From NCBI RefSeq assembly GCF_020076305.1, contig NZ_JAIQXE010000001.1, forward strand, positions 868,001 to 932,000: a stretch of 64,000 nt of DNA, given 5' to 3'. Under the pieces are notes generated by a model. It did no database searches, was not told where the DNA came from, and worked only from the letters and a program-made list of their open reading frames with translations. Each line of letters starts with the position of its first letter. Within the stretch, counting starts at the first letter, position 1. The stretch is from Flavihumibacter profundi. GTDB lineage: Bacteria; Bacteroidota; Bacteroidia; Chitinophagales; Chitinophagaceae. Shown here in pieces: positions 1 through 64,000 of the stretch. A program made the position numbers and the translations under genes.

Positions 1-128
1 TACTCGTGGTTAAAGTAGGTCATCAAGAATGCCTGGCCATTGTCTTGGGTGAATGCTTTGAGGTTTCCGGTTATCTGGAGTCGCTGGCCGTATGCTGTAT
101 GAAACTTAAGGTAAAAGTGAATTTTCAT
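1..128 (-). CDS. malQ: 4-alpha-glucanotransferase, N-terminal fragment (CBM20), cut by window edge
   Basis: Only the first 42 codons are present, starting at the ATG whose complement lies at 126-128 and running off position 1. The peptide begins MKIHFYLKFHTAYGQRLQIT and continues through GNLKAF to a QAFLMTYFNHE segment. This is the start of a CBM20 starch-binding domain (aromatic and Gly-Gln pattern, then a Gly-Asn turn) as found at the N-terminus of Bacteroidota GH77 amylomaltases. GH77 enzymes transfer maltosyl units between alpha-1,4-glucans and release glucose in the cytoplasm. The location beside glgB, glgC, glgA, an amylase and two sugar importers fits. The catalytic domain is outside the window, so the assignment rests on the leader and the context. 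A 19-bp palindrome lies about 50 bases upstream. Confidence 0.72.
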   Translation of the reverse strand, partial: MKIHFYLKFHTAYGQRLQITGNLKAFTQDNGQAFLMTYFNHE

Positions 129-174
129 TCAATTATTTTTTGTCGAATGGAATAAATAATTAAAAGTTTATGAT

Positions 175-193
175 TCGTGTATAAGATACACGA
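175..193. promoter_or_regulatory. 19-bp palindrome upstream of malQ, candidate operator
   Basis: TCGTGTATAAGATACACGA has two perfect 8-bp arms (TCGTGTAT / ATACACGA) around a 3-nt centre, in an AT-rich intergenic stretch 47 bases upstream of the malQ start. Size and symmetry fit a dimeric repressor site. No regulator gene is adjacent, so the cognate protein is unknown. Confidence 0.4.
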
Positions 194-215
194 TAAATGT
201 AATATAATCGATATA

Positions 216-249
216 AAAACAGACAGCCTCACCAGGGTGAGGCTGTCTT
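216..249 (-). terminator. Intrinsic terminator of the 51-aa gene
   Basis: A 13-bp perfect stem (AGACAGCCTCACC / GGTGAGGCTGTCT, 221-249) with a very small loop is followed on the minus strand by GTTTTTATAT. It lies 21 bases after the stop codon of the small gene at 270-425 and separates it from malQ. Confidence 0.85.
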
Positions 250-269
250 ATAAAGATATGAAAACCGGA

Positions 270-425
270 TTAGATGATATCCATTGCCTTAACAAAACTG
301 GTACAAACAAAAGGGATAATCATGGTTAGGTATTCCCAATGCAAAACGATTGCCGCAATTAACGCAGCGGTGGATACGAAGAAACCCAACCACCAAATAC
401 CGGTACTCTTTTTTTGTGTTTCCAT
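270..425 (-). CDS. Small single-pass membrane protein (51 aa)
   Basis: The reading frame starts METQKKSTGIWWLG, has one hydrophobic helix at about residues 10-29 (WWLGFFVSTAALIAAIVLHW) and a second, shorter hydrophobic stretch (about 33-44) near the C-terminus, and ends KAMDII. It has its own strong terminator at 216-249. The charged N-terminus followed by a helix suggests a small inner-membrane protein. I do not recognise a family. The gene is convincing because the frame is intact from ATG to stop, the hydrophobicity is non-random and a dedicated terminator follows directly. It sits between malQ and the dnaK 3' end; no functional link is visible. Confidence 0.6.
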   Translation of the reverse strand: METQKKSTGIWWLGFFVSTAALIAAIVLHWEYLTMIIPFVCTSFVKAMDII

Positions 426-454
426 GCGTTCAAAAAATTTGAAGCGAATTTAGT

Positions 455-488
455 AAAATGCCCCGAATTAACGGGGCATTTTTTTTAT
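455..488. terminator. Terminator downstream of dnaK
   Basis: A GC-rich stem (ATGCCCCG / CGGGGCAT) with an AATTAA-type loop has a T run on the plus strand (478-487) and a weaker TTTTA tract on the minus strand. It lies about 45 bases after the dnaK stop, beyond a heptad array, and could work in both directions. Confidence 0.7.
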
Positions 489-492
489 TCTT

Positions 493-527
493 GGTTCACG
501 GTTCACAATTTACCGTTTACTGCTTAC
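493..527 (-). repeat. Five-unit GTRAANN heptad array after dnaK
   Basis: On the minus strand the sequence reads GTAAGCA, GTAAACG, GTAAATT, GTGAACC, GTGAACC in exact 7-nt register, starting four bases after the dnaK stop codon. Units are degenerate but keep GTRAA. The same unit recurs at 14925-14975, 20540-20588 and 57792-57819. Confidence 0.75.
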
Positions 528-531
528 CAGA

Positions 532-2433
532 TTATTTCACCTCCTCAAACTCTGCATCGGTAACATTTTCACCTGTTGCTCCTGCCTGTGCACCTGCTGG
601 TCCGCCTGAACCAGGCTGGGCTTCACCTCCTTGTTGGGCTTTGTAAATCTCTTCAGAAGCGGCTGTCCAGGCAGTATTCATTTCAGTTACCGCAGCATCA
701 ATAGCAGCGATATCCTGTGTCTTATGCGCATCTTTAAGTTTTGCGAGTGCTGTTTCAATAGGCGCTTTCTTATCCGCAGGGATTTTTTCGCCAAACTCTT
801 TCAGTTGCTTTTCAGTTTGGAAAATCAGGCTGTCGGCCTGGTTGATTTTCTCCACTTTTTCCCTGGCTTCCTTATCAGTTGATTCGTTGGCTTTTGCTTC
901 AGCCTTCATTTTTTCAATCTCTTCTTTAGTTAGTCCGGAGCCTGCTTCAATCCTGATTTTCTGCTCCTTGCCTGTTCCTTTATCCTTGGCTGTTACATGT
1001 AAAATGCCATTGGCGTCGATATCGAAGATTACTTCAATTTGCGGCACACCCCGCGGAGCTGGCGGAATATCGTTCAGGTTGAACATACCCAGACTCTTAT
1101 TTTGGGATGCCATCGGACGTTCACCCTGTAATACGTGTATCTGTACACCTGGCTGGTTATCGCTGGCAGTGGAAAAAGTTTCTGACTTCTTGGTTGGAAT
1201 CGTTGTATTAGATTCTATCAAACGGGTCATTACGCCACCCATTGTTTCAATACCGAGGCTCAGCGGGGTAACATCTAGCAGCAATACATCCTTGACTTCG
1301 CCTGTTAAAACAGCTCCCTGGATACCGGCACCTACTGCCACAACTTCATCGGGATTAACCCCTTTATTGGGCTTTTTGCCAAAGAATTTCTCTACAATTT
1401 CCTGCACTTTTGGTATACGGGTTGAACCACCTACCAAAATCACTTCATCGATCTGGGAAATGTTCATTCCGGCATCTTTCAGGGCCTGCTCACAAGGCTT
1501 CAGGCAGCGCTCGAACAATTTGTCAGCGATCTGCTCAAATTTAGCACGGCTCAATTTCTTGACAAGGTGCTTAGGAACTCCATCAACTGCGGTTATATAG
1601 GGCAGGTTGATTTCTGTTTCAGATGAGGAAGATAATTCCACCTTGGCTTTTTCAGCTGCCTCTTTAAGGCGTTGCAGGGCCATGGGGTCTTTACGGAGGT
1701 CAACATTTTCCTCTTTTTTGAATTCATCTGCCAGCCAGTCCATGATCACTTTATCGAAATCATCACCACCAAGGTGGGTATCACCGTTAGTCGATTTAAC
1801 TTCAAATACGCCATCACCCAATTCGAGAATGGAAATATCGAAAGTACCACCACCAAGGTCAAATACAGCAATCTTCTGGTCTTTGCCTTTTTTATCAAGT
1901 CCGTAAGCCAAGGCGGCAGCTGTTGGTTCATTTACTATCCTGCGAACATTCAGGCCTGCAATTTCCCCGGCTTCTTTCGTTGCCTGGCGCTGGGCATCAT
2001 TAAAATATGCTGGCACAGTGATTACTGCATCGGTCACTTCCTGACCAAGGTAGTCTTCAGCTGTTTTTTTCATTTTCTGTAATACCATGGCACTGATTTC
2101 CTGTGGTGTATACAGGCGGCCATCGATGTCAATCCGTACTGTGTTATTATCACCCTTGGCAACTTTATAACTCCAATGGCTGATTTCTTCAGTAACCTCG
2201 TCAAAACGACGACCCATAAAGCGTTTTACAGAGGTAATGGTGTTTTGAGGGTTTGTGATAGCCTGACGCTTTGCCGGGTCACCAACTTTACGTTCTCCGT
2301 TTTTCAGGAAGGCTACCACAGAAGGGGTCGTACGGCGGCCCTCGTCATTGGCGATTACTACAGGTTCATTTCCTTCCATAACGGCCACACAACTGTTGGT
2401 AGTTCCGAGGTCTATACCAATAATCTTTCCCAT
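532..2433 (-). CDS. dnaK: Chaperone DnaK (Hsp70)
   Basis: ATP-dependent cytoplasmic chaperone that binds exposed hydrophobic segments with DnaJ and GrpE. At 633 aa it has the usual length. Visible signatures are DLGTTNS (residues 8-14), [13 protein letters not shown] (168-180) and [10 protein letters not shown] (192-201) in the nucleotide-binding domain, [10 protein letters not shown] near residue 340, then the substrate-binding domain and a Gly/Ala/Gln-rich tail ending EFEEVK. The start [14 protein letters not shown] is canonical. No dnaJ or grpE is adjacent, so the gene is monocistronic here. Upstream, TGNCA half-sites (2480-2550) resemble those in front of hsp20 at the other end of the window. 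A heptad array and a terminator follow the stop. Confidence 0.98.
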
Positions 2434-2479
2434 ATGATTAATTTTCCTTTTATAAATGAATTACTCTTTTGATTGTCAA

Positions 2480-2549
2480 TAGATATGCCAATGACTTCGG
2501 AAGGTGAAAAAATGGCAGAAATGGCAGTTTTCATGGGTGCCGACTGACA
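2480..2549 (-). promoter_or_regulatory. Candidate heat-shock control region of dnaK
   Basis: The dnaK leader contains several TGNCA half-sites: TGGCA-GAAA-TGGCA around 2513-2525, TGCCG-AC-TGACA at 2538-2549 and TGTCA/TGCCA near 2475-2490. Comparable TGNCA-N3-TGGCR pairs precede hsp20 (63424-63467). The two stress genes share these half-sites. Assignment as a regulatory site is inference. Confidence 0.35.
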
Positions 2550-2561
2550 AATTATTATTTT

Positions 2562-2586
2562 ACCCGCCGGGTATTACCCGCCGGGT
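2562..2586. repeat. Tandem ACCCGCCGGGT palindromes
   Basis: ACCCG-C-CGGGT occurs twice, at 2562-2572 and 2576-2586, 14 bases apart, between the gtrA stop (2599) and the dnaK leader. Each copy is a 5+5 palindrome around one base. It could be an operator pair or part of a gtrA terminator, but no T run follows. Confidence 0.45.
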
Positions 2587-2598
2587 GGACAAAATGCC

Positions 2599-3090
2599 CT
2601 ATGACTGCTCCCCTTTCCGGAAGGTGAATTTGCGCTGGGCCATATAGCTGAAAGCAACCACAATAAGGGTGGTTAGCATCTTCGCAACGGTGGGATAAAT
2701 GCCAAAACGCTCTACAAAAAGTTTTATAAAAATGTAATTGAGCAATATGCAGACAATAACCATTAAAATATAACGAAACAGCTGGACCCTTCCTTTCAGG
2801 TCAGAATCATGGAAAACAACCGTACGCATCAGGAAAAATCCCGTTGGGAAACTAATGGTAAATGCCAGGATAAAAGCCATGATATGCGGACTTATGGCAA
2901 TACTGCCAAAATGCACGACCTCTTTTTGTAAGATGAAATTGTAACTGATAAAATAAATAAATATATCGAGGAAGGTATTTCCTCCCCCGCAGGCGATATA
3001 GCGGAAGGTTTGTAACGGAATGAACCGCTTGAAGGGCGGGTAAAAAAAATCTATAACCTTGGTGATCGTGTTTACTAACCAGTTGGACAT
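2599..3090 (-). CDS. GtrA family membrane protein
   Basis: A 163-aa protein with four predicted transmembrane segments (roughly residues 25-48, 65-88, 100-122, 135-153) and the FRYIACGGGNTFLD region typical of the N-terminus of GtrA proteins. The family is thought to help translocate lipid-linked sugars (for example undecaprenyl-phosphate glucose) across the inner membrane, and often accompanies DPM1-like glycosyltransferases; one such enzyme lies at 44353 but is far away. The -7 element TATCTTTG (complement at 3098-3105) is only eight bases from the ATG, so the transcript is nearly leaderless. The exact substrate cannot be inferred. Confidence 0.85.
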   Translation of the reverse strand: MSNWLVNTITKVIDFFYPPFKRFIPLQTFRYIACGGGNTFLDIFIYFISYNFILQKEVVHFGSIAISPHIMAFILAFTISFPTGFFLMRTVVFHDSDLKGRVQLFRYILMVIVCILLNYIFIKLFVERFGIYPTVAKMLTTLIVVAFSYMAQRKFTFRKGEQS

Positions 3091-3097
3091 AGGCCTG

Positions 3098-3105
3098 CAA
3101 AGATA
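3098..3105 (-). promoter_or_regulatory. -7 element of gtrA (TATCTTTG)
   Basis: Matches the Bacteroidota -7 consensus TAnnTTTG on the minus strand, eight bases upstream of the gtrA ATG. It sits back to back with the argS -7 element at 3113-3120. Confidence 0.6.
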
Positions 3106-3112
3106 TTCTTAT

Positions 3113-3120
3113 TACTTTTG
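3113..3120 (+). promoter_or_regulatory. -7 element of argS (TACTTTTG)
   Basis: Exact match to TAnnTTTG, 17 bases before the argS ATG. No clear -33 TTTG is seen at the usual spacing, because that position falls inside the divergent gtrA transcript region. Confidence 0.6.
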
Positions 3121-3137
3121 CAGCCCACAACGAATTT

Positions 3138-4916
3138 ATGGCAATAACAGAACAGATACATCGCCTTGTTTCATCGGCTATCGCTGCTGGCTATCCAGGC
3201 CAGGCTGATCCCCAGGCATTCCAGATCAACCAGACCAAACCGGAATTTGAAGGAGATTATACGATTGTTTTATTTGGACTTATCAAATCATTGAAGGCTT
3301 CCCCGGAAGCACTCGGAAAAACCCTCGGCGACCACCTGGTGGCTAACAGCAATGGGTTTGTTACACGTTATAATATTATCAAAGGATTCCTGAACCTGGT
3401 GATTGCAGACCAGTTCTGGACAGGTTTCCTTGAAAAATCATACTCTGACAAGAACTTTGGCAAGTCACCCCGCAACGGGAAAAAAGTGATGGTGGAATAT
3501 TCTTCTCCTAATACCAACAAACCCCTCCACCTGGGCCATTTGCGAAATAATTTCCTTGGCCGTAGTACCGCTGAAATTTTGCAGGCAAATGGTTTTGAAG
3601 TCATTAAAAGTTGCATTGTAAATGATCGGGGAATCCATATTTGTAAAAGTATGATTGCCTGGCAACGTTATGCTAACGGGGCTACACCCCAGTCAACCGG
3701 AAAAAAAGGGGATCATTTCGTAGGTGACTATTATGTACAATTCAACGATGCATTAAAAGCTGAAATTGAAAGCCTGGTTACTGGTGGCATGTCAAAAGAA
3801 CAGGCCGAAAAAGAGGCTCCGATTATGAAAGCAGCGCAGCAGATGCTTGTTGACTGGGAGGCTGGAAAGCCCGAAATCATTGATCTCTGGAAAAAAATGA
3901 ATAGCTGGGTTTATGCCGGTTTCACAGAAACCTATAACCGGATCGGAAGCGATTTCGATATTACCTACTATGAAAGCAATACCTACCTCCTGGGCAAAAA
4001 AACGGTACAGGCGGGATTGGAAAAAGGTGTGTTTTATAAAAAAGAAGATGGCAGTGTTTGGATCGACCTTACAGCCGACGGGCTGGATGAAAAGCTGGTA
4101 CAACGGAAAGATGGCACCTCAGTTTACATGACCCAGGATATAGGCTTAGCACAACAGAAATACGAGGAATATAAAATTGACCAGAGCATTTATGTGGTCG
4201 GCGATGAACAAAATTACCATTTTAAGGTTTTGAAGCTGATTGCTGAGAAATTGGGGCTTCCCAAGGCTGATGGGATTTTCCATTTATCTTATGGAATGGT
4301 GGAACTGCCAACTGGAAAAATGAAAAGCCGTGAAGGCACTGTGGTTGATGCTGATGACCTGGTTGATGAAATGGTAAAAATTGCGGAGCACCATACACAG
4401 GAACTGGGAAAGGTTAAGGATTTCAGTCCGGCAGAATTAAAGGAATTGTATGATATAATTGGCCTTGGTGCTTTGAAATTTTACCTGCTTCGGGTAGACC
4501 CTAAGAAAAAAATGATTTTCAATCCGGAAGAATCAATCGATATCCACGGATATACGGGGCCTTTCATACAGTATACCCATGCGCGGATTAAATCGATACT
4601 TCGCAAAGAGCAACCTGGCAATGGTATTGATTTTTTTGCTGATAGTTTATTACCGCTGGAGAAGGCTTTGCTGGTAACACTGGAACAATACACTGAAATC
4701 ATAGGCCAGTCTGCCGCAGAACACAATCCTTCAGCACTGGCTAATTATATATACAACCTGGCAAAAACATTTAATTCATTTTATACGGAACATTCAGTCA
4801 GTAAAGCGGAAACTCCCGGGAAAAAGGAATTGCGGTTAAGAATTGCCGTTATGACAGCCAATGTGATTGAGTCTGGTATGAATTTGCTGGGAATTAAAGT
4901 TCCTGAAAAAATGTAG
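3138..4916 (+). CDS. argS: Arginyl-tRNA synthetase
   Basis: Class I aminoacyl-tRNA synthetase charging tRNA-Arg with arginine in the cytoplasm. At 592 aa it is of normal length. The N-terminal tRNA-recognition domain is followed by the HLGH signature (residues 131-134, within NTNKPLHLGHLRNN). The second signature is KMKSREG (394-400), the ArgRS form of KMSKS. The C-terminal anticodon-binding DALR domain includes FIQYTHARIKSI, and the protein ends LLGIKVPEKM. The ATG at 3138 fits the N-terminal domain and lies 17 bases after a good -7 element. It is divergent from gtrA and convergent with a TPR gene. Confidence 0.98.
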   Translation: MAITEQIHRLVSSAIAAGYPGQADPQAFQINQTKPEFEGDYTIVLFGLIKSLKASPEALGKTLGDHLVANSNGFVTRYNIIKGFLNLVIADQFWTGFLEKSYSDKNFGKSPRNGKKVMVEYSSPNTNKPLHLGHLRNNFLGRSTAEILQANGFEVIKSCIVNDRGIHICKSMIAWQRYANGATPQSTGKKGDHFVGDYYVQFNDALKAEIESLVTGGMSKEQAEKEAPIMKAAQQMLVDWEAGKPEIIDLWKKMNSWVYAGFTETYNRIGSDFDITYYESNTYLLGKKTVQAGLEKGVFYKKEDGSVWIDLTADGLDEKLVQRKDGTSVYMTQDIGLAQQKYEEYKIDQSIYVVGDEQNYHFKVLKLIAEKLGLPKADGIFHLSYGMVELPTGKMKSREGTVVDADDLVDEMVKIAEHHTQELGKVKDFSPAELKELYDIIGLGALKFYLLRVDPKKKMIFNPEESIDIHGYTGPFIQYTHARIKSILRKEQPGNGIDFFADSLLPLEKALLVTLEQYTEIIGQSAAEHNPSALANYIYNLAKTFNSFYTEHSVSKAETPGKKELRLRIAVMTANVIESGMNLLGIKVPEKM

Positions 4917-4939
4917 GAACCATTTTGGTGAAAGCAGGT

Positions 4940-5965
4940 TTACAGCCCAAATTGCGACCGGTTATTTTTAAGGCTTGCCAGCGAAGGATCCATGGCAATA
5001 GCTTTATCGCATAAGGATTCCCCTTTTGAATTTTCTCCAGATTTAATATAGGCAATCCCAATCATAAAAATGGCCCTGGACTGGTTTTTATCGATAGTCA
5101 GCATTTTTTCCCAGTAATTAATGGCATCCTGCAATTTGCCCAACCTGTAACTGGCCTCCCCGCCCATGTAAAGCATTTCCAGGTCATCGGGCTTTGCAGC
5201 CAGAATTTCATTGGTCAGTTTAAGGCATTTGTCATAGGCTTTTGCCCCCATATAAGATATTACCATGCTGCCCATCACTTCCCTTGTTCTTGGATATCCT
5301 TTTCCAATTGCCTTTTCAAACCAAATAACGGCTTTCACTTCGTCAGGAATGGCAGAATATGTCATGGCAACTTCATACATCCATACTTCATTATCCGGTG
5401 CCAGGCGTAAGGCCCGCTCGTAAAATTCGGTGGCTTTGGGATATTGTCCCAGTTCAACATAACTGCGGGCCAGGGTAAATGCGGTCTCAGCATTTGAGCT
5501 GTCTTTCTTCCAGGCTTTTTCCAGGTATACAGCAGCACTGCCAAATTCCCCTGTTTCGTAATAAGATTTTCCAATTATCCAGTCATTGTTTGTGCCTGAG
5601 CTAAAAGTATTCGCCCGCTTGGCCATGTCAATTGCATCAGTCCATTGATGGGTAATGAAATTCATTTGGGCCAGTTGACCGACTGCAGCAGGATCATTTG
5701 GTGTTAATTCCAGTAATTTTTTAAAAGTTTCCCGGGCAATGGCGTAGTATTTAAGTTCACTGGCCGAATTTGCCATTCCCCTTAAAGCTACAGGATTTCT
5801 GGAGTCGAATGAAGTGGCTTGTTTATAGTATTGATAAGCTTGAAGTGTTTGTGCCGTTGAAATTGCTTCCTGCCCTTTTTTGAGGTAAAAATTCAAACTA
5901 TCAGACTGTCCATGGCATATGGCAATAGAGATGAAACAAATCATTGTCATGACTAGCTTTGTCAT
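4940..5965 (-). CDS. Exported TPR repeat protein
   Basis: A 341-aa protein with an N-terminal signal peptide (MTKLVMTMICFISIAICHGQ, probable cleavage near residue 19-20), then about seven to eight 34-residue TPR units from residue 25 to the end, recognisable by repeated A..Y..A......P pattern (AYQYYKQATSFDSRNPVAL, YPKATEFYERALRLAPDN). TPR arrays are protein-binding scaffolds; a periplasmic or outer-membrane assembly role is usual for exported Bacteroidota examples. It starts 37 bases after the glgB stop on the same strand, so it is probably co-transcribed with glgB. No catalytic domain is visible and the partner is unknown. Confidence 0.85.
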   Translation of the reverse strand: MTKLVMTMICFISIAICHGQSDSLNFYLKKGQEAISTAQTLQAYQYYKQATSFDSRNPVALRGMANSASELKYYAIARETFKKLLELTPNDPAAVGQLAQMNFITHQWTDAIDMAKRANTFSSGTNNDWIIGKSYYETGEFGSAAVYLEKAWKKDSSNAETAFTLARSYVELGQYPKATEFYERALRLAPDNEVWMYEVAMTYSAIPDEVKAVIWFEKAIGKGYPRTREVMGSMVISYMGAKAYDKCLKLTNEILAAKPDDLEMLYMGGEASYRLGKLQDAINYWEKMLTIDKNQSRAIFMIGIAYIKSGENSKGESLCDKAIAMDPSLASLKNNRSQFGL

Positions 5966-6002
5966 AGAAACGGATTGAAATGATATAACCTGCCGTGGAT
6001 GA

Positions 6003-7955
6003 TTACCGCAGCACTATAGCCCCTAACGGCGGAAGGTGCAGGTTTATTTCAAATAAATCCCTTTTTTTATCCACCTCAGTAACTGGTATATCAGGATTGA
6101 AAACATCGCCGGTACCCCAATACTGCTTGCCATCACTGTTGAATATTTCTTTCCAAACAGCTTTACCATAGGAAGTGATTTTCCAGTCGCGACGCACTTC
6201 AGGGGTCATATTCAACACAATTAGCAGGTCATTCTCTGGATTTAAGCCTTTCCGGCGAAATACAATCACTGATTCTGCACGATGGTCGAGATCTACCCAT
6301 TCAAATCCTTCTTTATCAAATTGTTTCTCATATAAAGCAGGCTCCCTGCGCAATAAAAGGCAAAGGTCACGCACGCAATCCTTCAGGCCGCGGTGTGATT
6401 CAAACTGCATCAGTTCCCAGGGTAATTCACTTTTATAATTCCATTCAACAGTCGATCCAAACTCATCACCCATAAAGAGAAGTTTTCCGCCAGGGTGGGC
6501 AAACATATAAGAATATAATAATCGCAGGTTGGCAAATTTCTGCCAATCGTCCCCAGGCATTTTATAGATCATCGGGCTTTTGCCATGCACCACTTCATCA
6601 TGACTAAGGGGCATCATGAAATTTTCGTCATAATAATACATCATGCTGAAGGAAAGTGCATCTTGCGCGAATTGCCTGTAAATGGGGTCTTGTTTAAAAT
6701 AGCGAAGCGTATCGTGCATCCAGCCCATCATCCATTTCATACCGAAACCCAGTCCGCCTTCGAATGTGGGTTTGGAAATTCCTGGCCAGTCAGTAGCTTC
6801 TTCGGCAATAGTTTGTACGTCTGGGAAATCACGGTAAATCGTTTCATTCAGGTCCTTAATAAAAGCAATAGCCTCAAGGTTACCGTCTCCGCCAAATTCA
6901 TTGGGCTCCCATTGTCCTTCCGACCTTGAATAATTCAGTTTCAGCATGGAAGAAACAGCATCCACCCTGATGCCGTCTATATGGAATTGATCTAACCAAA
7001 ACCTTGCACTACTTATAAGGAAAGATTTCACCTCTCCCCTTTTATAATTAAAAATATAAGAGTTCCAATCAGGATGATAACCCTTACGCATGTCCGCATA
7101 TTCGTATGTATGCGTTCCATCAAACATATACAGTCCATGGGAATCATATGGGAAATGTGAAGGTACCCAATCAAGTATAACACCAATACCTGCTGCATGG
7201 AAAGCATCGACCATAGCTTTGAAATCCTGGGGCGACCCGAACCTTGATGTTGGTGCAAAATAGCCTGTGCCCTGGTAGCCCCAGCTACCATCGAAAGGAT
7301 GTTCCATTACCGGCATGAGTTCAACATGTGTGAATCCCATTTCCTGGACATATGGCACGAGCCGGGCAGTAATTTCTTCGTATGAATTATATGTTTCTTC
7401 ATCATTTTTATCAGGCCGCATCCAGCTTGCAAGGTGTACTTCATATACACTCCAGGGGGCATCCAGGGAATTGTGCTTTTTACGGGTTTCCATCCACTCC
7501 TTATCTTTCCAGTCATAATGAAGGTCCCAGGTTATGGAAGCAGTTAATGGCCTCTTCTCCCAGAAATTTGCAAAAGGATCGCCTTTATCCACCTCAATGC
7601 CCATAAAACCCTTGATATGGTATTTGTAAACCTCGCCTAAATTGAAGCCAGGTATAAACCCTTCCCAAATACCACTTTTATCCCAGCGGGGATATAATTC
7701 ATAGTCAAAGTTTTTCCAGTCATTAAAGTTGCCTTTTACAGAAACACTTGTTGCATTAGGCGCCCATACAGCAAAATACATTCCCCATTTATCCAAAACC
7801 TTAATAGAATGTGAACCTAGTTTATTATATATACTATAGTGTGTACCCTGTTGATAATTTCGGATATCCTCATCTGTTAGTATGGAATAATTCCAGACTT
7901 TCTTGCTTGTATCGATAAAGTTATCTTGTTCGTAGGTTAAGTCCGTTATTGGCAT
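6003..7955 (-). CDS. glgB: 1,4-alpha-glucan branching enzyme
   Basis: Makes alpha-1,6 branch points in glycogen. At 650 aa it lacks the extra N1 module of E. coli-type GlgB and has a single CBM48 (about residues 45-145) before the GH13_9 barrel. Landmarks are DWVPSHFPYD (262-271), GIRVDAVSS with nucleophile Asp332, IAEEATDWP with the acid/base Glu385/386, and LSHDEVVHGK with Asp453. The C-terminal beta domain ends LPPLGAIVLR. The start at 7955 gives a complete N-terminus (NYQQGTHYSIYNKLGSHS). glgC and glgA lie about 7 kb to the right on the same strand but are not contiguous. A TPR gene follows closely. Confidence 0.97.
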   Translation of the reverse strand: MPITDLTYEQDNFIDTSKKVWNYSILTDEDIRNYQQGTHYSIYNKLGSHSIKVLDKWGMYFAVWAPNATSVSVKGNFNDWKNFDYELYPRWDKSGIWEGFIPGFNLGEVYKYHIKGFMGIEVDKGDPFANFWEKRPLTASITWDLHYDWKDKEWMETRKKHNSLDAPWSVYEVHLASWMRPDKNDEETYNSYEEITARLVPYVQEMGFTHVELMPVMEHPFDGSWGYQGTGYFAPTSRFGSPQDFKAMVDAFHAAGIGVILDWVPSHFPYDSHGLYMFDGTHTYEYADMRKGYHPDWNSYIFNYKRGEVKSFLISSARFWLDQFHIDGIRVDAVSSMLKLNYSRSEGQWEPNEFGGDGNLEAIAFIKDLNETIYRDFPDVQTIAEEATDWPGISKPTFEGGLGFGMKWMMGWMHDTLRYFKQDPIYRQFAQDALSFSMMYYYDENFMMPLSHDEVVHGKSPMIYKMPGDDWQKFANLRLLYSYMFAHPGGKLLFMGDEFGSTVEWNYKSELPWELMQFESHRGLKDCVRDLCLLLRREPALYEKQFDKEGFEWVDLDHRAESVIVFRRKGLNPENDLLIVLNMTPEVRRDWKITSYGKAVWKEIFNSDGKQYWGTGDVFNPDIPVTEVDKKRDLFEINLHLPPLGAIVLR

Positions 7956-8063
7956 ATTAAATCTGTTGTCTTAAAATTAACGTTTTAACGATATATTAAT
8001 GCATGAACTACCAGTTGTTCGAATATTTAATATCATTTTCGGCATTCGCTTCCAGAACCGATT

Positions 8064-10829
8064 ATGAGAAAATTAAACTACCTTATCATGGGCCTGTTGC
8101 TGGCCGGTTCATTGCATGCACAAACTATTATTGTTAGCGGCCAGGTTGGCGATACGTCTGAAAGGAAGCCCCTCTTCAATGCAATTGTTTCAATATTAAC
8201 CAGGGATTCTATACTGCTAAAATATACAAGGACTGATGCTTCCGGCCACTTCCAGCTAACTGTTAATACTACCAAGCCCTTACTGCTAATGGTTTCCTAC
8301 CCGAAATTTGCTGATTTCCTCGATGAAATAAAACCTGATGGGAGCAGTTTGGATGTAGGTAAAATTAACCTTATTAAGAAATCGGTCCTGCTGGAAGAAG
8401 TAATTGTTTCCCAAAAAATCGGGGCGATAAGAATGCGTGGAGATACGCTGGAATTCAAGGCCGATAGCTTTGCAGTCCGGCAAGGCGCCAATGTTGAGGA
8501 ATTACTGAAGAAATTACCCGGATTGCAGGTTAATAAAAAAGGAGAAATCACCGCCCAGGGCGAAAAAGTCCAGAAGGTACTGGTAGATGGGGAAGAGTTT
8601 TTCAGTGATGACCCTGCCGTGGTTACGCAAAATTTACGGGCGGATGCCATAGATAAAGTGCAGGTATTTGATAAGAAAAGCGACCAGGCGGCATTTACAG
8701 GGGTCGATGATGGCGAAAAACAGAAAACTATTAACCTGCAGATGAAGGAAGACCGTAAGAAAGGCTATTTTGGCAAAGCTAAAATTGCTGGCGGATTACC
8801 TGGATATTTTGAGAATGAAGCCATGGCCAACCTGTTCAAGGGCAAACGAAAAATTGCAGCCTATGGCACAATGGCAAATACTGGTAAAGCCGGGCTGGAC
8901 TGGTCTGATAACAACAAATTCAGTGGAGGTGATAATGTGGAATTTAACGAGGAAGAAGGTTATTTCTATTCCTATAACGAAGGTGATGAGTTTAATACCT
9001 GGGGAGGGCGTTATAATGGTGAGGGTTTGCCAAAGGCCTGGACTGCAGGAGCCCACTACTCTAATAAATGGTTGGCTGACAAAAGAAACCTGAATGCCAA
9101 CTACCAATATTATAAACAGGATATTTTAAATGAAGGCACTAATATCACTCAATATATTTTGCCAGATACCCTATACTTTTCCAATCAGTTGCGAAAAACC
9201 AATACGCTTAACGACCGGCACCAGTTTAATGGCTTTTATGACGTAAAACTGGATTCATTATCCAGCCTGAAAGTAACGGCAAATGGCAGCCTGGCAAGCG
9301 CCAGGAATGAATCCCAGTTTATTACCAAATCCTTAAATGAGGACGGGCAACCGGTAAATGGCCAGTTAAGAGACCTGTTTTCAACAGGCGAAAAGCAACA
9401 ATCAAGTATATCCGCCATCTGGCGAAAGAAATTTGCCAGGAAAGGCCGTACAATTTCAATTGCCTTCGATCACAAGTACAGTAATAACCAGACGGATGGG
9501 CAATTAATGGCCATCAATAGTTATTACAACAGTGCCGGCCTTAATTTCAGGAACGATACGATAGACCAGAAAAAAGATAATTTCCAGCAAAGTAATATTT
9601 TTAACGGCAAGATTTCCTACACAGAACCTTTATCAAAGAAATGGTTTGTCGAAATAAATTACGGCTATAGAATTAACAATAGCAGCGCACTGAAAAGCTC
9701 CTATAACAAGGATCAAAATGGAAAATACCAGTCTTTGGATTCCATATACAGCAGTGATTATGCATATGATATTAATTCACAGAGTGGCGGCTTAAATTTC
9801 AGGTTTAACGGAGATAAAATTACCGCTTCCTTCGGTTCTAATTTATCCAACGCAAGCTATAAACAGACAGACCTTGAAAAGGATACAACCTACCGCTATA
9901 ATTTTGTAAACCTGTTTCCAAAAGCAAACATCCGCTTTAAAATGGGCGCCCAAAGGGGATTAAGGTTCAGTTATAACGGAAGTACCAGGCAGCCTACACT
10001 GCAGCAAATACAGCCTATTGCAGAAAACACAGACCCCTTGAATATACAGGTGGGTAATCCAAACCTTAAGCAGGAATTCAGGCATAATTTCAATGCTTTT
10101 TTCAACGATTATAAAGTGCTGACCAGCCGGAATATTTATTTGAATGGCGGAATGGACCTGGTTGAAAATGCAATCAGTGGAAATGATTTTGTTGATTCCG
10201 TAGGAAGAAGGGTTTACCAGTTTGTTAATGTAAATGGAAACATTAATTACTTCCTGTATGGTGGCTATTGGTTCCAGTTGAAGAAGCTGAAAGTTAATAT
10301 AAACTCCGGCCTGAATGCAAATGGTGGCAAGATCAATAATTTCATTAATGGAATTAAGAATACCAATACATACTATACCCTTGGTGGGAATTTAGGGGCT
10401 TACTATGATAAGGAAAAAAAGTTTTCAATGAATATCGAAACACGGCCATCATTTACCAATAGTAAATCATCTGTCCGGCCCGATATCATTACCAAATACT
10501 GGACTGTAGATAATGAGTTTTCCACAACTGTTCAGCTGCCCTATAAATTCGAAGTCAATTCTTCCTTAATGTATAACTGGCGTCAAAAAACTGATCTGTT
10601 TGGCAAGGATCGCAATATTTGGCTATGGAACGGCTGGCTGGGCAAAAAATTCTGGAAGAATGATGCCGGCGAACTTCGGTTTATCATGAACGATATATTA
10701 AACCAGAATGTTGGGTACCAGCGAAATGCTGCCAGCAATTTTGTTTCTGAAAATACCTACTTAACCTTAAAACGCTACTGGCTGCTGAGTTTTACCTGGA
10801 ACTTCAGCAAGAACCCCGGTGCAAAATAG
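8064..10829 (+). CDS. Outer-membrane beta-barrel receptor (TonB-receptor-like)
   Basis: A 921-aa outer-membrane protein. Residues 1-19 are a signal peptide (ending LHAQ), followed by a CarboxypepD_reg-like beta domain (about 25-105), a plug-like domain (LEEVIVSQKIG, GANVEELLKKLPGLQVN, VLVDGEEFFSDDPAV, about 110-230) and a long barrel ending SFTWNFSKNPGAK. Proteins of this type move or sense ligands at the outer membrane. It is not SusC: there is no SusC signature and no SusD gene nearby. A GLPGLI-family gene follows four bases after the stop, a common Bacteroidota pairing of unknown purpose. The substrate cannot be read from sequence. Confidence 0.9.
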   Translation: MRKLNYLIMGLLLAGSLHAQTIIVSGQVGDTSERKPLFNAIVSILTRDSILLKYTRTDASGHFQLTVNTTKPLLLMVSYPKFADFLDEIKPDGSSLDVGKINLIKKSVLLEEVIVSQKIGAIRMRGDTLEFKADSFAVRQGANVEELLKKLPGLQVNKKGEITAQGEKVQKVLVDGEEFFSDDPAVVTQNLRADAIDKVQVFDKKSDQAAFTGVDDGEKQKTINLQMKEDRKKGYFGKAKIAGGLPGYFENEAMANLFKGKRKIAAYGTMANTGKAGLDWSDNNKFSGGDNVEFNEEEGYFYSYNEGDEFNTWGGRYNGEGLPKAWTAGAHYSNKWLADKRNLNANYQYYKQDILNEGTNITQYILPDTLYFSNQLRKTNTLNDRHQFNGFYDVKLDSLSSLKVTANGSLASARNESQFITKSLNEDGQPVNGQLRDLFSTGEKQQSSISAIWRKKFARKGRTISIAFDHKYSNNQTDGQLMAINSYYNSAGLNFRNDTIDQKKDNFQQSNIFNGKISYTEPLSKKWFVEINYGYRINNSSALKSSYNKDQNGKYQSLDSIYSSDYAYDINSQSGGLNFRFNGDKITASFGSNLSNASYKQTDLEKDTTYRYNFVNLFPKANIRFKMGAQRGLRFSYNGSTRQPTLQQIQPIAENTDPLNIQVGNPNLKQEFRHNFNAFFNDYKVLTSRNIYLNGGMDLVENAISGNDFVDSVGRRVYQFVNVNGNINYFLYGGYWFQLKKLKVNINSGLNANGGKINNFINGIKNTNTYYTLGGNLGAYYDKEKKFSMNIETRPSFTNSKSSVRPDIITKYWTVDNEFSTTVQLPYKFEVNSSLMYNWRQKTDLFGKDRNIWLWNGWLGKKFWKNDAGELRFIMNDILNQNVGYQRNAASNFVSENTYLTLKRYWLLSFTWNFSKNPGAK

Positions 10830-10833
10830 TGCT

Positions 10834-11580
10834 ATGAAAAATATTCTGATACTTATTGCAGGTTTCTGCCTGGTTAGGCAAACCCAGGCACAGACTATTT
10901 TTATTAACAACGGTACAATTGAATATGAGCGGAAAATTAATGTTCACCGGCAGTTTGAATCAGAAAATAATGACGATAGCGAGTGGTTCAAGGATTTCCT
11001 GACCAAGCAGCCTAAGTTTCATACTTCCTATTTCCAGTTGTCCTTCAATAAAGACAAAGCAATATACCAGCCTGGCAAAGAAGCAGACGCTAAAATGGAG
11101 CCCTGGATGATTGGACCGGCTAAAGAAAATTCTGTGCTCACCGATTTCAACGGGCTTTTATTCACGAGCCGTAAAACTGTATTCGAACAAACATTTATTG
11201 TTGCTGACAGTACCAATCGCCTGCAATGGAAATTAAGTAGTGAAACCCGCACTATTGCCGGTTTTGAATGCCGGAAAGCAGTAACTGTAATTTGTGATTC
11301 CGTATATGTAGTCGCTTTTTACACAGAGGAAATCCCCGTTAGTGGTGGTCCAGAATCTTTTGGCGGATTACCGGGCATGATACTTGGATTAGCTGTACCG
11401 CGTTTATATTCAACCTGGTACGCAACAAAAGTTGAACTCAACCAGCCTCCGGCTTCAGTTTTTGCCATCAACGGTAAAGGAAAAAAAATCACAAGCCATG
11501 AACTTGCGCCAATGCTCACAAGTACGTTTAAGGATTGGGATAAACGCGGACAAAAATTCATCTGGTGGTCTATGTTATAA
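10834..11580 (+). CDS. GLPGLI family exported protein
   Basis: A 248-aa exported protein of the Bacteroidota-specific GLPGLI family (TIGR01200), named after its best-conserved motif, here GGLPGMILGL near residue 185. The N-terminus MKNILILIAGFCLVRQTQAQ is a signal peptide. I prefer the ATG at 10834 over a GTG at 10819 because it directly opens the signal peptide and lies four bases past the receptor stop codon, which implies translational coupling. The family has no known biochemical function but often accompanies outer-membrane receptors, as here. The C-terminus ends WDKRGQKFIWWSML. Confidence 0.88.
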   Translation: MKNILILIAGFCLVRQTQAQTIFINNGTIEYERKINVHRQFESENNDDSEWFKDFLTKQPKFHTSYFQLSFNKDKAIYQPGKEADAKMEPWMIGPAKENSVLTDFNGLLFTSRKTVFEQTFIVADSTNRLQWKLSSETRTIAGFECRKAVTVICDSVYVVAFYTEEIPVSGGPESFGGLPGMILGLAVPRLYSTWYATKVELNQPPASVFAINGKGKKITSHELAPMLTSTFKDWDKRGQKFIWWSML

Positions 11581-11607
11581 CTATATTTCACCCCGCCAGG
11601 GGTAGTT

Positions 11608-13452
11608 TTAGCGAAGGTTCAGGACCAGCATATTCATGGGACTTAGATGGAGGCTTTTTCCAAGCTGAAAATTTTTACCGGTCGGGATATCGCTGGCAGT
11701 TTTAAATTTGTTTAACCGTTCCCTGAATCGGGAAAGGTCAATGTCTTTTTCAGTATTATTGGTATTCATGATACACATAACAGTTTGCAACTGGTCGTAG
11801 CGGAAATAAACATAAACACCTTCTTCGGGGGCAAATTGCATCATTTTGCCTGTTTTGATGGCCGTAGAGGTTTTCCTGAATTGGGCTAAATTGCGAATGT
11901 GGTTAAAAATGGCATTTTCTTTTTGGGTGCGTCCTCCGGCTGTGAATTTATTTACCGTATCTCCTACCCAGCCTCCTTTGAAATCCAGCCTCACCCGGCC
12001 ATCAGGATTTGTAAAACCGGTCATTAGGTTTTCATCCCCGTAATACAATTGCGGCACACCACGAAATGTAAGTAACCAGGAAAGGGCTACCTTATATTTT
12101 GCTGTGTCTTCGTTTAATACTGAATAGAATCGCGGCAGGTCATGGTTACTAAGAAAAATCACTTCACGCATTGGGTTCTTATACAGGAAATCCTGTGCAG
12201 TAGTGGTATACAGTTTGTTTACACCGTCGGTCCACCCAAATGGTTTTGCCAAAGATTCCTGGATGCCATAAAACAATAGCTGGAAGTCTGTGGTAGCCGG
12301 CAAATTACTGTTAAATGACAGTTTCATTGTGTTCTCACAGAAAAAACTTTGGTTGGGCACACCATGCACCCAGGTTTCACCAAACAGGGAAATCCGGGGG
12401 TATTCCTCTAATAATGCCTTATTGCAGCGATTCATGAAAGCCAGGTCATTATAAATATAGGTATCTATCCGCCAGCCGTCGACCCTAAAGGTTTCCACGC
12501 TCCAGATGGCATTCTGGATCAGGAAATTGGCTACAAAGGGATTATTTTGGTTCAGGTCCGGCATCATAGGCGTAAACCAGCCATCAACCATTTTTTGCTT
12601 GTCTGTTTTTGCAGCATACGGATCAAAAAGAGCCTGGTCTTTATAATTGGTACCTGTATAAGTCGGCCATTCGTGCAGCCAGTCTTTCATTGGCTTGTCC
12701 TGCACAAAAAAATGGTATAAACCACAATGGTTATAGACTGCGTCCTGTATCAGTTTCATGCCTCTTTTGTGCAGGGCATTACCAAGCGCTATATAATCTT
12801 CGTTTGTACCTAACCGGGGATCAACTTTATAATGATCGGTAATCGCATAGCCATGCTCCGTCCTGTCCGGCATGTCGTTTTCCAGCACAGGGGTCATCCA
12901 AACTGTAGTTGCACCAAGATCCTGCAGGTAATCAAGATGGTTAATAATCCCTTTAATATCTCCCCCATGGCGGTTGAATATGGAATCCCGGTTCAAAGAC
13001 TGGTCCTTTAAACCTGGTATACGGTCATTGGATGGATCCCCATTGCTGAACCGGTCGGGCATCAGCAGGTATATCAGGTCTGAAGAAGTAACCCCCTGGG
13101 CGTAGGTTCTGCCCTTGCCTTCCTGTCTTACTTTCAGTAAATAATCTGATTTTACAAGTTTTGTGCCTTGTTTAAACTGTATGGCCAGCTTTCCGGGTTT
13201 TGTATTTGCCGAAATCAGCAAATCGAGGAATATGTAATTTGGATTTTCTGCTTTAGTTATTTTTTGCAGGGTAATGCCTTGGTATTTTGCAATACTGACC
13301 GTGCTTTTGCCAACATCCTTACCATGCACCATGATCTGCAACTTAGGATTCTTCATTCCGACCCACCAGTTTGTGGGATAAAATGAAAGTTCCTGGGCAA
13401 ATGTTTGGGAAAGCAAAAATATAGCGCATAAAACTGAACAGATCTGTTTCAT
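11608..13452 (-). CDS. Exported GH13 alpha-amylase, neopullulanase/cyclomaltodextrinase type
   Basis: Hydrolyses alpha-1,4-glucans or maltodextrins outside the inner membrane. At 614 aa it has a signal peptide (residues 1-19, ending TFAQ), an N-terminal beta domain of the Bacteroidota cyclomaltodextrinase type (about 22-108), and a GH13 barrel. Catalytic residues are visible as WRIDTYIY (nucleophile Asp330), LFGETWVHG (acid/base Glu359) and LSNHDLPRF (Asp438). This resembles SusA-type neopullulanases, but no SusCD genes are adjacent. It begins nine bases after the stop of the upstream MFS importer gene, so importer and amylase form an operon: degrade, then import. Confidence 0.92.
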   Translation of the reverse strand: MKQICSVLCAIFLLSQTFAQELSFYPTNWWVGMKNPKLQIMVHGKDVGKSTVSIAKYQGITLQKITKAENPNYIFLDLLISANTKPGKLAIQFKQGTKLVKSDYLLKVRQEGKGRTYAQGVTSSDLIYLLMPDRFSNGDPSNDRIPGLKDQSLNRDSIFNRHGGDIKGIINHLDYLQDLGATTVWMTPVLENDMPDRTEHGYAITDHYKVDPRLGTNEDYIALGNALHKRGMKLIQDAVYNHCGLYHFFVQDKPMKDWLHEWPTYTGTNYKDQALFDPYAAKTDKQKMVDGWFTPMMPDLNQNNPFVANFLIQNAIWSVETFRVDGWRIDTYIYNDLAFMNRCNKALLEEYPRISLFGETWVHGVPNQSFFCENTMKLSFNSNLPATTDFQLLFYGIQESLAKPFGWTDGVNKLYTTTAQDFLYKNPMREVIFLSNHDLPRFYSVLNEDTAKYKVALSWLLTFRGVPQLYYGDENLMTGFTNPDGRVRLDFKGGWVGDTVNKFTAGGRTQKENAIFNHIRNLAQFRKTSTAIKTGKMMQFAPEEGVYVYFRYDQLQTVMCIMNTNNTEKDIDLSRFRERLNKFKTASDIPTGKNFQLGKSLHLSPMNMLVLNLR

Positions 13453-13461
13453 CCCTTTTTA

Positions 13462-14868
13462 TTATCGGGTTACATTGATAAGTTTTTCCTGTTTGATTTT
13501 AACCCAGCCTTCATCATATACAAACAGGACACTTACTGCGGCGCATAACATGAAAAATCCTGCTAAGACAATGGCATAAACTGGTTCTCCATTGTAAATA
13601 TGTTTAACAATCCAGCCTCCAAATACACCGTTAACTATTTGTGGAAGGGTTATAAAAAAGTTGAAAATCCCCATATAAATCCCCAGTTTACCCGGAGGAA
13701 TAGAACTTGATAAAATAACATAGGGCATTGCAAGAATGCTTGCCCAGGCAAGGCCAACACCAACCATTGAAAATTTCAGCATGGAAGGGTCTTTAATAAA
13801 AAAAATGGAGATCAGTCCGATTCCGCCTGCTATTAAGGAGAAAGCATGCGTTAATTTCCTGCCGAAAGTCCGGGCTATAACTGGCAGGAATAATGCATAA
13901 ACCATTGCGATGAAATTATAGACACCAAAGGCGGAGCTCACTTTGTTTCCTGCTTCGTTATATTCTATTGATTTGGAATAATCCCCGCTTAAACCATAAA
14001 CGTGTGTTGCAACTGCATCTGTTGTAAATACCCACATACTAAAAAGTGCAAACCAGCTGAAAAATTGTACCAGCCCCAACTGCCTCATTGTTCTTGGCAT
14101 GTTTTTGAAATCCTTAAGTATCTCGGTAAGGCCGGCTTTTTCCTGGCTCCTGTCCTGTTTGCCATGATATAGTTCATATTCAGCTGGTGTATATTCATTT
14201 GAAAAGAAAATAGTTACCAAAATCGCTGATATGAAAACAGCTGCACCTATATAAAATGAATATTTGATATTATCAGCCACACCATTTGGACCGGCTTCCA
14301 TACTAAATCCAATTTGCGACAGCAATTCGGGGAGTATTGAACCTGCTACAGCCCCTAAGCCGATTAGAAATGTCTGGATACTGAATCCTAATGTACGCTG
14401 GCTATCGGAAAGATTATCTGCGACCAAAGCCCTGAAAGGTTCCATCGCGATATTAAATGAGGCATCCATTACCATTACCATTCCTGCCCCTATCCATAGT
14501 ACAGGTATTATACCAGCCAAAGTTCCGGAGTTTGGCAGGAATATAAGAGCAAGCGAGGAAAGTAAGGCCCCGGTTAAAAAATATGGTTTCCTTCTTCCCA
14601 TACGATTCCAGGTGCGGTCACTATAATGGCCAATGATCGGTTGGACAATCATGCCGACCAGAGGTGCTACAAGCCAGAACATTGGCAGGTTTTCAACATC
14701 AGCCCCGAATGAACGCAGGATCCTGCTTGTATTTCCATTTTGCAGTGCAAAACCAAACTGGATTCCCAGGAATCCGAAACTCATTGTAAAAATCTGGGCA
14801 ATAGTGAGTTTTGGCTTTGGGATTAAACCAGTCTTGTTGGAAGCGCCTGGAGACGGTGTTGCGGCCAT
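13462..14868 (-). CDS. MFS sugar transporter, SLC45/GPH-like (probable maltose/maltodextrin importer)
   Basis: A 468-aa major-facilitator protein with about 12 transmembrane helices. The loop SDRTWNRMGRRKPYFLTGA (about residues 83-101) is the signature of the SLC45/GPH branch, whose bacterial members in alpha-glucan loci carry maltose or related disaccharides. The gene is first in an operon with the GH13 amylase, and glgC lies just upstream on the same strand, which supports a maltose or maltodextrin substrate (inference). The start gives a short Pro/Ser-rich cytoplasmic tail (MAATPSPGASNK) before helix 1. Upstream is a heptad array that ends the glgC transcript. Confidence 0.85.
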   Translation of the reverse strand: MAATPSPGASNKTGLIPKPKLTIAQIFTMSFGFLGIQFGFALQNGNTSRILRSFGADVENLPMFWLVAPLVGMIVQPIIGHYSDRTWNRMGRRKPYFLTGALLSSLALIFLPNSGTLAGIIPVLWIGAGMVMVMDASFNIAMEPFRALVADNLSDSQRTLGFSIQTFLIGLGAVAGSILPELLSQIGFSMEAGPNGVADNIKYSFYIGAAVFISAILVTIFFSNEYTPAEYELYHGKQDRSQEKAGLTEILKDFKNMPRTMRQLGLVQFFSWFALFSMWVFTTDAVATHVYGLSGDYSKSIEYNEAGNKVSSAFGVYNFIAMVYALFLPVIARTFGRKLTHAFSLIAGGIGLISIFFIKDPSMLKFSMVGVGLAWASILAMPYVILSSSIPPGKLGIYMGIFNFFITLPQIVNGVFGGWIVKHIYNGEPVYAIVLAGFFMLCAAVSVLFVYDEGWVKIKQEKLINVTR

Positions 14869-14917
14869 AACAATCGTTGTTAAATGTGTATGAAAGACAC
14901 AGTATCTAAATTAAGGT

Positions 14918-14975
14918 AAAAAAAGTGAAAGGTGAAAGGGAAAAAATCTTTCACCTTTCACCTTTCACCTTTCAC
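14918..14975 (-). terminator. glgC terminator built from GTGAAAG heptads
   Basis: Read on the minus strand, four GTGAAAG units (14948-14975) are followed by ATTTTTTCC and then the complementary units CTTTCACCTTTCAC (14925-14938), giving a perfect 14-bp stem and a run of seven T. It lies 20 bases after the glgC stop and before the MFS gene. The same bases form a heptad repeat array on both strands. Confidence 0.8.
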
Positions 14976-14994
14976 TAACTGAAATTACTGTTGT

Positions 14995-16272
14995 TTAAAT
15001 AACAAACCCATTCGGTATGATAGCCCCTTTTTTTACAACCACAATTCCATCTTTTACAGTATAAAGGGCATGGTCGCAGTTTTCAAGGTGTGGCCCGCCA
15101 TTAATCCGTACATCATCACCTATGCGAACATTCTTATCCACTATGGCATTCTTAATATAGCAGCGGTCGCCAATTCCCAGTACCGGATGTCCTTGTGCCT
15201 TTGAAGAATTGATTTCAGATATGGTTTCAAAATAATCATTTCCCATCAGGTAACAGCTTACCACTGTGGTTCCGTGGCCAATCCTTGAACGTATTCCAAC
15301 TACTGTATTTTCAACCCGTGAAGCGTTTATAATAGAACCTTCCGCGATTACCGTTCTTTCCAGGGTAGAACCGCTGATTTTAGCAGGCGGAAGCATACGG
15401 GCCCTGGTATAAATGGCATTATTGTTATCGAACAGGTTAAAATCAGGAATATCTTCGGTCAAGCCAAGATTCGCTTCGAAAAAGGAATAGATATTTCCAA
15501 TATCAGTCCAGTATCCGTCATATTGGTAACTGCAAACTTTGTATTTATCAATAGATTCCGGGATGATTTCCTTACCGAAATCAGTGGCATCCTTTTTTTC
15601 ATTCTCCAGGAGGTCAAAAAGGAGTTTCCGGTTAAAAATATAAATACCCATTGAAGCCAGGTAATTCCTGCCATGCGCTTTCATTTCGGCTCCTGTATCA
15701 CTAACCCAGTCTGGCAACAATTCCTTTTTGGGCTTTTCGATGAAAGAGGAAATAAAGCCATCTGAAGTTTTCAGAATACCAAATTCAGGTGCTTCACGGT
15801 CTGCTACAGGTATTGTAGCGATGGAAATATCAGCACCGTTCTTTTTATGGTTATCCAGCATGGCACTAAAATCCATCTGGTACAACTGGTCCCCGGAAAG
15901 GATCAGTACATATTCACTGTCGAATGGGCCAATGTGGCGCAGGCTCTGGCGAACAGCATCGGCTGTACCCTGGAACCAGGTAGGATTGTCGGGTGTTTGT
16001 TCAGCGGCGAGGATATCTACAAAAGCCGAACTGAACGCACTAAAATGGTATGTGTTCTTGATATGCCTGTTCAGGGATGCAGAGTTAAACTGCGTAAGCA
16101 CAAACATCCTGCTTATGTTCGAATTGATACAGTTCGAAATGGGAATATCCACCAACCGGTATTTACCTGCAATAGGGACTGCTGGTTTGCTTCTGCTCGC
16201 AGTAAGGGGGTACAAACGGGTGCCTGCGCCACCTCCAAGAATTACGGCAAGAATCTCTTTACTTATTGACAT
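14995..16272 (-). CDS. glgC: Glucose-1-phosphate adenylyltransferase
   Basis: Makes ADP-glucose from ATP and glucose-1-phosphate, the committed step of glycogen synthesis. At 425 aa it has the pyrophosphorylase loop ILGGGAGTRLYPLT (residues 11-24), the substrate and allosteric region KPAVPIAGKYRLVDIPISN (29-47), LSGDQLYQMDF (about 129-139), FIEKPK near 180, and a C-terminal left-handed beta-helix ending KKGAIIPNGFVI. It starts 26 bases after the glgA stop, so glgA-glgC is an operon with glgA first. The transcript ends in the heptad terminator. Confidence 0.97.
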   Translation of the reverse strand: MSISKEILAVILGGGAGTRLYPLTASRSKPAVPIAGKYRLVDIPISNCINSNISRMFVLTQFNSASLNRHIKNTYHFSAFSSAFVDILAAEQTPDNPTWFQGTADAVRQSLRHIGPFDSEYVLILSGDQLYQMDFSAMLDNHKKNGADISIATIPVADREAPEFGILKTSDGFISSFIEKPKKELLPDWVSDTGAEMKAHGRNYLASMGIYIFNRKLLFDLLENEKKDATDFGKEIIPESIDKYKVCSYQYDGYWTDIGNIYSFFEANLGLTEDIPDFNLFDNNNAIYTRARMLPPAKISGSTLERTVIAEGSIINASRVENTVVGIRSRIGHGTTVVSCYLMGNDYFETISEINSSKAQGHPVLGIGDRCYIKNAIVDKNVRIGDDVRINGGPHLENCDHALYTVKDGIVVVKKGAIIPNGFVI

Positions 16273-16298
16273 ATATGTATGTTGGATTTATTGGTTTA

Positions 16299-17717
16299 TT
16301 AAGGTAATAAAGATTTGTACACATCTATGTATTGTTGGGCACTATTATCCCAACTAAAATCTTTTTGCATCAGTTGCTTCCTGATGGCATTGAAATAGAC
16401 TTTGTCTTCGTATAATTCAGTACCCCTGAATACAGCATTGGTGATATCCCCAACGCTGGCCTGGTTAAAGCAAATGCCATATCCGCCGGGTTCGCCAATA
16501 TCCTTAACCGTATCCCGCAGGCCACCTGTTCTGCGTACAACAGGAACAGTGCCATAACGCATCGCATACATCTGGTTAAGCCCGCAGGGCTCCACACGGC
16601 TGGGCATTAGCAAAAAATCTGCCCCGGCATACATTTTATGGCTTAATTTTTCATTGTAACCGATCCTGGCATTGTAATTCCCGGCCCAATATTCGCGCAT
16701 ATTATCCAACTCTCCTTCAATGTAAGGCTCCCCACTTCCAAGCACAAGGAAATTCATGCGTTGATTCATATAATATAATGAATCCCCTATTGCCTTCGGA
16801 AGTAGTTCGGCGGCTTTCTCACCGACAAGCCTGCCGATAAAAACAAAAAGCGGCTTTTCCTGGTTTAACCCAAATTCGGTACAAAGCGACTCTTTATTGG
16901 CCCTTTTGCCTTCAGGCAACGTGTTTATTGAAAAATGTTCGTCGAGATAGCTATCCGTTTCAGGATCCCACACTTTGGTATCAATTCCGTTTAATATACC
17001 TGCACATTTCCCTCTTTCATATTCAAAAAGGGCTTCCAGTCCATTGCTTTCTTCCCGCATTTCATGAAGGTAACTCCAACTTACAGTGGTTACCTTCCAT
17101 GCACTCCTGATGCCTGCTGCGAGTGGATTGATCATATTATTCCAGTCTAATACGCCCCATCTCCAGCCATCCCAATGCGGTATGTAATCGGACTTGCTCC
17201 AATCCAGCCAGCCCTGGTATTGTGCATTATGGATGGTCAGTACTGTCGGGATCTCCGCCAAATTCTGGTAAGGATAGCAATATTTGATCATGAAAGGAAT
17301 CAGCGCAGTATGGTGGTCATGGACATGAATGATATCCGGATGATGCTTCCAGGAAGCCACCCAGTCTACAACTGCAATTTGAAAAGAAATAAACCGTTCC
17401 GGGTCATCTTCATAGGAATAAATCCTTTCCCGATCGAGCAAGCCGTTAATATCAACCAGGTATAAATCAAAGCCAAGCGAATTCCTGGCTTCTTTGATAA
17501 TGGTATAGTCGAACCATGTATTTCCCAGGTAAGCACTGCCTTTGTGGACTACCTCCCATTTGTTGTCATACAGGAATTTGGTCCTGTACATGGGCATAAC
17601 CACTTTGGCTATATGCCCCGCCGCATTGAGGTATTTGGGCAGGGCACCAACTACATCCCCTAACCCGCCGGCTTTTGCGACCGGGTAGCATTCCGCTGAA
17701 ACATGAAGAATTTCCAT
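16299..17717 (-). CDS. glgA: Glycogen synthase (ADP-glucose type, GT5)
   Basis: Extends alpha-1,4-glucan chains with glucose from ADP-glucose. At 472 aa it shows the N-terminal ADP-binding motif KAGGLGDV (Lys15), the HDHHTALIPFM segment (about residues 133-143), and the C-terminal Rossmann region with SRVEPCGLNQMYAMRYGTVPVVRRTGG. The start MEILHVSAECYPVAKAGG is canonical. It is the first gene of the glgA-glgC operon. A weak -7-like TATATTGA lies about 20 bases upstream on the minus strand. It is divergent from the FHS importer gene at 17914. Confidence 0.97.
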   Translation of the reverse strand: MEILHVSAECYPVAKAGGLGDVVGALPKYLNAAGHIAKVVMPMYRTKFLYDNKWEVVHKGSAYLGNTWFDYTIIKEARNSLGFDLYLVDINGLLDRERIYSYEDDPERFISFQIAVVDWVASWKHHPDIIHVHDHHTALIPFMIKYCYPYQNLAEIPTVLTIHNAQYQGWLDWSKSDYIPHWDGWRWGVLDWNNMINPLAAGIRSAWKVTTVSWSYLHEMREESNGLEALFEYERGKCAGILNGIDTKVWDPETDSYLDEHFSINTLPEGKRANKESLCTEFGLNQEKPLFVFIGRLVGEKAAELLPKAIGDSLYYMNQRMNFLVLGSGEPYIEGELDNMREYWAGNYNARIGYNEKLSHKMYAGADFLLMPSRVEPCGLNQMYAMRYGTVPVVRRTGGLRDTVKDIGEPGGYGICFNQASVGDITNAVFRGTELYEDKVYFNAIRKQLMQKDFSWDNSAQQYIDVYKSLLP

Positions 17718-17913
17718 AGTTATAATTGCAATTCAATATAGCAAGAAAAAGCCGAGACAAGTATTACCCGTTAAAAAATTTCAGACAAATAAAATTCCTT
17801 CCTATTTTCACCAACTCGGGAAAGTTCATCAATGGTCGGGGAAGGCTGGTCAGCAATAGCAGCGCCTTTAATTTATCTGAGGTTTTCCGGGTAACTAAAA
17901 CTTAAGATTGCTT

Positions 17914-19524
17914 ATGTCGCAAACTAAACAACCTACCAACACAGGTGCGCTAACTACACTTGTTATGGTGTTCTTTTTCTGGGGATTTATTGCTGCCTCG
18001 AACAGCATTTTCATTCCATTTTGTAAAACACATTTTGGCCTGAACCAGTTTCAGAGCCAATTGATTGGTTCAGCTTTCTATGGGGCTTATTTTATTGGAT
18101 CCCTGGCACTTTTCCTGGTATCTAACCTTCTGGGATATGATATTCTTAATAAAATCGGTTATAAGAAAGGAATCATTTATGGCTTATGGATATCTGTGGT
18201 TGGTGCCTTACTTATAATTCCTTCGGCTAATGCAAACTCTTTCTGGGCCATTCTATTTTCCTTTTTTGTAGTGGCGCTTGGGTTTTCCCTGCAACAAACA
18301 GCCGCCCAGCCTTTTGCCATTTCCCTGGGTGACCCTTCTACAGGATCCCACCGGTTGAACCTGGCTGGTGGTATCAATTCACTCGGCACCACACTAGGTC
18401 CCATTATCGTGAGCCTTTTCCTTTTTGGATCCGTTGGTGGTGAACATAAGGAAGTAACGGTTACCAATGTCAATAACCTTTATATCATCGTAGCAGCAGT
18501 TTTTGCTGCCGTTGCCTTGTTCTTCACTTTTTCCAAACTGCCGGAAGGTAAAAACACTGAAAAATTTGAACAGGCTAATAAAGCAGCGATTTCATTGGGC
18601 ACAATGACAGGAATCATTGCTGCTATCATACTGATTGGACAAATTACTGATCTCAGTAAACTGCCGCTGCTGATAATGACACTGGTAGCTGTCGTTGGCG
18701 TTCTTTTCTGGTCAAATAATTCAGCTACCCGTAACAGCGAAGGTTGGGGAGCGATGCGCTACCAGCAATTGATTTTCGGTATGATTGGGATTTTTGTATA
18801 CGTTGGTGCAGAAGTGACTATCGATAATAATTTTGGGGCCCTGCTGAAATCCCCCGGGTACCTTACTGATGCCGGGTTAGATGAAAGCAAGATCTCACAG
18901 TATATTTCGCTTTATTGGGGTAGCCTGATGATAGGCCGCTGGACTGGCGCTATTGGCGTGTTCAACCTATCAAAAATGGGTAAACGGATCGCAACTATTC
19001 TGGTTCCTTTTGTTGCTTTTGCTATTATTTTACTGGTGAACCGGGCATATGGTAACGATGTAAGTGATTTGTATGGATATGCTATTGTTGTGGTGATTGG
19101 AATTCTGGCATTTTTCTACGGACAGGAAAAGCCGGTTAAAACACTGCTGACTGTTTCTGTATTAGCAACCGTAGCAATGTTGACTGGTGTTTTTACCCAT
19201 GGAATTGTATCTGTTTATGCCTTCATGGCGGGTGGCCTTTGCTGTTCTGTAATGTGGCCAAGTATATTCTCGCTCAGTGTAGCCGGACTCGGGAAATACA
19301 CCAGCCAGGGATCTGCTTTTCTGATTATGATGATTTTGGGTGGAGCAATTATTCCACCACTTCAGGGAACCCTGGGAGATATGAAAGAAACTATCGGTTT
19401 CCATAATTCGTACCTTCTCGCGGCAGCATGTTTTGCTTTCCTGGCTTACCTTGCGCTGAAGCTGAGGAGTGTATTGAAACACCAGGGATTAGACTTTGAC
19501 AGCCAGGTTGGCGGGGGACATTAA
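17914..19524 (+). CDS. FHS-family MFS sugar importer (glucose/galactose/fucose type)
   Basis: A 536-aa major-facilitator protein with at least 12 helices. The N-terminal half (MVFFFWGFIAASNSIFIPFC, QTAAQPFAISLGDPST, GGINSLGTTLGPII) is typical of the FHS group including FucP and the glucose/galactose transporter GluP. It imports a hexose by proton symport (family knowledge). I chose the ATG at 17914 (MSQTKQ) rather than the TTG two codons upstream. A ROK sugar kinase starts 19 bases after its stop, which suggests a glucose import and phosphorylation pair. The insertion of extra helices in the middle (about residues 220-290) makes it longer than FucP. Confidence 0.87.
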   Translation: MSQTKQPTNTGALTTLVMVFFFWGFIAASNSIFIPFCKTHFGLNQFQSQLIGSAFYGAYFIGSLALFLVSNLLGYDILNKIGYKKGIIYGLWISVVGALLIIPSANANSFWAILFSFFVVALGFSLQQTAAQPFAISLGDPSTGSHRLNLAGGINSLGTTLGPIIVSLFLFGSVGGEHKEVTVTNVNNLYIIVAAVFAAVALFFTFSKLPEGKNTEKFEQANKAAISLGTMTGIIAAIILIGQITDLSKLPLLIMTLVAVVGVLFWSNNSATRNSEGWGAMRYQQLIFGMIGIFVYVGAEVTIDNNFGALLKSPGYLTDAGLDESKISQYISLYWGSLMIGRWTGAIGVFNLSKMGKRIATILVPFVAFAIILLVNRAYGNDVSDLYGYAIVVVIGILAFFYGQEKPVKTLLTVSVLATVAMLTGVFTHGIVSVYAFMAGGLCCSVMWPSIFSLSVAGLGKYTSQGSAFLIMMILGGAIIPPLQGTLGDMKETIGFHNSYLLAAACFAFLAYLALKLRSVLKHQGLDFDSQVGGGH

Positions 19525-19543
19525 AATTTTATTTAGAAATATC

Positions 19544-20533
19544 ATGACCAAAACATCGCTCGAATATGCAATTGGTGTCGACATCGGGGGCACCAATACA
19601 AAATGCGGAATTGTTAACCGCCGTGGAGAAGTGTTACAATATGAACAGCTTTCCACCCCTGAATACGAAACTCCCCAGGCATTTGTAGATGCCCTTTGTG
19701 TGCGCCTGAACCTTATGCTGGATAAGGTTGGTGGCTCTGAATATATTAAAGGGATTGGCATCGGCGCACCAAACGGTAATTATTATACGGGCACCATTGA
19801 ATATGCACCAAACCTCAGATGGGAAGGTGTCGTTCCGCTGGCTGATATGGTTTCTGAAAAGATGGGATTGCCTACTGCCCTTACCAACGACGCGAATGCA
19901 GCTGCTGTTGGTGAAATGCAATACGGTGCTGCAAAAGGAATGCGTGATTTCATTACCATTACGCTTGGTACCGGTGTAGGAAGTGGTATTGTTGCCAATG
20001 GACAATTGATTTACGGACACGATGGATTTGCAGGGGAATTGGGTCATACTATTATTCGTCCGGGCGGAAGGCCACACTGGTCAACGAAACTTGTAGGCTC
20101 GCTGGAAGCCTATGCTTCAGCGACCGGGGTTGTAATTACTGCAAAAGAAATGCTTGCCAAGAACCCGGAAAAAGAAAGTCTCTTAAGAAAATACAACCTT
20201 GAAGAATTAACCAGCAAACATGTTTTTGATTGCGCTATGCTGGGAGATGAAATTTCCCGTGAGGTATACCGGTTTACCGGGCAGATTCTCGGTGAATCAC
20301 TGGCTAATTTTGTAATGTTCTCTTCGCCGGAAGCAATTATTTTATTTGGTGGATTGATCAAAGCAGGCAAACTTATTTTTGATCCCACTATTGAACATAT
20401 GGAGAAAAATTTATTGCCTATTTTCCAGAATAAAGTGAAAGTGATAAAAAGCGATTTGCATGAAGCAGATGCAGCTATCCTGGGCGCCAGCGCATTAGTT
20501 TGGGAAATGAAGCAGAGTCACGCTTCATTGTAG
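19544..20533 (+). CDS. ROK family sugar kinase (probable glucokinase), zinc motif missing
   Basis: A 329-aa ROK kinase that probably phosphorylates glucose entering through the adjacent FHS importer. It shows the phosphate-binding DIGGTNTK (residues 13-20), LTNDANAAAVGE (about 108-119), TLGTGVGSGIV (about 140-150) and the ExGH motif GELGHTII. After this, ROK proteins normally have a zinc-binding CxCGxxGCxE segment; here the corresponding stretch is RPGGRPHWSTKLVGSLEAYA with no cysteine, although the following EAYASATG is conserved. The start is the ATG at 19544, 19 bases after the importer stop; an upstream in-frame extension into the importer gene is not needed. Confidence 0.88.
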   Translation: MTKTSLEYAIGVDIGGTNTKCGIVNRRGEVLQYEQLSTPEYETPQAFVDALCVRLNLMLDKVGGSEYIKGIGIGAPNGNYYTGTIEYAPNLRWEGVVPLADMVSEKMGLPTALTNDANAAAVGEMQYGAAKGMRDFITITLGTGVGSGIVANGQLIYGHDGFAGELGHTIIRPGGRPHWSTKLVGSLEAYASATGVVITAKEMLAKNPEKESLLRKYNLEELTSKHVFDCAMLGDEISREVYRFTGQILGESLANFVMFSSPEAIILFGGLIKAGKLIFDPTIEHMEKNLLPIFQNKVKVIKSDLHEADAAILGASALVWEMKQSHASL

Positions 20534-20539
20534 TTATTG

Positions 20540-20594
20540 GTAAATAGTGAATGGTGAATGGAATATCCAATTGCCATTCACTATTCACTTTTTT
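20540..20594 (+). terminator. Terminator of the ROK kinase gene, made of GTGAAT heptads and overlapping lipA
   Basis: On the plus strand GTAAATA, GTGAATG, GTGAATG (20540-20560) are followed by the inverted units CATTCAC, TATTCAC (20575-20588). AATAGTGAATGG pairs with CCATTCACTATT over 12 bp, and a T run follows at 20589-20594. The last part lies inside the lipA 3' end, whose final codons and stop are written by the inverted heptads. Confidence 0.75.
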
Positions 20595-21507
20595 CATTTT
20601 GCCATTTATTCTTCCCGTAACCGGCAATTACATGTTTTTCTGAATGATAGGAAGACCTTACCAGGGGGCCGCTTTCTACATAATCCAGTCCCAGGTTATA
20701 ACCGATTTCCCGGTATTCAGCAAATTCATCTGGATGCACAAATCGGTCAACCGGCAGGTGTTTACGGGTTGGTTGCAGGTACTGACCAATTGTCACTACA
20801 TCTACCCCATTATCGCGCAGGTCTGTTAACGTTCTGATTACTTCTTCCCGGGTTTCACCTAATCCAAGCATGATGCCGCTTTTTACACGCATTTTGCCTT
20901 CTTTTAGTGTACGAAGCACTTCCATGCTTCTCCAGTATTTCGCCTGTATCCTCACTTTTTTGGTAAGCCGTTCAACAGTTTCAATATTGTGGGAAACCAC
21001 CTCAGGTGCACCTTCGATGATGCGTTGTATCTGGTCTTTAAATCCCCTGAAATCAGGTATCAGGGTTTCCAGCGTTGTATCCGGGTTAAGCTGCTTTACG
21101 GCCTTTATTGTATTGTACCAGATGACAGATCCGCCATCTTTTAATTCATCTCGGTCTACAGAAGTGATGACAGCATGCTTAACTTTCATGAGGTAAATGG
21201 CTTCGGCCACGCGCTGGGGCTCATCCCAATCAACTGGTTCCGGCCTGCCGGTTGCTACTGCACAAAATCCGCAACTCCGGGTACAAACATTGCCCAGTAT
21301 CATAAAAGTGGCCGTGCCGGCACCCCAGCATTCGCCCATATTTGGACAATTACCGCTTTCACAAATGGTGTGCAGTTTATTGGTATCTACCAGTTCCCTT
21401 ACATGTTTGTAATTTTCGCCGGTTGGCAATTTAACCCTAAGCCAATTTGGCTTCTTCACTTTGGTCGTTGCTTCCTGGAGCTTGGATACTACGGGTAATT
21501 CCTGCAT
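20581..21507 (-). CDS. lipA: Lipoyl synthase
   Basis: Radical-SAM enzyme inserting two sulfurs into protein-bound octanoyl groups to make lipoate. From the ATG at 21507 it is 308 aa. The auxiliary cluster cysteines are C49, C54 and C60 ([12 protein letters not shown]), the SAM cluster is C75-x3-C79-x2-C82 (CTRSCGFC), and the C-terminal Ser of RSSYHSE ligates the auxiliary cluster. I prefer M at 21507 (MQELPVV) to the upstream Met at 21540, since the latter would overlap the preceding gene. The last codons AAA AGT GAA TAG coincide with a heptad repeat that also forms the terminator of the convergent kinase gene. Confidence 0.96.
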
Positions 21508-21523
21508 AATTGGCAAAATTACA

Positions 21524-22330
21524 TTACTTCCGCTTACCAAAGAGCAAGCTTACATAAGCATTGAAAAAGAGGTGATTCTCTTTATTATCTACCATCTGCA
21601 GAACACTTTTACCATAGTATTCTAGGTTAACGCCGGCTTCAATGGCTGAAACCGCCTCATTGAAACGTCCGTAATCAAACCGCATGGCGGTTTTCAGGTG
21701 TGCACCCGGATTTAATTTTAATTCCCCCCAGCCTACTGTGAAACCTGAGGCCCCCAGGTAAGCATATTGGTTGAAATCTTGTATATCCGTAAACTTTTTA
21801 CGATCCCTGATTTCAGTATTTACATCTACCACATCAACATAATATGGCTTTTCAAGTCCAATTGCCAACCCTCCTGCCCAAAGCGCAGATACAGAAACCC
21901 CATTCTTATTGGATTTTCCGCCTATTAGGTATTGCTGGCCATAGCCTACTTTAAACTGGTAAAAATTAATGGCTTTCCCAAAAACATATTGATTAATATT
22001 TCCGAACAAGTCAACACTGCCAGCATCCTTATTTTCTTTGGGATGTTTTTTCTCATTGAATTCAAACTGAAGCAGCCTGGTTTTTTTGGGAGTTAAAAAC
22101 TTTCCTTTTTCATATGAAAATCCCCAGCCATCTGTATTTAACTTAAATCCAAATACCGAATGCGTATTAAATATCAATTGTCCCTCTTCCTCTATTTTAA
22201 TCATGGCATTGATCCGTTCCTTCTTCACCGTTTTCTTGTCCTTGGTTTGAGGAGTGGGTGTAGATTGGGCCCAGGTCATCGTTGCACAAATAAATCCGAT
22301 CGATAATAACAGTATTTTTTTCACGGTCAT
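21524..22330 (-). CDS. Exported conserved protein, probable outer-membrane beta-rich protein
   Basis: A 268-aa protein with a signal peptide ([22 protein letters not shown]) and a Thr/Lys-rich linker, then alternating beta-like strands ([50 protein letters not shown]) ending [16 protein letters not shown]. The aromatic C-terminus and periodic strands suggest a small outer-membrane barrel. No characterised family is recognised. The start at 22330 follows a TATTTTTG -7 element by about 30 bases. It ends 16 bases before the lipA start and probably shares its transcript. Confidence 0.7.
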
Positions 22331-22361
22331 GATTTTAGATACCAGCTGACGTAAATTTAGG

Positions 22362-22369
22362 CAAAAATA
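22362..22369 (-). promoter_or_regulatory. -7 element (TATTTTTG) for the exported protein and lipA
   Basis: Exact TAnnTTTG match on the minus strand, 31 bases upstream of the ATG at 22330. It is the only such match in the short divergent region shared with the OsmC gene. Confidence 0.55.
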
Positions 22370-22374
22370 ATAGC

Positions 22375-22779
22375 ATGACAGCATCTGTAGTTTATGAAGG
22401 ACAACTTCACTGTAAGGCAACCCATATCCAAAGTGGTACCACTATTGAAACTGATGCACCTACTGATAACCGGGGCAAGGGAGAAAGCTTCTCACCAACG
22501 GATATGGTTTGTGTAGCGCTTGGAACCTGTGCCATTACTACAATGGGTATTAAAGCCATGGACATGGATATTCAGCTTGATGGCGCTACCCTCGACATTC
22601 AGAAACACATGGTCAGCGACCCAAGGAGAATTGGGAAAATTGATGTTGTAATCCGCTTCCCCAAAACGTTAAACCTAAGTGAAAAAGACCGGACCATCCT
22701 TGAAAGGATTGGTAACAATTGCCCGGTCGTTAAAAGCCTTTCTCCGGAAGTTGCGGTTAACCTGGTTTACGAATGGTAA
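22375..22779 (+). CDS. OsmC/Ohr family protein
   Basis: A 134-aa OsmC-like protein. This family reduces organic or lipid hydroperoxides with two cysteines, seen here as Cys52 (ALGTCAIT) and Cys116 (NNCPVVKS). The ERIGNNCPV segment and the start MTASVVYEGQLHC are usual for the YhfA-like branch of the family, so a specific Ohr activity is not certain. The gene is divergent from the lipA transcript and convergent with the DUF2851 gene. A hairpin at 22784-22816 separates the two. Confidence 0.92.
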   Translation: MTASVVYEGQLHCKATHIQSGTTIETDAPTDNRGKGESFSPTDMVCVALGTCAITTMGIKAMDMDIQLDGATLDIQKHMVSDPRRIGKIDVVIRFPKTLNLSEKDRTILERIGNNCPVVKSLSPEVAVNLVYEW

Positions 22780-22783
22780 TGTA

Positions 22784-22816
22784 TATGCCATCACCTGTTC
22801 AGCAAGTGATGGCATA
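22784..22816. terminator. 11-bp hairpin between convergent OsmC and DUF2851 genes
   Basis: TATGCCATCAC and GTGATGGCATA form a perfect 11-bp stem around an 11-nt loop. It begins five bases after the OsmC stop and includes the last codons of the DUF2851 gene. There is no T run on either strand, so an intrinsic terminator role is uncertain. Confidence 0.45.
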
Positions 22817-24077
22817 GCTGGCAGTCAAGGCATTTTTTGTAATTGCAGTAATAGTTTTTCAGTTCACAAAGTGCCTGGCTTCCGGCTGCATTTTTGGATA
22901 TAATTCCTTCCCTGTTCCAGTTGCTTATTATGCTGTTTTTTTCTGCAGGCAGCTCTTCAAGCCAGCTGATTGCTCTTTGCCGGAAATGGGGTTGCTGGTG
23001 ACGATAGCCTATTGCATATACCAATGGTACTATGGCATTGATAATAAGGTGATGGATTGTTTCTTTGCCCAGGTGCTTGGGCTGGAATGGCGTGGCTTCT
23101 TCCAGCGTATAATGGTAGTGCCAGAAATCATTGGCGGTAATATTAAGCATTGTTTCCAACCCTTTCCAATCATTGCTTTCAAAAATATGCGTTTGTATTT
23201 CTTTCCATCGGTGCAAAAGCATGGCTAACTGGGCCAGACGGACAGCCGGAAATCCAGCAGGTCTCATGCGCAATAGTTGTGCTTGCCCATGAACTTCCGA
23301 AAGCTGGTATTTGGAGGATAAAAAACGGTGTTCCCTTTGTAATAACTGTACGTATGGGTCACAGTTAGATTCTTTTAAAAAGTTGGCTTGTCCCAGTAAT
23401 AAAGCTTCCATCTGTATCACCTGGCTCCTGTGCCTCATCAGGGTGTTTATGGGTAAAGACCTTGCAACCTGTTCAAAAAAAACTGCATTGACCGGACCGC
23501 CGAATTGCCGGGCAATCCACCACCAGCTGCACTCTTCCCAATTATTCCTGGCTTCGGTATAGCGATCCAATACCATTTCCGACTTGCGGGTCAGGCGCCG
23601 GGTTAGTAATTCTTTTTTCCAGCCTTTCCAAACAGTTTCAGGAACTTTATGCAATAGTTCTTTACAGGCGATCCCTGAGTTCTGCTGCATCAGGGTTTGG
23701 TAGCGGCTAAGCATTATGGAAGGCACCCTGTTTTGCAAAACCAGTGTAGGGATTGAGTCAGACAGCATCTTATCGTCATTTTCCCAAACTACATGCAGTA
23801 TTACATTGTTATAATTTTTATCTGAATGATGCTTATGCTGGTACCATTGTGAACTTTTTATGTGTATTTCAACATGTCCTGCCCATTTAGTACCGTTTAG
23901 CAAAATACGGGCATCCAGGAAATCAGGCCCTTGCCGGGTATTGAAAAGGCCGGCATCCTGAATTACAATTTCTTCACCGGTTTCCGTAAATAAAGATGAG
24001 GTATTGAAATATTTCTCCTGCCAGATAAATTGTAATAGCCTTTCCTGCATTTTTTCCTGCAAAATAGCTTTTGACAC
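22791..24077 (-). CDS. DUF2851 family protein
   Basis: A 428-aa protein of the Bacteroidota family DUF2851, recognised by the N-terminal LQFIWQEKYFNTSSLFT, the DAGLFNTRQGPDFLDARI and GHVEIHIKSSQWYQHKH segments, and the C-terminal CLDCQLCHHLL. The GPDFLDARI...GHVEIH arrangement (Asp then Glu with a basic residue) looks like a restriction-endonuclease-like nuclease fold (inference). The two C-terminal Cys pairs could bind metal. The function of the family is unknown to me. It ends within the hairpin shared with the OsmC gene. No obvious defence partner is nearby. Confidence 0.85.
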   Translation of the reverse strand: MSKAILQEKMQERLLQFIWQEKYFNTSSLFTETGEEIVIQDAGLFNTRQGPDFLDARILLNGTKWAGHVEIHIKSSQWYQHKHHSDKNYNNVILHVVWENDDKMLSDSIPTLVLQNRVPSIMLSRYQTLMQQNSGIACKELLHKVPETVWKGWKKELLTRRLTRKSEMVLDRYTEARNNWEECSWWWIARQFGGPVNAVFFEQVARSLPINTLMRHRSQVIQMEALLLGQANFLKESNCDPYVQLLQREHRFLSSKYQLSEVHGQAQLLRMRPAGFPAVRLAQLAMLLHRWKEIQTHIFESNDWKGLETMLNITANDFWHYHYTLEEATPFQPKHLGKETIHHLIINAIVPLVYAIGYRHQQPHFRQRAISWLEELPAEKNSIISNWNREGIISKNAAGSQALCELKNYYCNYKKCLDCQLCHHLLNR

Positions 24078-24105
24078 ATCCCTTCACAAGCGTTATAACA
24101 CCCTT

Positions 24106-24669
24106 TTATTGCCAGTTTGCCAAAGCCTGGACAACCCGGCTTACGGGTAATCCCATTACATTGTAAAAATCACCTTCTATTGATTTGATGCCGGTAACAC
24201 CGATCCACTCCTGGATTGCATAAGCGCCGGCTTTATCAAATGGCTGGTATTTGTCTACATAGAAAATAATTTGAGCCTGTGTTAACGGATGAAAATAGAC
24301 TGTAGTAATATCTGAAAATGCAATTTCCTGTTCACCTTTGCGTAATACTACCCCGGTTATAACACGGTGGGCTTCGCCCGACAATTCCTGAAGTATATCA
24401 ATGGCATGCTGGCGATCCGTTGGCTTGCCTATAATTTTCTGGCCTAAAACAACAATTGTATCAGCAGCGAGAATCAGGTGATTATGGCTTAATTCAGCCT
24501 GCACCACTAATGCTTTCTGCCGGGCAATGTGTATGGGGATTTCCGGAATGGGAAGATTTTCAGGATACGATTCGTCAGTTGGCCGGACAATTATATCAAA
24601 TTCCACTTCAGCCCATTCGAGTAATTGCTTTCGGCGTGGCGATTGGGAAGCCAGGACAATTCTTTCCAT
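24106..24669 (-). CDS. Maf family nucleotide pyrophosphatase
   Basis: A 187-aa house-cleaning enzyme that hydrolyses non-canonical or dTTP/UTP-type nucleotides to monophosphates. Visible motifs are the ASQSPRRK loop (residues 6-13), DESYP (34-38) and the AADTIVVLGQKIIGKP segment (about 69-84) with the catalytic Asp. I start at the ATG at 24669, which overlaps the UbiA stop codon (TAATG), indicating translational coupling; a longer start would lie inside the UbiA gene. In Bacteroidota a DUF2520, KdsC, UbiA, Maf gene order is common, and three of the four lie together here. Confidence 0.93.
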   Translation of the reverse strand: MERIVLASQSPRRKQLLEWAEVEFDIIVRPTDESYPENLPIPEIPIHIARQKALVVQAELSHNHLILAADTIVVLGQKIIGKPTDRQHAIDILQELSGEAHRVITGVVLRKGEQEIAFSDITTVYFHPLTQAQIIFYVDKYQPFDKAGAYAIQEWIGVTGIKSIEGDFYNVMGLPVSRVVQALANWQ

Positions 24670-25628
24670 TATAAATACCATTTAAAGAAAACCATTGATA
24701 AAATACCTGCAAGCATCACCCATTTAATTTGGCTGCTAAGGTGGTGATAGTCTTTGGTGATGCCAGCTTTCCGGAGGTTTATAAGTATTTTACCCAAAGG
24801 CAGTAAAACCGCTATGAAACAATAAACAGCTCCGACCCACCACCCTTTCAGCAATCCGTATAACTGAAAAATTATAAGGGCAGAACCAAGAACGATTAAC
24901 CATACAGATACAAACATTTTAGTGGCCGGTACTCCCCAGACGATGGGCATTGTCCGGCAACCATACCGGGCATCTCCTTCACGATCTTCAATATCTTTTA
25001 CCACTTCCCTGATCAGTGAAATGATAAATGCAAAACTGCTGTATATGATGGCGTACTTGAATACCGAATTGATCTGGCTCCTGTAAAGAGGCTCATTAAA
25101 ACGTGAAATACTTAATTCAGAAAAATAGATAACCAGTATTACCCAGGCTGTTAATAGTGAAATCAGGATGTTTCCTGCCAGCAATTGCTTTTTTAAGGAT
25201 GTGGAATAAAGCCATAACAATAGTACACAACCGAAATTTGCAAATCCAATGATCGGGTTTTTTAATTTCCATGAAAGGTAAAAAGCAATGCCGGCGCCGA
25301 TTGAGGATAAAACCAGGTGCCAGACTATGGCCCATCTTCTTCTTATAATCCGCTGTATAACGATTGCCCCTGGCTTATTTACCTGGTCAATATTTAAATC
25401 AAAGTAATCATTTATAATATAGCCTGCTGCTGCAATTAAACCGGATGATATAACCAGCAAAATGAAGTATTGTGGATCTAGCTTTAAAGGAGTGTCCCAT
25501 TGCAGGGCGGTTTCCCCGACAGATGCTGTTGGCATCAGGATACAGGTGTAGAATAACACCTGTGTAACGATGATGAACAATAAATTAGGCCACCTGATCA
25601 AACGAAAAAATGCAGCAATAAGTTTCAA
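24669..25628 (-). CDS. UbiA family prenyltransferase
   Basis: A 319-aa integral membrane enzyme with about nine helices. The two Asp-rich prenyl-diphosphate sites are seen as NDYFDLNID (about residues 73-81) and DIEDREGDARYG (about 212-223). It resembles the (geranylgeranyl)glycerol-phosphate or menaquinone branches; the substrate is not certain. The stop overlaps the start of the downstream maf gene. It sits 40 bases after the KdsC-like gene on the same strand and probably shares its transcript. Confidence 0.87.
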   Translation of the reverse strand: MKLIAAFFRLIRWPNLLFIIVTQVLFYTCILMPTASVGETALQWDTPLKLDPQYFILLVISSGLIAAAGYIINDYFDLNIDQVNKPGAIVIQRIIRRRWAIVWHLVLSSIGAGIAFYLSWKLKNPIIGFANFGCVLLLWLYSTSLKKQLLAGNILISLLTAWVILVIYFSELSISRFNEPLYRSQINSVFKYAIIYSSFAFIISLIREVVKDIEDREGDARYGCRTMPIVWGVPATKMFVSVWLIVLGSALIIFQLYGLLKGWWVGAVYCFIAVLLPLGKILINLRKAGITKDYHHLSSQIKWVMLAGILSMVFFKWYL

Positions 25629-25668
25629 GCTGGTTGAATTGATTGGCTAAAATATACAAAATGAATGC

Positions 25669-26190
25669 TTATTTACTGGAAACAGTTGTGTCAATATCCC
25701 AATCGCCCCTTAGTTTCATCACTTTTTCAATAATTTCACGAACGCAACCCTGTCCACCGCGGATCCGGCTTATATAATGTGCAATGTGTTTGATTTCCAC
25801 CGCAGCATCTGCAGGAGCGCAACATAACCCGGCCTGTTTCATGACCGCGTAATCCGGAATATCATCTCCCATATACAACACTTCAGTTCTGGGTATTTTA
25901 TTTTGTTGACAATACTGTTCCAGCACTTCGGTTTTATTCTCCACTTTTAAGTAAACATCCTGTATGCCCAGTTTAAAAAGACGTTGTTTTACCGCTTCTG
26001 AAGTACCTCCCGATATAACCAATACCCGGTAACCTTTTTTAATGGCCAGCTGAAGGGCATATCCATCTTTTATATTCATACGCCTAACCATCTGGCCATC
26101 GTCATATATCCATAGGGTTCCGTCGGTCAAAACGCCGTCAACATCAAATACAAATGTGCTTATTTCTTTAAACCGCGGTAATAAAGACAT
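25669..26190 (-). CDS. kdsC: KdsC-like HAD phosphatase (Kdo-8-phosphate phosphatase)
   Basis: A 173-aa HAD phosphatase without a cap domain. Motif I is DVDGVLTDG (residues 16-24; nucleophile Asp16), motif II is VISGG (about 58-62) and motif III/IV is YMGDDIPDYAVMKQAG. This pattern fits KdsC, which releases Kdo from Kdo-8-phosphate for lipopolysaccharide core synthesis. The gene precedes the UbiA and Maf genes in one direction. Heptose genes lie further right in the window (46.4-47.6 kb), consistent with a lipopolysaccharide-like outer membrane. A close homologue acting on another sugar phosphate cannot be excluded. Confidence 0.88.
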   Translation of the reverse strand: MSLLPRFKEISTFVFDVDGVLTDGTLWIYDDGQMVRRMNIKDGYALQLAIKKGYRVLVISGGTSEAVKQRLFKLGIQDVYLKVENKTEVLEQYCQQNKIPRTEVLYMGDDIPDYAVMKQAGLCCAPADAAVEIKHIAHYISRIRGGQGCVREIIEKVMKLRGDWDIDTTVSSK

Positions 26191-26216
26191 GCAGCTGGTT
26201 TTGTTTTTCCCTACCC

Positions 26217-26456
26217 CTATTTTTGGTTATCGCGCCATTCGTAAACCCAGGAACTCTGGATCATTTCAAGGTGTCCTTCATTGCAATCTTCCCTTTTGCC
26301 GACAAAATTTGGCAACTGGAGCACCCACTCTATAAGTTCTGTAAAACGTACCCGGTATATTTTTCCTTCATTGAATTCATCCCCGAATTTCTCATAGAGT
26401 TTAAGGGCAATATCTTCATAATCTTTCCAGTGTATTGGTGGTTCGTAATGCGCCAT
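26217..26456 (-). CDS. iscX: Fe-S cluster assembly protein IscX
   Basis: A 79-aa acidic protein of the IscX (YfhJ) family: W-x-D-x-x-x-I-A-x-x-L (residues 10-20), RVRFTELIEWVLQLPNF (35-51) and the C-terminal ESx/QSSWVYEW. IscX binds IscS and iron and tunes cluster assembly. It lies 34 bases after the ferredoxin gene on the same strand, so fdx-iscX form a small ISC-type operon. No iscS, iscU or hscA is present in the window. Confidence 0.92.
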   Translation of the reverse strand: MAHYEPPIHWKDYEDIALKLYEKFGDEFNEGKIYRVRFTELIEWVLQLPNFVGKREDCNEGHLEMIQSSWVYEWRDNQK

Positions 26457-26490
26457 ATATGCTTTGTGTTTCTAAAAATGTGGAATCAAA

Positions 26491-26829
26491 TTATTCACCC
26501 AGGAATTGGGTCTGGTCTGGAAGGGTTACTGCAATTTCCCCGGATTCTCCGGTATGCAATACGCATTGGCATCCCAGCCTTGAATTCAGCCTTGGATTGA
26601 CCGCCCTGTCGATGAAATCTTCTTCTTTATCCGTAATCTCATCGATAAATTCTTCACCTTTTTCAAGGTAAAGATGGCAGGTGCTGCATGCGCAAACACC
26701 GCCGCAATTATGGTGCAATTCAATGCCATTATCTAAGGCAACTTCCAGTATACTCTGGTCTGCCGCAACATTATTCAAGGTAATTGGCTCCAGTCCCTTC
26801 TGTTCAAACTTGAAAGTGATCGAATACAT
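26491..26829 (-). CDS. fdx: ISC-type [2Fe-2S] ferredoxin
   Basis: A 112-aa adrenodoxin-type ferredoxin serving as electron donor in Fe-S cluster assembly. The cluster ligands are C42, C48, C51 and C87 (CGGVCACSTC then LGCQC), with the extra C46 that is typical of ISC ferredoxins. The start MYSITFKF is supported by a TATTTTTG -7 element about 22 bases upstream. It is followed by iscX. Confidence 0.95.
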   Translation of the reverse strand: MYSITFKFEQKGLEPITLNNVAADQSILEVALDNGIELHHNCGGVCACSTCHLYLEKGEEFIDEITDKEEDFIDRAVNPRLNSRLGCQCVLHTGESGEIAVTLPDQTQFLGE

Positions 26830-26850
26830 CTATTATTCCTTTTAAACCTG

Positions 26851-26858
26851 CAAAAATA
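26851..26858 (-). promoter_or_regulatory. -7 element of fdx-iscX (TATTTTTG)
   Basis: Exact TAnnTTTG match on the minus strand, about 22 bases upstream of the fdx ATG. Confidence 0.55.
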
Positions 26859-26958
26859 GCCCAAACCTTGTACATATTGGTTTCAATTATACTCTTCGGG
26901 TAAAAAAGCCTGATGTATTAGCAAATTTGTTACTTTAACAGTGCCTAATATATTCAAT

Positions 26959-27969
26959 ATGAAATTGCTTTTTAAAATCCTTATATGGATTGCCGGAATA
27001 ATAGGGATATTCCTTTTGATTGGCGCGTTCCTGCCAGGATCAGCCAATGTTTCCCGGTCAATTACCATCAAAGCGCCGGCAACTTCCGTCTATGGCATTT
27101 TGAATGACCTGAAAACCTATAATGCCTGGATGCCCTGGAACCAAAAAGATTCGGCAATGAAAGTGGAATGGGGACCCCAAACCTCCGGTACAGGTGCCTG
27201 GTATTCCTGGCAAAGTTCAAAGGTTGGTACAGGCAAGATTACTATTGTTGAATCAGTTCCAGATAAACTGGTGACCACCAGCCTTGCTTTCGGTGGGTTT
27301 GACCAACCGTCTGTTGCAGGTTGGGACCTTGTTGAATCGGGCGGGAATACTACCGTAACCTGGAAAATGACTGCCGAACTATCGCACAATCCCGTGAATC
27401 GTTGGTTTGGTTTATTCTTTGGAAAATTAATTGGCCCTGATTTCGAAAACGGACTCTCCCAGCTTAAGGAGAAAATCGAAAACGGTAGCCTGAAAGTCCA
27501 GGAACCCAAAGTGAGTTTTGAAAAAATGATGCGGCCTGCGATGCAGGTCCTTACTATTATGGATACCGCAAAAATTACCGGGGAAATAGGGCCAAAGCTG
27601 CAAAAGGCTTATGGCGAAATGGGACAACTTATGAAAAATGAAAAATTGTCTATGAGTGGTGCGCCGTTTGCCTGGTATTATACCGCGAATGAACCCTTTA
27701 TTCTGGAAGCGGCTGTCCCAGTAGATAAAGCGCCTGCTAATACAAGCGGCAGGGTCCATTTCAGGAAATTACCTGCCGGGAATGCTGTTGTGGCCCATTT
27801 TTTCGGTCCTTACGATAAAGTCTCTATTGCGTATACCCGTTTGGGTGAGTGGGTGAAGGCCAATAATTTAAAGGCCAGTAATCCACCTTATGAAGTGTAT
27901 GTGGATGACCCTACTACAAAAAAATCTATGTACGAGGTTCAAACAGATATTGTGCAGCCAGTCAATTAA
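26959..27969 (+). CDS. SRPBCC protein with C-terminal GyrI-like domain
   Basis: A 336-aa two-domain protein. A membrane anchor or signal helix (residues 1-26, KILIWIAGIIGIFLLIGAF) precedes an SRPBCC/START-like ligand-binding domain (about 30-170; PATSVYGILNDLKTYNAWMPW) and a GyrI-like effector-binding domain (about 195-336; FHFRKLPAGNAVVAHFFGPYD-type region). Such fusions probably bind small hydrophobic molecules; the ligand is unknown. I start at the ATG at 26959, not the GTG at 26941, because it opens the helix. Its stop shares bases with the convergent DUF2520 gene stop (TTAA). Confidence 0.85.
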   Translation: MKLLFKILIWIAGIIGIFLLIGAFLPGSANVSRSITIKAPATSVYGILNDLKTYNAWMPWNQKDSAMKVEWGPQTSGTGAWYSWQSSKVGTGKITIVESVPDKLVTTSLAFGGFDQPSVAGWDLVESGGNTTVTWKMTAELSHNPVNRWFGLFFGKLIGPDFENGLSQLKEKIENGSLKVQEPKVSFEKMMRPAMQVLTIMDTAKITGEIGPKLQKAYGEMGQLMKNEKLSMSGAPFAWYYTANEPFILEAAVPVDKAPANTSGRVHFRKLPAGNAVVAHFFGPYDKVSIAYTRLGEWVKANNLKASNPPYEVYVDDPTTKKSMYEVQTDIVQPVN

Positions 27970-28724
27970 GCCATTCGCTGGATTTCTTCACTCAGCATAC
28001 TATAGAGTTGTAACCAGTTTGGATGGTTTACAAGCAGTGCCTTATGCTTTTCCAGGGTATTTTGGTCTTTCCTGATTGCAGGTCCGGTTTGCCATTCCCA
28101 GGGGTCGTGAATGCTTATCCGCCCTGCTGTTTCTGCTATTAACGGTTTGAGTAACCGGAAGTCCAGTTCTTTTTCCAGGCAAATTTTAAAGGCTATGCTG
28201 TACAGCAGGTTTGGAAAATTATTTACCCACACCGCTGCAAGGTGCATTTGCAGTCTTTGTTCATCATTGCTTACCTGAAATGGAGAATGAATAGAACGGA
28301 CCAGTGTCTTTAGCTTCTTCAGGCCCCCTTCAGTATTCGCATCAATTAAAAATGGGACCTGACCGGTTGAAGGTGCTTGTCCCCGCAGGCTTTGCAAGGG
28401 ATACAAGACACCATATTGACCTGAAACAGGTTGCAAAACTTCTGCAGGCACGGCACCGGCAGTATGAACAATTAACTGGTCCTTCAACCGGATATGCTGT
28501 GAAATTCCTGTGATTGCTGAATCTGAAATGGCTACGACATACAGATCTGCTTCAGGGATCAGTTCCTTCCAGGAACAGGTATATGTGCTTTCCAGCTTGC
28601 CTGATAATTCCCTTGCAGAGGCTTCAGTCCTGCCGAAAACCTGAACTATCCTGTGTCCTGCCCTGGTGAATTGTTCACCAAGAACAGTTGCCACATTGCC
28701 TGTGCCGATCAGAATAATATTCAT
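27966..28724 (-). CDS. Rossmann-fold protein with DUF2520 domain
   Basis: A 252-aa protein with an NADP-binding N-terminal Rossmann fold (NIILIGTGNVATVLG, residues 2-16) and a helical C-terminal DUF2520 domain (HLAAVWVNNFPNLLYSIA, ETAGRISIHDPWEWQTGP). It looks like a 6-phosphogluconate-dehydrogenase-type reductase of unknown substrate. In many Bacteroidota this gene is next to KdsC, UbiA and Maf; here an fdx-iscX pair and one plus-strand gene intervene. It is divergent from the alpha/beta hydrolase with only 17 bases between the starts. Confidence 0.9.
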   Translation of the reverse strand: MNIILIGTGNVATVLGEQFTRAGHRIVQVFGRTEASARELSGKLESTYTCSWKELIPEADLYVVAISDSAITGISQHIRLKDQLIVHTAGAVPAEVLQPVSGQYGVLYPLQSLRGQAPSTGQVPFLIDANTEGGLKKLKTLVRSIHSPFQVSNDEQRLQMHLAAVWVNNFPNLLYSIAFKICLEKELDFRLLKPLIAETAGRISIHDPWEWQTGPAIRKDQNTLEKHKALLVNHPNWLQLYSMLSEEIQRMA

Positions 28725-28728
28725 GTTG

Positions 28729-28736
28729 TAGATTTG
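28729..28736 (+). promoter_or_regulatory. -7 element of the alpha/beta hydrolase gene (TAGATTTG)
   Basis: Exact TAnnTTTG match ending five bases before the ATG at 28742, which predicts a leaderless or almost leaderless transcript. Confidence 0.5.
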
Positions 28737-28741
28737 TAACT

Positions 28742-29584
28742 ATGAAATTAGCACAAAAGCTGGCGATCAATTACCTGCGGGCAAGATTGAATATTGTTGG
28801 CATGTTTTCCAAACGTAAAGCCGCTGAGCAGGCTTTTGAAATTTTCTGCACCCCATTACGCAGGTCAAAGAAAAAGGAAACTCCGGTTTTTGCAGAAGCA
28901 GAAAGGCATTTTGTTGAGGTTGATGGGCAAAGGGTGATTGTTTACCGCTGGAACAAAGCCGGACTGCGTAAAGTGATGATCCTGCATGGATTTGAATCTT
29001 CTGCATTGAATTTTGACCGGTACATCCACCCACTGATTAAAAAAGGGTATGAAGTGATCGCTGCAGATGCGCCTGCGCACGGTGCATCAGAAGGCCAGCA
29101 AATCAGTTTGCCGGTTTATGTGAAAACTATTGCAGCGGTATACGAGGAATTTGGTCCTATTGATAGTTTTATGGCACATTCCTTTGGCGGACTGGCTATT
29201 GTACATTTCCTGGAAAACATCTCCCATGATGATCATGTAAGGCTTGCACTTATAGCCCCTGCAACCGAAACAATTACAGCAATTGACAGCCTTTTTAAAA
29301 TCCTTCAGCTGGATGAAAAAGTCAGGGAAGAGTTTGAACTAATTGTTGTTGAAAAAGGCGGTGTGTCTGCTGCTCATTATTCTATTCCAAGAGCACTGGA
29401 CAGCATCCATGCAAAAATTTTATGGATCCATGATGAAGATGATGATATAACCCCCCTTAAAGACGTGAAACCCATTATTAAAAAGAATTTACCCAATATA
29501 GAGTTCATGATTACCCGGGAACTTGGTCATCGTAAAATATACCGTGACCCCAGGGTGGTAAAAAAAGTGGTTGATTTCCTTTAA
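28742..29584 (+). CDS. Alpha/beta hydrolase
   Basis: A 280-aa serine hydrolase. The nucleophile elbow is AHSFGGLA (Ser147), the oxyanion-hole region is ILHGFESSA (about 80-88), the acid lies in the DEDDDITP segment (about 231-238) and the catalytic His is probably His263 (ELGHRKIYRD). There is no signal peptide. The first 50 residues are basic and not part of the core fold. The substrate cannot be predicted. It is transcribed divergently from the DUF2520 gene and converges with pcm. Confidence 0.88.
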   Translation: MKLAQKLAINYLRARLNIVGMFSKRKAAEQAFEIFCTPLRRSKKKETPVFAEAERHFVEVDGQRVIVYRWNKAGLRKVMILHGFESSALNFDRYIHPLIKKGYEVIAADAPAHGASEGQQISLPVYVKTIAAVYEEFGPIDSFMAHSFGGLAIVHFLENISHDDHVRLALIAPATETITAIDSLFKILQLDEKVREEFELIVVEKGGVSAAHYSIPRALDSIHAKILWIHDEDDDITPLKDVKPIIKKNLPNIEFMITRELGHRKIYRDPRVVKKVVDFL

Positions 29585-29598
29585 TGTGTTTAACCGGG

Positions 29599-30258
29599 TT
29601 ATTGGCCATTTTTCCCTTCAAGCATCGGCACAAAGGAAAAATCGTCAAAAATCTCTTCCGAACAAGTCAGGTCGGCATTCCTGGTAAGTCGCATCATTTT
29701 CTGGACACTGCCTTCACCCAGGGGAATAATCATTTTACCACCGACTTTTAGCTGGCTGATTAGTTTTTCAGGTATATATGGTGCTGCAGCGGTAATAAGC
29801 ACTTTGTCGAATGGTCCGTAAGTTGGAAGTCCTTCAAATCCGTCACCATAAAAGAATTTGATCTTGGGGTATTTCTTCAGGTGGGCAAATTGCTTGTTTT
29901 GCTCAAATAAAGTTTTCTGGCGCTCAATAGTAAAAACCTGTGCGCCTATTTCTGCCAGAACACAAGCCTGGTAGGCACTTCCGGTGCCAATTTCCAATAC
30001 TTTGTCAAATGGCCTGATTTCCAGTAACTGGCTTTGGTAGGCAACTGTATAAGGTTGTGAAATGGTTTGTCCAACAGCTATTGGGAAGGCTTTGTCTTCG
30101 TAAGCCTTTTCGTCAAATGCAGAGTCCAGGAAATAATGCCTTGGTATCGTATTAATGGCTTCCAGCACCCTTTCATCGGTAATGCCCTTTTCCCGTAATA
30201 AATCAACCAGTTTTTTCCTTAATCCTTTGTGCCGGTAACTGTCTTCATATTTTCTCAT
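29599..30258 (-). CDS. pcm: Protein-L-isoaspartate O-methyltransferase
   Basis: Repairs damaged proteins by methylating isoaspartyl residues with SAM. From the ATG at 30258 (MRKYEDSYRHKG) it is 219 aa. Motifs are the PCMT substrate loop (DKAFPIAVGQTISQPYTVAY, about 59-78) and the SAM-binding VLEIGTGSAYQACVLAE. A second possible ATG lies two codons upstream (30264); any longer start would run through the palindrome at 30288-30316 and gives a Cys/Arg-rich leader untypical of the family. The gene follows the phosphomutase gene on the same strand, separated by that palindrome. Confidence 0.93.
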   Translation of the reverse strand: MRKYEDSYRHKGLRKKLVDLLREKGITDERVLEAINTIPRHYFLDSAFDEKAYEDKAFPIAVGQTISQPYTVAYQSQLLEIRPFDKVLEIGTGSAYQACVLAEIGAQVFTIERQKTLFEQNKQFAHLKKYPKIKFFYGDGFEGLPTYGPFDKVLITAAAPYIPEKLISQLKVGGKMIIPLGEGSVQKMMRLTRNADLTCSEEIFDDFSFVPMLEGKNGQ

Positions 30259-30287
30259 ACGCATCCGCAAGATAAGAAAACGGTAGG

Positions 30288-30316
30288 GTGTCTGGCACCT
30301 TTTAAGTGCCAGACAC
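30288..30316. repeat. REP-like palindrome GTGTCTGGCAC between pcm and phosphomutase
   Basis: GTGTCTGGCAC (30288-30298) and GTGCCAGACAC (30306-30316) form a perfect 11-bp inverted repeat around a 7-nt loop, seven bases downstream of the phosphomutase stop. On the minus strand no T run follows, so it is a poor intrinsic terminator. The core resembles short palindromes that I recall as dispersed REP-type elements in several phyla (recollection, unverified). Confidence 0.6.
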
Positions 30317-30322
30317 AAAAAA

Positions 30323-32047
30323 TCAAACCTTCAGGTCTGCAATTATTCCTTTAATCCGGTCATCCATTTCCTTTTGGACTGATTGGAATGCTGCAGCATT
30401 GGGCAATATCGTGTTTACACTGAAATAAAATTTAATCTTAGGTTCGGTACCACTGGGCCTTGCTGAAATCTTGCTGTCATCTTCAAGGATGAATTGCAAA
30501 ACATTGCTTTTGGGGAGGTCAATCGTCCACTCCTCGCCTGTTTGCAAATTGCGTCCCTTTTGTAATTCATAATCCAGCAGCATGGTTACTGCAGATCCGT
30601 TTAGGGTTTTTGGCGGATTTTTGCGGAATCCTTCCATCATTGCCGCGATTTGCTGCTGGCCATCCATTCCTTTTTTGGTAATGGAAATCAGGTGTTCCTT
30701 ATAATAGCCGTATTGTACGTATAAATCAATCAGCTTTTGGAAAAGGCTCCGGCCCTTTTCCTTTTCATATGCAGCCATTTCACATAACATAGCCACGGCG
30801 CTGATTGCATCTTTGTCCCTGATTTGTGAACCGATCATCAATCCATAGCTTTCTTCACCACCTACAACATAATTTTCCTTCCCTTCTTTTGCTTTGATGA
30901 GTTCTGCGATCCATTTGAAACCCGTCAGCACATTATAACAATTAATATCGTTCTGCCGGGCTATCTCATCAATAAGGTCTGTTGTTACAATAGTCTTCAC
31001 CACCATATCATTCTCCCGGGCCAGGCCCTTTGCCTTCCGGGCTTCAATCATATAGTTGAAGGCCAGTACTGCAGTCTGGTTTCCGTTCATTAACACCCAG
31101 TTCCCGTCATTATCTTTAACCCCGATGCCTACCCGATCGCTGTCGGGGTCGGTACCCAGTAAAATATCGGCATCAATTTCCTTTGCTTTTTTCAAACCGT
31201 ATGCCATTGCATCGGCCTCTTCAGGGTTTGGATATCCAACCGTAGGGAAATTACCATCCGGCACCATTTGTTCTTCAACAATGGAAACATTCGTAAACCC
31301 GAATCGTTTAAGGATCTCCGGTACCAGGGTTATCCCGGTTCCATGTATGGGTGTATATACAATCCGAAGGTCATGCTGCTTTGCAATAACATCAGGATAC
31401 ACACTCAAACCTTTTACCATGGTGAGGTATGCATCATCAATTTCCTTACCTACCAGTTTTATATTGGATTCGCCTCCTGTAAACCGGACATCGTCAACAC
31501 TGGCAATTTTTTCGACTTCTGCTATAACATTATTATCATGGGGGGGCACTAACTGGCCGCCATCATTCCAATATGCTTTATAGCCATTATATTCTTTCGG
31601 GTTATGCGATGCTGTACAGACAACCCCGGCATGGCAACCCAGGTGCCTGATGGTGAAACTCAATTCGGGCGTAGGCCGCAGCGCTTCAAAGAGAAAAACT
31701 TTAATACCATTCGCACCAAAAACATTTGCTGTTGTTTCGGCGAAGAAACGGCTATTGTTCCGGCTGTCATGTGCAATTGCAACTTTAATCTCTGCACCCG
31801 GGTAAGTTTTTTTCAGGTAATTGGCGAAACCCTGTGTAGCCATTCCCACGGTATATTTATTCATTCGGTTCGAACCAACGCCCATTATCCCACGCAAGCC
31901 ACCGGTTCCAAATTCAAGGTTGCGGTAAAATGAATCTGCCAGTTCAGTTGGATTATTTGCAGCTAATTGTTGTATGGCTTCTTTTGTTGCTGCATCATAA
32001 TTCCCATTCAGCCATTGGTTAACTTTCTCTTGAATCTTTGCATCCAT
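30323..32047 (-). CDS. Phosphoglucomutase/phosphomannomutase (phospho-sugar mutase)
   Basis: A 574-aa alpha-D-phosphohexomutase interconverting glucose-1- and glucose-6-phosphate (or the mannose equivalents). The phosphoserine loop is TASHNPKEYNG (Ser148), the metal loop is TDPDSDR (about residues 299-305), the sugar loop is GGEESYG and the phosphate-binding loop is RPSGTEPKIKFY near the C-terminus. It links the ROK kinase product to GlgC and thus to glycogen. Family members also act on phosphopentoses; glycogen context favours glucose. It is divergent from the DUF2279 gene. Confidence 0.94.
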   Translation of the reverse strand: MDAKIQEKVNQWLNGNYDAATKEAIQQLAANNPTELADSFYRNLEFGTGGLRGIMGVGSNRMNKYTVGMATQGFANYLKKTYPGAEIKVAIAHDSRNNSRFFAETTANVFGANGIKVFLFEALRPTPELSFTIRHLGCHAGVVCTASHNPKEYNGYKAYWNDGGQLVPPHDNNVIAEVEKIASVDDVRFTGGESNIKLVGKEIDDAYLTMVKGLSVYPDVIAKQHDLRIVYTPIHGTGITLVPEILKRFGFTNVSIVEEQMVPDGNFPTVGYPNPEEADAMAYGLKKAKEIDADILLGTDPDSDRVGIGVKDNDGNWVLMNGNQTAVLAFNYMIEARKAKGLARENDMVVKTIVTTDLIDEIARQNDINCYNVLTGFKWIAELIKAKEGKENYVVGGEESYGLMIGSQIRDKDAISAVAMLCEMAAYEKEKGRSLFQKLIDLYVQYGYYKEHLISITKKGMDGQQQIAAMMEGFRKNPPKTLNGSAVTMLLDYELQKGRNLQTGEEWTIDLPKSNVLQFILEDDSKISARPSGTEPKIKFYFSVNTILPNAAAFQSVQKEMDDRIKGIIADLKV

Positions 32048-32116
32048 ATTTTCAGGTTTAAATCTGGTTTGAAGATATACATTTTCAGTTTTGAATCCAC
32101 TTCTGCCTGCAAAACG

Positions 32117-32124
32117 TATTTTTG
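32117..32124 (+). promoter_or_regulatory. -7 element (TATTTTTG) of the DUF2279 gene
   Basis: Exact TAnnTTTG match, 22 bases before the GTG at 32147. It supports this GTG as the start, since upstream Met codons would lie before the promoter and inside the divergent mutase gene. Confidence 0.55.
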
Positions 32125-32146
32125 CCGGAAAGAAACCAATTCTGTA

Positions 32147-33118
32147 GTGCGCTTTACTTTTTTTTTCACCCCTTTTTTAATCTGCATCCTCCTTGGGTGT
32201 TTTATCATTAACCCGGTCCAGGCGCAAAGCCTGCAGACAAATAGCCAGACGGATTCCACAAAACCAGCTGCTAAACCCGACAAAAAAAGGATATGGCTGG
32301 TTGCCGGCGTACATGCTGCGGTATGGACCGGTACTTATATTGCCCTTAACAAGGCCTGGTATGCCGATTACCCTAAAGAAAAATTTCACTTTTTCAATGA
32401 TTTGAAGGAATGGAACCAGATGGATAAGGCAGGTCATATCTGGACTGCCTACCAGCTTGGCAGGTTATCGGGCTCTACCTGGCAATGGGCGGGATTACCC
32501 GAAAATAAAGCCATATGGCTGGGTGGCGCCAGTGCGCTGGCTTTCCAAAGCGTGATTGAAATCCAGGATGGGTTTTCTGCTGAATGGGGTTTTAGCTGGT
32601 GGGATATGGCTGCCAACCTTACCGGTGCCAGTGCTTATGTGGCGCAGCAACTAGGCTGGAAGGAACAACGCATTCAAATTAAGATGGGCTATTGGCCTTA
32701 TGATTACCCCGATGACCTCCTGTACCGGAGGGATGAATTATTCGGTTCCGGCAGCCTGGAAAGGATATTAAAAGATTATAACAGCCAGACCTATTGGATC
32801 AGTGGCAACCTGCATTCCCTGATTCCGGGAAGCAAAATCCCCAGGTGGTTGAACCTTTCACTGGGTTACAGCAGTGACCTTATGCTGGGTGCCGTGAATA
32901 ATACCTGGGAAGATTCGGAAGGCAATACTGTGGACAGGACAGATATCGCCCGTGTCCGCCGGTTTTACCTTTCTTTTGATGTGGACCTAACAAAGATCAA
33001 TACCCGCAGTAAATTCCTGCGGTCTGTATTTTATGCCCTTAACGCATTTAAAATTCCCGCTCCGGCACTTGAATTTAACTCAACAGGGAAATTCAGCTTT
33101 CACGCTATTCACCAATAA
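32147..33118 (+). CDS. DUF2279 family exported protein
   Basis: Predicted 323-aa protein of the DUF2279 family (lipoprotein or periplasmic, function unknown). The family core is visible: FFNDLKEWNQMDKAGHIWTAY, WLGGASALAFQSVIEIQDGFS and FSWWDMAANLTGA. I start at GTG 32147, giving a signal peptide VRFTFFFTPFLICILLGCF ending PVQAQ; no ATG lies between the mutase gene and this signal peptide, and a -7 element precedes the GTG. The conserved His and Asp residues around DKAGHIW suggest a membrane-surface enzyme such as a phosphatase-like fold (inference). The gene converges with the PRTase gene. Confidence 0.85.
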   Translation: MRFTFFFTPFLICILLGCFIINPVQAQSLQTNSQTDSTKPAAKPDKKRIWLVAGVHAAVWTGTYIALNKAWYADYPKEKFHFFNDLKEWNQMDKAGHIWTAYQLGRLSGSTWQWAGLPENKAIWLGGASALAFQSVIEIQDGFSAEWGFSWWDMAANLTGASAYVAQQLGWKEQRIQIKMGYWPYDYPDDLLYRRDELFGSGSLERILKDYNSQTYWISGNLHSLIPGSKIPRWLNLSLGYSSDLMLGAVNNTWEDSEGNTVDRTDIARVRRFYLSFDVDLTKINTRSKFLRSVFYALNAFKIPAPALEFNSTGKFSFHAIHQ

Positions 33119-33120
33119 GC

Positions 33121-33624
33121 TTATTCCATATAAGCGCCTGTAATCCGGTCTCCGTCTACTTCTACATAGATATGTTCCTGGAGGGTTGTAGCCATGCTGA
33201 TACCAACATAATCTGCTTTAACCGGGAAAGCCTTGTGCGTGCGTTCCACCAGCGTTAGTATCTGGATCATTTTCGGGTAACCTTCCAGGAATGGCTTAAG
33301 TGCATAGAGCAGTGTTTTACCACTATTGGTTACATCATCAACCAATATTATAATCCGGTCTGTAAAATCCATGACGCTATCCAGGTGAATCTCGCCCGGA
33401 TGCCTTTTATCCAGTGAAACTTCGATAATTTCTGTATTCAGGCCGGCAATGGTTTTTAGTTGGCCTGCCAGGATCCTGGCCATGACTACCCCATTGTCCC
33501 TTATGCCTGCTAATATAACCGGAGTCTTCTCACCCACTAATTCCTCGGCAATTTCATAGGCCATTCTTTCCAGCTTTTTTGCAGCTGTATTTTCATCCAG
33601 AATGTATTTTCGTTCTGTATTCAT
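33121..33624 (-). CDS. PyrR-like phosphoribosyltransferase
   Basis: A 167-aa type I phosphoribosyltransferase with the PRPP loop IILVDDVTNSGKT (about residues 86-98) and the PyrR-like hood segment VELVERTHKAFP-type region followed by ADYVGISMATTLQEH. PyrR proteins act as uracil phosphoribosyltransferases and, in some bacteria, as RNA-binding regulators of pyrimidine genes. A dihydroorotase-like gene is 9 kb away; no pyr attenuator was seen. I use the ATG at 33624 (MNTERKYILDENT), because an upstream Met gives a Cys-rich leader. It converges with DUF2279 (two bases between stops). Confidence 0.85.
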   Translation of the reverse strand: MNTERKYILDENTAAKKLERMAYEIAEELVGEKTPVILAGIRDNGVVMARILAGQLKTIAGLNTEIIEVSLDKRHPGEIHLDSVMDFTDRIIILVDDVTNSGKTLLYALKPFLEGYPKMIQILTLVERTHKAFPVKADYVGISMATTLQEHIYVEVDGDRITGAYME

Positions 33625-33707
33625 ACCCGATTTTAAAAGCGAAAAATTACAACAAAACATTGAGCCTTGCTGAAAACGCTTAATTTAGTCGGTACAATAC
33701 CCTCTCT

Positions 33708-35021
33708 ATGCATTACCTGCAACAAATTGCCTTTGTATTGTTAGCGGCTGTGGCTGTCTGGTTCTTCAGCAGGAAAATCAGCCAGGTGCGCAGGAATATC
33801 CTGCTGGGAAAGGATGAAGATTTTTCAGACCAACCCAATGCCCGCTGGAATAATGTATTGCTGCTGGCTTTTGGCCAGAAGAAAATGTTTAAGAATCCAT
33901 TGGTGGCCGTAATGCATTTTATCATCTATGCCGGGTTTATCATTATCAATGCAGAGGTCCTGGAAATTATCCTGGATGGCATTTTCGGAACACACCGGTT
34001 ATTTACCGGCCCGCTTGGCGGTTTTTATAATTTCCTGATCAACTGTTTTGAATGGCTTGCCCTGGGTGTTTTGGTTGTTTGTATAATATTCCTGGTTCGG
34101 CGTAATATCCTGAAATTAAAAAGGTTTATCAGCAGGGACCTCGATGGATGGCCCCGCAGTGATGCTAATTATATATTGCTGACAGAAATTATTTTGATGT
34201 CTTTGTTCCTTACTATGAATGCTGCCGATACTACTTTGCAGGCACGTGGGGTTGGTCATTTTGCTGAACATATTACAGGTGATTTTGCCGTGTCTTCCTG
34301 GTTAAAACCATTAATGTCCGGCTGGTCTGATGTGGCATTGATGTCCATTGAAAGGGTTTGCTGGTGGCTGCATATTGCCGGGATTTTTGCATTCCTGAAT
34401 TACCTTCCGTATTCAAAACACCTGCATATACTGCTGGCTTTTCCAAATGCCTACTATGCACGGTTATACCCGGAAGGTAAGATGCGGAACATGCCGGCCA
34501 TCCAGAATGAGGTATTGTATGCTATGCAACCTGAACTTGCCCCGTCGGAATCAGGTGAAACGCCATCATTCGGGGCAAAGGATGTAACAGACCTTAGCTG
34601 GCGCAATTTACTGGATGCCTATAGCTGTACGGAGTGCGGCAGGTGTACGGCTTCCTGTCCGGCCAATATCACTGGCAAATTATTATCACCACGCAAAATC
34701 ATGATGGGCACCCGCGACCGCCTTGAAGAAGTTGGGAAGAATATTAATACCAATGGAAGTTTCCAGCCAGATGGCAAATCATTACTGCATGATTATATCA
34801 GCGTAGAAGAACTTAGGGCCTGTACGACATGCAATGCCTGCGTGGAAGCATGCCCGGTAAGTATCAGCCCGCTTGAAATTATCCTTGAACTTCGCCGTTC
34901 ACTCGTGATGGAAGAAAGTAATTCCCCCCAGGAATGGAATTCCATGTTCAGTAATGTTGAAAATAATTTTGCCCCCTGGAAGTTTAGTCCGGATGAGCGT
35001 GATGCCTGGGTAACCCAATAA
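33708..35021 (+). CDS. Membrane-bound 4Fe-4S protein (HdrC/GlpC-like)
   Basis: A 437-aa redox protein with about five N-terminal transmembrane helices (residues 5-220) carrying conserved His pairs of a NarI/HdrE-like haem domain, then a cytoplasmic domain with two 4Fe-4S sites: CTECGRCTASCP (about 307-318) and CTTCNACVEACP (about 372-383). It is of the (Fe-S)-binding HdrC/GlpC type, moving electrons between quinones and a partner. The usual CCG-domain (HdrB-like) partner is expected downstream; here a DinB gene on the opposite strand follows after one base, so the partner is missing from this locus. Confidence 0.9.
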   Translation: MHYLQQIAFVLLAAVAVWFFSRKISQVRRNILLGKDEDFSDQPNARWNNVLLLAFGQKKMFKNPLVAVMHFIIYAGFIIINAEVLEIILDGIFGTHRLFTGPLGGFYNFLINCFEWLALGVLVVCIIFLVRRNILKLKRFISRDLDGWPRSDANYILLTEIILMSLFLTMNAADTTLQARGVGHFAEHITGDFAVSSWLKPLMSGWSDVALMSIERVCWWLHIAGIFAFLNYLPYSKHLHILLAFPNAYYARLYPEGKMRNMPAIQNEVLYAMQPELAPSESGETPSFGAKDVTDLSWRNLLDAYSCTECGRCTASCPANITGKLLSPRKIMMGTRDRLEEVGKNINTNGSFQPDGKSLLHDYISVEELRACTTCNACVEACPVSISPLEIILELRRSLVMEESNSPQEWNSMFSNVENNFAPWKFSPDERDAWVTQ

Positions 35022-35022
35022 T

Positions 35023-35517
35023 TTATTTTTCATCTGCCGATGGCCCGTAGAGGCCCGGAACCGCTACATTATTCATCCGCAGGTAAACGGACAATTGTCC
35101 GCGGTGGTGAATGATATGGTTAAAAACCATAGATCTCAGGACTGCTCCTTTAGGAAGGGTAAAGAAAACATGGCTGCCATTTTTCAGTGTCCAGTTGCGG
35201 CCTAATTCTTCATCTGTTACATTTTCCAGGGCTTCCAGGGCCTCCGCTTTTAGCTGGTCAAATAGACTAAGGATGTCTTCTGTATGATTAATCGGAGGAG
35301 TTTTAGGGTAATCAGCACTAAAGTCAAGTTCATCCTGCTTTATGGTGATGGTAGCCCATCTGGTCATTTCCGCAACATGAAGGGCAAGTCGTTTTAAAGT
35401 CATCGATTTCTCGTGCGGCTTCCAGTCAAAATGTTCCTGTGGCACCCGCTCCAACATTTTACGGGTATTCGCTGATTCCTGTTTAAATTCAGCTATCAAT
35501 GCGCTATTCATTGCCAT
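35023..35517 (-). CDS. DinB family protein
   Basis: A 164-aa four-helix-bundle DinB/DfsB-type protein. The metal-binding histidines are visible at ALHVAEM (about residue 47) and in HIIHHRGQLSVYLR (about 136-149). DinB proteins include thiol-transferases such as bacillithiol S-transferase-like enzymes; a bacilliredoxin gene is present at 62.9 kb, but no direct link is seen. The ATG at 35517 or 35511 are both possible. It has a TAATTTTG -7 element upstream. Confidence 0.88.
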   Translation of the reverse strand: MAMNSALIAEFKQESANTRKMLERVPQEHFDWKPHEKSMTLKRLALHVAEMTRWATITIKQDELDFSADYPKTPPINHTEDILSLFDQLKAEALEALENVTDEELGRNWTLKNGSHVFFTLPKGAVLRSMVFNHIIHHRGQLSVYLRMNNVAVPGLYGPSADEK

Positions 35518-35536
35518 TTCTTTTTTTTGAAAGCTA

Positions 35537-35544
35537 CAAAATTA
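35537..35544 (-). promoter_or_regulatory. -7 element of the DinB gene (TAATTTTG)
   Basis: Exact TAnnTTTG match on the minus strand, about 20 bases upstream of the DinB ATG. Confidence 0.5.
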
Positions 35545-35573
35545 TAGGGCAGATGTCCGGTAAATAAATTGTT

Positions 35574-36179
35574 ATGCATAATTATTATACTTACCTCGCT
35601 CTTGGTGATTCTTATACAATTGGGGAGCAGGTATTGCTAACTGAAAGTTTCCCATACCAGCTGGTGCAATTGTTCAGAAAACAGGGATTTTTTTTTACAG
35701 CACCAGAAATTATTGCAAAAACCGGCTGGACAACTGATGAGTTACTTGTTGAAATCGAAGCATATTCACTGTTGCCGCATTATGACCTTGTTAGTTTATT
35801 GATCGGCGTGAATAACCAATACCGGCAAAGACCTGTCGAAATTTATATAAAAGAATTTGAGGTCCTTATAAAAAAGGCAATTCAGTTTGCCGGCAACCGG
35901 CCAGGGCATGTGACAGTGTTGTCCATTCCCGACTGGGGCGTTACCCCGTTTGCAGAAGGACGCGACCGGGACCAGATCTCGAGGGATATTGATTCCTACA
36001 ATAACATCAACCTGGCAATTGCAAACCTGCATCGGGTTAAATATATTGAGATCACCCGGGGTACACGGGAAGCAGCACATAGGCCAGAATTACTGGCTTC
36101 AGACCAGCTGCATCCATCTTCGGTTGAGTATCAACGATGGGCTGTAAAAATAGCAAAAGAAATACAACCGGTCAGGTAA
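35574..36179 (+). CDS. SGNH/GDSL hydrolase
   Basis: A 201-aa esterase of the SGNH fold. Block I is LALGDSYTIG (Ser13), block III has IGVNNQYR, and the catalytic Asp-His pair lies in SDQLHPSS near residue 177-184. There is no signal peptide, so it is cytoplasmic unless exported otherwise. The substrate (lipid or carbohydrate ester) is unknown. It is divergent from the DinB gene, and its last 8 bases overlap the 3' end of the VIT1-type pseudogene on the opposite strand. Confidence 0.9.
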   Translation: MHNYYTYLALGDSYTIGEQVLLTESFPYQLVQLFRKQGFFFTAPEIIAKTGWTTDELLVEIEAYSLLPHYDLVSLLIGVNNQYRQRPVEIYIKEFEVLIKKAIQFAGNRPGHVTVLSIPDWGVTPFAEGRDRDQISRDIDSYNNINLAIANLHRVKYIEITRGTREAAHRPELLASDQLHPSSVEYQRWAVKIAKEIQPVR

Positions 36180-36459
36180 CGGAGACACCGATCAATTTTC
36201 CGATACCGAATGTAACAGCGGCAGCAGCAAGCCCGAATATTACCTGCCGGAAACCTGAAAATCAGATACTTTTTCCTGTGAATAAAGTTATTGCTGACCC
36301 AATTAAAAACAAACCGATTGCACTGCAGGCAACACTAATTATTATGGCAGTGAAACCACTGGTAAACATGAAAGGGGCAACTGTAGTGTCTGGTTCGTTC
36401 TCGGCTAATTTTTGGTATAAATAGCAGGCATCGACTTCTGTTTGGATATTCTGGTTCAT
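36172..36459 (-). pseudogene. Decayed VIT1/CCC1-type transporter with rubrerythrin-like start
   Basis: On the minus strand the frame starts MNQNIQTEVDACYLYQKLAE, which looks like the start of the rubrerythrin-like domain of VIT1/CCC1 (iron/manganese transport) fusion proteins. After about 28 residues it jumps to a C-terminal membrane part (IIISVACSAIGLFLIGSAIT), so some 200 residues are missing. In the same frame, GKSI is followed by TGA and then FSGFRQVIFGLAAAAVTFG and GIGKLIGVSVT, which is the usual VIT1 C-terminus; intact relatives have Trp where the TGA is (recollection of the family). I therefore call it a pseudogene with an internal deletion and a TGG-to-TGA change. Confidence 0.68.
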
Positions 36460-36465
36460 TTATAT

Positions 36466-36693
36466 TCAGGTTGTAGTTTGAAACTTCCGGAAGCTAAAAT
36501 TATTCCCAGGAATGAAACCAGAAGCAGATGAATTTGCTTTGGTAATTGTGGTAGTACCTTGTAAGTAATTTCCATCCATAAAAGTACCAAATGTTACCAG
36601 ACTGGACCCGGTTTTTATCAGTTCCAGTTCTGCATTGCAGTCCAGGTAATATGGTGATTTTACCGCAGGCATTGCTGTTGCCTGCTGTTCCAT
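36466..36693 (-). CDS. Small hypothetical protein (75 aa), uncertain
   Basis: Reading frame MEQQATAMPAVKSPYYLDCN to KFQTTT, with a Gly/Thr-rich beta-like middle (GTFMDGNYLQGTTTITKAN). No signal peptide or known domain. One base separates its ATG from the stop of an upstream open frame (36695-36922) whose end has a similar pattern (GSFCTGKNYNDTMILTSN), so the two may be tandem paralogues. It sits between the VIT1-type pseudogene and the DUF6515 gene in a decayed-looking stretch. It could also be non-coding. Confidence 0.3.
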   Translation of the reverse strand: MEQQATAMPAVKSPYYLDCNAELELIKTGSSLVTFGTFMDGNYLQGTTTITKANSSASGFIPGNNFSFRKFQTTT

Positions 36694-37091
36694 GTTAAAT
36701 ATTCCAGGTTGATATTTCCAGTTTAATCCGATTTGAGGTAAGGATCATCGTATCATTATAATTTTTGCCTGTGCAGAAGCTTCCCATCAATGAAATATTT
36801 TTATCCAGAAAGCACTCAGGACTAATATTATCAGCTTGAAAATAAAAGATAGGAGCAATTGTTGAATCTTCAACATTTGCTCCTATCTTAAGTTTTTCAA
36901 GCGATATTTCATTCCAAAAACATTACTTCTGCTTTCGCCACTTTCGAAAACCCTGGCGACTTGAATATTTCTTAGTACTCCACATCATCATTTCGCGCCA
37001 GCCTCCGTTATTCACCACCTATCGCTTTGCATATTCGTTACGTTTTTACCAATAGACTATATGGTATGTTCAGCACCATGGATAATACAAT
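36694..37091. other. 400-base stretch without a confident gene
   Basis: It holds a start-less open frame on the minus strand (36695-36922, in-frame Met only near the end, terminating one base before the 75-aa frame) and a 69-nt palindrome at 36834-36902. From 36923 to 37091, downstream of the DUF6515 gene, I see no gene, promoter match or clear terminator. Confidence 0.5.
36834..36902. repeat. 69-nt near-perfect palindrome
   Basis: The core AAGATAGGAGCAA...TTGCTCCTATCTT (36846-36889) has 21-bp arms with one mismatch and a 2-nt centre. Outside it, GCTTGAAAA (36834-36842) pairs with TTTTCAAGC (36894-36902). It could be a strong terminator-like hairpin for transcripts from either side or a small mobile palindrome. 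Confidence 0.7.
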
Positions 37092-38084
37092 TTATTTCTT
37101 ATCTTCTTCCACATCTGCCACTTCATACATGTCTTTCCCATTCTCCTCAATGGGTTGAAAATAAGTTTCACCCAATTTTATGTAGGTAACATCACCCATT
37201 TTAACTTCTTCACCACCTTCTGACACATGCTCAACAACTGATCCGGCAAGTGGGGCTACAACCTTATAACCTTTTGAATTCTTTTCATAAAAGGTTCCGC
37301 CATAATAGTAATTCTTGGTATTGTCATCCAATGTAATGGTTTCATAACCAGATGGCAGGGTTTTAATTATTGCGCCAATCGGAGCCGAAACAACTGTGTA
37401 GCCATCGTCACCTTTAAGATAAAATACGCCCTGATCATAATAATATTCATCTGCTAAGTTCAGGGCACTATTCTTTGGTGTATAATAATAATTTTCCTGG
37501 AAATCCATAAGGGTTATATCATATGGACCAGAAAGAGCTAGCGCTGCTTCACTTATATTATGGCCATTTCCCAAATCAGCATTCCAGGCCAGGTTAATAT
37601 CAGGCGGCATATCATTGTCAGCAAAAGAAACAATTATGGCAGTAGTTGCAAGGGCAGCTATGAAAAATCCCCATGGGTGCCACATCGGACCCCATACAAA
37701 AGGATGGAATGGATGAAAGTGGTAAGGGTGGTAGCACATGAACCTGCGGCCTCCATAAACAAAGGGCGGTCGCACATAAGGCCTTGTATTCCTTCTTACA
37801 ACAGTATTCCGGCTATTATTTACGCGCACATTTGTACTATGGTTAATGTTTATGTTTACATTTTTGTTGTTGGAGCCTACATTATTGGTTCTGTTACCTG
37901 GCTTATTTCCGGTAGCTGGCCTGTTTGCCGTCCCGGTGGATGGCCTGGTTCCGGCCACCGGTTTGCTTGCCGTTGCTGGCCTGGCACCACCACCACCTCT
38001 TGGCCTTTGCGCTGACAGTTGGAGACCGGCAAACATAAATATTAAACCAAGTCCGAGTACATACCTCAATGGATTTACTTTCAT
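37092..38084 (-). CDS. DUF6515 family exported protein
   Basis: A 330-aa protein with a signal peptide (MKVNPLRYVLGLGLIFMFAG, cleaved near LSAQ), a low-complexity Gly/Pro/Asn/Arg linker (about 30-100), a His/Trp/Pro-rich hydrophobic patch (CYHPYHFHPFHPFVWGP) with a possible membrane segment, and a C-terminal part of about three repeats of the pattern YYY-x-x-G-x-FY...GY-x-VV-x-P-x-G (about 205-320). These repeats define DUF6515. Envelope-associated, function unknown. I start at the second Met (38084). It is followed at the same strand by no gene; upstream on the same strand lies an OmpA lipoprotein gene 47 bases away. Confidence 0.8.
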   Translation of the reverse strand: MKVNPLRYVLGLGLIFMFAGLQLSAQRPRGGGGARPATASKPVAGTRPSTGTANRPATGNKPGNRTNNVGSNNKNVNININHSTNVRVNNSRNTVVRRNTRPYVRPPFVYGGRRFMCYHPYHFHPFHPFVWGPMWHPWGFFIAALATTAIIVSFADNDMPPDINLAWNADLGNGHNISEAALALSGPYDITLMDFQENYYYTPKNSALNLADEYYYDQGVFYLKGDDGYTVVSAPIGAIIKTLPSGYETITLDDNTKNYYYGGTFYEKNSKGYKVVAPLAGSVVEHVSEGGEEVKMGDVTYIKLGETYFQPIEENGKDMYEVADVEEDKK

Positions 38085-38131
38085 AATTATTGCAGTTTTC
38101 ATTTTTTGTCTTTTAATAATTAAACAATTTG

Positions 38132-38881
38132 TTACTTATCTTCTGAAAGCTCCCATAGCCTCGCCATGTCCGGGCTTAAGATGATTTCTATACGCCTGTT
38201 TTTCTCCCTTCCTTCCGGGGTATCATTATTGGCTTTAGGGCTGTATTTGCCTTTTCCCGCTGCAGTAAGCCTTGATGGATTGATATTATAGAGATCATGC
38301 AAAACCCTTACAACCGCAGCGCCTCTTTCAGTACTCAAAGACCAGTTGTCACCTACCCCTTTTACAGGCAGGGTATCCGTATGGCCAACAATAGTAGCGG
38401 TTATGGCCGGGAATTGACGCATCACTTCTGCTAACATATTTAAGGATTCCCTTCCTTTGACACCTATAGTTGAACTACCCGATTTAAAAAAGTACTTATC
38501 CTGAATATTAATATGTATCAAACCATTCCTGTAGGTCACATCACCACCATCTTCTTGAAACTTACCAATGGCAGCCGCTGCTTTCTCCTGGATTTCTTTC
38601 ATAGAAGTGCCATTTTCTGCCAAAGCCTTGTCCAGGTTTTCCATCCGATGTGCCATTGCAGCCTTTGCCATTCGGCATTCTTCCGCCTCTTTACCATATT
38701 GGATATTTTCCTGCTTAAGCTGGGCAATCTCCTTTTCATTCTCTGCAACCTTTACATTTAATGTGGTGACCTGTCCGTTCAATTGCTCAATTTGTGCATT
38801 TGCTGCTTTTAATTTCTTACTGGGCCCGCAGGAGGCGAATAGGATACTTCCCAATGCGATGGCTAATAGTGTTTGTTTCAT
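38132..38881 (-). CDS. OmpA family lipoprotein with coiled coil
   Basis: A 249-aa peptidoglycan-associated lipoprotein. The lipobox is LFASC (Cys18). A coiled coil spans about residues 24-100 (QIEQLNGQVTTLNVKVAENE and onward), and an OmpA C-like domain occupies 115-245, with the peptidoglycan-binding Asp and Arg in GHTDTLP and STERGAAVVRVL and the NRRIEIIL end. It anchors the outer membrane to the cell wall. It lies upstream of the DUF6515 gene and downstream of the truncated OmpA gene, all on the minus strand. Confidence 0.92.
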   Translation of the reverse strand: MKQTLLAIALGSILFASCGPSKKLKAANAQIEQLNGQVTTLNVKVAENEKEIAQLKQENIQYGKEAEECRMAKAAMAHRMENLDKALAENGTSMKEIQEKAAAAIGKFQEDGGDVTYRNGLIHINIQDKYFFKSGSSTIGVKGRESLNMLAEVMRQFPAITATIVGHTDTLPVKGVGDNWSLSTERGAAVVRVLHDLYNINPSRLTAAGKGKYSPKANNDTPEGREKNRRIEIILSPDMARLWELSEDK

Positions 38882-38940
38882 GATTTATTTCTTATTTGGT
38901 TAATGACTTGTTTATTTTGTTTATTTTTTAATATACAAGA

Positions 38941-39837
38941 TTACTGCGCTATTTTTATTACTGTTCTCCTGCTTTGAGCATGTCCCTCCTCTTTAGAATT
39001 ATCACCAATCGGGAATTGTTCACCATATCCGACCGATTTCAACCAGTTAACTTCTATTACTTTTGAAACCAGGTATTTCACTGAATTAGCCGGGCGTTTT
39101 TCAGAAAGTTTCAGATTATATTCAGTGACTCCTAATGTGCTAGTATGGCCTTCAATGATAATGCTAAGGTCTGGTTTATTTTGAAGGAAGGTAACCACTT
39201 TATCCAACTGTGCTTTATCATCTGCGCTTAATGCGGATTCAGCCCTTTTGTAATAAAGCATCATTTCCGGGCAACCTGAATTTCCTGAAATTCCACCTGT
39301 ATTTGGACATTTATCTTCTTCATCATTAATGCCGTCACCATCATTATCAGAATCAACACTTGCAACAACAACGGGCGTTGCGGCCATTGCCTTTGCTCTC
39401 ACTTCAGCTTCCGGTTTCTTCTTATTTAAATAAGCGAAAGTGACAGAAAGCCTGAACATATTTGACTTGGCATCATTATCGCCGATGATGATGCCTCCAT
39501 AATCAGCGTAAGCACCTAAAAATGGTAAAATCTGGTATCCGAGTCCTGCACCACCACCAAGGATACTCATAGTATTGCCATCTTCTACACCGTCAGCAGA
39601 AGTCTGGCCACCCTGCTGAAAACGGAGATTACCCACCACCCAAAATCTTGGTGTGAAGTTGTGGGAAAGGTGGTTTTCAACAATGAATAACAGTGCCTGT
39701 GTAACCTTTTCAACCTTTTTTGATCCCGGAATCGGATTCCAGGAAGGTTCGTTGTTCGTGCCAGGGTTAAATAACTTACTTGATTCATAGGTGCCCGAAT
39801 ACAATATCAGGCCAGTATAAATCAAGAAATCCGGCAT
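38941..39837 (-). pseudogene. OmpA family protein, N-terminally truncated
   Basis: The 298-aa frame has an OmpA C-like domain (about 195-298) after a TSP3-like DSDNDGDGINDEEDKCPNTG (about 165-184) and the end of a beta-barrel (ILGGGAGLGYQILPFLGAYA). It has no signal peptide, which any outer-membrane protein of this type needs, and starts in mid-barrel (MPDFLIYTGLILYSGTY). The usual peptidoglycan-binding Asp of GHTD is Ser (GHTSTLG), while the Arg of SEKR remains. Together this suggests a 5'-deleted, decaying gene; upstream 39838-39910 shows no missing signal sequence in any frame I checked. Confidence 0.6.
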
Positions 39838-39910
39838 AAATAAGATTGCTTAAAAGTATAATTACCACAAATTTATCTCTTTCAATCCAATTGCCAGATT
39901 TACCAGTAAA

Positions 39911-41002
39911 CTAGTTTTTTAAACGGATTGCTTCCCCAACTGGATGGTCTGCCTTAAATTCGAATCCCATTAGGTTTGCCAAAGTTTGGGCCAATTGCTT
40001 CTGGAAAACCTGACCGGCTTGTTTAATTTCCCCTTTGGCAGGAATACCAGCGCCTATGAGGGCAAACCAGATTTCATGGGCATCAGGAATTCCCTGGCCA
40101 TGGTCAGTCCAGGTTGATTTTACCTGGTCGCCACGGCCATGGTCAACCGTAATGAGCAGTGCTGTTTTATTCCTGTATTGTTCTGTTGATTGAAGATAGT
40201 CCCAGATGCTTTTCAGCCAGGTGTCTACATGGTGGGCTGCTGCCAGATAATCTTTATACCTCCCCTCATGGGCAAACTCATCTGTTTCGCCATACCCGAT
40301 AAACAAAACCCGGGGCTTTTTTTCCTGCAAATATTGCATCGCAGCATAATGGGTAAATACATCAAGGCATTCACCATCTCCAAATGGCTTATAGGAGTCC
40401 TGGAGCATTTGGTTCAGCAATGATTCCTTTGGACCAGGCGTTTTGCCACCGATCGGATCAAAAGCTGCAGTAACGGGAAAGCCGGACCTGGGTTCATTAA
40501 ATATCCTGTTAAACGCTTCCCAGGCTCCAAATGCTGCAACCTTTCCTTTAAACTCCGGTCGCTGGTTCAGGAATTCCAGCAAATTAGTATTCGGATTGTT
40601 GGGGTAATCATTCGAATTAACCGCAGTATCCGGATAACCGGTAATTATTTCGTTATAGCCAGGATAAGAGAACCAGTAAGGATTGGCATTGTCTACCCTG
40701 TTGCCTAAACGCCGGTTTCCATAAAGCTGTCCTTTTTGTGCCACTACTGACCATAAAAAAGGGAAAATTGCTTTTCTCCTGGCTTCTTCCGTAGGCTTCC
40801 AATAAGTTGTAAATAAATAATTACTATCCTCCTGGTTGAATTTTTTGTCTGCTGCAATAAGGCTGTCCATGCCTTTATACACTTCCTGCCAGCGCAGCCC
40901 GTCAATGGTTACAATAACAAGGTTCTCTGCTTTTTGCTGCGCGTGCAACTGACCCATGGCCAGGACAAGAAAAAACAAAACAATTTTTGATTTCATATGC
41001 AT
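39911..41002 (-). CDS. Exported alkaline-phosphatase-superfamily phosphodiesterase
   Basis: A 363-aa exported protein (signal peptide ending MGQLHAQ) of the type I phosphodiesterase/nucleotide pyrophosphatase or alkaline phosphatase superfamily. Metal sites are seen as VTIDGLRW (Asp in the first site), GETDEFAHEG (Asp and His), VDHGRGD (Asp-His) and AHEIWF. The catalytic residue in the NPYWFSYPGYNE segment is probably Ser (ENPP enzymes have Thr), so the substrate may differ. Related Bacteroidota proteins are annotated as sulfatases or phosphatases without a known target. Confidence 0.87.
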   Translation of the reverse strand: MHMKSKIVLFFLVLAMGQLHAQQKAENLVIVTIDGLRWQEVYKGMDSLIAADKKFNQEDSNYLFTTYWKPTEEARRKAIFPFLWSVVAQKGQLYGNRRLGNRVDNANPYWFSYPGYNEIITGYPDTAVNSNDYPNNPNTNLLEFLNQRPEFKGKVAAFGAWEAFNRIFNEPRSGFPVTAAFDPIGGKTPGPKESLLNQMLQDSYKPFGDGECLDVFTHYAAMQYLQEKKPRVLFIGYGETDEFAHEGRYKDYLAAAHHVDTWLKSIWDYLQSTEQYRNKTALLITVDHGRGDQVKSTWTDHGQGIPDAHEIWFALIGAGIPAKGEIKQAGQVFQKQLAQTLANLMGFEFKADHPVGEAIRLKN

Positions 41003-41222
41003 AAAATATAGTTACCAGTTTTCAATTTAGTTAAAGGCCGCCTGGTTAACAGGCTCTAAAATAGCAGATTTTTTACACGGGATCATTCCTAACCTGTAAC
41101 CGCCAGGAATTCTTATTTTATAATTGAATTATCCATGTATCAATGCTTAATAATCGCCGTAATATATTTTTTGCGTATAGCTAGCTATCCCTGGAACAGT
41201 CCTCATTGCCTCCCCGATACTA

Positions 41223-41292
41223 CCTCTTTGGGTCCTCTTTGGGTCCTCGGCCCCGGAGGTCTTTCCGAGGACCCAAAGAGGACCCAAAGAGG
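41223..41292. repeat. Perfect 28-bp inverted repeat made of 11-nt tandem units
   Basis: The left arm (41223-41250) is CCTCTTTGGGT twice plus CCTCGG; the right arm (41265-41292) is its exact reverse complement, with a 14-nt centre. The flanks extend it weakly (CTACCTC / GAGGTA-type matches). The structure is much longer than a normal terminator stem and no T run follows. Confidence 0.9.
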
Positions 41293-41328
41293 AGGCAAAG
41301 AGGTGTTTTCGAGGTAAAACAGACATTC

Positions 41329-41384
41329 ATCACAGGAATGAGTATAGCCCGTCACAAGAATGAGTACAGACCGTCACATAATTG
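41329..41384 (+). repeat. Two and a half copies of a 22-bp direct repeat
   Basis: Copy 1 starts at 41329 (ATCACAGGAATGAGTA), copy 2 at 41351 (GTCACAAGAATGAGTA) and a partial copy 3 at 41373 (GTCACATAATTG). Unit length is exactly 22 bases, about two helical turns, as in iteron-like protein binding sites. Confidence 0.75.
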
Positions 41385-41538
41385 AAAAAAAATAGCGGTT
41401 ATGGTTTGATTTTTGGGACCTGGTTACTGCCTGTGGAGTGTTGCGTAAGGTCAATTGGAACGCACCCGATAACCTTCTCCCCGGGCAGGAACCGGAATAT
41501 CTAAAAACCAATTTTTTATTTAAAAAACCAATTTTATT

Positions 41539-42102
41539 ATGGCAAATTCAAACAATTCCGTCATTACCGGAAAATTCAAAGGCTCCCTCGGGAAAGAACT
41601 TGTATTCCGCGAGTGGGCAGGCAAAACTGTTGTGGCCAAAGCGCCAAAAGCCAGGACGGGCGCTGCTACAGCGGCCCAGGCAAAGACCCAGGAAAAATTC
41701 CTGCTGGCCGCACGTTATGCAAAATTCATTATCAATGACCCCGCAATGGTAGCAGGCTATGCCGCTAGCTTAAGACCCAGGCAGAACGTATACAGCAGGG
41801 CGTTGGAAGATTTCATCAATCCACCGGCAGTGGTGGGTATCACCAGCCGCGGATACACCGGTGCTGTGGGTGATATCCTCACCATCCGGGCCAAGGATGA
41901 TTTCCGCGTGGCCAATGTACTGTTGGAGATCTATGCCGCAGACGGCACCCTGCTGGAGCAGGGAAATTGCCTGCAGAACAACAATGGTGTTGATTACACC
42001 TACACTGCAAAGCAGGCAAATCCATCGCTGGCAGGATGTACAATCAAAGCTATTGCATTCGATGTTCCGGGAAATGAAGGCAGCCTGGAACTAATTTTGT
42101 AA
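41539..42102 (+). CDS. Uncharacterised Bacteroidota protein (187 aa)
   Basis: A 187-aa soluble protein without signal peptide. The N-terminus has ITGKFKGSLGKELVFREWAG and GKTVVAKAPKA (Val-x-Gly-x-x-Gly...Phe-Arg...Gly-Lys-Thr), followed by a Gln/Ala/Lys-rich helix, and the C-terminal half (about 95-187) is beta-rich with an Ig-like pattern (VGDILTIRAKDDFRVANVLL, TIKAIAFDVPGN). I have an impression of a widespread Bacteroidota family with this N-terminus but know no function. It has its own terminator (42114-42150), sits after unusual repeats and has no operon partner. The start ATG follows two AAAAACCAATTTT repeats. Confidence 0.78.
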   Translation: MANSNNSVITGKFKGSLGKELVFREWAGKTVVAKAPKARTGAATAAQAKTQEKFLLAARYAKFIINDPAMVAGYAASLRPRQNVYSRALEDFINPPAVVGITSRGYTGAVGDILTIRAKDDFRVANVLLEIYAADGTLLEQGNCLQNNNGVDYTYTAKQANPSLAGCTIKAIAFDVPGNEGSLELIL

Positions 42103-42113
42103 TGGGCTAATCC

Positions 42114-42150
42114 GGAAGGTGCATCAGCAATGATGCACCTTCCTTTTTTA
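42114..42150 (+). terminator. Intrinsic terminator of the 187-aa gene
   Basis: GGAAGGTGCATCA and TGATGCACCTTCC form a perfect 13-bp stem with a GCAA tetraloop, followed by six T. It begins 11 bases after the stop. Confidence 0.93.
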
Positions 42151-42321
42151 CTGTTTACATTGTGCCGGGAAGTGGGAGGACTTCGGGTTGTTTCTATATA
42201 AACTTCCTGCGTACTACAACAGTATGCAAACCTTATAACTTACGGTTATGTATAAACGTGATTACGAAGCATGTATGATTAATGATTTTTTTGTGTCCTG
42301 AATCTTGTCCAAAACGGGACA

Positions 42322-42357
42322 AAAAAAGAGACAGGTTATAAAAACCTGTCTCTTTTA
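42322..42357 (-). terminator. Terminator of tRNA-Pro
   Basis: AAAAGAGACAGGTT and AACCTGTCTCTTTT form a long stem with an ATAA-type loop, with a T run on the minus strand (TTTTTTT). It lies about 30 bases after the tRNA 3' end and may also act in the plus direction. Confidence 0.8.
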
Positions 42358-42385
42358 AATAATTGATTATCACTTCTTTAAGCTG

Positions 42386-42459
42386 TCGGGACGACTGGAT
42401 TCGAACCAGCGACCTCTTGCACCCCATGCAAACGCGCTACCGGGCTGCGCTACGTCCCG
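42386..42459 (-). tRNA. tRNA-Pro (anticodon GGG)
   Basis: A 74-nt cloverleaf on the minus strand: acceptor CGGGACG / CGTCCCG with discriminator A, D arm GCGC-AGCCCGGTA-GCGC, anticodon arm with loop ATGGGGT (anticodon GGG, T33 present), T arm GCTGG-TTCGAAT-CCAGT. CCA is not encoded. A TAGTTTTG -7 element lies 24 bases upstream and a terminator follows. It decodes CCC and CCU. Confidence 0.95.
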
Positions 42460-42483
42460 AAATTCTCCCCGTTTAAGGGGTGG

Positions 42484-42491
42484 CAAAACTA
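42484..42491 (-). promoter_or_regulatory. -7 element of tRNA-Pro (TAGTTTTG)
   Basis: Exact TAnnTTTG match on the minus strand, 24 bases upstream of the tRNA 5' end. Confidence 0.5.
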
Positions 42492-42529
42492 CATTAAAAT
42501 TTGATTTCACAAAAATCAAATAACAGTCC

Positions 42530-42537
42530 TAATTTTG
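42530..42537 (+). promoter_or_regulatory. -7 element of the dihydroorotase-like gene (TAATTTTG)
   Basis: Exact TAnnTTTG match 15 bases before the ATG at 42553; it argues against a TTG start inside the element. Confidence 0.5.
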
Positions 42538-42552
42538 CACAACGTTATACAG

Positions 42553-43824
42553 ATGAAAGTATTATTACAACAGGTTATTATCAACGATCCCCGCTCTCCT
42601 TTTAACGGTTCCACCAAAGATATTTTAATTATAGACGGCATTATTGTCCGTATTGCTGACAGTATCGAAGATGCTGATGCCAGGACAATTTCAGCGCCAT
42701 CCTTAACCGCATCCCCGGGTTGGGTTGATCCTTTTGCCCATTTTAATGATCCCGGTACCGAATATAAAGAGACTATAGAATCTGGTTCCGCAGCTGCAGC
42801 AGCGGGCGGATTTACCACTGTATTTGTATTGCCCAATACCAAACCGGCGGTTGATTCGAAATCACAGGTTGAATATGTGGTAGCCAAAGCGGCTAAACTT
42901 CCTGTTAATATATGGCCAATCGGTGCTGTATCGCGCCAGTTAGAAGGAAAAGACCTGGCTGAAATGTACGATATGAGAGCCAGTGGTGCCATTGCCTTTA
43001 GCGATGGAACAAACCCTATCCAGTCTTCCGGTTTACTGGTTAAGGCCCTGTTATATGTAAAAACTTTTGACGGCGTAGTGATCCAGTTGCCCGATGATAC
43101 CAGCATCGCCGCCCATGGACTGATGCATGAAGGCATTGTGTCAACCCGCCTGGGATTACAGGCCAAACCTATGCTCGCTGAAGAACTGATTGTATCCCGC
43201 GATATTGAACTGGCAAGGTATACCGGCAGCCATATTCATTTTACAGGTGTCAGTTCCCCGAAATCCATTGAATATATTCAACGTGCAAAGGAAGCTGGTT
43301 TAAAAGTGTCTTGTTCCGTAACGCCATACCATCTCTTTTTCTGTGATGAAGACCTGCAGGAATATGATTCAAACCTCAAGGTAAACCCGCCACTAAGAAC
43401 CCGCAATGATATGATGGCCCTAAGGGAATCCCTCCGCAAAGGGCATATCGATTGTATCGCAACCCATCACCAGCCGCATAATTATGATGCCAAAGTGCTG
43501 GAATTCGAATATGCAAAATTTGGCATGATTTCCCTGGAGTCCTGTTTCGCTGCGCTGCATACCGCTGTACCGGGATTGAGCCCTGAACAAATTGCCAACC
43601 TGTTTTCTATCAACGCCAGGAATTTATTTAAACTTCCCGGCGCCCTGATCCAGGAAGGCCAGGTTGCCGATATTACTTTGTATGAACCCGGCGCGGAAAT
43701 CATTTTCACAAAAGAAATGGTCAGGTCGAAATCGTCTAATTCTCCTTTCCTGGACCGGCTTTTAAAAGGGGCTGTTACTGGTATTGTAAACGGACATCAC
43801 CTTATTCTTAACAAGGCCTTATGA
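42553..43824 (+). CDS. Dihydroorotase-like amidohydrolase, catalytic His pattern altered
   Basis: A 423-aa amidohydrolase of the dihydroorotase family (pyrimidine synthesis step carbamoyl-aspartate to dihydroorotate). The first metal motif, normally DxHxH, is VDPFAHFNDPG here, so the first His is Phe61 while His63 remains. Near the C-terminus the usual Asp of TDHAPH is replaced (ATHHQPHNYDA, about 301-311). The family context (LPNTKPAVDSKSQV, SSPKSIEYIQRAKEAG) is otherwise intact. This resembles the second, possibly non-catalytic PyrC-type protein of Bacteroidota. It is followed by a DUF4199 gene overlapping its stop by four bases. Confidence 0.85.
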   Translation: MKVLLQQVIINDPRSPFNGSTKDILIIDGIIVRIADSIEDADARTISAPSLTASPGWVDPFAHFNDPGTEYKETIESGSAAAAAGGFTTVFVLPNTKPAVDSKSQVEYVVAKAAKLPVNIWPIGAVSRQLEGKDLAEMYDMRASGAIAFSDGTNPIQSSGLLVKALLYVKTFDGVVIQLPDDTSIAAHGLMHEGIVSTRLGLQAKPMLAEELIVSRDIELARYTGSHIHFTGVSSPKSIEYIQRAKEAGLKVSCSVTPYHLFFCDEDLQEYDSNLKVNPPLRTRNDMMALRESLRKGHIDCIATHHQPHNYDAKVLEFEYAKFGMISLESCFAALHTAVPGLSPEQIANLFSINARNLFKLPGALIQEGQVADITLYEPGAEIIFTKEMVRSKSSNSPFLDRLLKGAVTGIVNGHHLILNKAL

Positions 43825-44345
43825 TCAGGAAACTATCCTTGTTAACTGGTGCTGCTGCCGGTTTTCTCTATGCTGCGGTATTATTTATTACCTGGAAATC
43901 CGGCATTTCAGCTTTGGCAAATTTCCTTACATTTTATACCTGGACACCCATCATTTTACTGATTATCGGGGGAACCGCCTGGTGGTTGAAAAACAGGTCC
44001 GGGATACTTACCGGTTTCAAGGCTATTTTACAATATGCTTTGCTTGCCTACCTTGTGTTTGAAATTATTTATGCCGCAGCCAATTATGGGCTTTTTGGCG
44101 TACTCGATAAACAATTAAATGACCAGCTCGTTCAGCACCTGCTCGATAGTACCCGTGAAAAACTACAAAGAGGCGGGGCTGGAAAAGACCAGATTGCATC
44201 TGTGGAAGACCTTGCAAATGCAGGGCGGTTACCATTAACCATAAAGCAAACAATTATCGGTCTAGGGCAAAATATGCTGATCGATTTTTTGAAGTGCCTG
44301 TTTATTGCTACTATTACCAAACAAAATATTACACCGAAAGTATAA
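43821..44345 (+). CDS. DUF4199 family membrane protein
   Basis: A 174-aa membrane protein with about four transmembrane helices (residues 5-30, 36-56, 70-90, 145-165) and a cytoplasmic loop (DSTREKLQRGGAGKDQIAS). DUF4199 is a Bacteroidota family of unknown function. Its ATG overlaps the upstream stop (ATGA at 43821-43824), so translation is coupled, and a DPM1-like glycosyltransferase gene follows eight bases after its stop. The gene order dihydroorotase-like, DUF4199, GT2 looks conserved in the phylum (recollection). Confidence 0.85.
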   Translation: MIRKLSLLTGAAAGFLYAAVLFITWKSGISALANFLTFYTWTPIILLIIGGTAWWLKNRSGILTGFKAILQYALLAYLVFEIIYAAANYGLFGVLDKQLNDQLVQHLLDSTREKLQRGGAGKDQIASVEDLANAGRLPLTIKQTIIGLGQNMLIDFLKCLFIATITKQNITPKV

Positions 44346-44352
44346 TTTGAAT

Positions 44353-45300
44353 ATGGATCTTTCAATCGTCATCCCTTTACTGAATGAGGAAGAATCACTT
44401 CCCGAACTTTGTTCGTGGATCAATAAAGTGATGACAGAGCACCAATTCAGTTATGAGGTTATCCTTGTAGATGATGGCAGCACGGATAATTCATGGGCAG
44501 TGATCAGTAATCTCCAGGCAAAGGATCCGGTACATATAAAAGGCATAAAATTCCAGCGGAATTATGGTAAGTCAGCTGCCCTCAATGAAGGATTCAGGGC
44601 CACCCAGGGCAACGTTGTAATAACGATGGATGCTGATCTCCAGGACTCCCCTGATGAAATTCCAGGACTGAATAAAATGATTGTAGAAGATGGCTTTGAC
44701 CTGGTCAGTGGCTGGAAGAAAAAACGTTACGACAATACGCTTACCAAAAACCTTCCCTCTAAATTATTCAATGCCGCAACAAGAAAAGTATCAGGTATCT
44801 ACCTGCACGATTTTAACTGTGGATTGAAAGCCTACCGAAAAAAAACGGTTAAGAGTATTGAGGTTTATGGCGAAATGCACCGGTATATCCCGGTCATTGC
44901 CAAATGGGCCGGGTTTACAAAAATTGGCGAGAAAGTAGTAGAACACCGGGCAAGGAAATACGGGGTTACAAAATTCGGCCTTAACCGTTTTGTAAATGGT
45001 TTCCTGGACCTGGCATCCATCACTTTCGTTGGAAAATACGGCAAGAAGCCTATGCATTTCTTTGGTCTGTGGGGATCACTCTGCTTCCTGTTGGGGTTTA
45101 CCTCAAGTGCTTATCTCATTGTTACTAAAATAGTAGATCCGGATGTAAGCCTGAGTAACCGGCCGATTTTTTTCATTGCCTTAACTGCAATGATTATCGG
45201 GTCCCAACTTTTCCTGGCAGGTTTCCTGGGTGAATTAATTTCCCGGAGCTCTGCCGCTCGTAACCAATACCTGGTGGAAGAAAAACTCGGACTGGGTTAA
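44353..45300 (+). CDS. GT2 glycosyltransferase, DPM1/GtrB-like
   Basis: A 315-aa inner-membrane glycosyltransferase with the GT-A signature (MDLSIVIPLLNEEESL, ILVDDGSTDNSW, VVITMDADLQDSPDEI with the DxD-type DAD) and two C-terminal helices (about 235-258 and 270-292). This architecture transfers a sugar from a nucleotide donor to a polyprenyl phosphate. A GtrA protein that could flip such a product is encoded at 2.6-3.1 kb. The ATG at 44353 begins the fold directly; an upstream Met lies within the DUF4199 gene. Confidence 0.93.
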   Translation: MDLSIVIPLLNEEESLPELCSWINKVMTEHQFSYEVILVDDGSTDNSWAVISNLQAKDPVHIKGIKFQRNYGKSAALNEGFRATQGNVVITMDADLQDSPDEIPGLNKMIVEDGFDLVSGWKKKRYDNTLTKNLPSKLFNAATRKVSGIYLHDFNCGLKAYRKKTVKSIEVYGEMHRYIPVIAKWAGFTKIGEKVVEHRARKYGVTKFGLNRFVNGFLDLASITFVGKYGKKPMHFFGLWGSLCFLLGFTSSAYLIVTKIVDPDVSLSNRPIFFIALTAMIIGSQLFLAGFLGELISRSSAARNQYLVEEKLGLG

Positions 45301-45314
45301 GCAAACTATCCCGC

Positions 45315-46457
45315 ATGTCTTTAAAAATTGTCATACTTGGTCCCGCCCATCCATTCAGGGGCGGCGGCATCACTACATTTAATGAAAGGCTCGCTGCAGA
45401 ATTACAGCACGAAGGACACCAGGTGTCGATTTTGAATTTCACGGTACAATACCCTGCTTTCTTATTTCCGGGGAAATCACAACTGACCAGCGAACCGGCT
45501 CCTGAAGGTTTGACAATAATAAGAATGCTGCATTCCATGAATCCAATCAGCTGGATTAAAACCGGTAATTACCTTCGCCACCTAAAACCCGACCTGGTCA
45601 TTGTACGTTACTGGTTACCACTTGTGGGCCCTGCCTTTGGAACAGTGTTGCGAAGGGTAAAAAAGAATGGCCATACTAAAATATTGGCTATTACCGATAA
45701 CGTACAACCACACGAAAAACGGTTTGGTGATACTGCTTTTACAAAATATTTTGTTGGCGCCTGCGACGCTTTCGTTTGTATGAGCGAAAAGGTTCTGAAA
45801 GACCTTAAAACCTTTCTCCACCAACAGCCCGTCATCAAACTCAATCATCCTTTGTATGATAATTTCGGGGAAGGCATTGATAAAAATATCGCCAGGCAAA
45901 AACTGGGAATCACAAGGGACGCCCGGCTTTTATTATTTTTTGGGTTTATCCGCAAATACAAGGGACTCGATATTTTATTAAAGGCACTGAAAGAATTGGA
46001 TGATCCAACGGTTCGGTTACTGGTAGCCGGAGAATTTTATGAAGATGCCGGCAAATACATTGAACTGGTAAATAATTTGGGCATAGGTAAGCAGGTCATT
46101 TTTAAAAATGATTTTATTCCGAATGATGAAGTGAAATATTATTTCAGTGCAGCGGATGTAGTGGTTCAACCTTACCGGAATGCCACCCAAAGTGGCGTTA
46201 CGCCCCTTGCCTATCATTTTGAAAAGCCTATGATCGTAACAAATGTAGGTGGATTACCAGACTATGTGCCGGATGGCAAGACTGGTATAGTGACCCTGCC
46301 GGAACCGGTTGAAATGGCTAAATCAATCCGCCGCTTTTTCGAATTAGGAGAAGCTCATTATACAGCAAATATCCTGGCTGAAAAGCAAAAATTCAGCTGG
46401 CCGGCATTTTCCCGATCTTTGCTGGACTTGTATAAAACTTTAGTTGAAAGCAATTAA
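45315..46457 (+). CDS. GT4 glycosyltransferase
   Basis: A 380-aa GT-B fold enzyme of family 4. The N-terminal domain has ILGPAHPFRGGGITTFNERL (donor/acceptor loop), and the C-terminal domain has the EX7E region (QPYRNATQSGVTPLAYHFEKP-type segment with PDYVPDGKTGIV). It probably adds a sugar to a surface glycan. It follows the GT2 gene by 14 bases and precedes gmhA by one base, so the genes form one operon (dihydroorotase-like, DUF4199, GT2, GT4, gmhA, gmhB). Confidence 0.92.
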   Translation: MSLKIVILGPAHPFRGGGITTFNERLAAELQHEGHQVSILNFTVQYPAFLFPGKSQLTSEPAPEGLTIIRMLHSMNPISWIKTGNYLRHLKPDLVIVRYWLPLVGPAFGTVLRRVKKNGHTKILAITDNVQPHEKRFGDTAFTKYFVGACDAFVCMSEKVLKDLKTFLHQQPVIKLNHPLYDNFGEGIDKNIARQKLGITRDARLLLFFGFIRKYKGLDILLKALKELDDPTVRLLVAGEFYEDAGKYIELVNNLGIGKQVIFKNDFIPNDEVKYYFSAADVVVQPYRNATQSGVTPLAYHFEKPMIVTNVGGLPDYVPDGKTGIVTLPEPVEMAKSIRRFFELGEAHYTANILAEKQKFSWPAFSRSLLDLYKTLVESN

Positions 46458-46458
46458 T

Positions 46459-47034
46459 ATGCAAAAACAGATTCAAGAAATTATTCAGCAGTCCATCCGG
46501 ACGAAAGATAAAATACTGGCTAACCCGGAAATTTTGCAGCGGCTGGAAGATGTTGTTGAACTCATTACGGCAGCTTTCAGGAAGGGGAACCGGCTTTATT
46601 TTTGTGGCAACGGTGGAAGTGCAGCCGATGCACAGCACCTGGCTGCTGAATTCAGCGGAAGGTTCTATAAAAACCGTAGGGCCCTTCCTGCAGAAGCCCT
46701 GCATTGTAATACATCATACCTGACTGCAGTAGCAAACGATTATAGTTTTGATGTGATTTATGCCCGTTTGGTAGAGGGCATTATGGAAAGCGGCGATGTT
46801 TTACTGGGATTTTCCACCTCAGGTAATTCACCCAATATTCTATTGGCTTTTGAGGCCGCGCGGAAATCGGGTATCCATACCATTGGTTTCACCGGTTCCT
46901 CCGGCGGTAAGCTGAAAGACCTCAGCGATTTCCTCTTCAATGTTCCAGCTGATGATACCCCCCGGATCCAGGAAAGCCATATTATGCTGGGACATATTAT
47001 TTGCCAGTTGGTAGAGGAAAAATATTTTGCCTAA
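46459..47034 (+). CDS. gmhA: Sedoheptulose-7-phosphate isomerase
   Basis: A 191-aa SIS-domain isomerase making D-glycero-D-manno-heptose-7-phosphate, first step of heptose synthesis for lipopolysaccharide. Visible are the CGNGGSAADAQHLAAEFSGR loop (about residues 54-73) with the sugar-phosphate serines, STSGNSPN and the metal-binding ESHIMLGH near the C-terminus. I use the ATG at 46459, one base after the upstream stop. The gmhB gene overlaps its region downstream by a different start at 47046. Confidence 0.94.
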   Translation: MQKQIQEIIQQSIRTKDKILANPEILQRLEDVVELITAAFRKGNRLYFCGNGGSAADAQHLAAEFSGRFYKNRRALPAEALHCNTSYLTAVANDYSFDVIYARLVEGIMESGDVLLGFSTSGNSPNILLAFEAARKSGIHTIGFTGSSGGKLKDLSDFLFNVPADDTPRIQESHIMLGHIICQLVEEKYFA

Positions 47035-47045
47035 ATACACTTCAC

Positions 47046-47603
47046 ATGCTGAACCTTGCAGACGTTGATAAGAACTGGACCCTTTTCCTTGATCGCGATG
47101 GTGTAATTAATTATGAAAAAGAAGGCGATTATATTTACCATCCCGGTGAATTTGTTTTTTATGAAGGTGCTGTGGAGGCAATGCAAATATTTTCAAAGCT
47201 GTTTAAAAGGATCATAATTGTCACCAACCAAAGAGGCATTGAAAAAGGCCTGATGGCAGAAAAAGACCTGCACGATATACATTCCCATATGCGGGCTATT
47301 TTAGCAAATGTGCATGTAACTATCGATGAAATTTATTATTGCACATCACTGGACAACGAACACCCAAACCGGAAACCCCAGCCAGGCATGGCCCTACAGG
47401 CACATGCTGATTTTCCGGATATTGATTTTTCCAAAGCTATAATGGTGGGTAATAACCTGAGTGATATGATCTTTGGACGAAATGCGGGAATGCATACCGT
47501 TTTTGTTAAAACTACCACTCCGGCCCTGCCCCTTCCCGACCATGCCATTGACCTCGCCTTCAATGACTTGTTAAATTTTGCCAGGGCATTGCCACAGGCA
47601 TGA
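47046..47603 (+). CDS. gmhB: Heptose-bisphosphate phosphatase-like HAD protein
   Basis: A 185-aa HAD phosphatase: motif I FLDRDGVIN (Asp16, Asp18), motif II IVTNQRGI and motif III/IV KPQPGMAL with MVGNNLSDMIFGRNAG. The histidinol-phosphatase/GmhB branch removes the C7 phosphate of heptose-1,7-bisphosphate. Downstream of gmhA, the assignment is supported. The loop CTSLDNEHPNRKPQPG is shorter than the CxH(x)nCxC zinc loop of GmhB: one Cys is seen and the other metal ligands are missing. The ATG at 47046 follows the gmhA stop by 11 bases. Confidence 0.85.
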   Translation: MLNLADVDKNWTLFLDRDGVINYEKEGDYIYHPGEFVFYEGAVEAMQIFSKLFKRIIIVTNQRGIEKGLMAEKDLHDIHSHMRAILANVHVTIDEIYYCTSLDNEHPNRKPQPGMALQAHADFPDIDFSKAIMVGNNLSDMIFGRNAGMHTVFVKTTTPALPLPDHAIDLAFNDLLNFARALPQA

Positions 47604-47632
47604 AAACTGTACCTTCATAGCAGGTAACAAAT

Positions 47633-48661
47633 ATGAAAACAATTATTTTTTTAGCGCTTTTGTTTGCAATGCCAGTCCTGGTTTCGGCCCAGGGGAAGAT
47701 CAGTGTAAATAACCTGAAGGAACTCCGGAAAAAAGAGGATTCCCTTAAGATTTATGCCGACAGTATGATCAATGCCGGCAGTGCTGGAAAGAGGTTTTTA
47801 AATGACAGTATTTTTGTCCGCAGTTTTATCCGCGCCCTTAAAGTGCCCTATTCATTTGAATACGGTTTTGATTCCATAAGCTCTGTTTCCAGGTTGTATG
47901 CTCCCGACAGCAGTTTTAAGATATTTACCTGGCAATTGAAAAAAGACGAATATTTCTATTACCAGAAAGGGGCTATCCAGATGAGGACCAAAGATGGCAG
48001 CCTTAAATTGTACCCGCTTTTTGATGCTTCCATGTTTACCCGGAAGCCACTTGATTCCATCAGGAACAGGAATGCCTGGATTGGTGCGATCTATTATAAG
48101 GTAATCCAGAAGACCTGGCAGAACAAGAATTACTACACGCTGATAGGCTTTGACGGATATACGGTGAGCAGTAACCGAAAATGGATGGATGTGCTGACTT
48201 TCGATGATAAAACAGGGGAACCTGTTTTTGGAGGGCCATTTTTCCTGGTACAGCCCGATAGTGCAAAAACGGCCAGGGTGCAATACCGGTTTAATATCGA
48301 ATACAAAAAAGAAGCCAGTACTACCTTTAATTATAACCCGGAGATGGATATGGTTATTTTTGATCACCTTATTTCTGAATCTGATGAACCAAACCGCCCT
48401 GAAACCTATGTGCCTGATGGGGATTTTGAAGGCTTCCGCTGGAAAGATGGGAAATGGGTGCATGTGCCGAAAGTATTTACAGATGTCCCCGATCAATTCA
48501 AAAAAGTAGATCCATTTTTAGGGAATGCGCCAGTTGAGGATGCAATCCGGGATAAAGACGGAAACATTGATGAAAAGAAACTGGAAGAGCGTTCCCGGAA
48601 AAATGAAGAAAAGGGCAAGGAAAAAGAGAAAGTAAAACCTAAAAAAACGGGTGGCGGATAA
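47633..48661 (+). CDS. Exported conserved protein of unknown function
   Basis: A 342-aa exported protein with a signal peptide (MKTIIFLALLFAMPVLVSAQ). A helical N-terminal region (about 25-60) is followed by a beta-rich domain (about 70-280) with many aromatic residues (WQLKKDEYFYYQKGAIQMR, YTLIGFDGYTVSSNRKWMDV) and a charged, low-complexity Lys/Glu tail (EERSRKNEEKGKEKEKVKPK). I do not recognise the family; the pattern resembles Bacteroidota outer-membrane or periplasmic proteins. It sits in an envelope-sugar operon, between gmhB and a flippase whose start overlaps its stop by eleven bases. Confidence 0.8.
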   Translation: MKTIIFLALLFAMPVLVSAQGKISVNNLKELRKKEDSLKIYADSMINAGSAGKRFLNDSIFVRSFIRALKVPYSFEYGFDSISSVSRLYAPDSSFKIFTWQLKKDEYFYYQKGAIQMRTKDGSLKLYPLFDASMFTRKPLDSIRNRNAWIGAIYYKVIQKTWQNKNYYTLIGFDGYTVSSNRKWMDVLTFDDKTGEPVFGGPFFLVQPDSAKTARVQYRFNIEYKKEASTTFNYNPEMDMVIFDHLISESDEPNRPETYVPDGDFEGFRWKDGKWVHVPKVFTDVPDQFKKVDPFLGNAPVEDAIRDKDGNIDEKKLEERSRKNEEKGKEKEKVKPKKTGGG

Positions 48662-50096
48662 AATTAAAATTCCATTCGGACAATTACTGCTGCAGTATAG
48701 CAATACTGCATTGAATATTATTTTCCCCCTCATTCTTTTCCCATACATGACCCGAACGCTGGGTCCGTCTGGTTATGGTGTTATCGGATTTTATGAATCG
48801 ATGATGACTGTCGTGATTGTCCTGGCTGGATTCGGCGTCAATTATTACGGGTTAAGATTACTCAGCAAATCTGCCATAGGTGATACAGACCAATCCAATA
48901 CTGTTCTTCATTTATTGCTGATCAATACCATTATGGCTGTTTCGGGTATGGCAGTTTACCTGGTTTATGTACTGAATAAGCCGGTCCAGATTGGTGGCAG
49001 GGAAATTACCTGGCTGTATGCCTACATTATGACGATTTACATGTTCCATGCCGACTGGTACTTTCAATCACAGGAAAAGTTCAGGTTTTTATTACAGCGT
49101 ACTTTTATTCTTCGGCTATTCGTCCTTGTAAGTTCATTCATTTTTGTGAGGAACCCGGCGCACCTTATTCACTATATTATTATAAGTGCCATAAACTATA
49201 CATTAATTGCCGGGAGTGCCTGGTGGAATATGCGCGAAATATTTTCCCATTGGAAATGGGATCCGGCGCTGTTTCGAAGGTTATTAGCTGCCCTTTTACC
49301 TTTTGCTTTTTTGGGAGTGCTGAGTTCCCTGTATTTTACGGTAGATACCATATTGCTGGCCCGTACAGGAAAGGTGGCAGATATAGGCCAATATACAGTA
49401 GCGGCAAAAATTGTACGCCTTGGACTTAATGTATTTGTTGGCGCTTCCATCGTGTTTTTCGTGCGCCTTTTCCGGAGTGCCGTAGATAAAGACCTGCAAT
49501 CGCAAAGCTTACTGATGATGCTGCACCTTAGTATACCCATCGGCGCATTACTTTTTTTCTTCGCTTCCCCGGTAATAAGGTTTGTTGTTGGTGATAACTA
49601 CCTTCCCGCAATTAATATCCTGCACATCTTTGCGTTACTGTGGGTTGTGGTACCACTCCATGATTTTTTCAATATCCAGGTATTAATGGTACACCATCGC
49701 GAAAAATTACTGGTGGCAATTTATGCGGCAGCAACAGCTGTATCTTTCCTGCTAAACCTGGTCCTGATTCCGGTTTGGTTTACAACAGGTGCTGCAATTG
49801 CTGTACTAATTACAGAATGTGGTGTATTGGTTGCTTCGATCCTTTATTCGAGACAGTATTTTAAGATCAGCCTGGAATTGGCCAGGGAATTGATTGTATG
49901 CCTTTCGGCTTTCCCTTTGGCCCTGTTATGTTCCCAGGTAGCCATAATAGCATCACCAACCGCATATGGGCAACTGGCTATTGGTTTGACAGGTTTTGCA
50001 GTGCTTTACCTGTTGCTGCAATTAGTCATATTCAGGAATGCCTTTTGGCTGAAAATCTGGTCCCTCGTACAGGAAAAGCTTACTCCTTCTGCCTAA
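48651..50096 (+). CDS. Oligosaccharide flippase (MOP superfamily, Wzx-like)
   Basis: A 481-aa polytopic membrane protein with about 14 helices. The N-terminus has [30 protein letters not shown], the polysaccharide-transporter (Wzx) signature. It would flip a lipid-linked oligosaccharide across the inner membrane. It starts with GTG at 48651 inside the preceding gene's 3' end; a downstream Met would remove the first helix. It converges with lepA, whose stop codon overlaps (CTAA). Together with the glycosyltransferases around it, it suggests a surface glycan assembly locus. Confidence 0.9.
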
Positions 50097-51886
50097 TCAT
50101 CTAATTTGAGAACTGCCAGGAAAGCTTCCTGCGGAATTTCCACAGAGCCTATCTGCCGCATCCGTTTTTTACCTTCTTTCTGTTTCTCCAATAGTTTTCT
50201 TTTACGGCTAATGTCTCCACCGTAACATTTGGCAGTAACGTCTTTACGCATTGCGCTGATATTCTCACGGGCAACTACTTTGGCGCCGATGGCAGCCTGG
50301 ATGGCAATCAGGAATTGCTGTTTCGGTAATAACTCCTTCAATTTTTCACAGAGCTTCCGGCCGAAATCATTGGCCCTGCCGCGATGGATCAGCGCGCTCA
50401 GTGCATCCACCCTTTCCGCATTCAGCAGGATATCCATTTTCACAATATCAGCTTCGCGATAGCCGATCGGATGATAATCAAAGGAAGCGTATCCACGGGT
50501 TTGGCTTTTCAGTTTATCGTAGAAATCAAAAACTATTTCGGTAAGCGGTAATTCAAAAATCAATTCCACGCGGGTTTGCGTAAGGTAGCTCTGGTTAATC
50601 AGAATACCCCTTTTACCCAAACAAAGTGTCATGATATTCCCGATATAATCGGGCTTTGTAATGATCTGGGCTTTAATAAATGGCTCTTCAATCCGGTCAA
50701 TCCTGCTGGGGTCAGGCATTTCTGTCGGATTATTTACAATAATCTTTTCGCCTTTGCTGGTGTATGCGATGAAACTTACGTTGGGAACAGTGGTAATTAC
50801 CGTTTGGTTAAACTCCCGTTCCAGCCTTTCCTGGATGATTTCCATGTGCAACATACCCAGGAAGCCGCAACGAAATCCGAAACCAAGCGCCTGCGATGTT
50901 TCCAATTCATAAGTAATTGAAGCATCGTTCAATTGCAATTTATCCATGCAATCGCGCAACTCTTCAAATTCATCAGTTTCCACAGGGAAAATTCCGGCGA
51001 AAACCATGGGTTTCACTTCCTGGAATCCTTTAATGATTTCAGTAGTCGGGTTATTGGCAAGCGTTAAGGTATCACCCACCCTAACCTCTTTGGCATTCTT
51101 GATACCGGTAATTACATAGCCCACATCACCAGCAGACACCTCATTCCGTTCCGTCATTTTAAGCTTAAGGATACCGACTTCATCTGCAAAATATTCCTGC
51201 CCGGTAGAAACAAACTTAATTTTATCACCCTTGCGGATGGTACCATTGTTTACCTTGAAATAAACGATAATTCCCCGGTAACTATTAAACACGCTGTCGA
51301 AGATCAAGGCCTGCAGGGGTGCATCCGGGTTGCCTTTTGGCGGTGGGATGCGTTCAACAATTGCCTCAAGGATTTTATCCACGCCCAGGCCGGTACGGCC
51401 GCTGGCCAGTAAAATTTCTTCCGGTTTACATCCGATCAATTCAACGATCTGGTCTTTAACCTCTTCAATCATTGCACCTTCCATATCAATTTTATTGATA
51501 ACAGGAATGATTTCAAGGTCATTATCAATGGCCAGGTACAGATTACTGATCGTTTGCGCCTGGATACCCTGGGCAGCATCTACAAGCAATAAAGCGCCTT
51601 CACAGGCAGCAAGCGCCCTGCTGACTTCATAACTGAAATCCACATGGCCGGGGGTATCGATAAGGTTTAAAGTATATTCCTGGCCATCGGGATGGCGGTA
51701 ATTGATCTGGATAGCATGACTTTTAATAGTAATACCTTTTTCCCGCTCCAGGTCCATATCGTCCAATACCTGGTCCATCATTTCCCGTTCACTGATGGTA
51801 TTGGTGCTTTGCAGCATCCTGTCAGCCAGTGTACTTTTTCCGTGGTCGATATGGGCAATTATGCAAAAATTCCTGATATTCTTCAT
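50093..51886 (-). CDS. lepA: Elongation factor 4 (LepA)
   Basis: A 597-aa ribosome-associated GTPase that back-translocates stalled ribosomes. G1 is AHIDHGKST (residues 11-19), G3 is [10 protein letters not shown]4 is NKIDME; the C-terminal CTD ending [20 protein letters not shown] is characteristic. The start [18 protein letters not shown] is canonical, with a TACTTTTG -7 element 24 bases upstream. It is convergent with the flippase gene and divergent from the acyl-CoA-binding protein gene. Confidence 0.98.
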
Positions 51887-51909
51887 CTCATGCTTTCTTA
51901 AATGCGGTG

Positions 51910-51917
51910 CAAAAGTA
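51910..51917 (-). promoter_or_regulatory. -7 element of lepA (TACTTTTG)
   Basis: Exact TAnnTTTG match on the minus strand, 24 bases upstream of the lepA ATG. On the plus strand a near match, TACTTTCG (51952-51959), precedes the acyl-CoA-binding protein gene. Confidence 0.55.
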
Positions 51918-51978
51918 GCAAAAACTAGGCAGGAATTGCGTTAAAATCAATTACTTTCGCGGCAAATTTACACTGGAC

Positions 51979-52233
51979 ATGGATCAACAAAGACTATTTG
52001 AGCAGGCAGTAGCAGAAAGCAAATCACTTAGTGAGCGTCCCAGCAATGAAACTTTGCTGAACCTATATTCCTTGTACAAACAGGCAACAGAAGGTGATGT
52101 AAATGGAGAAGGACCCAGTATGTTTGACTTTGTGGCAAAAGCAAAGTATGAGGCCTGGTCTGCATTGAAGGGCAAATCCAAAGAGGATGCCATGCAGGCT
52201 TATATTGACCTGGTGCAGAAACTGAAGAACTAA
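51979..52233 (+). CDS. Acyl-CoA-binding protein
   Basis: An 84-aa ACBP of four helices, a fold best known from eukaryotes. Typical residues are visible: FEQAVAESKSL, NETLLNLYSLYKQATEGDVN (Tyr and Lys contacting CoA), KAKYEAWSALKGKSKEDAM and YIDLVQKL. It binds medium and long acyl-CoA in the cytoplasm. It is a stand-alone gene divergent from lepA and convergent with the glycosyltransferase gene. Start at the ATG at 51979. Confidence 0.95.
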   Translation: MDQQRLFEQAVAESKSLSERPSNETLLNLYSLYKQATEGDVNGEGPSMFDFVAKAKYEAWSALKGKSKEDAMQAYIDLVQKLKN

Positions 52234-52251
52234 ACACAATGGCTTATTGCC

Positions 52252-53283
52252 TTATAAAAGTTCTTTGGTGAGCTTATCCAAAGCAGCCTTTAAATGGGCA
52301 CCTGTACTGATTGCCCTGGCTATAGGTTCCATCCTGGCAACAGTCTCCTTATACTCGGCTGGTGAAATACTTTTAAGCAATTGGGGTATTTCTGCTAATG
52401 ATTGTACCAGCCAGCCAATCCGGTGCTCTTTAATAAAAGATGCTGACCCTGCAAAACCCGGGGCAATCACCGGCATCCCGGCCAGTATATATAATGATAA
52501 TTTATGGTGGTTAATAAATTGCATGTAATGCCCCAGGCTTCCTTCCGGACCATCAATTGAATTGCCATCCCAAATTAATCCATAACTGCCTTTAATCAGA
52601 GATGGTAATTCATGGGGATCAAAAGCCCCATGCCAGGTAATATTGGGAAGGTTTTTAATGGCTGGGGTAATTCCATTCCCATACAGGTGAAAATGCAATT
52701 CAGGTAGCAGGTGCAGGTTTCCCAGAAAAAGGCTTTTAGCTAAATTCCCTGAGAAATTAATGCCTTCATCCTGGCCCCGGTCTGTATAAGCCGGGTTTGT
52801 TAAAAAATCAAATGGCCCAAGTTGCGCAATTTTTGCATCTTTTCTGAAAGAACGAACCCAGCCTTCCATATTTTCATTGTGTACAATGAAGAAACTGCAA
52901 CTGCTTAAGAATTCTTTTTCCTGTTGTAACAACCTGTTGTTGCCATCTTTCAGGCCATCGATATCAGCAAGGAAAACAATTACGGTAACCCCTTTTTTCA
53001 GTAATCGCCTGATAAGGTAACGGTACATGCGCGGATAAACCGGGAACTGGCAAACAAGGATAGCATTAGCTGGTGTTTTTTGAGCAATGGAACGTGATAC
53101 AAGCCACCTTTGCAACGTAAGTAAAGGAGATGAATGCTCTGGCAGCGAAACAGGCCTGTAACCTTCAGCCAACAATATTTTTTCCGCATCAGTATTGCCT
53201 ACGCCACCATGACGGAATGAAATATCACCGTATGCATGAAGAAAATATTTGTCCGGTTTTATGCCAGCCTTGTTGTTTTCCAT
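52252..53283 (-). CDS. Glycosyltransferase, galactofuranosyltransferase-like
   Basis: A 343-aa GT-B-like enzyme with a C-terminal sugar-nucleotide site pattern (IWDGNSIDGPEGSLGHYMQF, YILAGMPVIAPGFAGSASFI). It resembles the bacterial beta-1,6-galactofuranosyltransferase group, but the exact donor is uncertain. I use the ATG at 53283 (MENNKAGIKPDKYFLHAYG) because longer starts lie inside the divergent neighbour. Only 27 bases separate its start codon from that of the divergent glycosyltransferase. Confidence 0.75.
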   Translation of the reverse strand: MENNKAGIKPDKYFLHAYGDISFRHGGVGNTDAEKILLAEGYRPVSLPEHSSPLLTLQRWLVSRSIAQKTPANAILVCQFPVYPRMYRYLIRRLLKKGVTVIVFLADIDGLKDGNNRLLQQEKEFLSSCSFFIVHNENMEGWVRSFRKDAKIAQLGPFDFLTNPAYTDRGQDEGINFSGNLAKSLFLGNLHLLPELHFHLYGNGITPAIKNLPNITWHGAFDPHELPSLIKGSYGLIWDGNSIDGPEGSLGHYMQFINHHKLSLYILAGMPVIAPGFAGSASFIKEHRIGWLVQSLAEIPQLLKSISPAEYKETVARMEPIARAISTGAHLKAALDKLTKELL

Positions 53284-53310
53284 ATTAATTTGGTAAAAGT
53301 AAGTATTGCA

Positions 53311-54441
53311 ATGAATGTAGGAATTCAGGAAACAGATCATTTTGAAGGAGTTTATCCGGTAATCCGTTTGTTTGACAATGGCCATAACCAGTTATTCATT
53401 TTTGTGAACCAGCTTACTTACACGAGACTAATTGACCTGCTGGGTCCGGATGCCGGGAAATTTCACTGGATAATACAGGAAGAAAAAGAATCAAGCTTTT
53501 CCTTTTGCCTGAAAATCAGGAAGGCAATCATAGAACACCATATCCGACTGCTTTATCTCAATACAGTTTCAAAACATCATTTGTGGTACGCCCTGATTTT
53601 ACCGTTTGGAAAAACTTCAAGGTCAATTTTAACAGTGCATGACGTGAATTGCCTGTTCAGGGATAAACCCGGATTGTCACCGCGGAAAATGATCAAATAC
53701 CTTGGCAAAAAATTACTGACTGCCAGGGTGCAATCCTTCAATACTGTTGCTGAAACGGTCAAACCATATTTATTAAAGGTTTCCGGCGGTAGTAAAGAAG
53801 TCTTTACCATCCCGGGGGCTGTATATGAAAATCAGCCGGTTGGAATTCCGCCTTATGATCATATTAATATTGCGATACCGGGATCCATCGATAATAAAAG
53901 AAGAAATTATCCGGTGGTTTTTGAATTGGCAAACATGCTTAAAGGACTACCGGTAACCATCACCCTGCTTGGTGGTGGTGATAACGAATTTGCACGAAAT
54001 ATCTGGAATCAATGCAGGGATTCCATTTCCGCCAACCTGGTATGGTTCGAGACTAAAATAGTTGACCAGCATATTTTTGATGAAATTTTAGACCTGGCAC
54101 ATTTTATCTGGATACCTTCTGTTATACACACCACTATTTGTGGGAAAATTCCAGAGACATACGGCATTACCAAATCGTCCGGGAATATTTTTGACATTGT
54201 AAAACATGCAAAGCCTTTTATTTACCCGGCTTCCCTGCAGGTTCCCGGAATCCTGAAAAAAGCCGGTTACTCTTATGGTTCGGTTGAAGATATTCGTAAA
54301 CTGATAATACATTCCCTGCAAAATCCGGGTTCTTATGAAGAGCTGGCAACAGCAGCCAGGGAGGCATCCGGTAATTTTACGGTTGAAAACCTGAGAAAGC
54401 AGTTTGCGCCTTTGTTTGACCAGGTTCCGGGTAATGTATGA
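53311..54441 (+). CDS. Glycosyltransferase family protein
   Basis: A 376-aa GT-B-like protein: SRSILTVHDVNCLFRDKPG, VQSFNTVAETVKPYLLKVSG, a sugar-binding region around IKHAKPFIYPASLQVPG and YGSVEDIRKLII. It is similar in shape to GT1/GT4 enzymes without a confident subfamily. Start chosen at the ATG at 53311 because the longer frame overlaps the divergent gene. Its last 65 bases overlap the convergent GT9 gene on the other strand. Confidence 0.7.
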   Translation: MNVGIQETDHFEGVYPVIRLFDNGHNQLFIFVNQLTYTRLIDLLGPDAGKFHWIIQEEKESSFSFCLKIRKAIIEHHIRLLYLNTVSKHHLWYALILPFGKTSRSILTVHDVNCLFRDKPGLSPRKMIKYLGKKLLTARVQSFNTVAETVKPYLLKVSGGSKEVFTIPGAVYENQPVGIPPYDHINIAIPGSIDNKRRNYPVVFELANMLKGLPVTITLLGGGDNEFARNIWNQCRDSISANLVWFETKIVDQHIFDEILDLAHFIWIPSVIHTTICGKIPETYGITKSSGNIFDIVKHAKPFIYPASLQVPGILKKAGYSYGSVEDIRKLIIHSLQNPGSYEELATAAREASGNFTVENLRKQFAPLFDQVPGNV

Positions 54442-55330
54442 ACCAATTATTGAGGATTGCCTTTAAAACTGTGGACAATTCAATTGCTTTTATTGCTTCA
54501 GCCTGGTAGTGGGTGGAATAAAAAAATTCGTTAAGTTCCGGACTGACTATTTTTTCGAGGAGTTGATAATCATAAATTTCAGCTGGGCTGGTACAGTTAA
54601 ATAATGCTACGCAAGGGATCCTGTAAGCAAGTGCGAGATGCATAGCCAGGGTATCACCCGACACAATCAGGCTGCACCGGTTAATTTCGGCCATATAATC
54701 CCGTAATGAATTTTTCCTTTCAAAAAAAACAGTTTCATATCCCATGCTGCGAAGGATATCATTTAGTTTATCATAGCCTGCCCAATTTTTATTGGGCCAT
54801 CTTCGTCCGGCAGTTTTTTCAATTCCTATTAAGTTCCTGTTTTTTTCTGCTGCAGGCTGGTATATTTGATATGGCTCGCCATTAAAGGGCAGTCCGACCA
54901 TTGCATATAACAATTCGGGATAGCTGAACAGATTCGCTTTCTTCTTTTCATTGGCAATATCTTTCCCAAAAACTGATACCAGGCTCATATCAAACCAGCC
55001 GGAAGAATCTTTTGTATATGATATGCCATCAGACCAAAAAATGCCCGTCAACTTTTGTGTATCTGCACTGCTGGCAAGTTTTGCACAAAATTCATCTTCT
55101 TCCAATGAAAGTACCAGGTGGAATTTTTCAGACAACAGGCTTTCGGGGATATCCTGTATTGCATAAATCTTTAGATGCGGATATCCTTCAGCCGGAAATA
55201 AAGGAACACAGGAAGAATCAGTAATCCATGTAACAAAGTCATCTTTTAATACAGGCAACAAACAGCTTGTACGGACAACATCACCTGCGGCGCCGGTTTT
55301 AATTATAAGGATTCTTTTCGGGTTGGACAT
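54377..55330 (-). CDS. GT9 glycosyltransferase (heptosyltransferase-like)
   Basis: A 317-aa GT9 protein with the N-terminal ILIIKTGAAGDVVRTSCLLP (WaaC/WaaF-type nucleotide-sugar fold) and the C-terminal GIEKTAGRRWPNKNWAGYDKL and LIVSGDTLAMHLALAYRIPCVALF. GT9 enzymes transfer heptose to the lipopolysaccharide core. The gmhA and gmhB genes at 46.4-47.6 kb fit this. It overlaps the convergent glycosyltransferase gene by 65 bases and is followed upstream on its strand by a hemerythrin-like gene 10 bases away. Confidence 0.88.
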   Translation of the reverse strand: MSNPKRILIIKTGAAGDVVRTSCLLPVLKDDFVTWITDSSCVPLFPAEGYPHLKIYAIQDIPESLLSEKFHLVLSLEEDEFCAKLASSADTQKLTGIFWSDGISYTKDSSGWFDMSLVSVFGKDIANEKKKANLFSYPELLYAMVGLPFNGEPYQIYQPAAEKNRNLIGIEKTAGRRWPNKNWAGYDKLNDILRSMGYETVFFERKNSLRDYMAEINRCSLIVSGDTLAMHLALAYRIPCVALFNCTSPAEIYDYQLLEKIVSPELNEFFYSTHYQAEAIKAIELSTVLKAILNNWFIHYPEPGQTKAQTAFSGFQP

Positions 55331-55340
55331 TTTTTGGTTT

Positions 55341-55808
55341 TCATTCCCAAAAATGGTTCGTGTAACTATTACAAACCGGCTGGCTTTTATCTTCTTTGAA
55401 TAGGATGTGATTCAATTCTTTTTCAGGAATAAAATCCTGCATTTGCTGGAATACAATTCTTTCTTCGAAACGGATATGCTGTTCCAATTGGTCGGCAAGG
55501 CTGCCGATCAGCCGTTCATTAAGGTTTTGCTGCTTCAGGTGTTCAATACCATTGCGTAAAAGTTCATGGTCCCTTAAAATAGTTGCTGCAAAAGTTTTGC
55601 CTTCGGGATACCTGTTAAGCAGGGGGACCAATAGTCTTTCTTCTTCCTCGATATGTGGCAACAGGTCTTTTTCCCAGCTCTTCAGGAAAAAATCTGCCAT
55701 AACTGCAACGGATGCCTGCTTGCTGATTCCCTTTCGAATCAGCAGGCAGGTCATCAATGCGGCTTTATGTTGCCTTGACAAAGGTTGTAACGTTTCCGCC
55801 CGTTGCAT
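55341..55808 (-). CDS. Hemerythrin-like domain protein
   Basis: A 155-aa four-helix bundle with iron-binding His/Glu residues in QHKAA, PHIEEEE, DHELLR and QHIRFEERIVF. Such domains bind a di-iron site and sense or carry oxygen or NO, or repair Fe-S clusters. There is no signal peptide or fused sensor domain. It lies between tpiA and the GT9 gene on the minus strand. Confidence 0.87.
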   Translation of the reverse strand: MQRAETLQPLSRQHKAALMTCLLIRKGISKQASVAVMADFFLKSWEKDLLPHIEEEERLLVPLLNRYPEGKTFAATILRDHELLRNGIEHLKQQNLNERLIGSLADQLEQHIRFEERIVFQQMQDFIPEKELNHILFKEDKSQPVCNSYTNHFWE

Positions 55809-55814
55809 AAATCT

Positions 55815-56576
55815 CTATTTTAATGCTTTGATAATTGCAATAAACTCTTCAGCTACAAGTGAGGCACCGCCCACAAGTCCACCATCCACATCAGGTCCGG
55901 CAAAAATTTCGCCGGCATTAGCGCCTTTTACGCTGCCGCCATATAAAATGGATAAATTATCTGCAATGGCAGTGCCATATTTCTGCTGTATAATGCTTCT
56001 TATAAATTCATGCATTTCCTGTGCCTGGGCGGCTGAAGCAGTTTTTCCCGTTCCGATTGCCCAGATTGGTTCATAGGCGATAATAACTTTTTCCATATCG
56101 CCAGGTTGCAAATGAAAAAGTGATTCTTTCAATTGTGTTTCCACCCAATTGTTTTGGGTGCCTGCTTCCCTGATGGAAAGTGCTTCACCACAACAAAAGA
56201 TAGGCTGGATGCTTTTTTCCAGAAGAAGGTCAATTTTTTCTGCCAGCTGCTGGTTTGATTCAGCAAAATATTCACGCCGCTCACTGTGGCCGATTACACA
56301 ATATTTAATCCCGATAGACTGTAGCATTTCAGTAGATACTTCACCGGTAAAAGCACCCGATTTTTTATGGTAGCAATTCTGGGCAGCCACAGCATAATTG
56401 TTCTCGTTGGCTACCGCACTGTTCGCCATAATCAGGTAAGGGTAGGGTACTGTAAAAATTACCTGCTGATGAGGAGCCAAAGGAATTTTTGCCGTCAGGA
56501 TATCATCTAATAATTTTTCTCCCTGCTGGTACGTCAGGTTCATTTTCCAGTTAGCCGCTGCGATTTGCTTTCTCAT
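55815..56576 (-). CDS. tpiA: Triosephosphate isomerase
   Basis: A 253-aa glycolytic TIM barrel. Catalytic residues are Lys11 (NWKMN), His97 (GHSERREYF) and Glu169 (AYEPIWAIGTG); phosphate binding is ILYGGSV and GLVGGASL near the C-terminus. Start and length are canonical. It precedes the hemerythrin-like gene and follows the GlmU-like gene on the same strand, with 14 bases between the latter and its start. Confidence 0.98.
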   Translation of the reverse strand: MRKQIAAANWKMNLTYQQGEKLLDDILTAKIPLAPHQQVIFTVPYPYLIMANSAVANENNYAVAAQNCYHKKSGAFTGEVSTEMLQSIGIKYCVIGHSERREYFAESNQQLAEKIDLLLEKSIQPIFCCGEALSIREAGTQNNWVETQLKESLFHLQPGDMEKVIIAYEPIWAIGTGKTASAAQAQEMHEFIRSIIQQKYGTAIADNLSILYGGSVKGANAGEIFAGPDVDGGLVGGASLVAEEFIAIIKALK

Positions 56577-56590
56577 TAATTGCTATTGGT

Positions 56591-57778
56591 TTAATAATTA
56601 TCGTAAATGTATTTCAAGATATGTTCTTCTCTCCTGCTAATTTCTGCATCTTTTAGTCCTTTCCAATTCCTGATATCCCTCAACGCCAGGTCAAAATCAT
56701 ATTTCCTGATACCATCTGCACCCCATGAAAAGTTGGGTATATATTTGGGTAATAGCCCCGAACCAAATACACTACTCGAAACGCCAATAACTGTTCCGGT
56801 ATTAAACGAAGTATTGATTGCAGAGCGGCTGTAATCTCCCATCATCAAACCGCATTTGATACCAGCTTTACCACGCCCCCCATCACTGGTTGGATGGTAA
56901 ACATAAACCTCCCCTGCATTATTCTTAACATTAGAAGCGGTTGTACCGGCTCCAAGGTTACACCATTCACCAATTACGGCATCACCAAGATATCCATCGT
57001 GCGCTTTATTGGAATATCCCATCATAACGCTATTCTTTATTTCACCACCGGCGATACAACCCGGACCAATAGTTGTTGCACCATAAACCTTACTACCCAT
57101 CTTCAATACTGCATTTGGAAGCAAAGCTAAGGAGCCCCTTATCATGCAGCCTTCCATAACAAGGGCATTGGCGCCAAAATAAACAGGACCACTGGATGCA
57201 TTTATAATGCTATTCTCAACCACAGCCCCGGCTTCTATAAAAATATTTTCTTTGCCAATTACCTGGTTGGATGCGCTAACAGGCACAGATTTCCTGCCTT
57301 TTGTCAACAGCTCAAAATCGAGCCTCAGTGCAATATCATTTTTCATGAAAATCTCCCAGGGTGCCTTGAGGCAATGCACTTCCTTATCATAATTAGTAGT
57401 CTGCCTTACTTTAATACGATGCAGTGAACTGACATCACCTGAGCTAAAATGAAAAGCTATTGCTCCTGACTCAGGATGCATCAGCAATTCCCCAGGCGAC
57501 AAGGCCATAATAGCTTTTGCAAGAGTTTCGGTGGGGAGAATATTAGCATGTACCAATAGGTAATTTCCTTCTTCCAGTCCGCCATCGATGCGGATAGACC
57601 GGGTCCCTTCTTTATAATCACCTTCCCATTTATCAAAGGAAGGCAGACCAAGGATTTTTTCCCATTTTTCACGAATGGTCAGAATGCCGATCCTGATATC
57701 CTGAATGCGCCTGGTAAGGGTAAAAGGGAAAAGGTTTTCCGGTTGGCAATATTCTTCAGAAAAGATGATGCATTGCAT
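56591..57778 (-). CDS. GlmU-like nucleotidyltransferase (alternative bacterial GlmU)
   Basis: A 395-aa protein with a degenerate N-terminal nucleotidyltransferase domain (PENLFPFTLTRRIQDIRIGIL in place of the usual LAAGxGTRM) and a C-terminal left-handed beta-helix (VIGKENIFIEAGAVVENSII, GEIKNSVMMGYSNKAHDGYLG, AGTTASNVKNN). This matches the TIGR03991-type GlmU alternative of Bacteroidota, making UDP-GlcNAc from GlcN-1-P steps. The classic GlmU signature is missing in this window. Start ATG at 57778; upstream lies a heptad array. Confidence 0.9.
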   Translation of the reverse strand: MQCIIFSEEYCQPENLFPFTLTRRIQDIRIGILTIREKWEKILGLPSFDKWEGDYKEGTRSIRIDGGLEEGNYLLVHANILPTETLAKAIMALSPGELLMHPESGAIAFHFSSGDVSSLHRIKVRQTTNYDKEVHCLKAPWEIFMKNDIALRLDFELLTKGRKSVPVSASNQVIGKENIFIEAGAVVENSIINASSGPVYFGANALVMEGCMIRGSLALLPNAVLKMGSKVYGATTIGPGCIAGGEIKNSVMMGYSNKAHDGYLGDAVIGEWCNLGAGTTASNVKNNAGEVYVYHPTSDGGRGKAGIKCGLMMGDYSRSAINTSFNTGTVIGVSSSVFGSGLLPKYIPNFSWGADGIRKYDFDLALRDIRNWKGLKDAEISRREEHILKYIYDNY

Positions 57779-57791
57779 AGGTATAAAGATA

Positions 57792-57819
57792 GTGAATCGT
57801 ATATCGTGAATTGTTAACC
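57792..57819 (+). repeat. Four-unit GTRAANN-like heptad array before the GlmU-like gene
   Basis: Plus-strand units in exact 7-nt register: GTGAATC, GTATATC, GTGAATT, GTTAACC. Two of four match GTRAANN fully. It lies 14 bases upstream of the GlmU-like ATG (minus gene) and shows no hairpin. Confidence 0.55.
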
Positions 57820-57851
57820 GAGAGTTAGGATTTATAATATACTAAACACAA

Positions 57852-57875
57852 AAAAACCGGCCTGAGCCGGTTTTT
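57852..57875 (-). terminator. Terminator of rpmE2
   Basis: AAAAACCGGC and GCCGGTTTTT pair over 10 bp around CTGA, with a T run on the minus strand. It begins three bases after the rpmE2 stop. Confidence 0.9.
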
Positions 57876-57877
57876 CA

Positions 57878-58126
57878 CTATTTCTTCGCGTATTTCTTTT
57901 TGAATTTGTCGATACGTCCTGCGGTATCCATCAATACATTCTTACCAGTGAAGAACGGATGTGAAGTATTGGAAATCTCCAATTTAACTAAAGGATATTC
58001 TTTACCATCTTCCCATTGAATGGTTTCTTTGGTATTGGCGGTTGATTTGCTTAGGAAAGCAAATCCATTACTCATGTCTTTAAAAACTACAAAGCGATAA
58101 TTCGCTGGATGGATACCTTGTTTCAT
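57878..58126 (-). CDS. rpmE2: 50S ribosomal protein L31 type B
   Basis: An 82-aa ribosomal protein. It lacks the CxxC zinc motifs of type A L31 and has the B-type [20 protein letters not shown] start and the [27 protein letters not shown] end. Monocistronic, with a TAATTTTG -7 element about 60 bases upstream, an inverted repeat in the leader (58145-58162) and its own terminator. Confidence 0.97.
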
Positions 58127-58144
58127 AACTGCTATTTTAAGGTC

Positions 58145-58162
58145 GTACGGATTTTGCCGTAC
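58145..58162 (-). promoter_or_regulatory. Hairpin in the rpmE2 leader
   Basis: GTACGG and CCGTAC pair around a 6-nt loop inside the roughly 55-nt untranslated leader of rpmE2. Ribosomal-protein leaders often hold autoregulatory structures; L31 leaders are known in other phyla (established for type L31 leaders). Whether this one is regulatory is inference. Confidence 0.35.
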
Positions 58163-58184
58163 TGTTTTAAATTATTAAGAAATG

Positions 58185-58192
58185 CAAAATTA
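58185..58192 (-). promoter_or_regulatory. -7 element of rpmE2 (TAATTTTG)
   Basis: Exact TAnnTTTG match on the minus strand, about 58 bases upstream of the rpmE2 ATG, which leaves room for a structured leader. Confidence 0.5.
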
Positions 58193-58256
58193 GGGCTTTC
58201 CAACGGTTCCCCCAAAGACTTGCCAGAAAAAAATAGGCCTCCCAACCTATTGATTA

Positions 58257-58751
58257 TCAGCTCTTCATATTGATATATTGTAAAGGGATGCCTAATCCCC
58301 AGGTTTTACTGGCCTGGATAACGGTCTGCAGGTCATCTATTTTCTTACCTGTAACCCTAATGATATCATCCATTATAGCAACCTGTACTTTCAAACCCGC
58401 ATCCTTAATCAGCTTTACTATTTTCTTGGCATCTTCCTGTTTAAGGCCATTCCTGACGGGAATATCCTTTTTCCATACTTTACCACTCTGGTAACCGGCT
58501 TTGGATTCAAAATCATAAATCTGCGCTTCCAGGCCTTGTTTTATAGTTCTGCTAATCAGGACATCAATAACCTGTTGCAGTTTCATATCACTCTCCACTT
58601 CGACATTTACCACCAGGTCTTTCTTGTTCAATTCAATCTGAACATGGGAATCTTTAAAGTCAAATCGGTTGGTGATTTCCTTTTTTACTGTATTGATGGC
58701 ATTGTCTAAGGTTTGCAGGTCAACTTTACTAACCAGGTCAAATGATGGCAT
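58257..58751 (-). CDS. YajQ family cyclic-di-GMP-binding protein
   Basis: A 164-aa YajQ-type protein: MPSFDLVSKVDLQTLDNAIN, ITNRFDFKDSHVQIEL, GLEAQIYDFESKAGYQSGK and IIRVTGKKIDDLQTVIQ. Members bind nucleotides such as c-di-GMP and interact with transcription factors. Start and length are standard. A TATTTTTG -7 element lies about 20 bases upstream. Confidence 0.95.
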   Translation of the reverse strand: MPSFDLVSKVDLQTLDNAINTVKKEITNRFDFKDSHVQIELNKKDLVVNVEVESDMKLQQVIDVLISRTIKQGLEAQIYDFESKAGYQSGKVWKKDIPVRNGLKQEDAKKIVKLIKDAGLKVQVAIMDDIIRVTGKKIDDLQTVIQASKTWGLGIPLQYINMKS

Positions 58752-58768
58752 ATAATTAATTTACTGTA

Positions 58769-58776
58769 CAAAAATA
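58769..58776 (-). promoter_or_regulatory. -7 element of the yajQ-like gene (TATTTTTG)
   Basis: Exact TAnnTTTG match on the minus strand, about 18 bases upstream of the ATG. Confidence 0.55.
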
Positions 58777-58834
58777 AGGATCGTGTTGTAGAAACAGGAC
58801 GCTATAAAACTAAACTAACAAATCCGGGATAAAT

Positions 58835-58852
58835 TTTCCGGAATTCCGGAAA
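58835..58852. promoter_or_regulatory. 18-bp perfect palindrome TTTCCGGAATTCCGGAAA
   Basis: A perfect palindrome made of two TTCCGGAA units, upstream of yajQ and downstream of the receptor gene. It could be an operator. No matching regulator is seen. Confidence 0.4.
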
Positions 58853-58855
58853 TAA

Positions 58856-58885
58856 GAACGGCCTGTTCAATAGAACAGGCCGTTC
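58856..58885. terminator. Hairpin after the receptor gene
   Basis: GAACGGCCTGTTC and GAACAGGCCGTTC form a perfect 13-bp stem with an AATA loop, about 30 bases after the stop of the receptor gene (minus strand). The T tract on either side is poor, so its efficiency is uncertain. Confidence 0.6.
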
Positions 58886-58914
58886 CGGATAAGGTAACCG
58901 GTTAATGGATGTAC

Positions 58915-61398
58915 TTAATTATTGCCCCCTTTTTTAACCCTGTTTTCTTCTTCATTTGCCCCACCGGTGCTTTTCCTGGGTTGCACGCCTTTTATAGGAT
59001 TACCAAAACGGTACACGAAAGAAATATTAACCACTCTTGAATCACGACTATTATGGAACCAGGCTTCAGTTGTCTGGAAGTTAATATTGCCTTTGACTTT
59101 TTCGGTATAGAATAAATCGCGCATATTCATTTTAATAGTTCCTTTTCCTTTCAGTACCTGCTTAGAAACACCTGCAGAGGCTGAGCCCATTGGATTGATC
59201 ACAATTTGTCCTTCAACTCCTTTTGTCCGGTACCAGCCGCTCAATTCTGCACTCCACCCTTTACCGAAATTGAATTGGTTATTTACATTCATGGTAAGGT
59301 TCCCGCCTGCCACATCTATTTTTTCGCCGTTAAGATCTCCGCTGAATGCACTGTAACTATAGTTAGCATATAAGGTGGCCATCCAGCCTTTTACAACCGG
59401 CACTTGTGCGCTTACTGCAATTCCTCCATTCTGGCGGACACCAATATTACCCTGGCGAACAATTATAGCATACTCTTCTTCGCCATTTTCTTTTTTACCC
59501 TGTGAAAATGTTTCACTTATATAGTCTTTTGTATAACTATAGTTCAGGGTAGTGGTCAGAATTCCTTTAAAAGTGTGGCTTAATTCAATATTATTGGTAT
59601 ACTGTGGGCGCAGGTATGGGTTTCCCCGGCCGTATGTGTATTTATCCAGGTAAAAAAGGAATGGGTTCAGGTCCTGGTAGGCAGGGCGGTCAATTCTTTT
59701 TCCATAGGACAATCCAAATTCATTGTTTTTATCGGCTGAATATCCAAGGAAAAATGTTGGAAACAGGTTACCATAACTTCTATTAAAAGATGAGTCTGGT
59801 TGTGTTGGGTTACCAAACTGGATTCCTTCCATGATCGTATGTTCATAACGCAAACCTGCCTGCACATTGAATTTCTTTATCTTTCGACTATAGTTCAGGT
59901 AGCCGGCAACAATATTTTCCTTGTAGTTGAACTGGTTGGTTTTGCTATAATCAATCTGCTCTGACCCGTTAACAACATTATAGTAATTCGCAACATTCTC
60001 AGTATTTACATAACTGGCTTTTATACCTGTTTCCAATTTCGCATTTTTCTTTAAGGGTTGTATATAATCAGCCTTTGCAGAATAAATATCAATGTTTACC
60101 GGTAAAACACCTTTCAATTGCTCCTGGCCTTTTTCTACCCAATCCGGCGTATAAATTGTGTTCACAAAATTTTGCTTGCTATTTGAACCATAGGTAACAT
60201 AATCAATATCTGCCGTCAATTCCCTGCCAGTTGAATCATACTGGTGACGTAAATTAAGGTTTACACTATTATTCTTCCATTGATCTTTGTTATAGCTGGT
60301 TGAATAAATAATAGAATCAATATTGGCCTGGTTGTCTTTTAGGTAACTTGTGTTTTGGCCGGACTGTTGTTCAGGCGATAAATTGCCATTCAATACAAAT
60401 CCGAGGGTGGTTTTTTTGTTTAAGTAATAATCTGCACCAACCTTCAGCGTATAATTTTTATTCTCATGTTTCATGAAGGAATTCTGCTCAAATATTGCCG
60501 TAAGTTCCTTTGAACCGGCGTCAGTATATTGCCTTTTGATGTCCAATTCCTGGAAACCGTTCCAGACACTAAAGCCTCCATTGGCGAATACGTTAAATTT
60601 TCCATTCCTGTAATTCAGGTTCAGGCTATTATTGGTTCTCCAGTAAGACCCTTGTCCGTAGTTTGCCGTAGCGCTGCCATTAAAACCCTTTTGTTTGTTC
60701 TTTTTGGATTTAATATTAATAATCCCGGAGTTGCCGGCTGCATCATATTTAGCGGAAGGGTTAGTAATAATTTCAATCTGGTCAACTGAGCTGGCCGGCA
60801 TTGATTTAAGCAGGTTAGCCAGTTGGTCGGGGGTAAGGTATGTAGGCCTGCCATCCATCATCACTGTAACACCCTGTTTACCCTTCAGGCTAATATTACC
60901 ATCCTTGTCAACTGTTACACCAGGAGATTTCTCCAGAACTTCAAGAACTGTTGCCCCAACATTAGTTACAGCGGCATCAACATTTACGATCATTTTATCC
61001 ATTTTTTGTTCAATTAAGGGACGGCGGGCTGTAACCGTTACAGCACCCATTTCCTTTGAACTGGTACTCATTTGTATTTCGGGTATCTCCACTTCGGTTT
61101 TCTCTCCATCAAGGGAAACAGGGGCTGAATATTCCTTTTGAAAGCCAACAGCCGATGCCATAACCAGGTACTGTCCATTTGAAATTTCATTGAAACGGTA
61201 AGCCCCGGATTTATCTGTTGCCAAAATTTTTGCAACGGAAGAGTCTTTAGCGTGAAGGAGGCTGATAGTGATGGCTTCTGCTGGTTTTTTACTGGCATCG
61301 GTAACTCTGCCCTGAATTATACCTGATTGGGTTTGAGCATGGCCGACCAGGCAAAACTGGGTTAAAACAAGTGATAGTATAGTTAAGGTTTTTTTCAT
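58915..61398 (-). CDS. Outer-membrane TonB-dependent receptor-like protein
   Basis: An 827-aa outer-membrane protein with a signal peptide (MKKTLTILSLVLTQFCLVGHAQ), a CarboxypepD_reg-like domain (about 27-105), a plug (VDKDGNISLKGKQGVTVMMD, DQIEIITNPSAKYDAAGNSG, about 120-225) and a beta-barrel ending PRKSTGGANEEENRVKKGGNN. The LANLLKSMPASSVDQIEIITNPSAK pattern marks the family of outer-membrane beta-barrel (OMP_b-brl_3) receptors. No SusD or GLPGLI gene follows. Substrate unknown. A TAATTTTG -7 element lies about 50 bases upstream. Confidence 0.92.
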   Translation of the reverse strand: MKKTLTILSLVLTQFCLVGHAQTQSGIIQGRVTDASKKPAEAITISLLHAKDSSVAKILATDKSGAYRFNEISNGQYLVMASAVGFQKEYSAPVSLDGEKTEVEIPEIQMSTSSKEMGAVTVTARRPLIEQKMDKMIVNVDAAVTNVGATVLEVLEKSPGVTVDKDGNISLKGKQGVTVMMDGRPTYLTPDQLANLLKSMPASSVDQIEIITNPSAKYDAAGNSGIINIKSKKNKQKGFNGSATANYGQGSYWRTNNSLNLNYRNGKFNVFANGGFSVWNGFQELDIKRQYTDAGSKELTAIFEQNSFMKHENKNYTLKVGADYYLNKKTTLGFVLNGNLSPEQQSGQNTSYLKDNQANIDSIIYSTSYNKDQWKNNSVNLNLRHQYDSTGRELTADIDYVTYGSNSKQNFVNTIYTPDWVEKGQEQLKGVLPVNIDIYSAKADYIQPLKKNAKLETGIKASYVNTENVANYYNVVNGSEQIDYSKTNQFNYKENIVAGYLNYSRKIKKFNVQAGLRYEHTIMEGIQFGNPTQPDSSFNRSYGNLFPTFFLGYSADKNNEFGLSYGKRIDRPAYQDLNPFLFYLDKYTYGRGNPYLRPQYTNNIELSHTFKGILTTTLNYSYTKDYISETFSQGKKENGEEEYAIIVRQGNIGVRQNGGIAVSAQVPVVKGWMATLYANYSYSAFSGDLNGEKIDVAGGNLTMNVNNQFNFGKGWSAELSGWYRTKGVEGQIVINPMGSASAGVSKQVLKGKGTIKMNMRDLFYTEKVKGNINFQTTEAWFHNSRDSRVVNISFVYRFGNPIKGVQPRKSTGGANEEENRVKKGGNN

Positions 61399-61445
61399 TT
61401 TAGGTTATTTTAATCTGTTGGTACCATTCAAAAACAATTACAAAT

Positions 61446-61453
61446 CAAAATTA
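61446..61453 (-). promoter_or_regulatory. -7 element of the receptor gene (TAATTTTG)
   Basis: Exact TAnnTTTG match on the minus strand, about 48 bases upstream of the receptor ATG. Confidence 0.5.
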
Positions 61454-61598
61454 AGTACTATGCAATGCAATGTACATGGCTTTGTGTCGAATGGCTTTAA
61501 AATCTGATTTTCGGTAAAATTCGTGGTAGCTATGTGACGGTGAAGCAAGCCGCAGGTTACAGAAAAGAGATGCTTTCTGATGGATGGTTGTAAAAACG

Positions 61599-61631
61599 GA
61601 AGAGCGGCCAAATGACTTTTGGCCGCTCTTC
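61599..61631 (-). terminator. Intrinsic terminator of lgt
   Basis: GAAGAGCGGCCAAA and TTTGGCCGCTCTTC (with one extra T in the TGACT loop) form a 14-bp stem, followed on the minus strand by CGTTTTTAC. It begins about 18 bases after the lgt stop. Confidence 0.88.
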
Positions 61632-61649
61632 TAAATATTTAAATTTAGC

Positions 61650-62807
61650 CTATCCGACTTTGGAAGCTTCTTTAACGGGAAGTTTACCCACCAAAAACCA
61701 CAGAACCAGTCCTAAAATGATAAGCGCGCTGGAAATCAATTCTGCCTGTGTGGGATGAAATCCGAAAATACTGTATTTGGTATTAACCCTGATTTTTTCA
61801 ATCAGGAAACGTTCCATGCCATTTAATACCAGGTAAAATGCAAAAATCCGTCCGGGTATTACAATTTTTTTCCTGAAATACCAGATTACGCCAAAAAGAA
61901 CAAGGCACATCAGTGTTTCATAAAATGCTGTAGGATAAACCGCAAAAGGGAGTTCACTGCAATAGTTTCCGCTACATCCCGGAATCGGAATGCCGGCATT
62001 AATAACATTATGTGGATATGTATATGCCCAGGCCCAGTTTGGTATCCAGGAAAAAGGTTTTACACTATTATTCGCTATGCCCCAATCTCCGTCACCTGAC
62101 ACCTGGCAACCAATCCTTCCGATGGCATAGGAAATCATCAGTGCCGGGGCTGCAGCATCACACAAATGCCGCATAGAAATTCCGTGCCGTTTGCCGTACC
62201 AGAGAATCGCAATAGCTGCACAAATTAAACCACCATAAAATGTAAGTCCGCTAAATGATAACAAAGCCCCTATTGGGTCAGCAATGAATTCTGTCCAGTT
62301 TTCCAGGTTGTGAAATATTTTTGCACCTCCAAAGCCAAATAAAGCTGCGAAAACGACAATATCCCCCACCCTGTCCTGCGGCCATATCCTGATTTTCCGG
62401 TCTTCAGGTTTCGGTAATTTTTCCTTGTTTTTTTCCCACCATTTTAATGCAGCAAAAAACAATCCGGTAAGTATGCCTGCAGCCCAGCTACCCTGGCTGG
62501 AAAAAATAAAACTTTGGGGGTCATCCGGACCAATTACAAAAGCGCCAATTATTTTATATCCCAGTAAAAAGCCTAAAATAAAATTGGTCAGTAAATCAAG
62601 GAAACTTGCGGGTTTACCAATTGTAATAGTAGTTTCTTCATATTGTAAAAGCCCCTCTTTACTTTTCCGCCTCAATTCATTGCTAAGAATCCAGGCTGCC
62701 ACCAAAAAAGCTATGGCAACAAAAAAGCCAAAAGAATTAATGAATCTTAATCCAGGCAAATTCAGTCCAAACAGGTCCTTGAAGGCATAATACAGATTGG
62801 GGTACAT
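61650..62807 (-). CDS. lgt: Prolipoprotein diacylglyceryl transferase
   Basis: A 385-aa inner-membrane enzyme that attaches diacylglycerol to lipobox cysteines. About nine helices. The Lgt signature region is AIGRIGCQVSGDGDWG (about residues 223-238), with conserved Tyr and His in FYGGLICA and RHGISMRHLCDAA. It is longer than E. coli Lgt (291 aa) mostly through an N-terminal extension and loops, common in Bacteroidota. The OmpA lipoprotein at 38.1 kb is a likely substrate. Confidence 0.95.
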   Translation of the reverse strand: MYPNLYYAFKDLFGLNLPGLRFINSFGFFVAIAFLVAAWILSNELRRKSKEGLLQYEETTITIGKPASFLDLLTNFILGFLLGYKIIGAFVIGPDDPQSFIFSSQGSWAAGILTGLFFAALKWWEKNKEKLPKPEDRKIRIWPQDRVGDIVVFAALFGFGGAKIFHNLENWTEFIADPIGALLSFSGLTFYGGLICAAIAILWYGKRHGISMRHLCDAAAPALMISYAIGRIGCQVSGDGDWGIANNSVKPFSWIPNWAWAYTYPHNVINAGIPIPGCSGNYCSELPFAVYPTAFYETLMCLVLFGVIWYFRKKIVIPGRIFAFYLVLNGMERFLIEKIRVNTKYSIFGFHPTQAELISSALIILGLVLWFLVGKLPVKEASKVG

Positions 62808-62886
62808 GTATATATATTATTATTAGGCGGTATTATTAAAGGGCAATGATAAGAAATCGGCCAGATATCTATCGTGCAAAAAAGAT

Positions 62887-62910
62887 AACCCCTTCAAATT
62901 TGAAGGGGTT
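62887..62910 (-). terminator. Terminator of the bacilliredoxin gene
   Basis: AACCCCTTCAAA and TTTGAAGGGGTT form a 24-bp perfect palindrome, followed on the minus strand by ATCTTTTTTG. It starts about 38 bases after the stop. Confidence 0.88.
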
Positions 62911-62947
62911 ACCAAAGAAATTAACGGACCACAAAGATCGGACAATT

Positions 62948-63361
62948 CTAACAATATTGCTCGAAAGCGGCAATCAGGTTGTGTGCAATCATCTGTGCTG
63001 AACGGCCTTCAATCTGGTGCCTTTCAATGAAATGAACCAGTTGGCCATCTTTGAATAACGCAATTGATGGAGATGAAGGTGGATAAGGCAAAAGGTGTTC
63101 CCTCAGCTTTTTTACAGCATCCAAATCGAAACCCGCAAAACTTGTGGCTAGGGTATCTGGCTTTTTCTCAGTATTATTTACAGCCATCAATACGCCAGGG
63201 CGTGCAGTTCCTGCCGAACATCCGCATACTGAATTGATCACCACCAGGGTCGTACCCTGCTGGCTTAACTGATTTTCTACTGCATCAGATGACAGGAGTT
63301 CTACAAACCCTTCTTCGGTTAACTCTTCCTTCATCGGAATAACTATTTCTGCTGGATACAT
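62948..63361 (-). CDS. BrxA/BrxB family bacilliredoxin
   Basis: A 137-aa thioredoxin-fold protein with the active site CGC (Cys46-Gly-Cys48, VINSVCGCSAGTARPG), typical of YphP/YqiW bacilliredoxins, which remove bacillithiol from proteins after oxidative stress. The C-terminus ending AFEQYC is intact. Start at the ATG at 63361, 21 bases after a TAACTTTG -7 element. Bacillithiol use in Bacteroidota is consistent with family knowledge but not shown here. Confidence 0.93.
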   Translation of the reverse strand: MYPAEIVIPMKEELTEEGFVELLSSDAVENQLSQQGTTLVVINSVCGCSAGTARPGVLMAVNNTEKKPDTLATSFAGFDLDAVKKLREHLLPYPPSSPSIALFKDGQLVHFIERHQIEGRSAQMIAHNLIAAFEQYC

Positions 63362-63381
63362 AGTGTATTTATTTTTCCATG

Positions 63382-63389
63382 CAAAGTTA
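63382..63389 (-). promoter_or_regulatory. -7 element of the bacilliredoxin gene (TAACTTTG)
   Basis: Exact TAnnTTTG match on the minus strand, 21 bases upstream of the ATG. Confidence 0.55.
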
Positions 63390-63423
63390 CAGAAAAGGAA
63401 GTAGAGAAATAATTAGTTCAAAG

Positions 63424-63467
63424 TGTCATTATGGCGCGCCTTTGCAGACATGGGTGCCATATTGGCA
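63424..63467 (+). promoter_or_regulatory. TGNCA inverted pairs upstream of hsp20
   Basis: TGTCA-TTA-TGGCG (63424-63436) and TGCCA-TAT-TGGCA (63455-63467, perfect) are 13-bp inverted repeats about 110-150 bases upstream of hsp20. Similar half-sites precede dnaK. A stress operator is inferred. Confidence 0.4.
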
Positions 63468-63576
63468 ATAATATTAATGTTGCCAGGTCCTCTATGAGTT
63501 AAAATGACAGAAAAAAATGGGTTGGTCCGGGGTTTGACAAATAAAAACAAACAACAAACATTAAAACTTAATAATT

Positions 63577-64000
63577 ATGACATTCGTAAAAGTAAACCAG
63601 CCGGCCCGTCAGTTTGGAACTATGCTAGATAACCTGTTCCAGGACATTCCATCCTTTATTGGGCGTGAAGTTTCACAGGCTATTCAGCCTGCCCCGGTAA
63701 ATATAGCAGAAACAGCGGAAGCCTACCATCTTGAATTAAATGCGCCCGGCCGTAATAAGGAAGACTTTAAGGTTACAGTGGAAAATGGTTTGTTAACTAT
63801 TTCCTACGAACAGAAGGAGGAAGAAAAAGTATCAGAGATTAAATCTGTAAGAAAGGAATTCAGCCTTCCGTCTTTTAAACGGACTTTTACCGTGGATGAA
63901 AAAATTGAAACAAATAACATCCAGGCAAAATATGAAAATGGCCTGCTGAAACTATACCTCCCGAAAAAAGAGGCCGTTAAAGTTCAGCCCCAGGCTATTG
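63577..64000 (+). CDS. Small heat-shock protein Hsp20, cut by window edge
   Basis: The first 141 codons are present and the frame is open at the edge. The alpha-crystallin domain runs from about residue 45: NIAETAEAYHLELNAPG, then FKVTVENGLLTISYEQK and the YENGLLKLYLPKK end of the domain. sHsps hold unfolding proteins for DnaK. The N-terminus MTFVKVNQPARQFGTMLDN is typical of Bacteroidota members. Only the C-terminal tail is missing. Confidence 0.93.
   Translation, partial: MTFVKVNQPARQFGTMLDNLFQDIPSFIGREVSQAIQPAPVNIAETAEAYHLELNAPGRNKEDFKVTVENGLLTISYEQKEEEKVSEIKSVRKEFSLPSFKRTFTVDEKIETNNIQAKYENGLLKLYLPKKEAVKVQPQAI

What the first reader, a model, noticed from the sequence alone, without database searches (positions are those of the whole stretch)
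14925..14975. GTRAANN heptad array that doubles as the glgC terminator
Minus strand: four GTGAAAG units, ATTTTTTCC, then the reverse-complement units and seven T. The array is both a tandem repeat in strict 7-nt register and a perfect 14-bp stem. The same GTRAANN unit appears at 493-527, 20540-20588 and 57792-57819, always at or between gene ends. I have an impression of similar arrays in other Bacteroidota intergenic regions, but this is unverified. A phylum-specific 3'-end element with a defined unit length would be new to me.
Basis: partly seen in the sequence, partly recalled or inferred. Interest (0 to 1): 0.75.

Follow-up and report, generated by a model that had tools for sequence, protein, structure and literature searches.

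The report
Seven-letter DNA repeats at gene edges
The repeat is real and is one of many short runs of seven-letter units that hug the ends of genes in this bacterium; it belongs to a kind already described in other bacteria, but its unit letters differ from species to species and change together across the genome, which earlier explanations do not cover.

Summary
Terminator and GTRAANN are local details: 2 of 17 arm pairs have a T run. What is conserved is the 7-nt period and the layout. Arrays sense to a gene start mostly within 25 nt of its stop, 9 of 34 supplying the stop; facing arms keep one order (28 of 28 gaps). Letters differ by species and have turned over at the same gaps in close relatives. 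Rehm et al. 2015 describe this layout for GGGAATC/GGGGATT heptads in Xanthomonas and Nostoc, so this is a known kind in a variant without G runs. Best reading: a fast-evolving satellite at gene edges, placed by what translation tolerates; termination at glgC is a plausible by-product.

The parts
14948..14975 (-). GTGAAAG x4, 5' arm of the hairpin in the glgC transcript
   Evidence: sequence; TRF period 7, 4.0 copies, 100% match
14925..14938 (+). GTGAAAG x2, complementary 3' arm (read CTTTCAC x2 in the glgC transcript)
   Evidence: sequence; fold z -6.4
14918..14924 (-). run of seven T after the stem in the glgC transcript
   Evidence: sequence
14995..16272 (-). glgC, glucose-1-phosphate adenylyltransferase; 19 nt lie between its stop codon and the array
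   Evidence: NCBIfam NF002772 and TIGR02091 above cut-off
13462..14868 (-). next gene downstream; weak transporter matches (sucrose/proton symporter best), all below cut-off
493..527 (-). five heptads, sense, 4 nt after the stop of dnaK (532-2433, -)
20540..20560 (+). three heptads, sense, 6 nt after the stop of a ROK-family kinase-like gene (19496-20533, +; below the ROK glucokinase cut-off)
20575..20588 (-). two heptads, facing arm, overlapping the stop of lipA (20581-21540, -)
57792..57819 (+). four 7-nt steps (GTGAATC GTATATC GTGAATT GTTAACC), antisense, 13 nt before the start of a glmU-like gene (56591-57778, -)

Best explanation
These are gene-edge heptad satellites. Shown: tandem 7-nt units fill or border short gaps between genes; they gain and lose whole units in place; their letters turn over within a locus and are shared across loci of one genome; the purine-rich strand mostly reads outward from genes. 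Inferred: arrays arise and resize by slippage (possibly helped by fold-back of facing arms), and units are spread or homogenised between loci by ectopic conversion, which would give each species its own vocabulary. Place and strand are then filtered by translation. After a stop codon the stop-bearing strand (G-TRA-A, with stops in all three frames within about 21 nt) is harmless and can even replace the native stop; just before a start codon the strand without GTG/ATG or stops is tolerated. Facing arms can form RNA hairpins. At glgC, with a T run beside the stem, such a hairpin probably also terminates transcription; that is an occasional by-product, not the general role.
For: Period 7 in gaps (around glgC in 80 named genomes 14 runs at lag 7, 11 at the harmonic 14 and 0-4 at the other lags from 4 to 16). 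Gap hits 27 versus coding 0. Of 34 arrays sense to the gene they follow, 31 start within 25 nt of its stop or overlap it, and 9 supply the stop as the TGA or TAA of the first unit; of 20 arrays sense to a gene they precede, 17 lie 55 nt or more before its start. In convergent gaps 17 of 18 arrays are sense at their nearest 3' edge. The purine-rich strand has stops in three frames in 60 of 64 G000 arrays and 35 of 43 in relatives; the other strand has none in 54 of 64 and 23 of 43. All five heptad gaps of G004 that recur in the 100-kb block are heptad gaps in G005 too (median 96% protein identity), with different letters, while flanks align closely (a sixth lag-7 run of G004 is not shared). At one junction ten relatives with no array that I could see have gaps of -4 to 84 nt (eight of them at most 31), G000 and G013 have 85 and 88 nt with arrays and longer C-termini. 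Arm unit order pairs about as well as permuted order (-38.95 versus -37.05 kcal/mol; 2 of 17 pairs at 0.05 or below).
Against: The outward rule also holds for Xanthomonas GGGAATC and Nostoc GGGGATT (PMC4692102), whose letters contain no stop codon on either strand (my reading of the letters), so translation filtering cannot be the whole cause of strand choice. By purine content 19 of 64 arrays in G000, 7 of 44 in relatives and 5 of 14 around glgC in the named genomes read inward at their nearest edge. Where both orientations share a gap the order is one-way in 28 of 28 gaps, stricter than a loose filter would give. The fixed length of 7 is not explained. Ectopic conversion was not tested directly. 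Recurrence of arrays at the glgC gap in several lineages could mean selection.
Confidence: 0.5

Rival explanations
1. Selected gene-boundary element: outward heptads give all-frame translation stops, and facing arms give an RNA hairpin that insulates neighbouring genes or stabilises or terminates their mRNA.
For: Tight placement at stops and all-frame stops; strong hairpin at glgC; one-way order of facing arms in 28 of 28 gaps; arrays persist at the same gaps with new letters. Nostoc 7-bp repeats have been proposed to stabilise transcripts or terminate (PMC2670836, two passages).
Against: T runs at 2 of 17 pairs; arm order not clearly tuned for pairing; G007 has no lag-7 run in 100 kb and 0 genome hits for the three unit types tried; 26 of 60 arrays lie in gaps without a facing arm; no array seen in ten of thirteen measured genomes at one junction.
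Confidence: 0.25
2. Target sites of a heptad-reading DNA- or RNA-binding protein; the vocabulary differs by species because site and protein co-evolve.
For: Positions 1, 2, 4 and 5 are near invariant among 300 units while 6 and 7 vary (the finder itself favours GTRAA); genome-wide shared vocabularies. A binding protein was also suggested for TAACTGA heptads (PMC4679880, section 24).
Against: No candidate protein was looked for or found; mixed unit types inside one array in G004 and G005; gene classes were not tested.
Confidence: 0.1
3. Mobile palindromic element of the REP/MITE type moved by a RAYT transposase.
For: Dispersed, intergenic, inverted arms.
Against: PF01797 has no match in G000, G001, G005, G009 or G013, all array-bearing (4 of 15 genomes match, 2 above cut-off). 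Arrays stay at the same gaps and change by units.
Confidence: 0.06
4. Dedicated intrinsic terminator family built on GTRAANN.
For: glgC site: stem plus seven T.
Against: 2 of 17 pairs have a T run; arrays before start codons; other unit letters.
Confidence: 0.07

Closest known systems
GGGAATC / GGGGA(C/T)T heptameric repeats of Xanthomonas and Nostoc (Rehm et al. 2015, PMC4692102)
   Same: Tandem heptads, intergenic, most often four units (Xanthomonas), coding strand just after stops (some overlapping the stop), non-coding strand just before starts, facing inverted pairs (70 cases in Xcc; few in Nostoc), few in divergent gaps, mostly the same flanking genes in two Xanthomonas species but variable length
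   Different: Main units here (GTGAATR and others) lack the runs of G needed for G-quadruplexes; several vocabularies within one genus; stop codons in the unit
TAACTGA direct repeats of Beggiatoaceae, Cyanobacteria and five Bacteroidetes (MacGregor 2015, PMC4679880)
   Same: 7-nt tandem units, mostly intergenic, indels mostly in 7-nt steps between two close Cyanothece strains, patchy distribution
   Different: Other letters; in the BOGUAY genome mostly just before start codons in one orientation; direct repeats with one indirect case
Cyanobacterial STRR (short tandemly repeated repetitive) sequences (seen through PMC2670836 passages)
   Same: Usually 7-bp repeats that can form hairpins between genes
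   Different: Not compared letter by letter; seen here only through two passages
REP / BIME palindromes (recalled; PMC3733652 seen in a search listing only)
   Same: Dispersed intergenic palindromes
   Different: Not tandem heptads; linked to RAYT genes (recalled), which most array-bearing genomes here lack

Membership tests
Gene-edge heptameric repeats (Rehm et al. kind) | tandem units of 7 nt, intergenic | tested here: met
Gene-edge heptameric repeats (Rehm et al. kind) | coding strand close downstream of stops, non-coding strand close upstream of starts | tested here: met
   31 of 34 within 25 nt of the stop; 20 of 26 within 50 nt of the start; 17 of 20 sense-upstream arrays at 55 nt or more
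Gene-edge heptameric repeats (Rehm et al. kind) | facing inverted pairs | tested here: met
   one-way order in 17 of 17 two-orientation gaps in G000 and 11 of 11 in relatives
Gene-edge heptameric repeats (Rehm et al. kind) | most common array length four units | tested here: met
   24 of 60 arrays have four units (minimum three by design)
Gene-edge heptameric repeats (Rehm et al. kind) | G-run unit able to form G-quadruplexes | tested here: not met
   by the letters: GTGAATG/GTGAATA (181 of 300 units) have no run of three G; GGGAATG is 7 of 300. No quadruplex prediction was run
Intrinsic terminator (glgC site) | stable stem followed by a U run after the stop | tested here: met
   the fold pairs four of the seven U in a slipped register; the simple terminator scan did not list it
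Intrinsic terminator (glgC site) | RNA 3' end at the U run | not testable with these tools
   needs Term-seq
REP/RAYT element | RAYT transposase in the genome | tested here: not met
   no PF01797 match in G000
Rfam family | match above the gathering score at the array | tested here: not met
   only a tRNA at 42386-42459 in the window

The most novel reading that the evidence does not exclude
Bacteria of several phyla share a general, trans-acting heptad process that brackets genes with purine-strand-outward 7-nt units, the polarity of telomeric DNA (my comparison, from general knowledge). Each species has its own vocabulary, and a change of vocabulary spreads over dozens of loci while the sites stay fixed. 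G-quadruplexes, RAYT transposases and RVT_1-type reverse transcriptases would not be needed; the agent that counts seven and spreads the letters is unknown.
Probability: 0.12. Interest if true: 0.85.

Novelty: new variant of a known kind. Interest (0 to 1): 0.5.

Why it matters
The published Xanthomonas/Nostoc arrays drew attention through G-quadruplexes. The same layout with units that lack runs of G suggests that quadruplexes are not the shared cause. Fixed sites with switching letters in species that share about 95% protein identity make the origin of bacterial heptads testable: slippage, conversion between loci, or a trans-acting factor. The arrays also take over stop codons and go with longer gaps, so they affect C-termini and gene annotation.

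Tried and rejected
Terminator family: rejected as a general role (2 of 17 pairs with a T run). RAYT/REP: PF01797 absent from G000 and 10 other genomes of the 15. Reverse-transcriptase tailing: PF00078 has no match in G000, G001, G004, G005 or G009 (4 of 15 genomes match). Selection for exact arm pairing: the permutation test gave no clear signal. Stop codons as the only cause of strand choice: rejected because published GGGAATC/GGGGATT units have none (my reading of the letters). Rfam: no family at the arrays. The simple terminator scan of 10001-25000 did not list the glgC hairpin, and its counts were no higher than in shuffles (15 against 17.0), so it was not used. Papers: no held paper has both 'Flavihumibacter' and 'tandem repeat'; the heptad searches returned the papers cited and no report of GTRAANN arrays that I saw in the listings; only held open-access papers are covered. 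Mrazek 2007 is known here only through Rehm; Mazel 1990 and Jackman and Mulligan 1995 are recalled, not read. PMC3733652 and PMC4596501 were seen in a search listing only.

Limits: the gene calls are my own simple codon-score caller, so start positions are rough. Of the 40 stretches of 20 kb taken from G000, 25 (L060-L084) were chosen because one search listed a hit in them, so counts are not densities. Of 16 arrays that overlap a gene end by coordinates, two are doubtful (the over-extended window 20577-20616 and the weak L071:16887-16905). Single arrays in gaps between genes of one direction are mostly antisense (10 against 4). The third of three 'inner A/T tract' cases (L081, 442 nt between arms) is probably chance. 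The 100-kb samples of G012, G013 and G007 held 1 (A-rich), 1 and 0 lag-7 runs, though G012 and G013 have 68 and 129 GTRAANN hits genome-wide. At least two of the 80 named loci (L170, L172) are the same genomes as G014 and G005.

Full report
What is there. On the minus strand, after 19 nt from the stop of glgC (14995-16272; named by NCBIfam), lie four GTGAAAG units (14975-14948), a 9-nt loop, two CTTTCAC units (14938-14925) and seven T. The RNA folds at -33.1 kcal/mol, z -6.4, with four of the seven U drawn into a slipped stem.

Is it chance? The pattern of three GTRAA steps in 7-nt register occurs 66 + 82 times in the genome, the reversed control 0. In the window plus a contiguous 280-kb block not chosen for arrays there are 27 hits in gaps (with 25-bp margins), 0 in coding stretches and 0 in 200 dinucleotide shuffles of the gaps. 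Scanning the gaps of the same 344 kb for self-similarity gives 13 runs at lag 7 (1.0 in shuffles) and 0-2 at the other lags from 4 to 16, apart from lag 11 (5) and the harmonic 14 (10).

Where the arrays sit. In 864 kb of this genome (25 of its 40 extra stretches chosen because one search listed a hit in them) I placed 60 arrays against my own gene calls. Of the 34 that are sense to the gene they follow, 31 begin within 25 nt of the stop or overlap it; 16 overlap the gene end by coordinates (two doubtful), and 9 provide the stop codon as the TGA or TAA in the first unit. Arrays antisense to the gene they precede are close to its start (20 of 26 within 50 nt), whereas arrays sense to the gene they precede mostly stay away (17 of 20 at 55 nt or more). 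In convergent gaps 17 of 18 are sense at their nearest 3' edge. Where a gap has both orientations the order is purine-rich strand first, then its complement: 17 of 17 gaps here and 11 of 11 in relatives. Not every array fits: by purine content 19 of 64 in G000 and 7 of 44 in relatives read inward at their nearest edge, as do 5 of 14 around glgC in named genomes. Six of the 46 array gaps are divergent, against 119 of 488 gaps of 20 nt or more.

Not a terminator family. Of 17 arm pairs, 2 (glgC and L060) have a T run next to the outer end of an arm, and 2 (L066, L070) enclose a hairpin with A and T tracts that looks like an ordinary terminator. Pairing energy of the arms is about what permuted units give. 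Stems form because both arms use the same vocabulary.

The letters are not fixed; the seven is. G000 uses mainly GTGAATR (115 GTGAATG and 66 GTGAATA among 300 units). G004 and G009 show mainly GTGAAAR among their listed GTRAANN places (capped lists). GTSAGAY triplets number 117 in G004, 239 in G005, 59 in G006, 21 in G009 and 0 in the other 11 of 15. GTAAGAN triplets occur in 1 of 15, G001 (44), which has no GTRAANN hit. At the glgC gap itself relatives show GTGAAAR, GTGAGAC/GTCAGAC, GTAAGAG, GTTTAAG, 8-nt units or no array. G007 has 0 hits for all three unit types and no lag-7 run in 100 kb.

How they change. G004 and G005 (median protein identity 96%, 78 orthologues) share five heptad gaps in the block compared; G009 (94%) shares three of them by the score rule (77 conserved junctions were looked at, and G004 has a sixth, unshared run). 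Within these gaps flanks align closely, whole units come and go, and the unit type switches: at one gap GTGAGAY in G004 and G005 but GTGAAAR in G009; at glgC GTGAAAR in G004 and G009 but GTGAGAC/GTCAGAC in G005. At a tandem junction on contig C2 the gap is -4, -4, -4, 8, 11, 19, 21, 31, 45 and 84 nt in ten relatives where I saw no array; 85 and 88 nt with arrays of different letters in G000 and G013, where the upstream protein is longer (...NWINLTYKVE and ...NWINLTYKIEGEQ against ...NWINP or ...NWING in five others); and 77 nt with an antisense array in G001. G007's next gene was not found adjacent, and G006 gave no locus.

Mechanism. I favour a satellite that grows by slippage, shares units between loci, and is kept only where it does little harm. 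After a stop, the strand with stops in all frames is safe (60 of 64 arrays have stops in three frames on the purine-rich strand; 54 of 64 have none on the other). Before a start, the strand free of GTG and ATG is safe. Slippage and sharing are inferences; placement, strand and turnover are shown. The weak point is that the published Xanthomonas and Nostoc units carry no stops yet obey the same outward rule, so some part of the rule has another cause.

What is known. Rehm et al. 2015 (PMC4692102; passages and sections 10, 13, 16 read) report for GGGAATC and GGGGA(C/T)T heptads most of the features found here: proximity, strand rule, stop overlap, facing pairs (in Xanthomonas), a preference for four units, scarcity between divergent genes, stable sites with variable length, no known function. 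MacGregor 2015 (PMC4679880; abstract, outline and sections 11, 12, 24 read) reports TAACTGA heptads, also in five Bacteroidetes. Passages in PMC2670836 report 7-bp hairpin-forming repeats in cyanobacteria. So the finding is a variant of a known kind. New here, as far as my searches show, are units that lack G runs in the same layout, several vocabularies in one genus, concerted switching at fixed sites, and stop-codon takeover by the first unit.

Distribution. 161 of 392 Bacteroidota genomes (own included) have at least one GTRAANN triplet, most with few; in some (for example G174) the reversed control is as high, so low counts mean little. Around glgC in 80 named genomes, 10 have a lag-7 run, with many different units.

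Noticed in passing
window 41223-41303: Facing tandem arrays of an 11-nt unit (CCTCTTTGGGT and GAGGACCCAAA) form a long palindrome in a gap; the pyrimidine-rich strand comes first, opposite to the heptads. Lag 11 was the second most frequent non-harmonic lag in the 344-kb sample.
   Followed up: no
window 41330-41378: About 2.2 copies of a 22-nt unit (TCACAAGAATGAGTACAGACCG) beside the 11-nt palindrome.
   Followed up: no
L113 (G012) glgC gap; L254 (G007), after the orthologue of the L072 gene: 8-nt tandem units (GTGAATGG/GTCAATGG in G012; CACGAAGR-like with a facing arm in G007), so neighbours can use octads.
   Followed up: partly
L209:5184 and L092:12047: TTTAGGG-type heptads, the letters of plant telomere repeats (recalled), in gaps of Bacteroidota.
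   Followed up: no
window 458-487: Hairpin ATGCCCCG, loop AATTAA, CGGGGCAT, then a T run on the + strand, next to the dnaK heptad array: an ordinary-looking terminator and heptads side by side.
   Followed up: no
G050:C10:41197-41320 and G050:C23:130-246: Much longer GTGAAGR arrays (about 17-18 units) in another family of the order; some lie near contig ends, so assembly breaks may hide longer ones.
   Followed up: no
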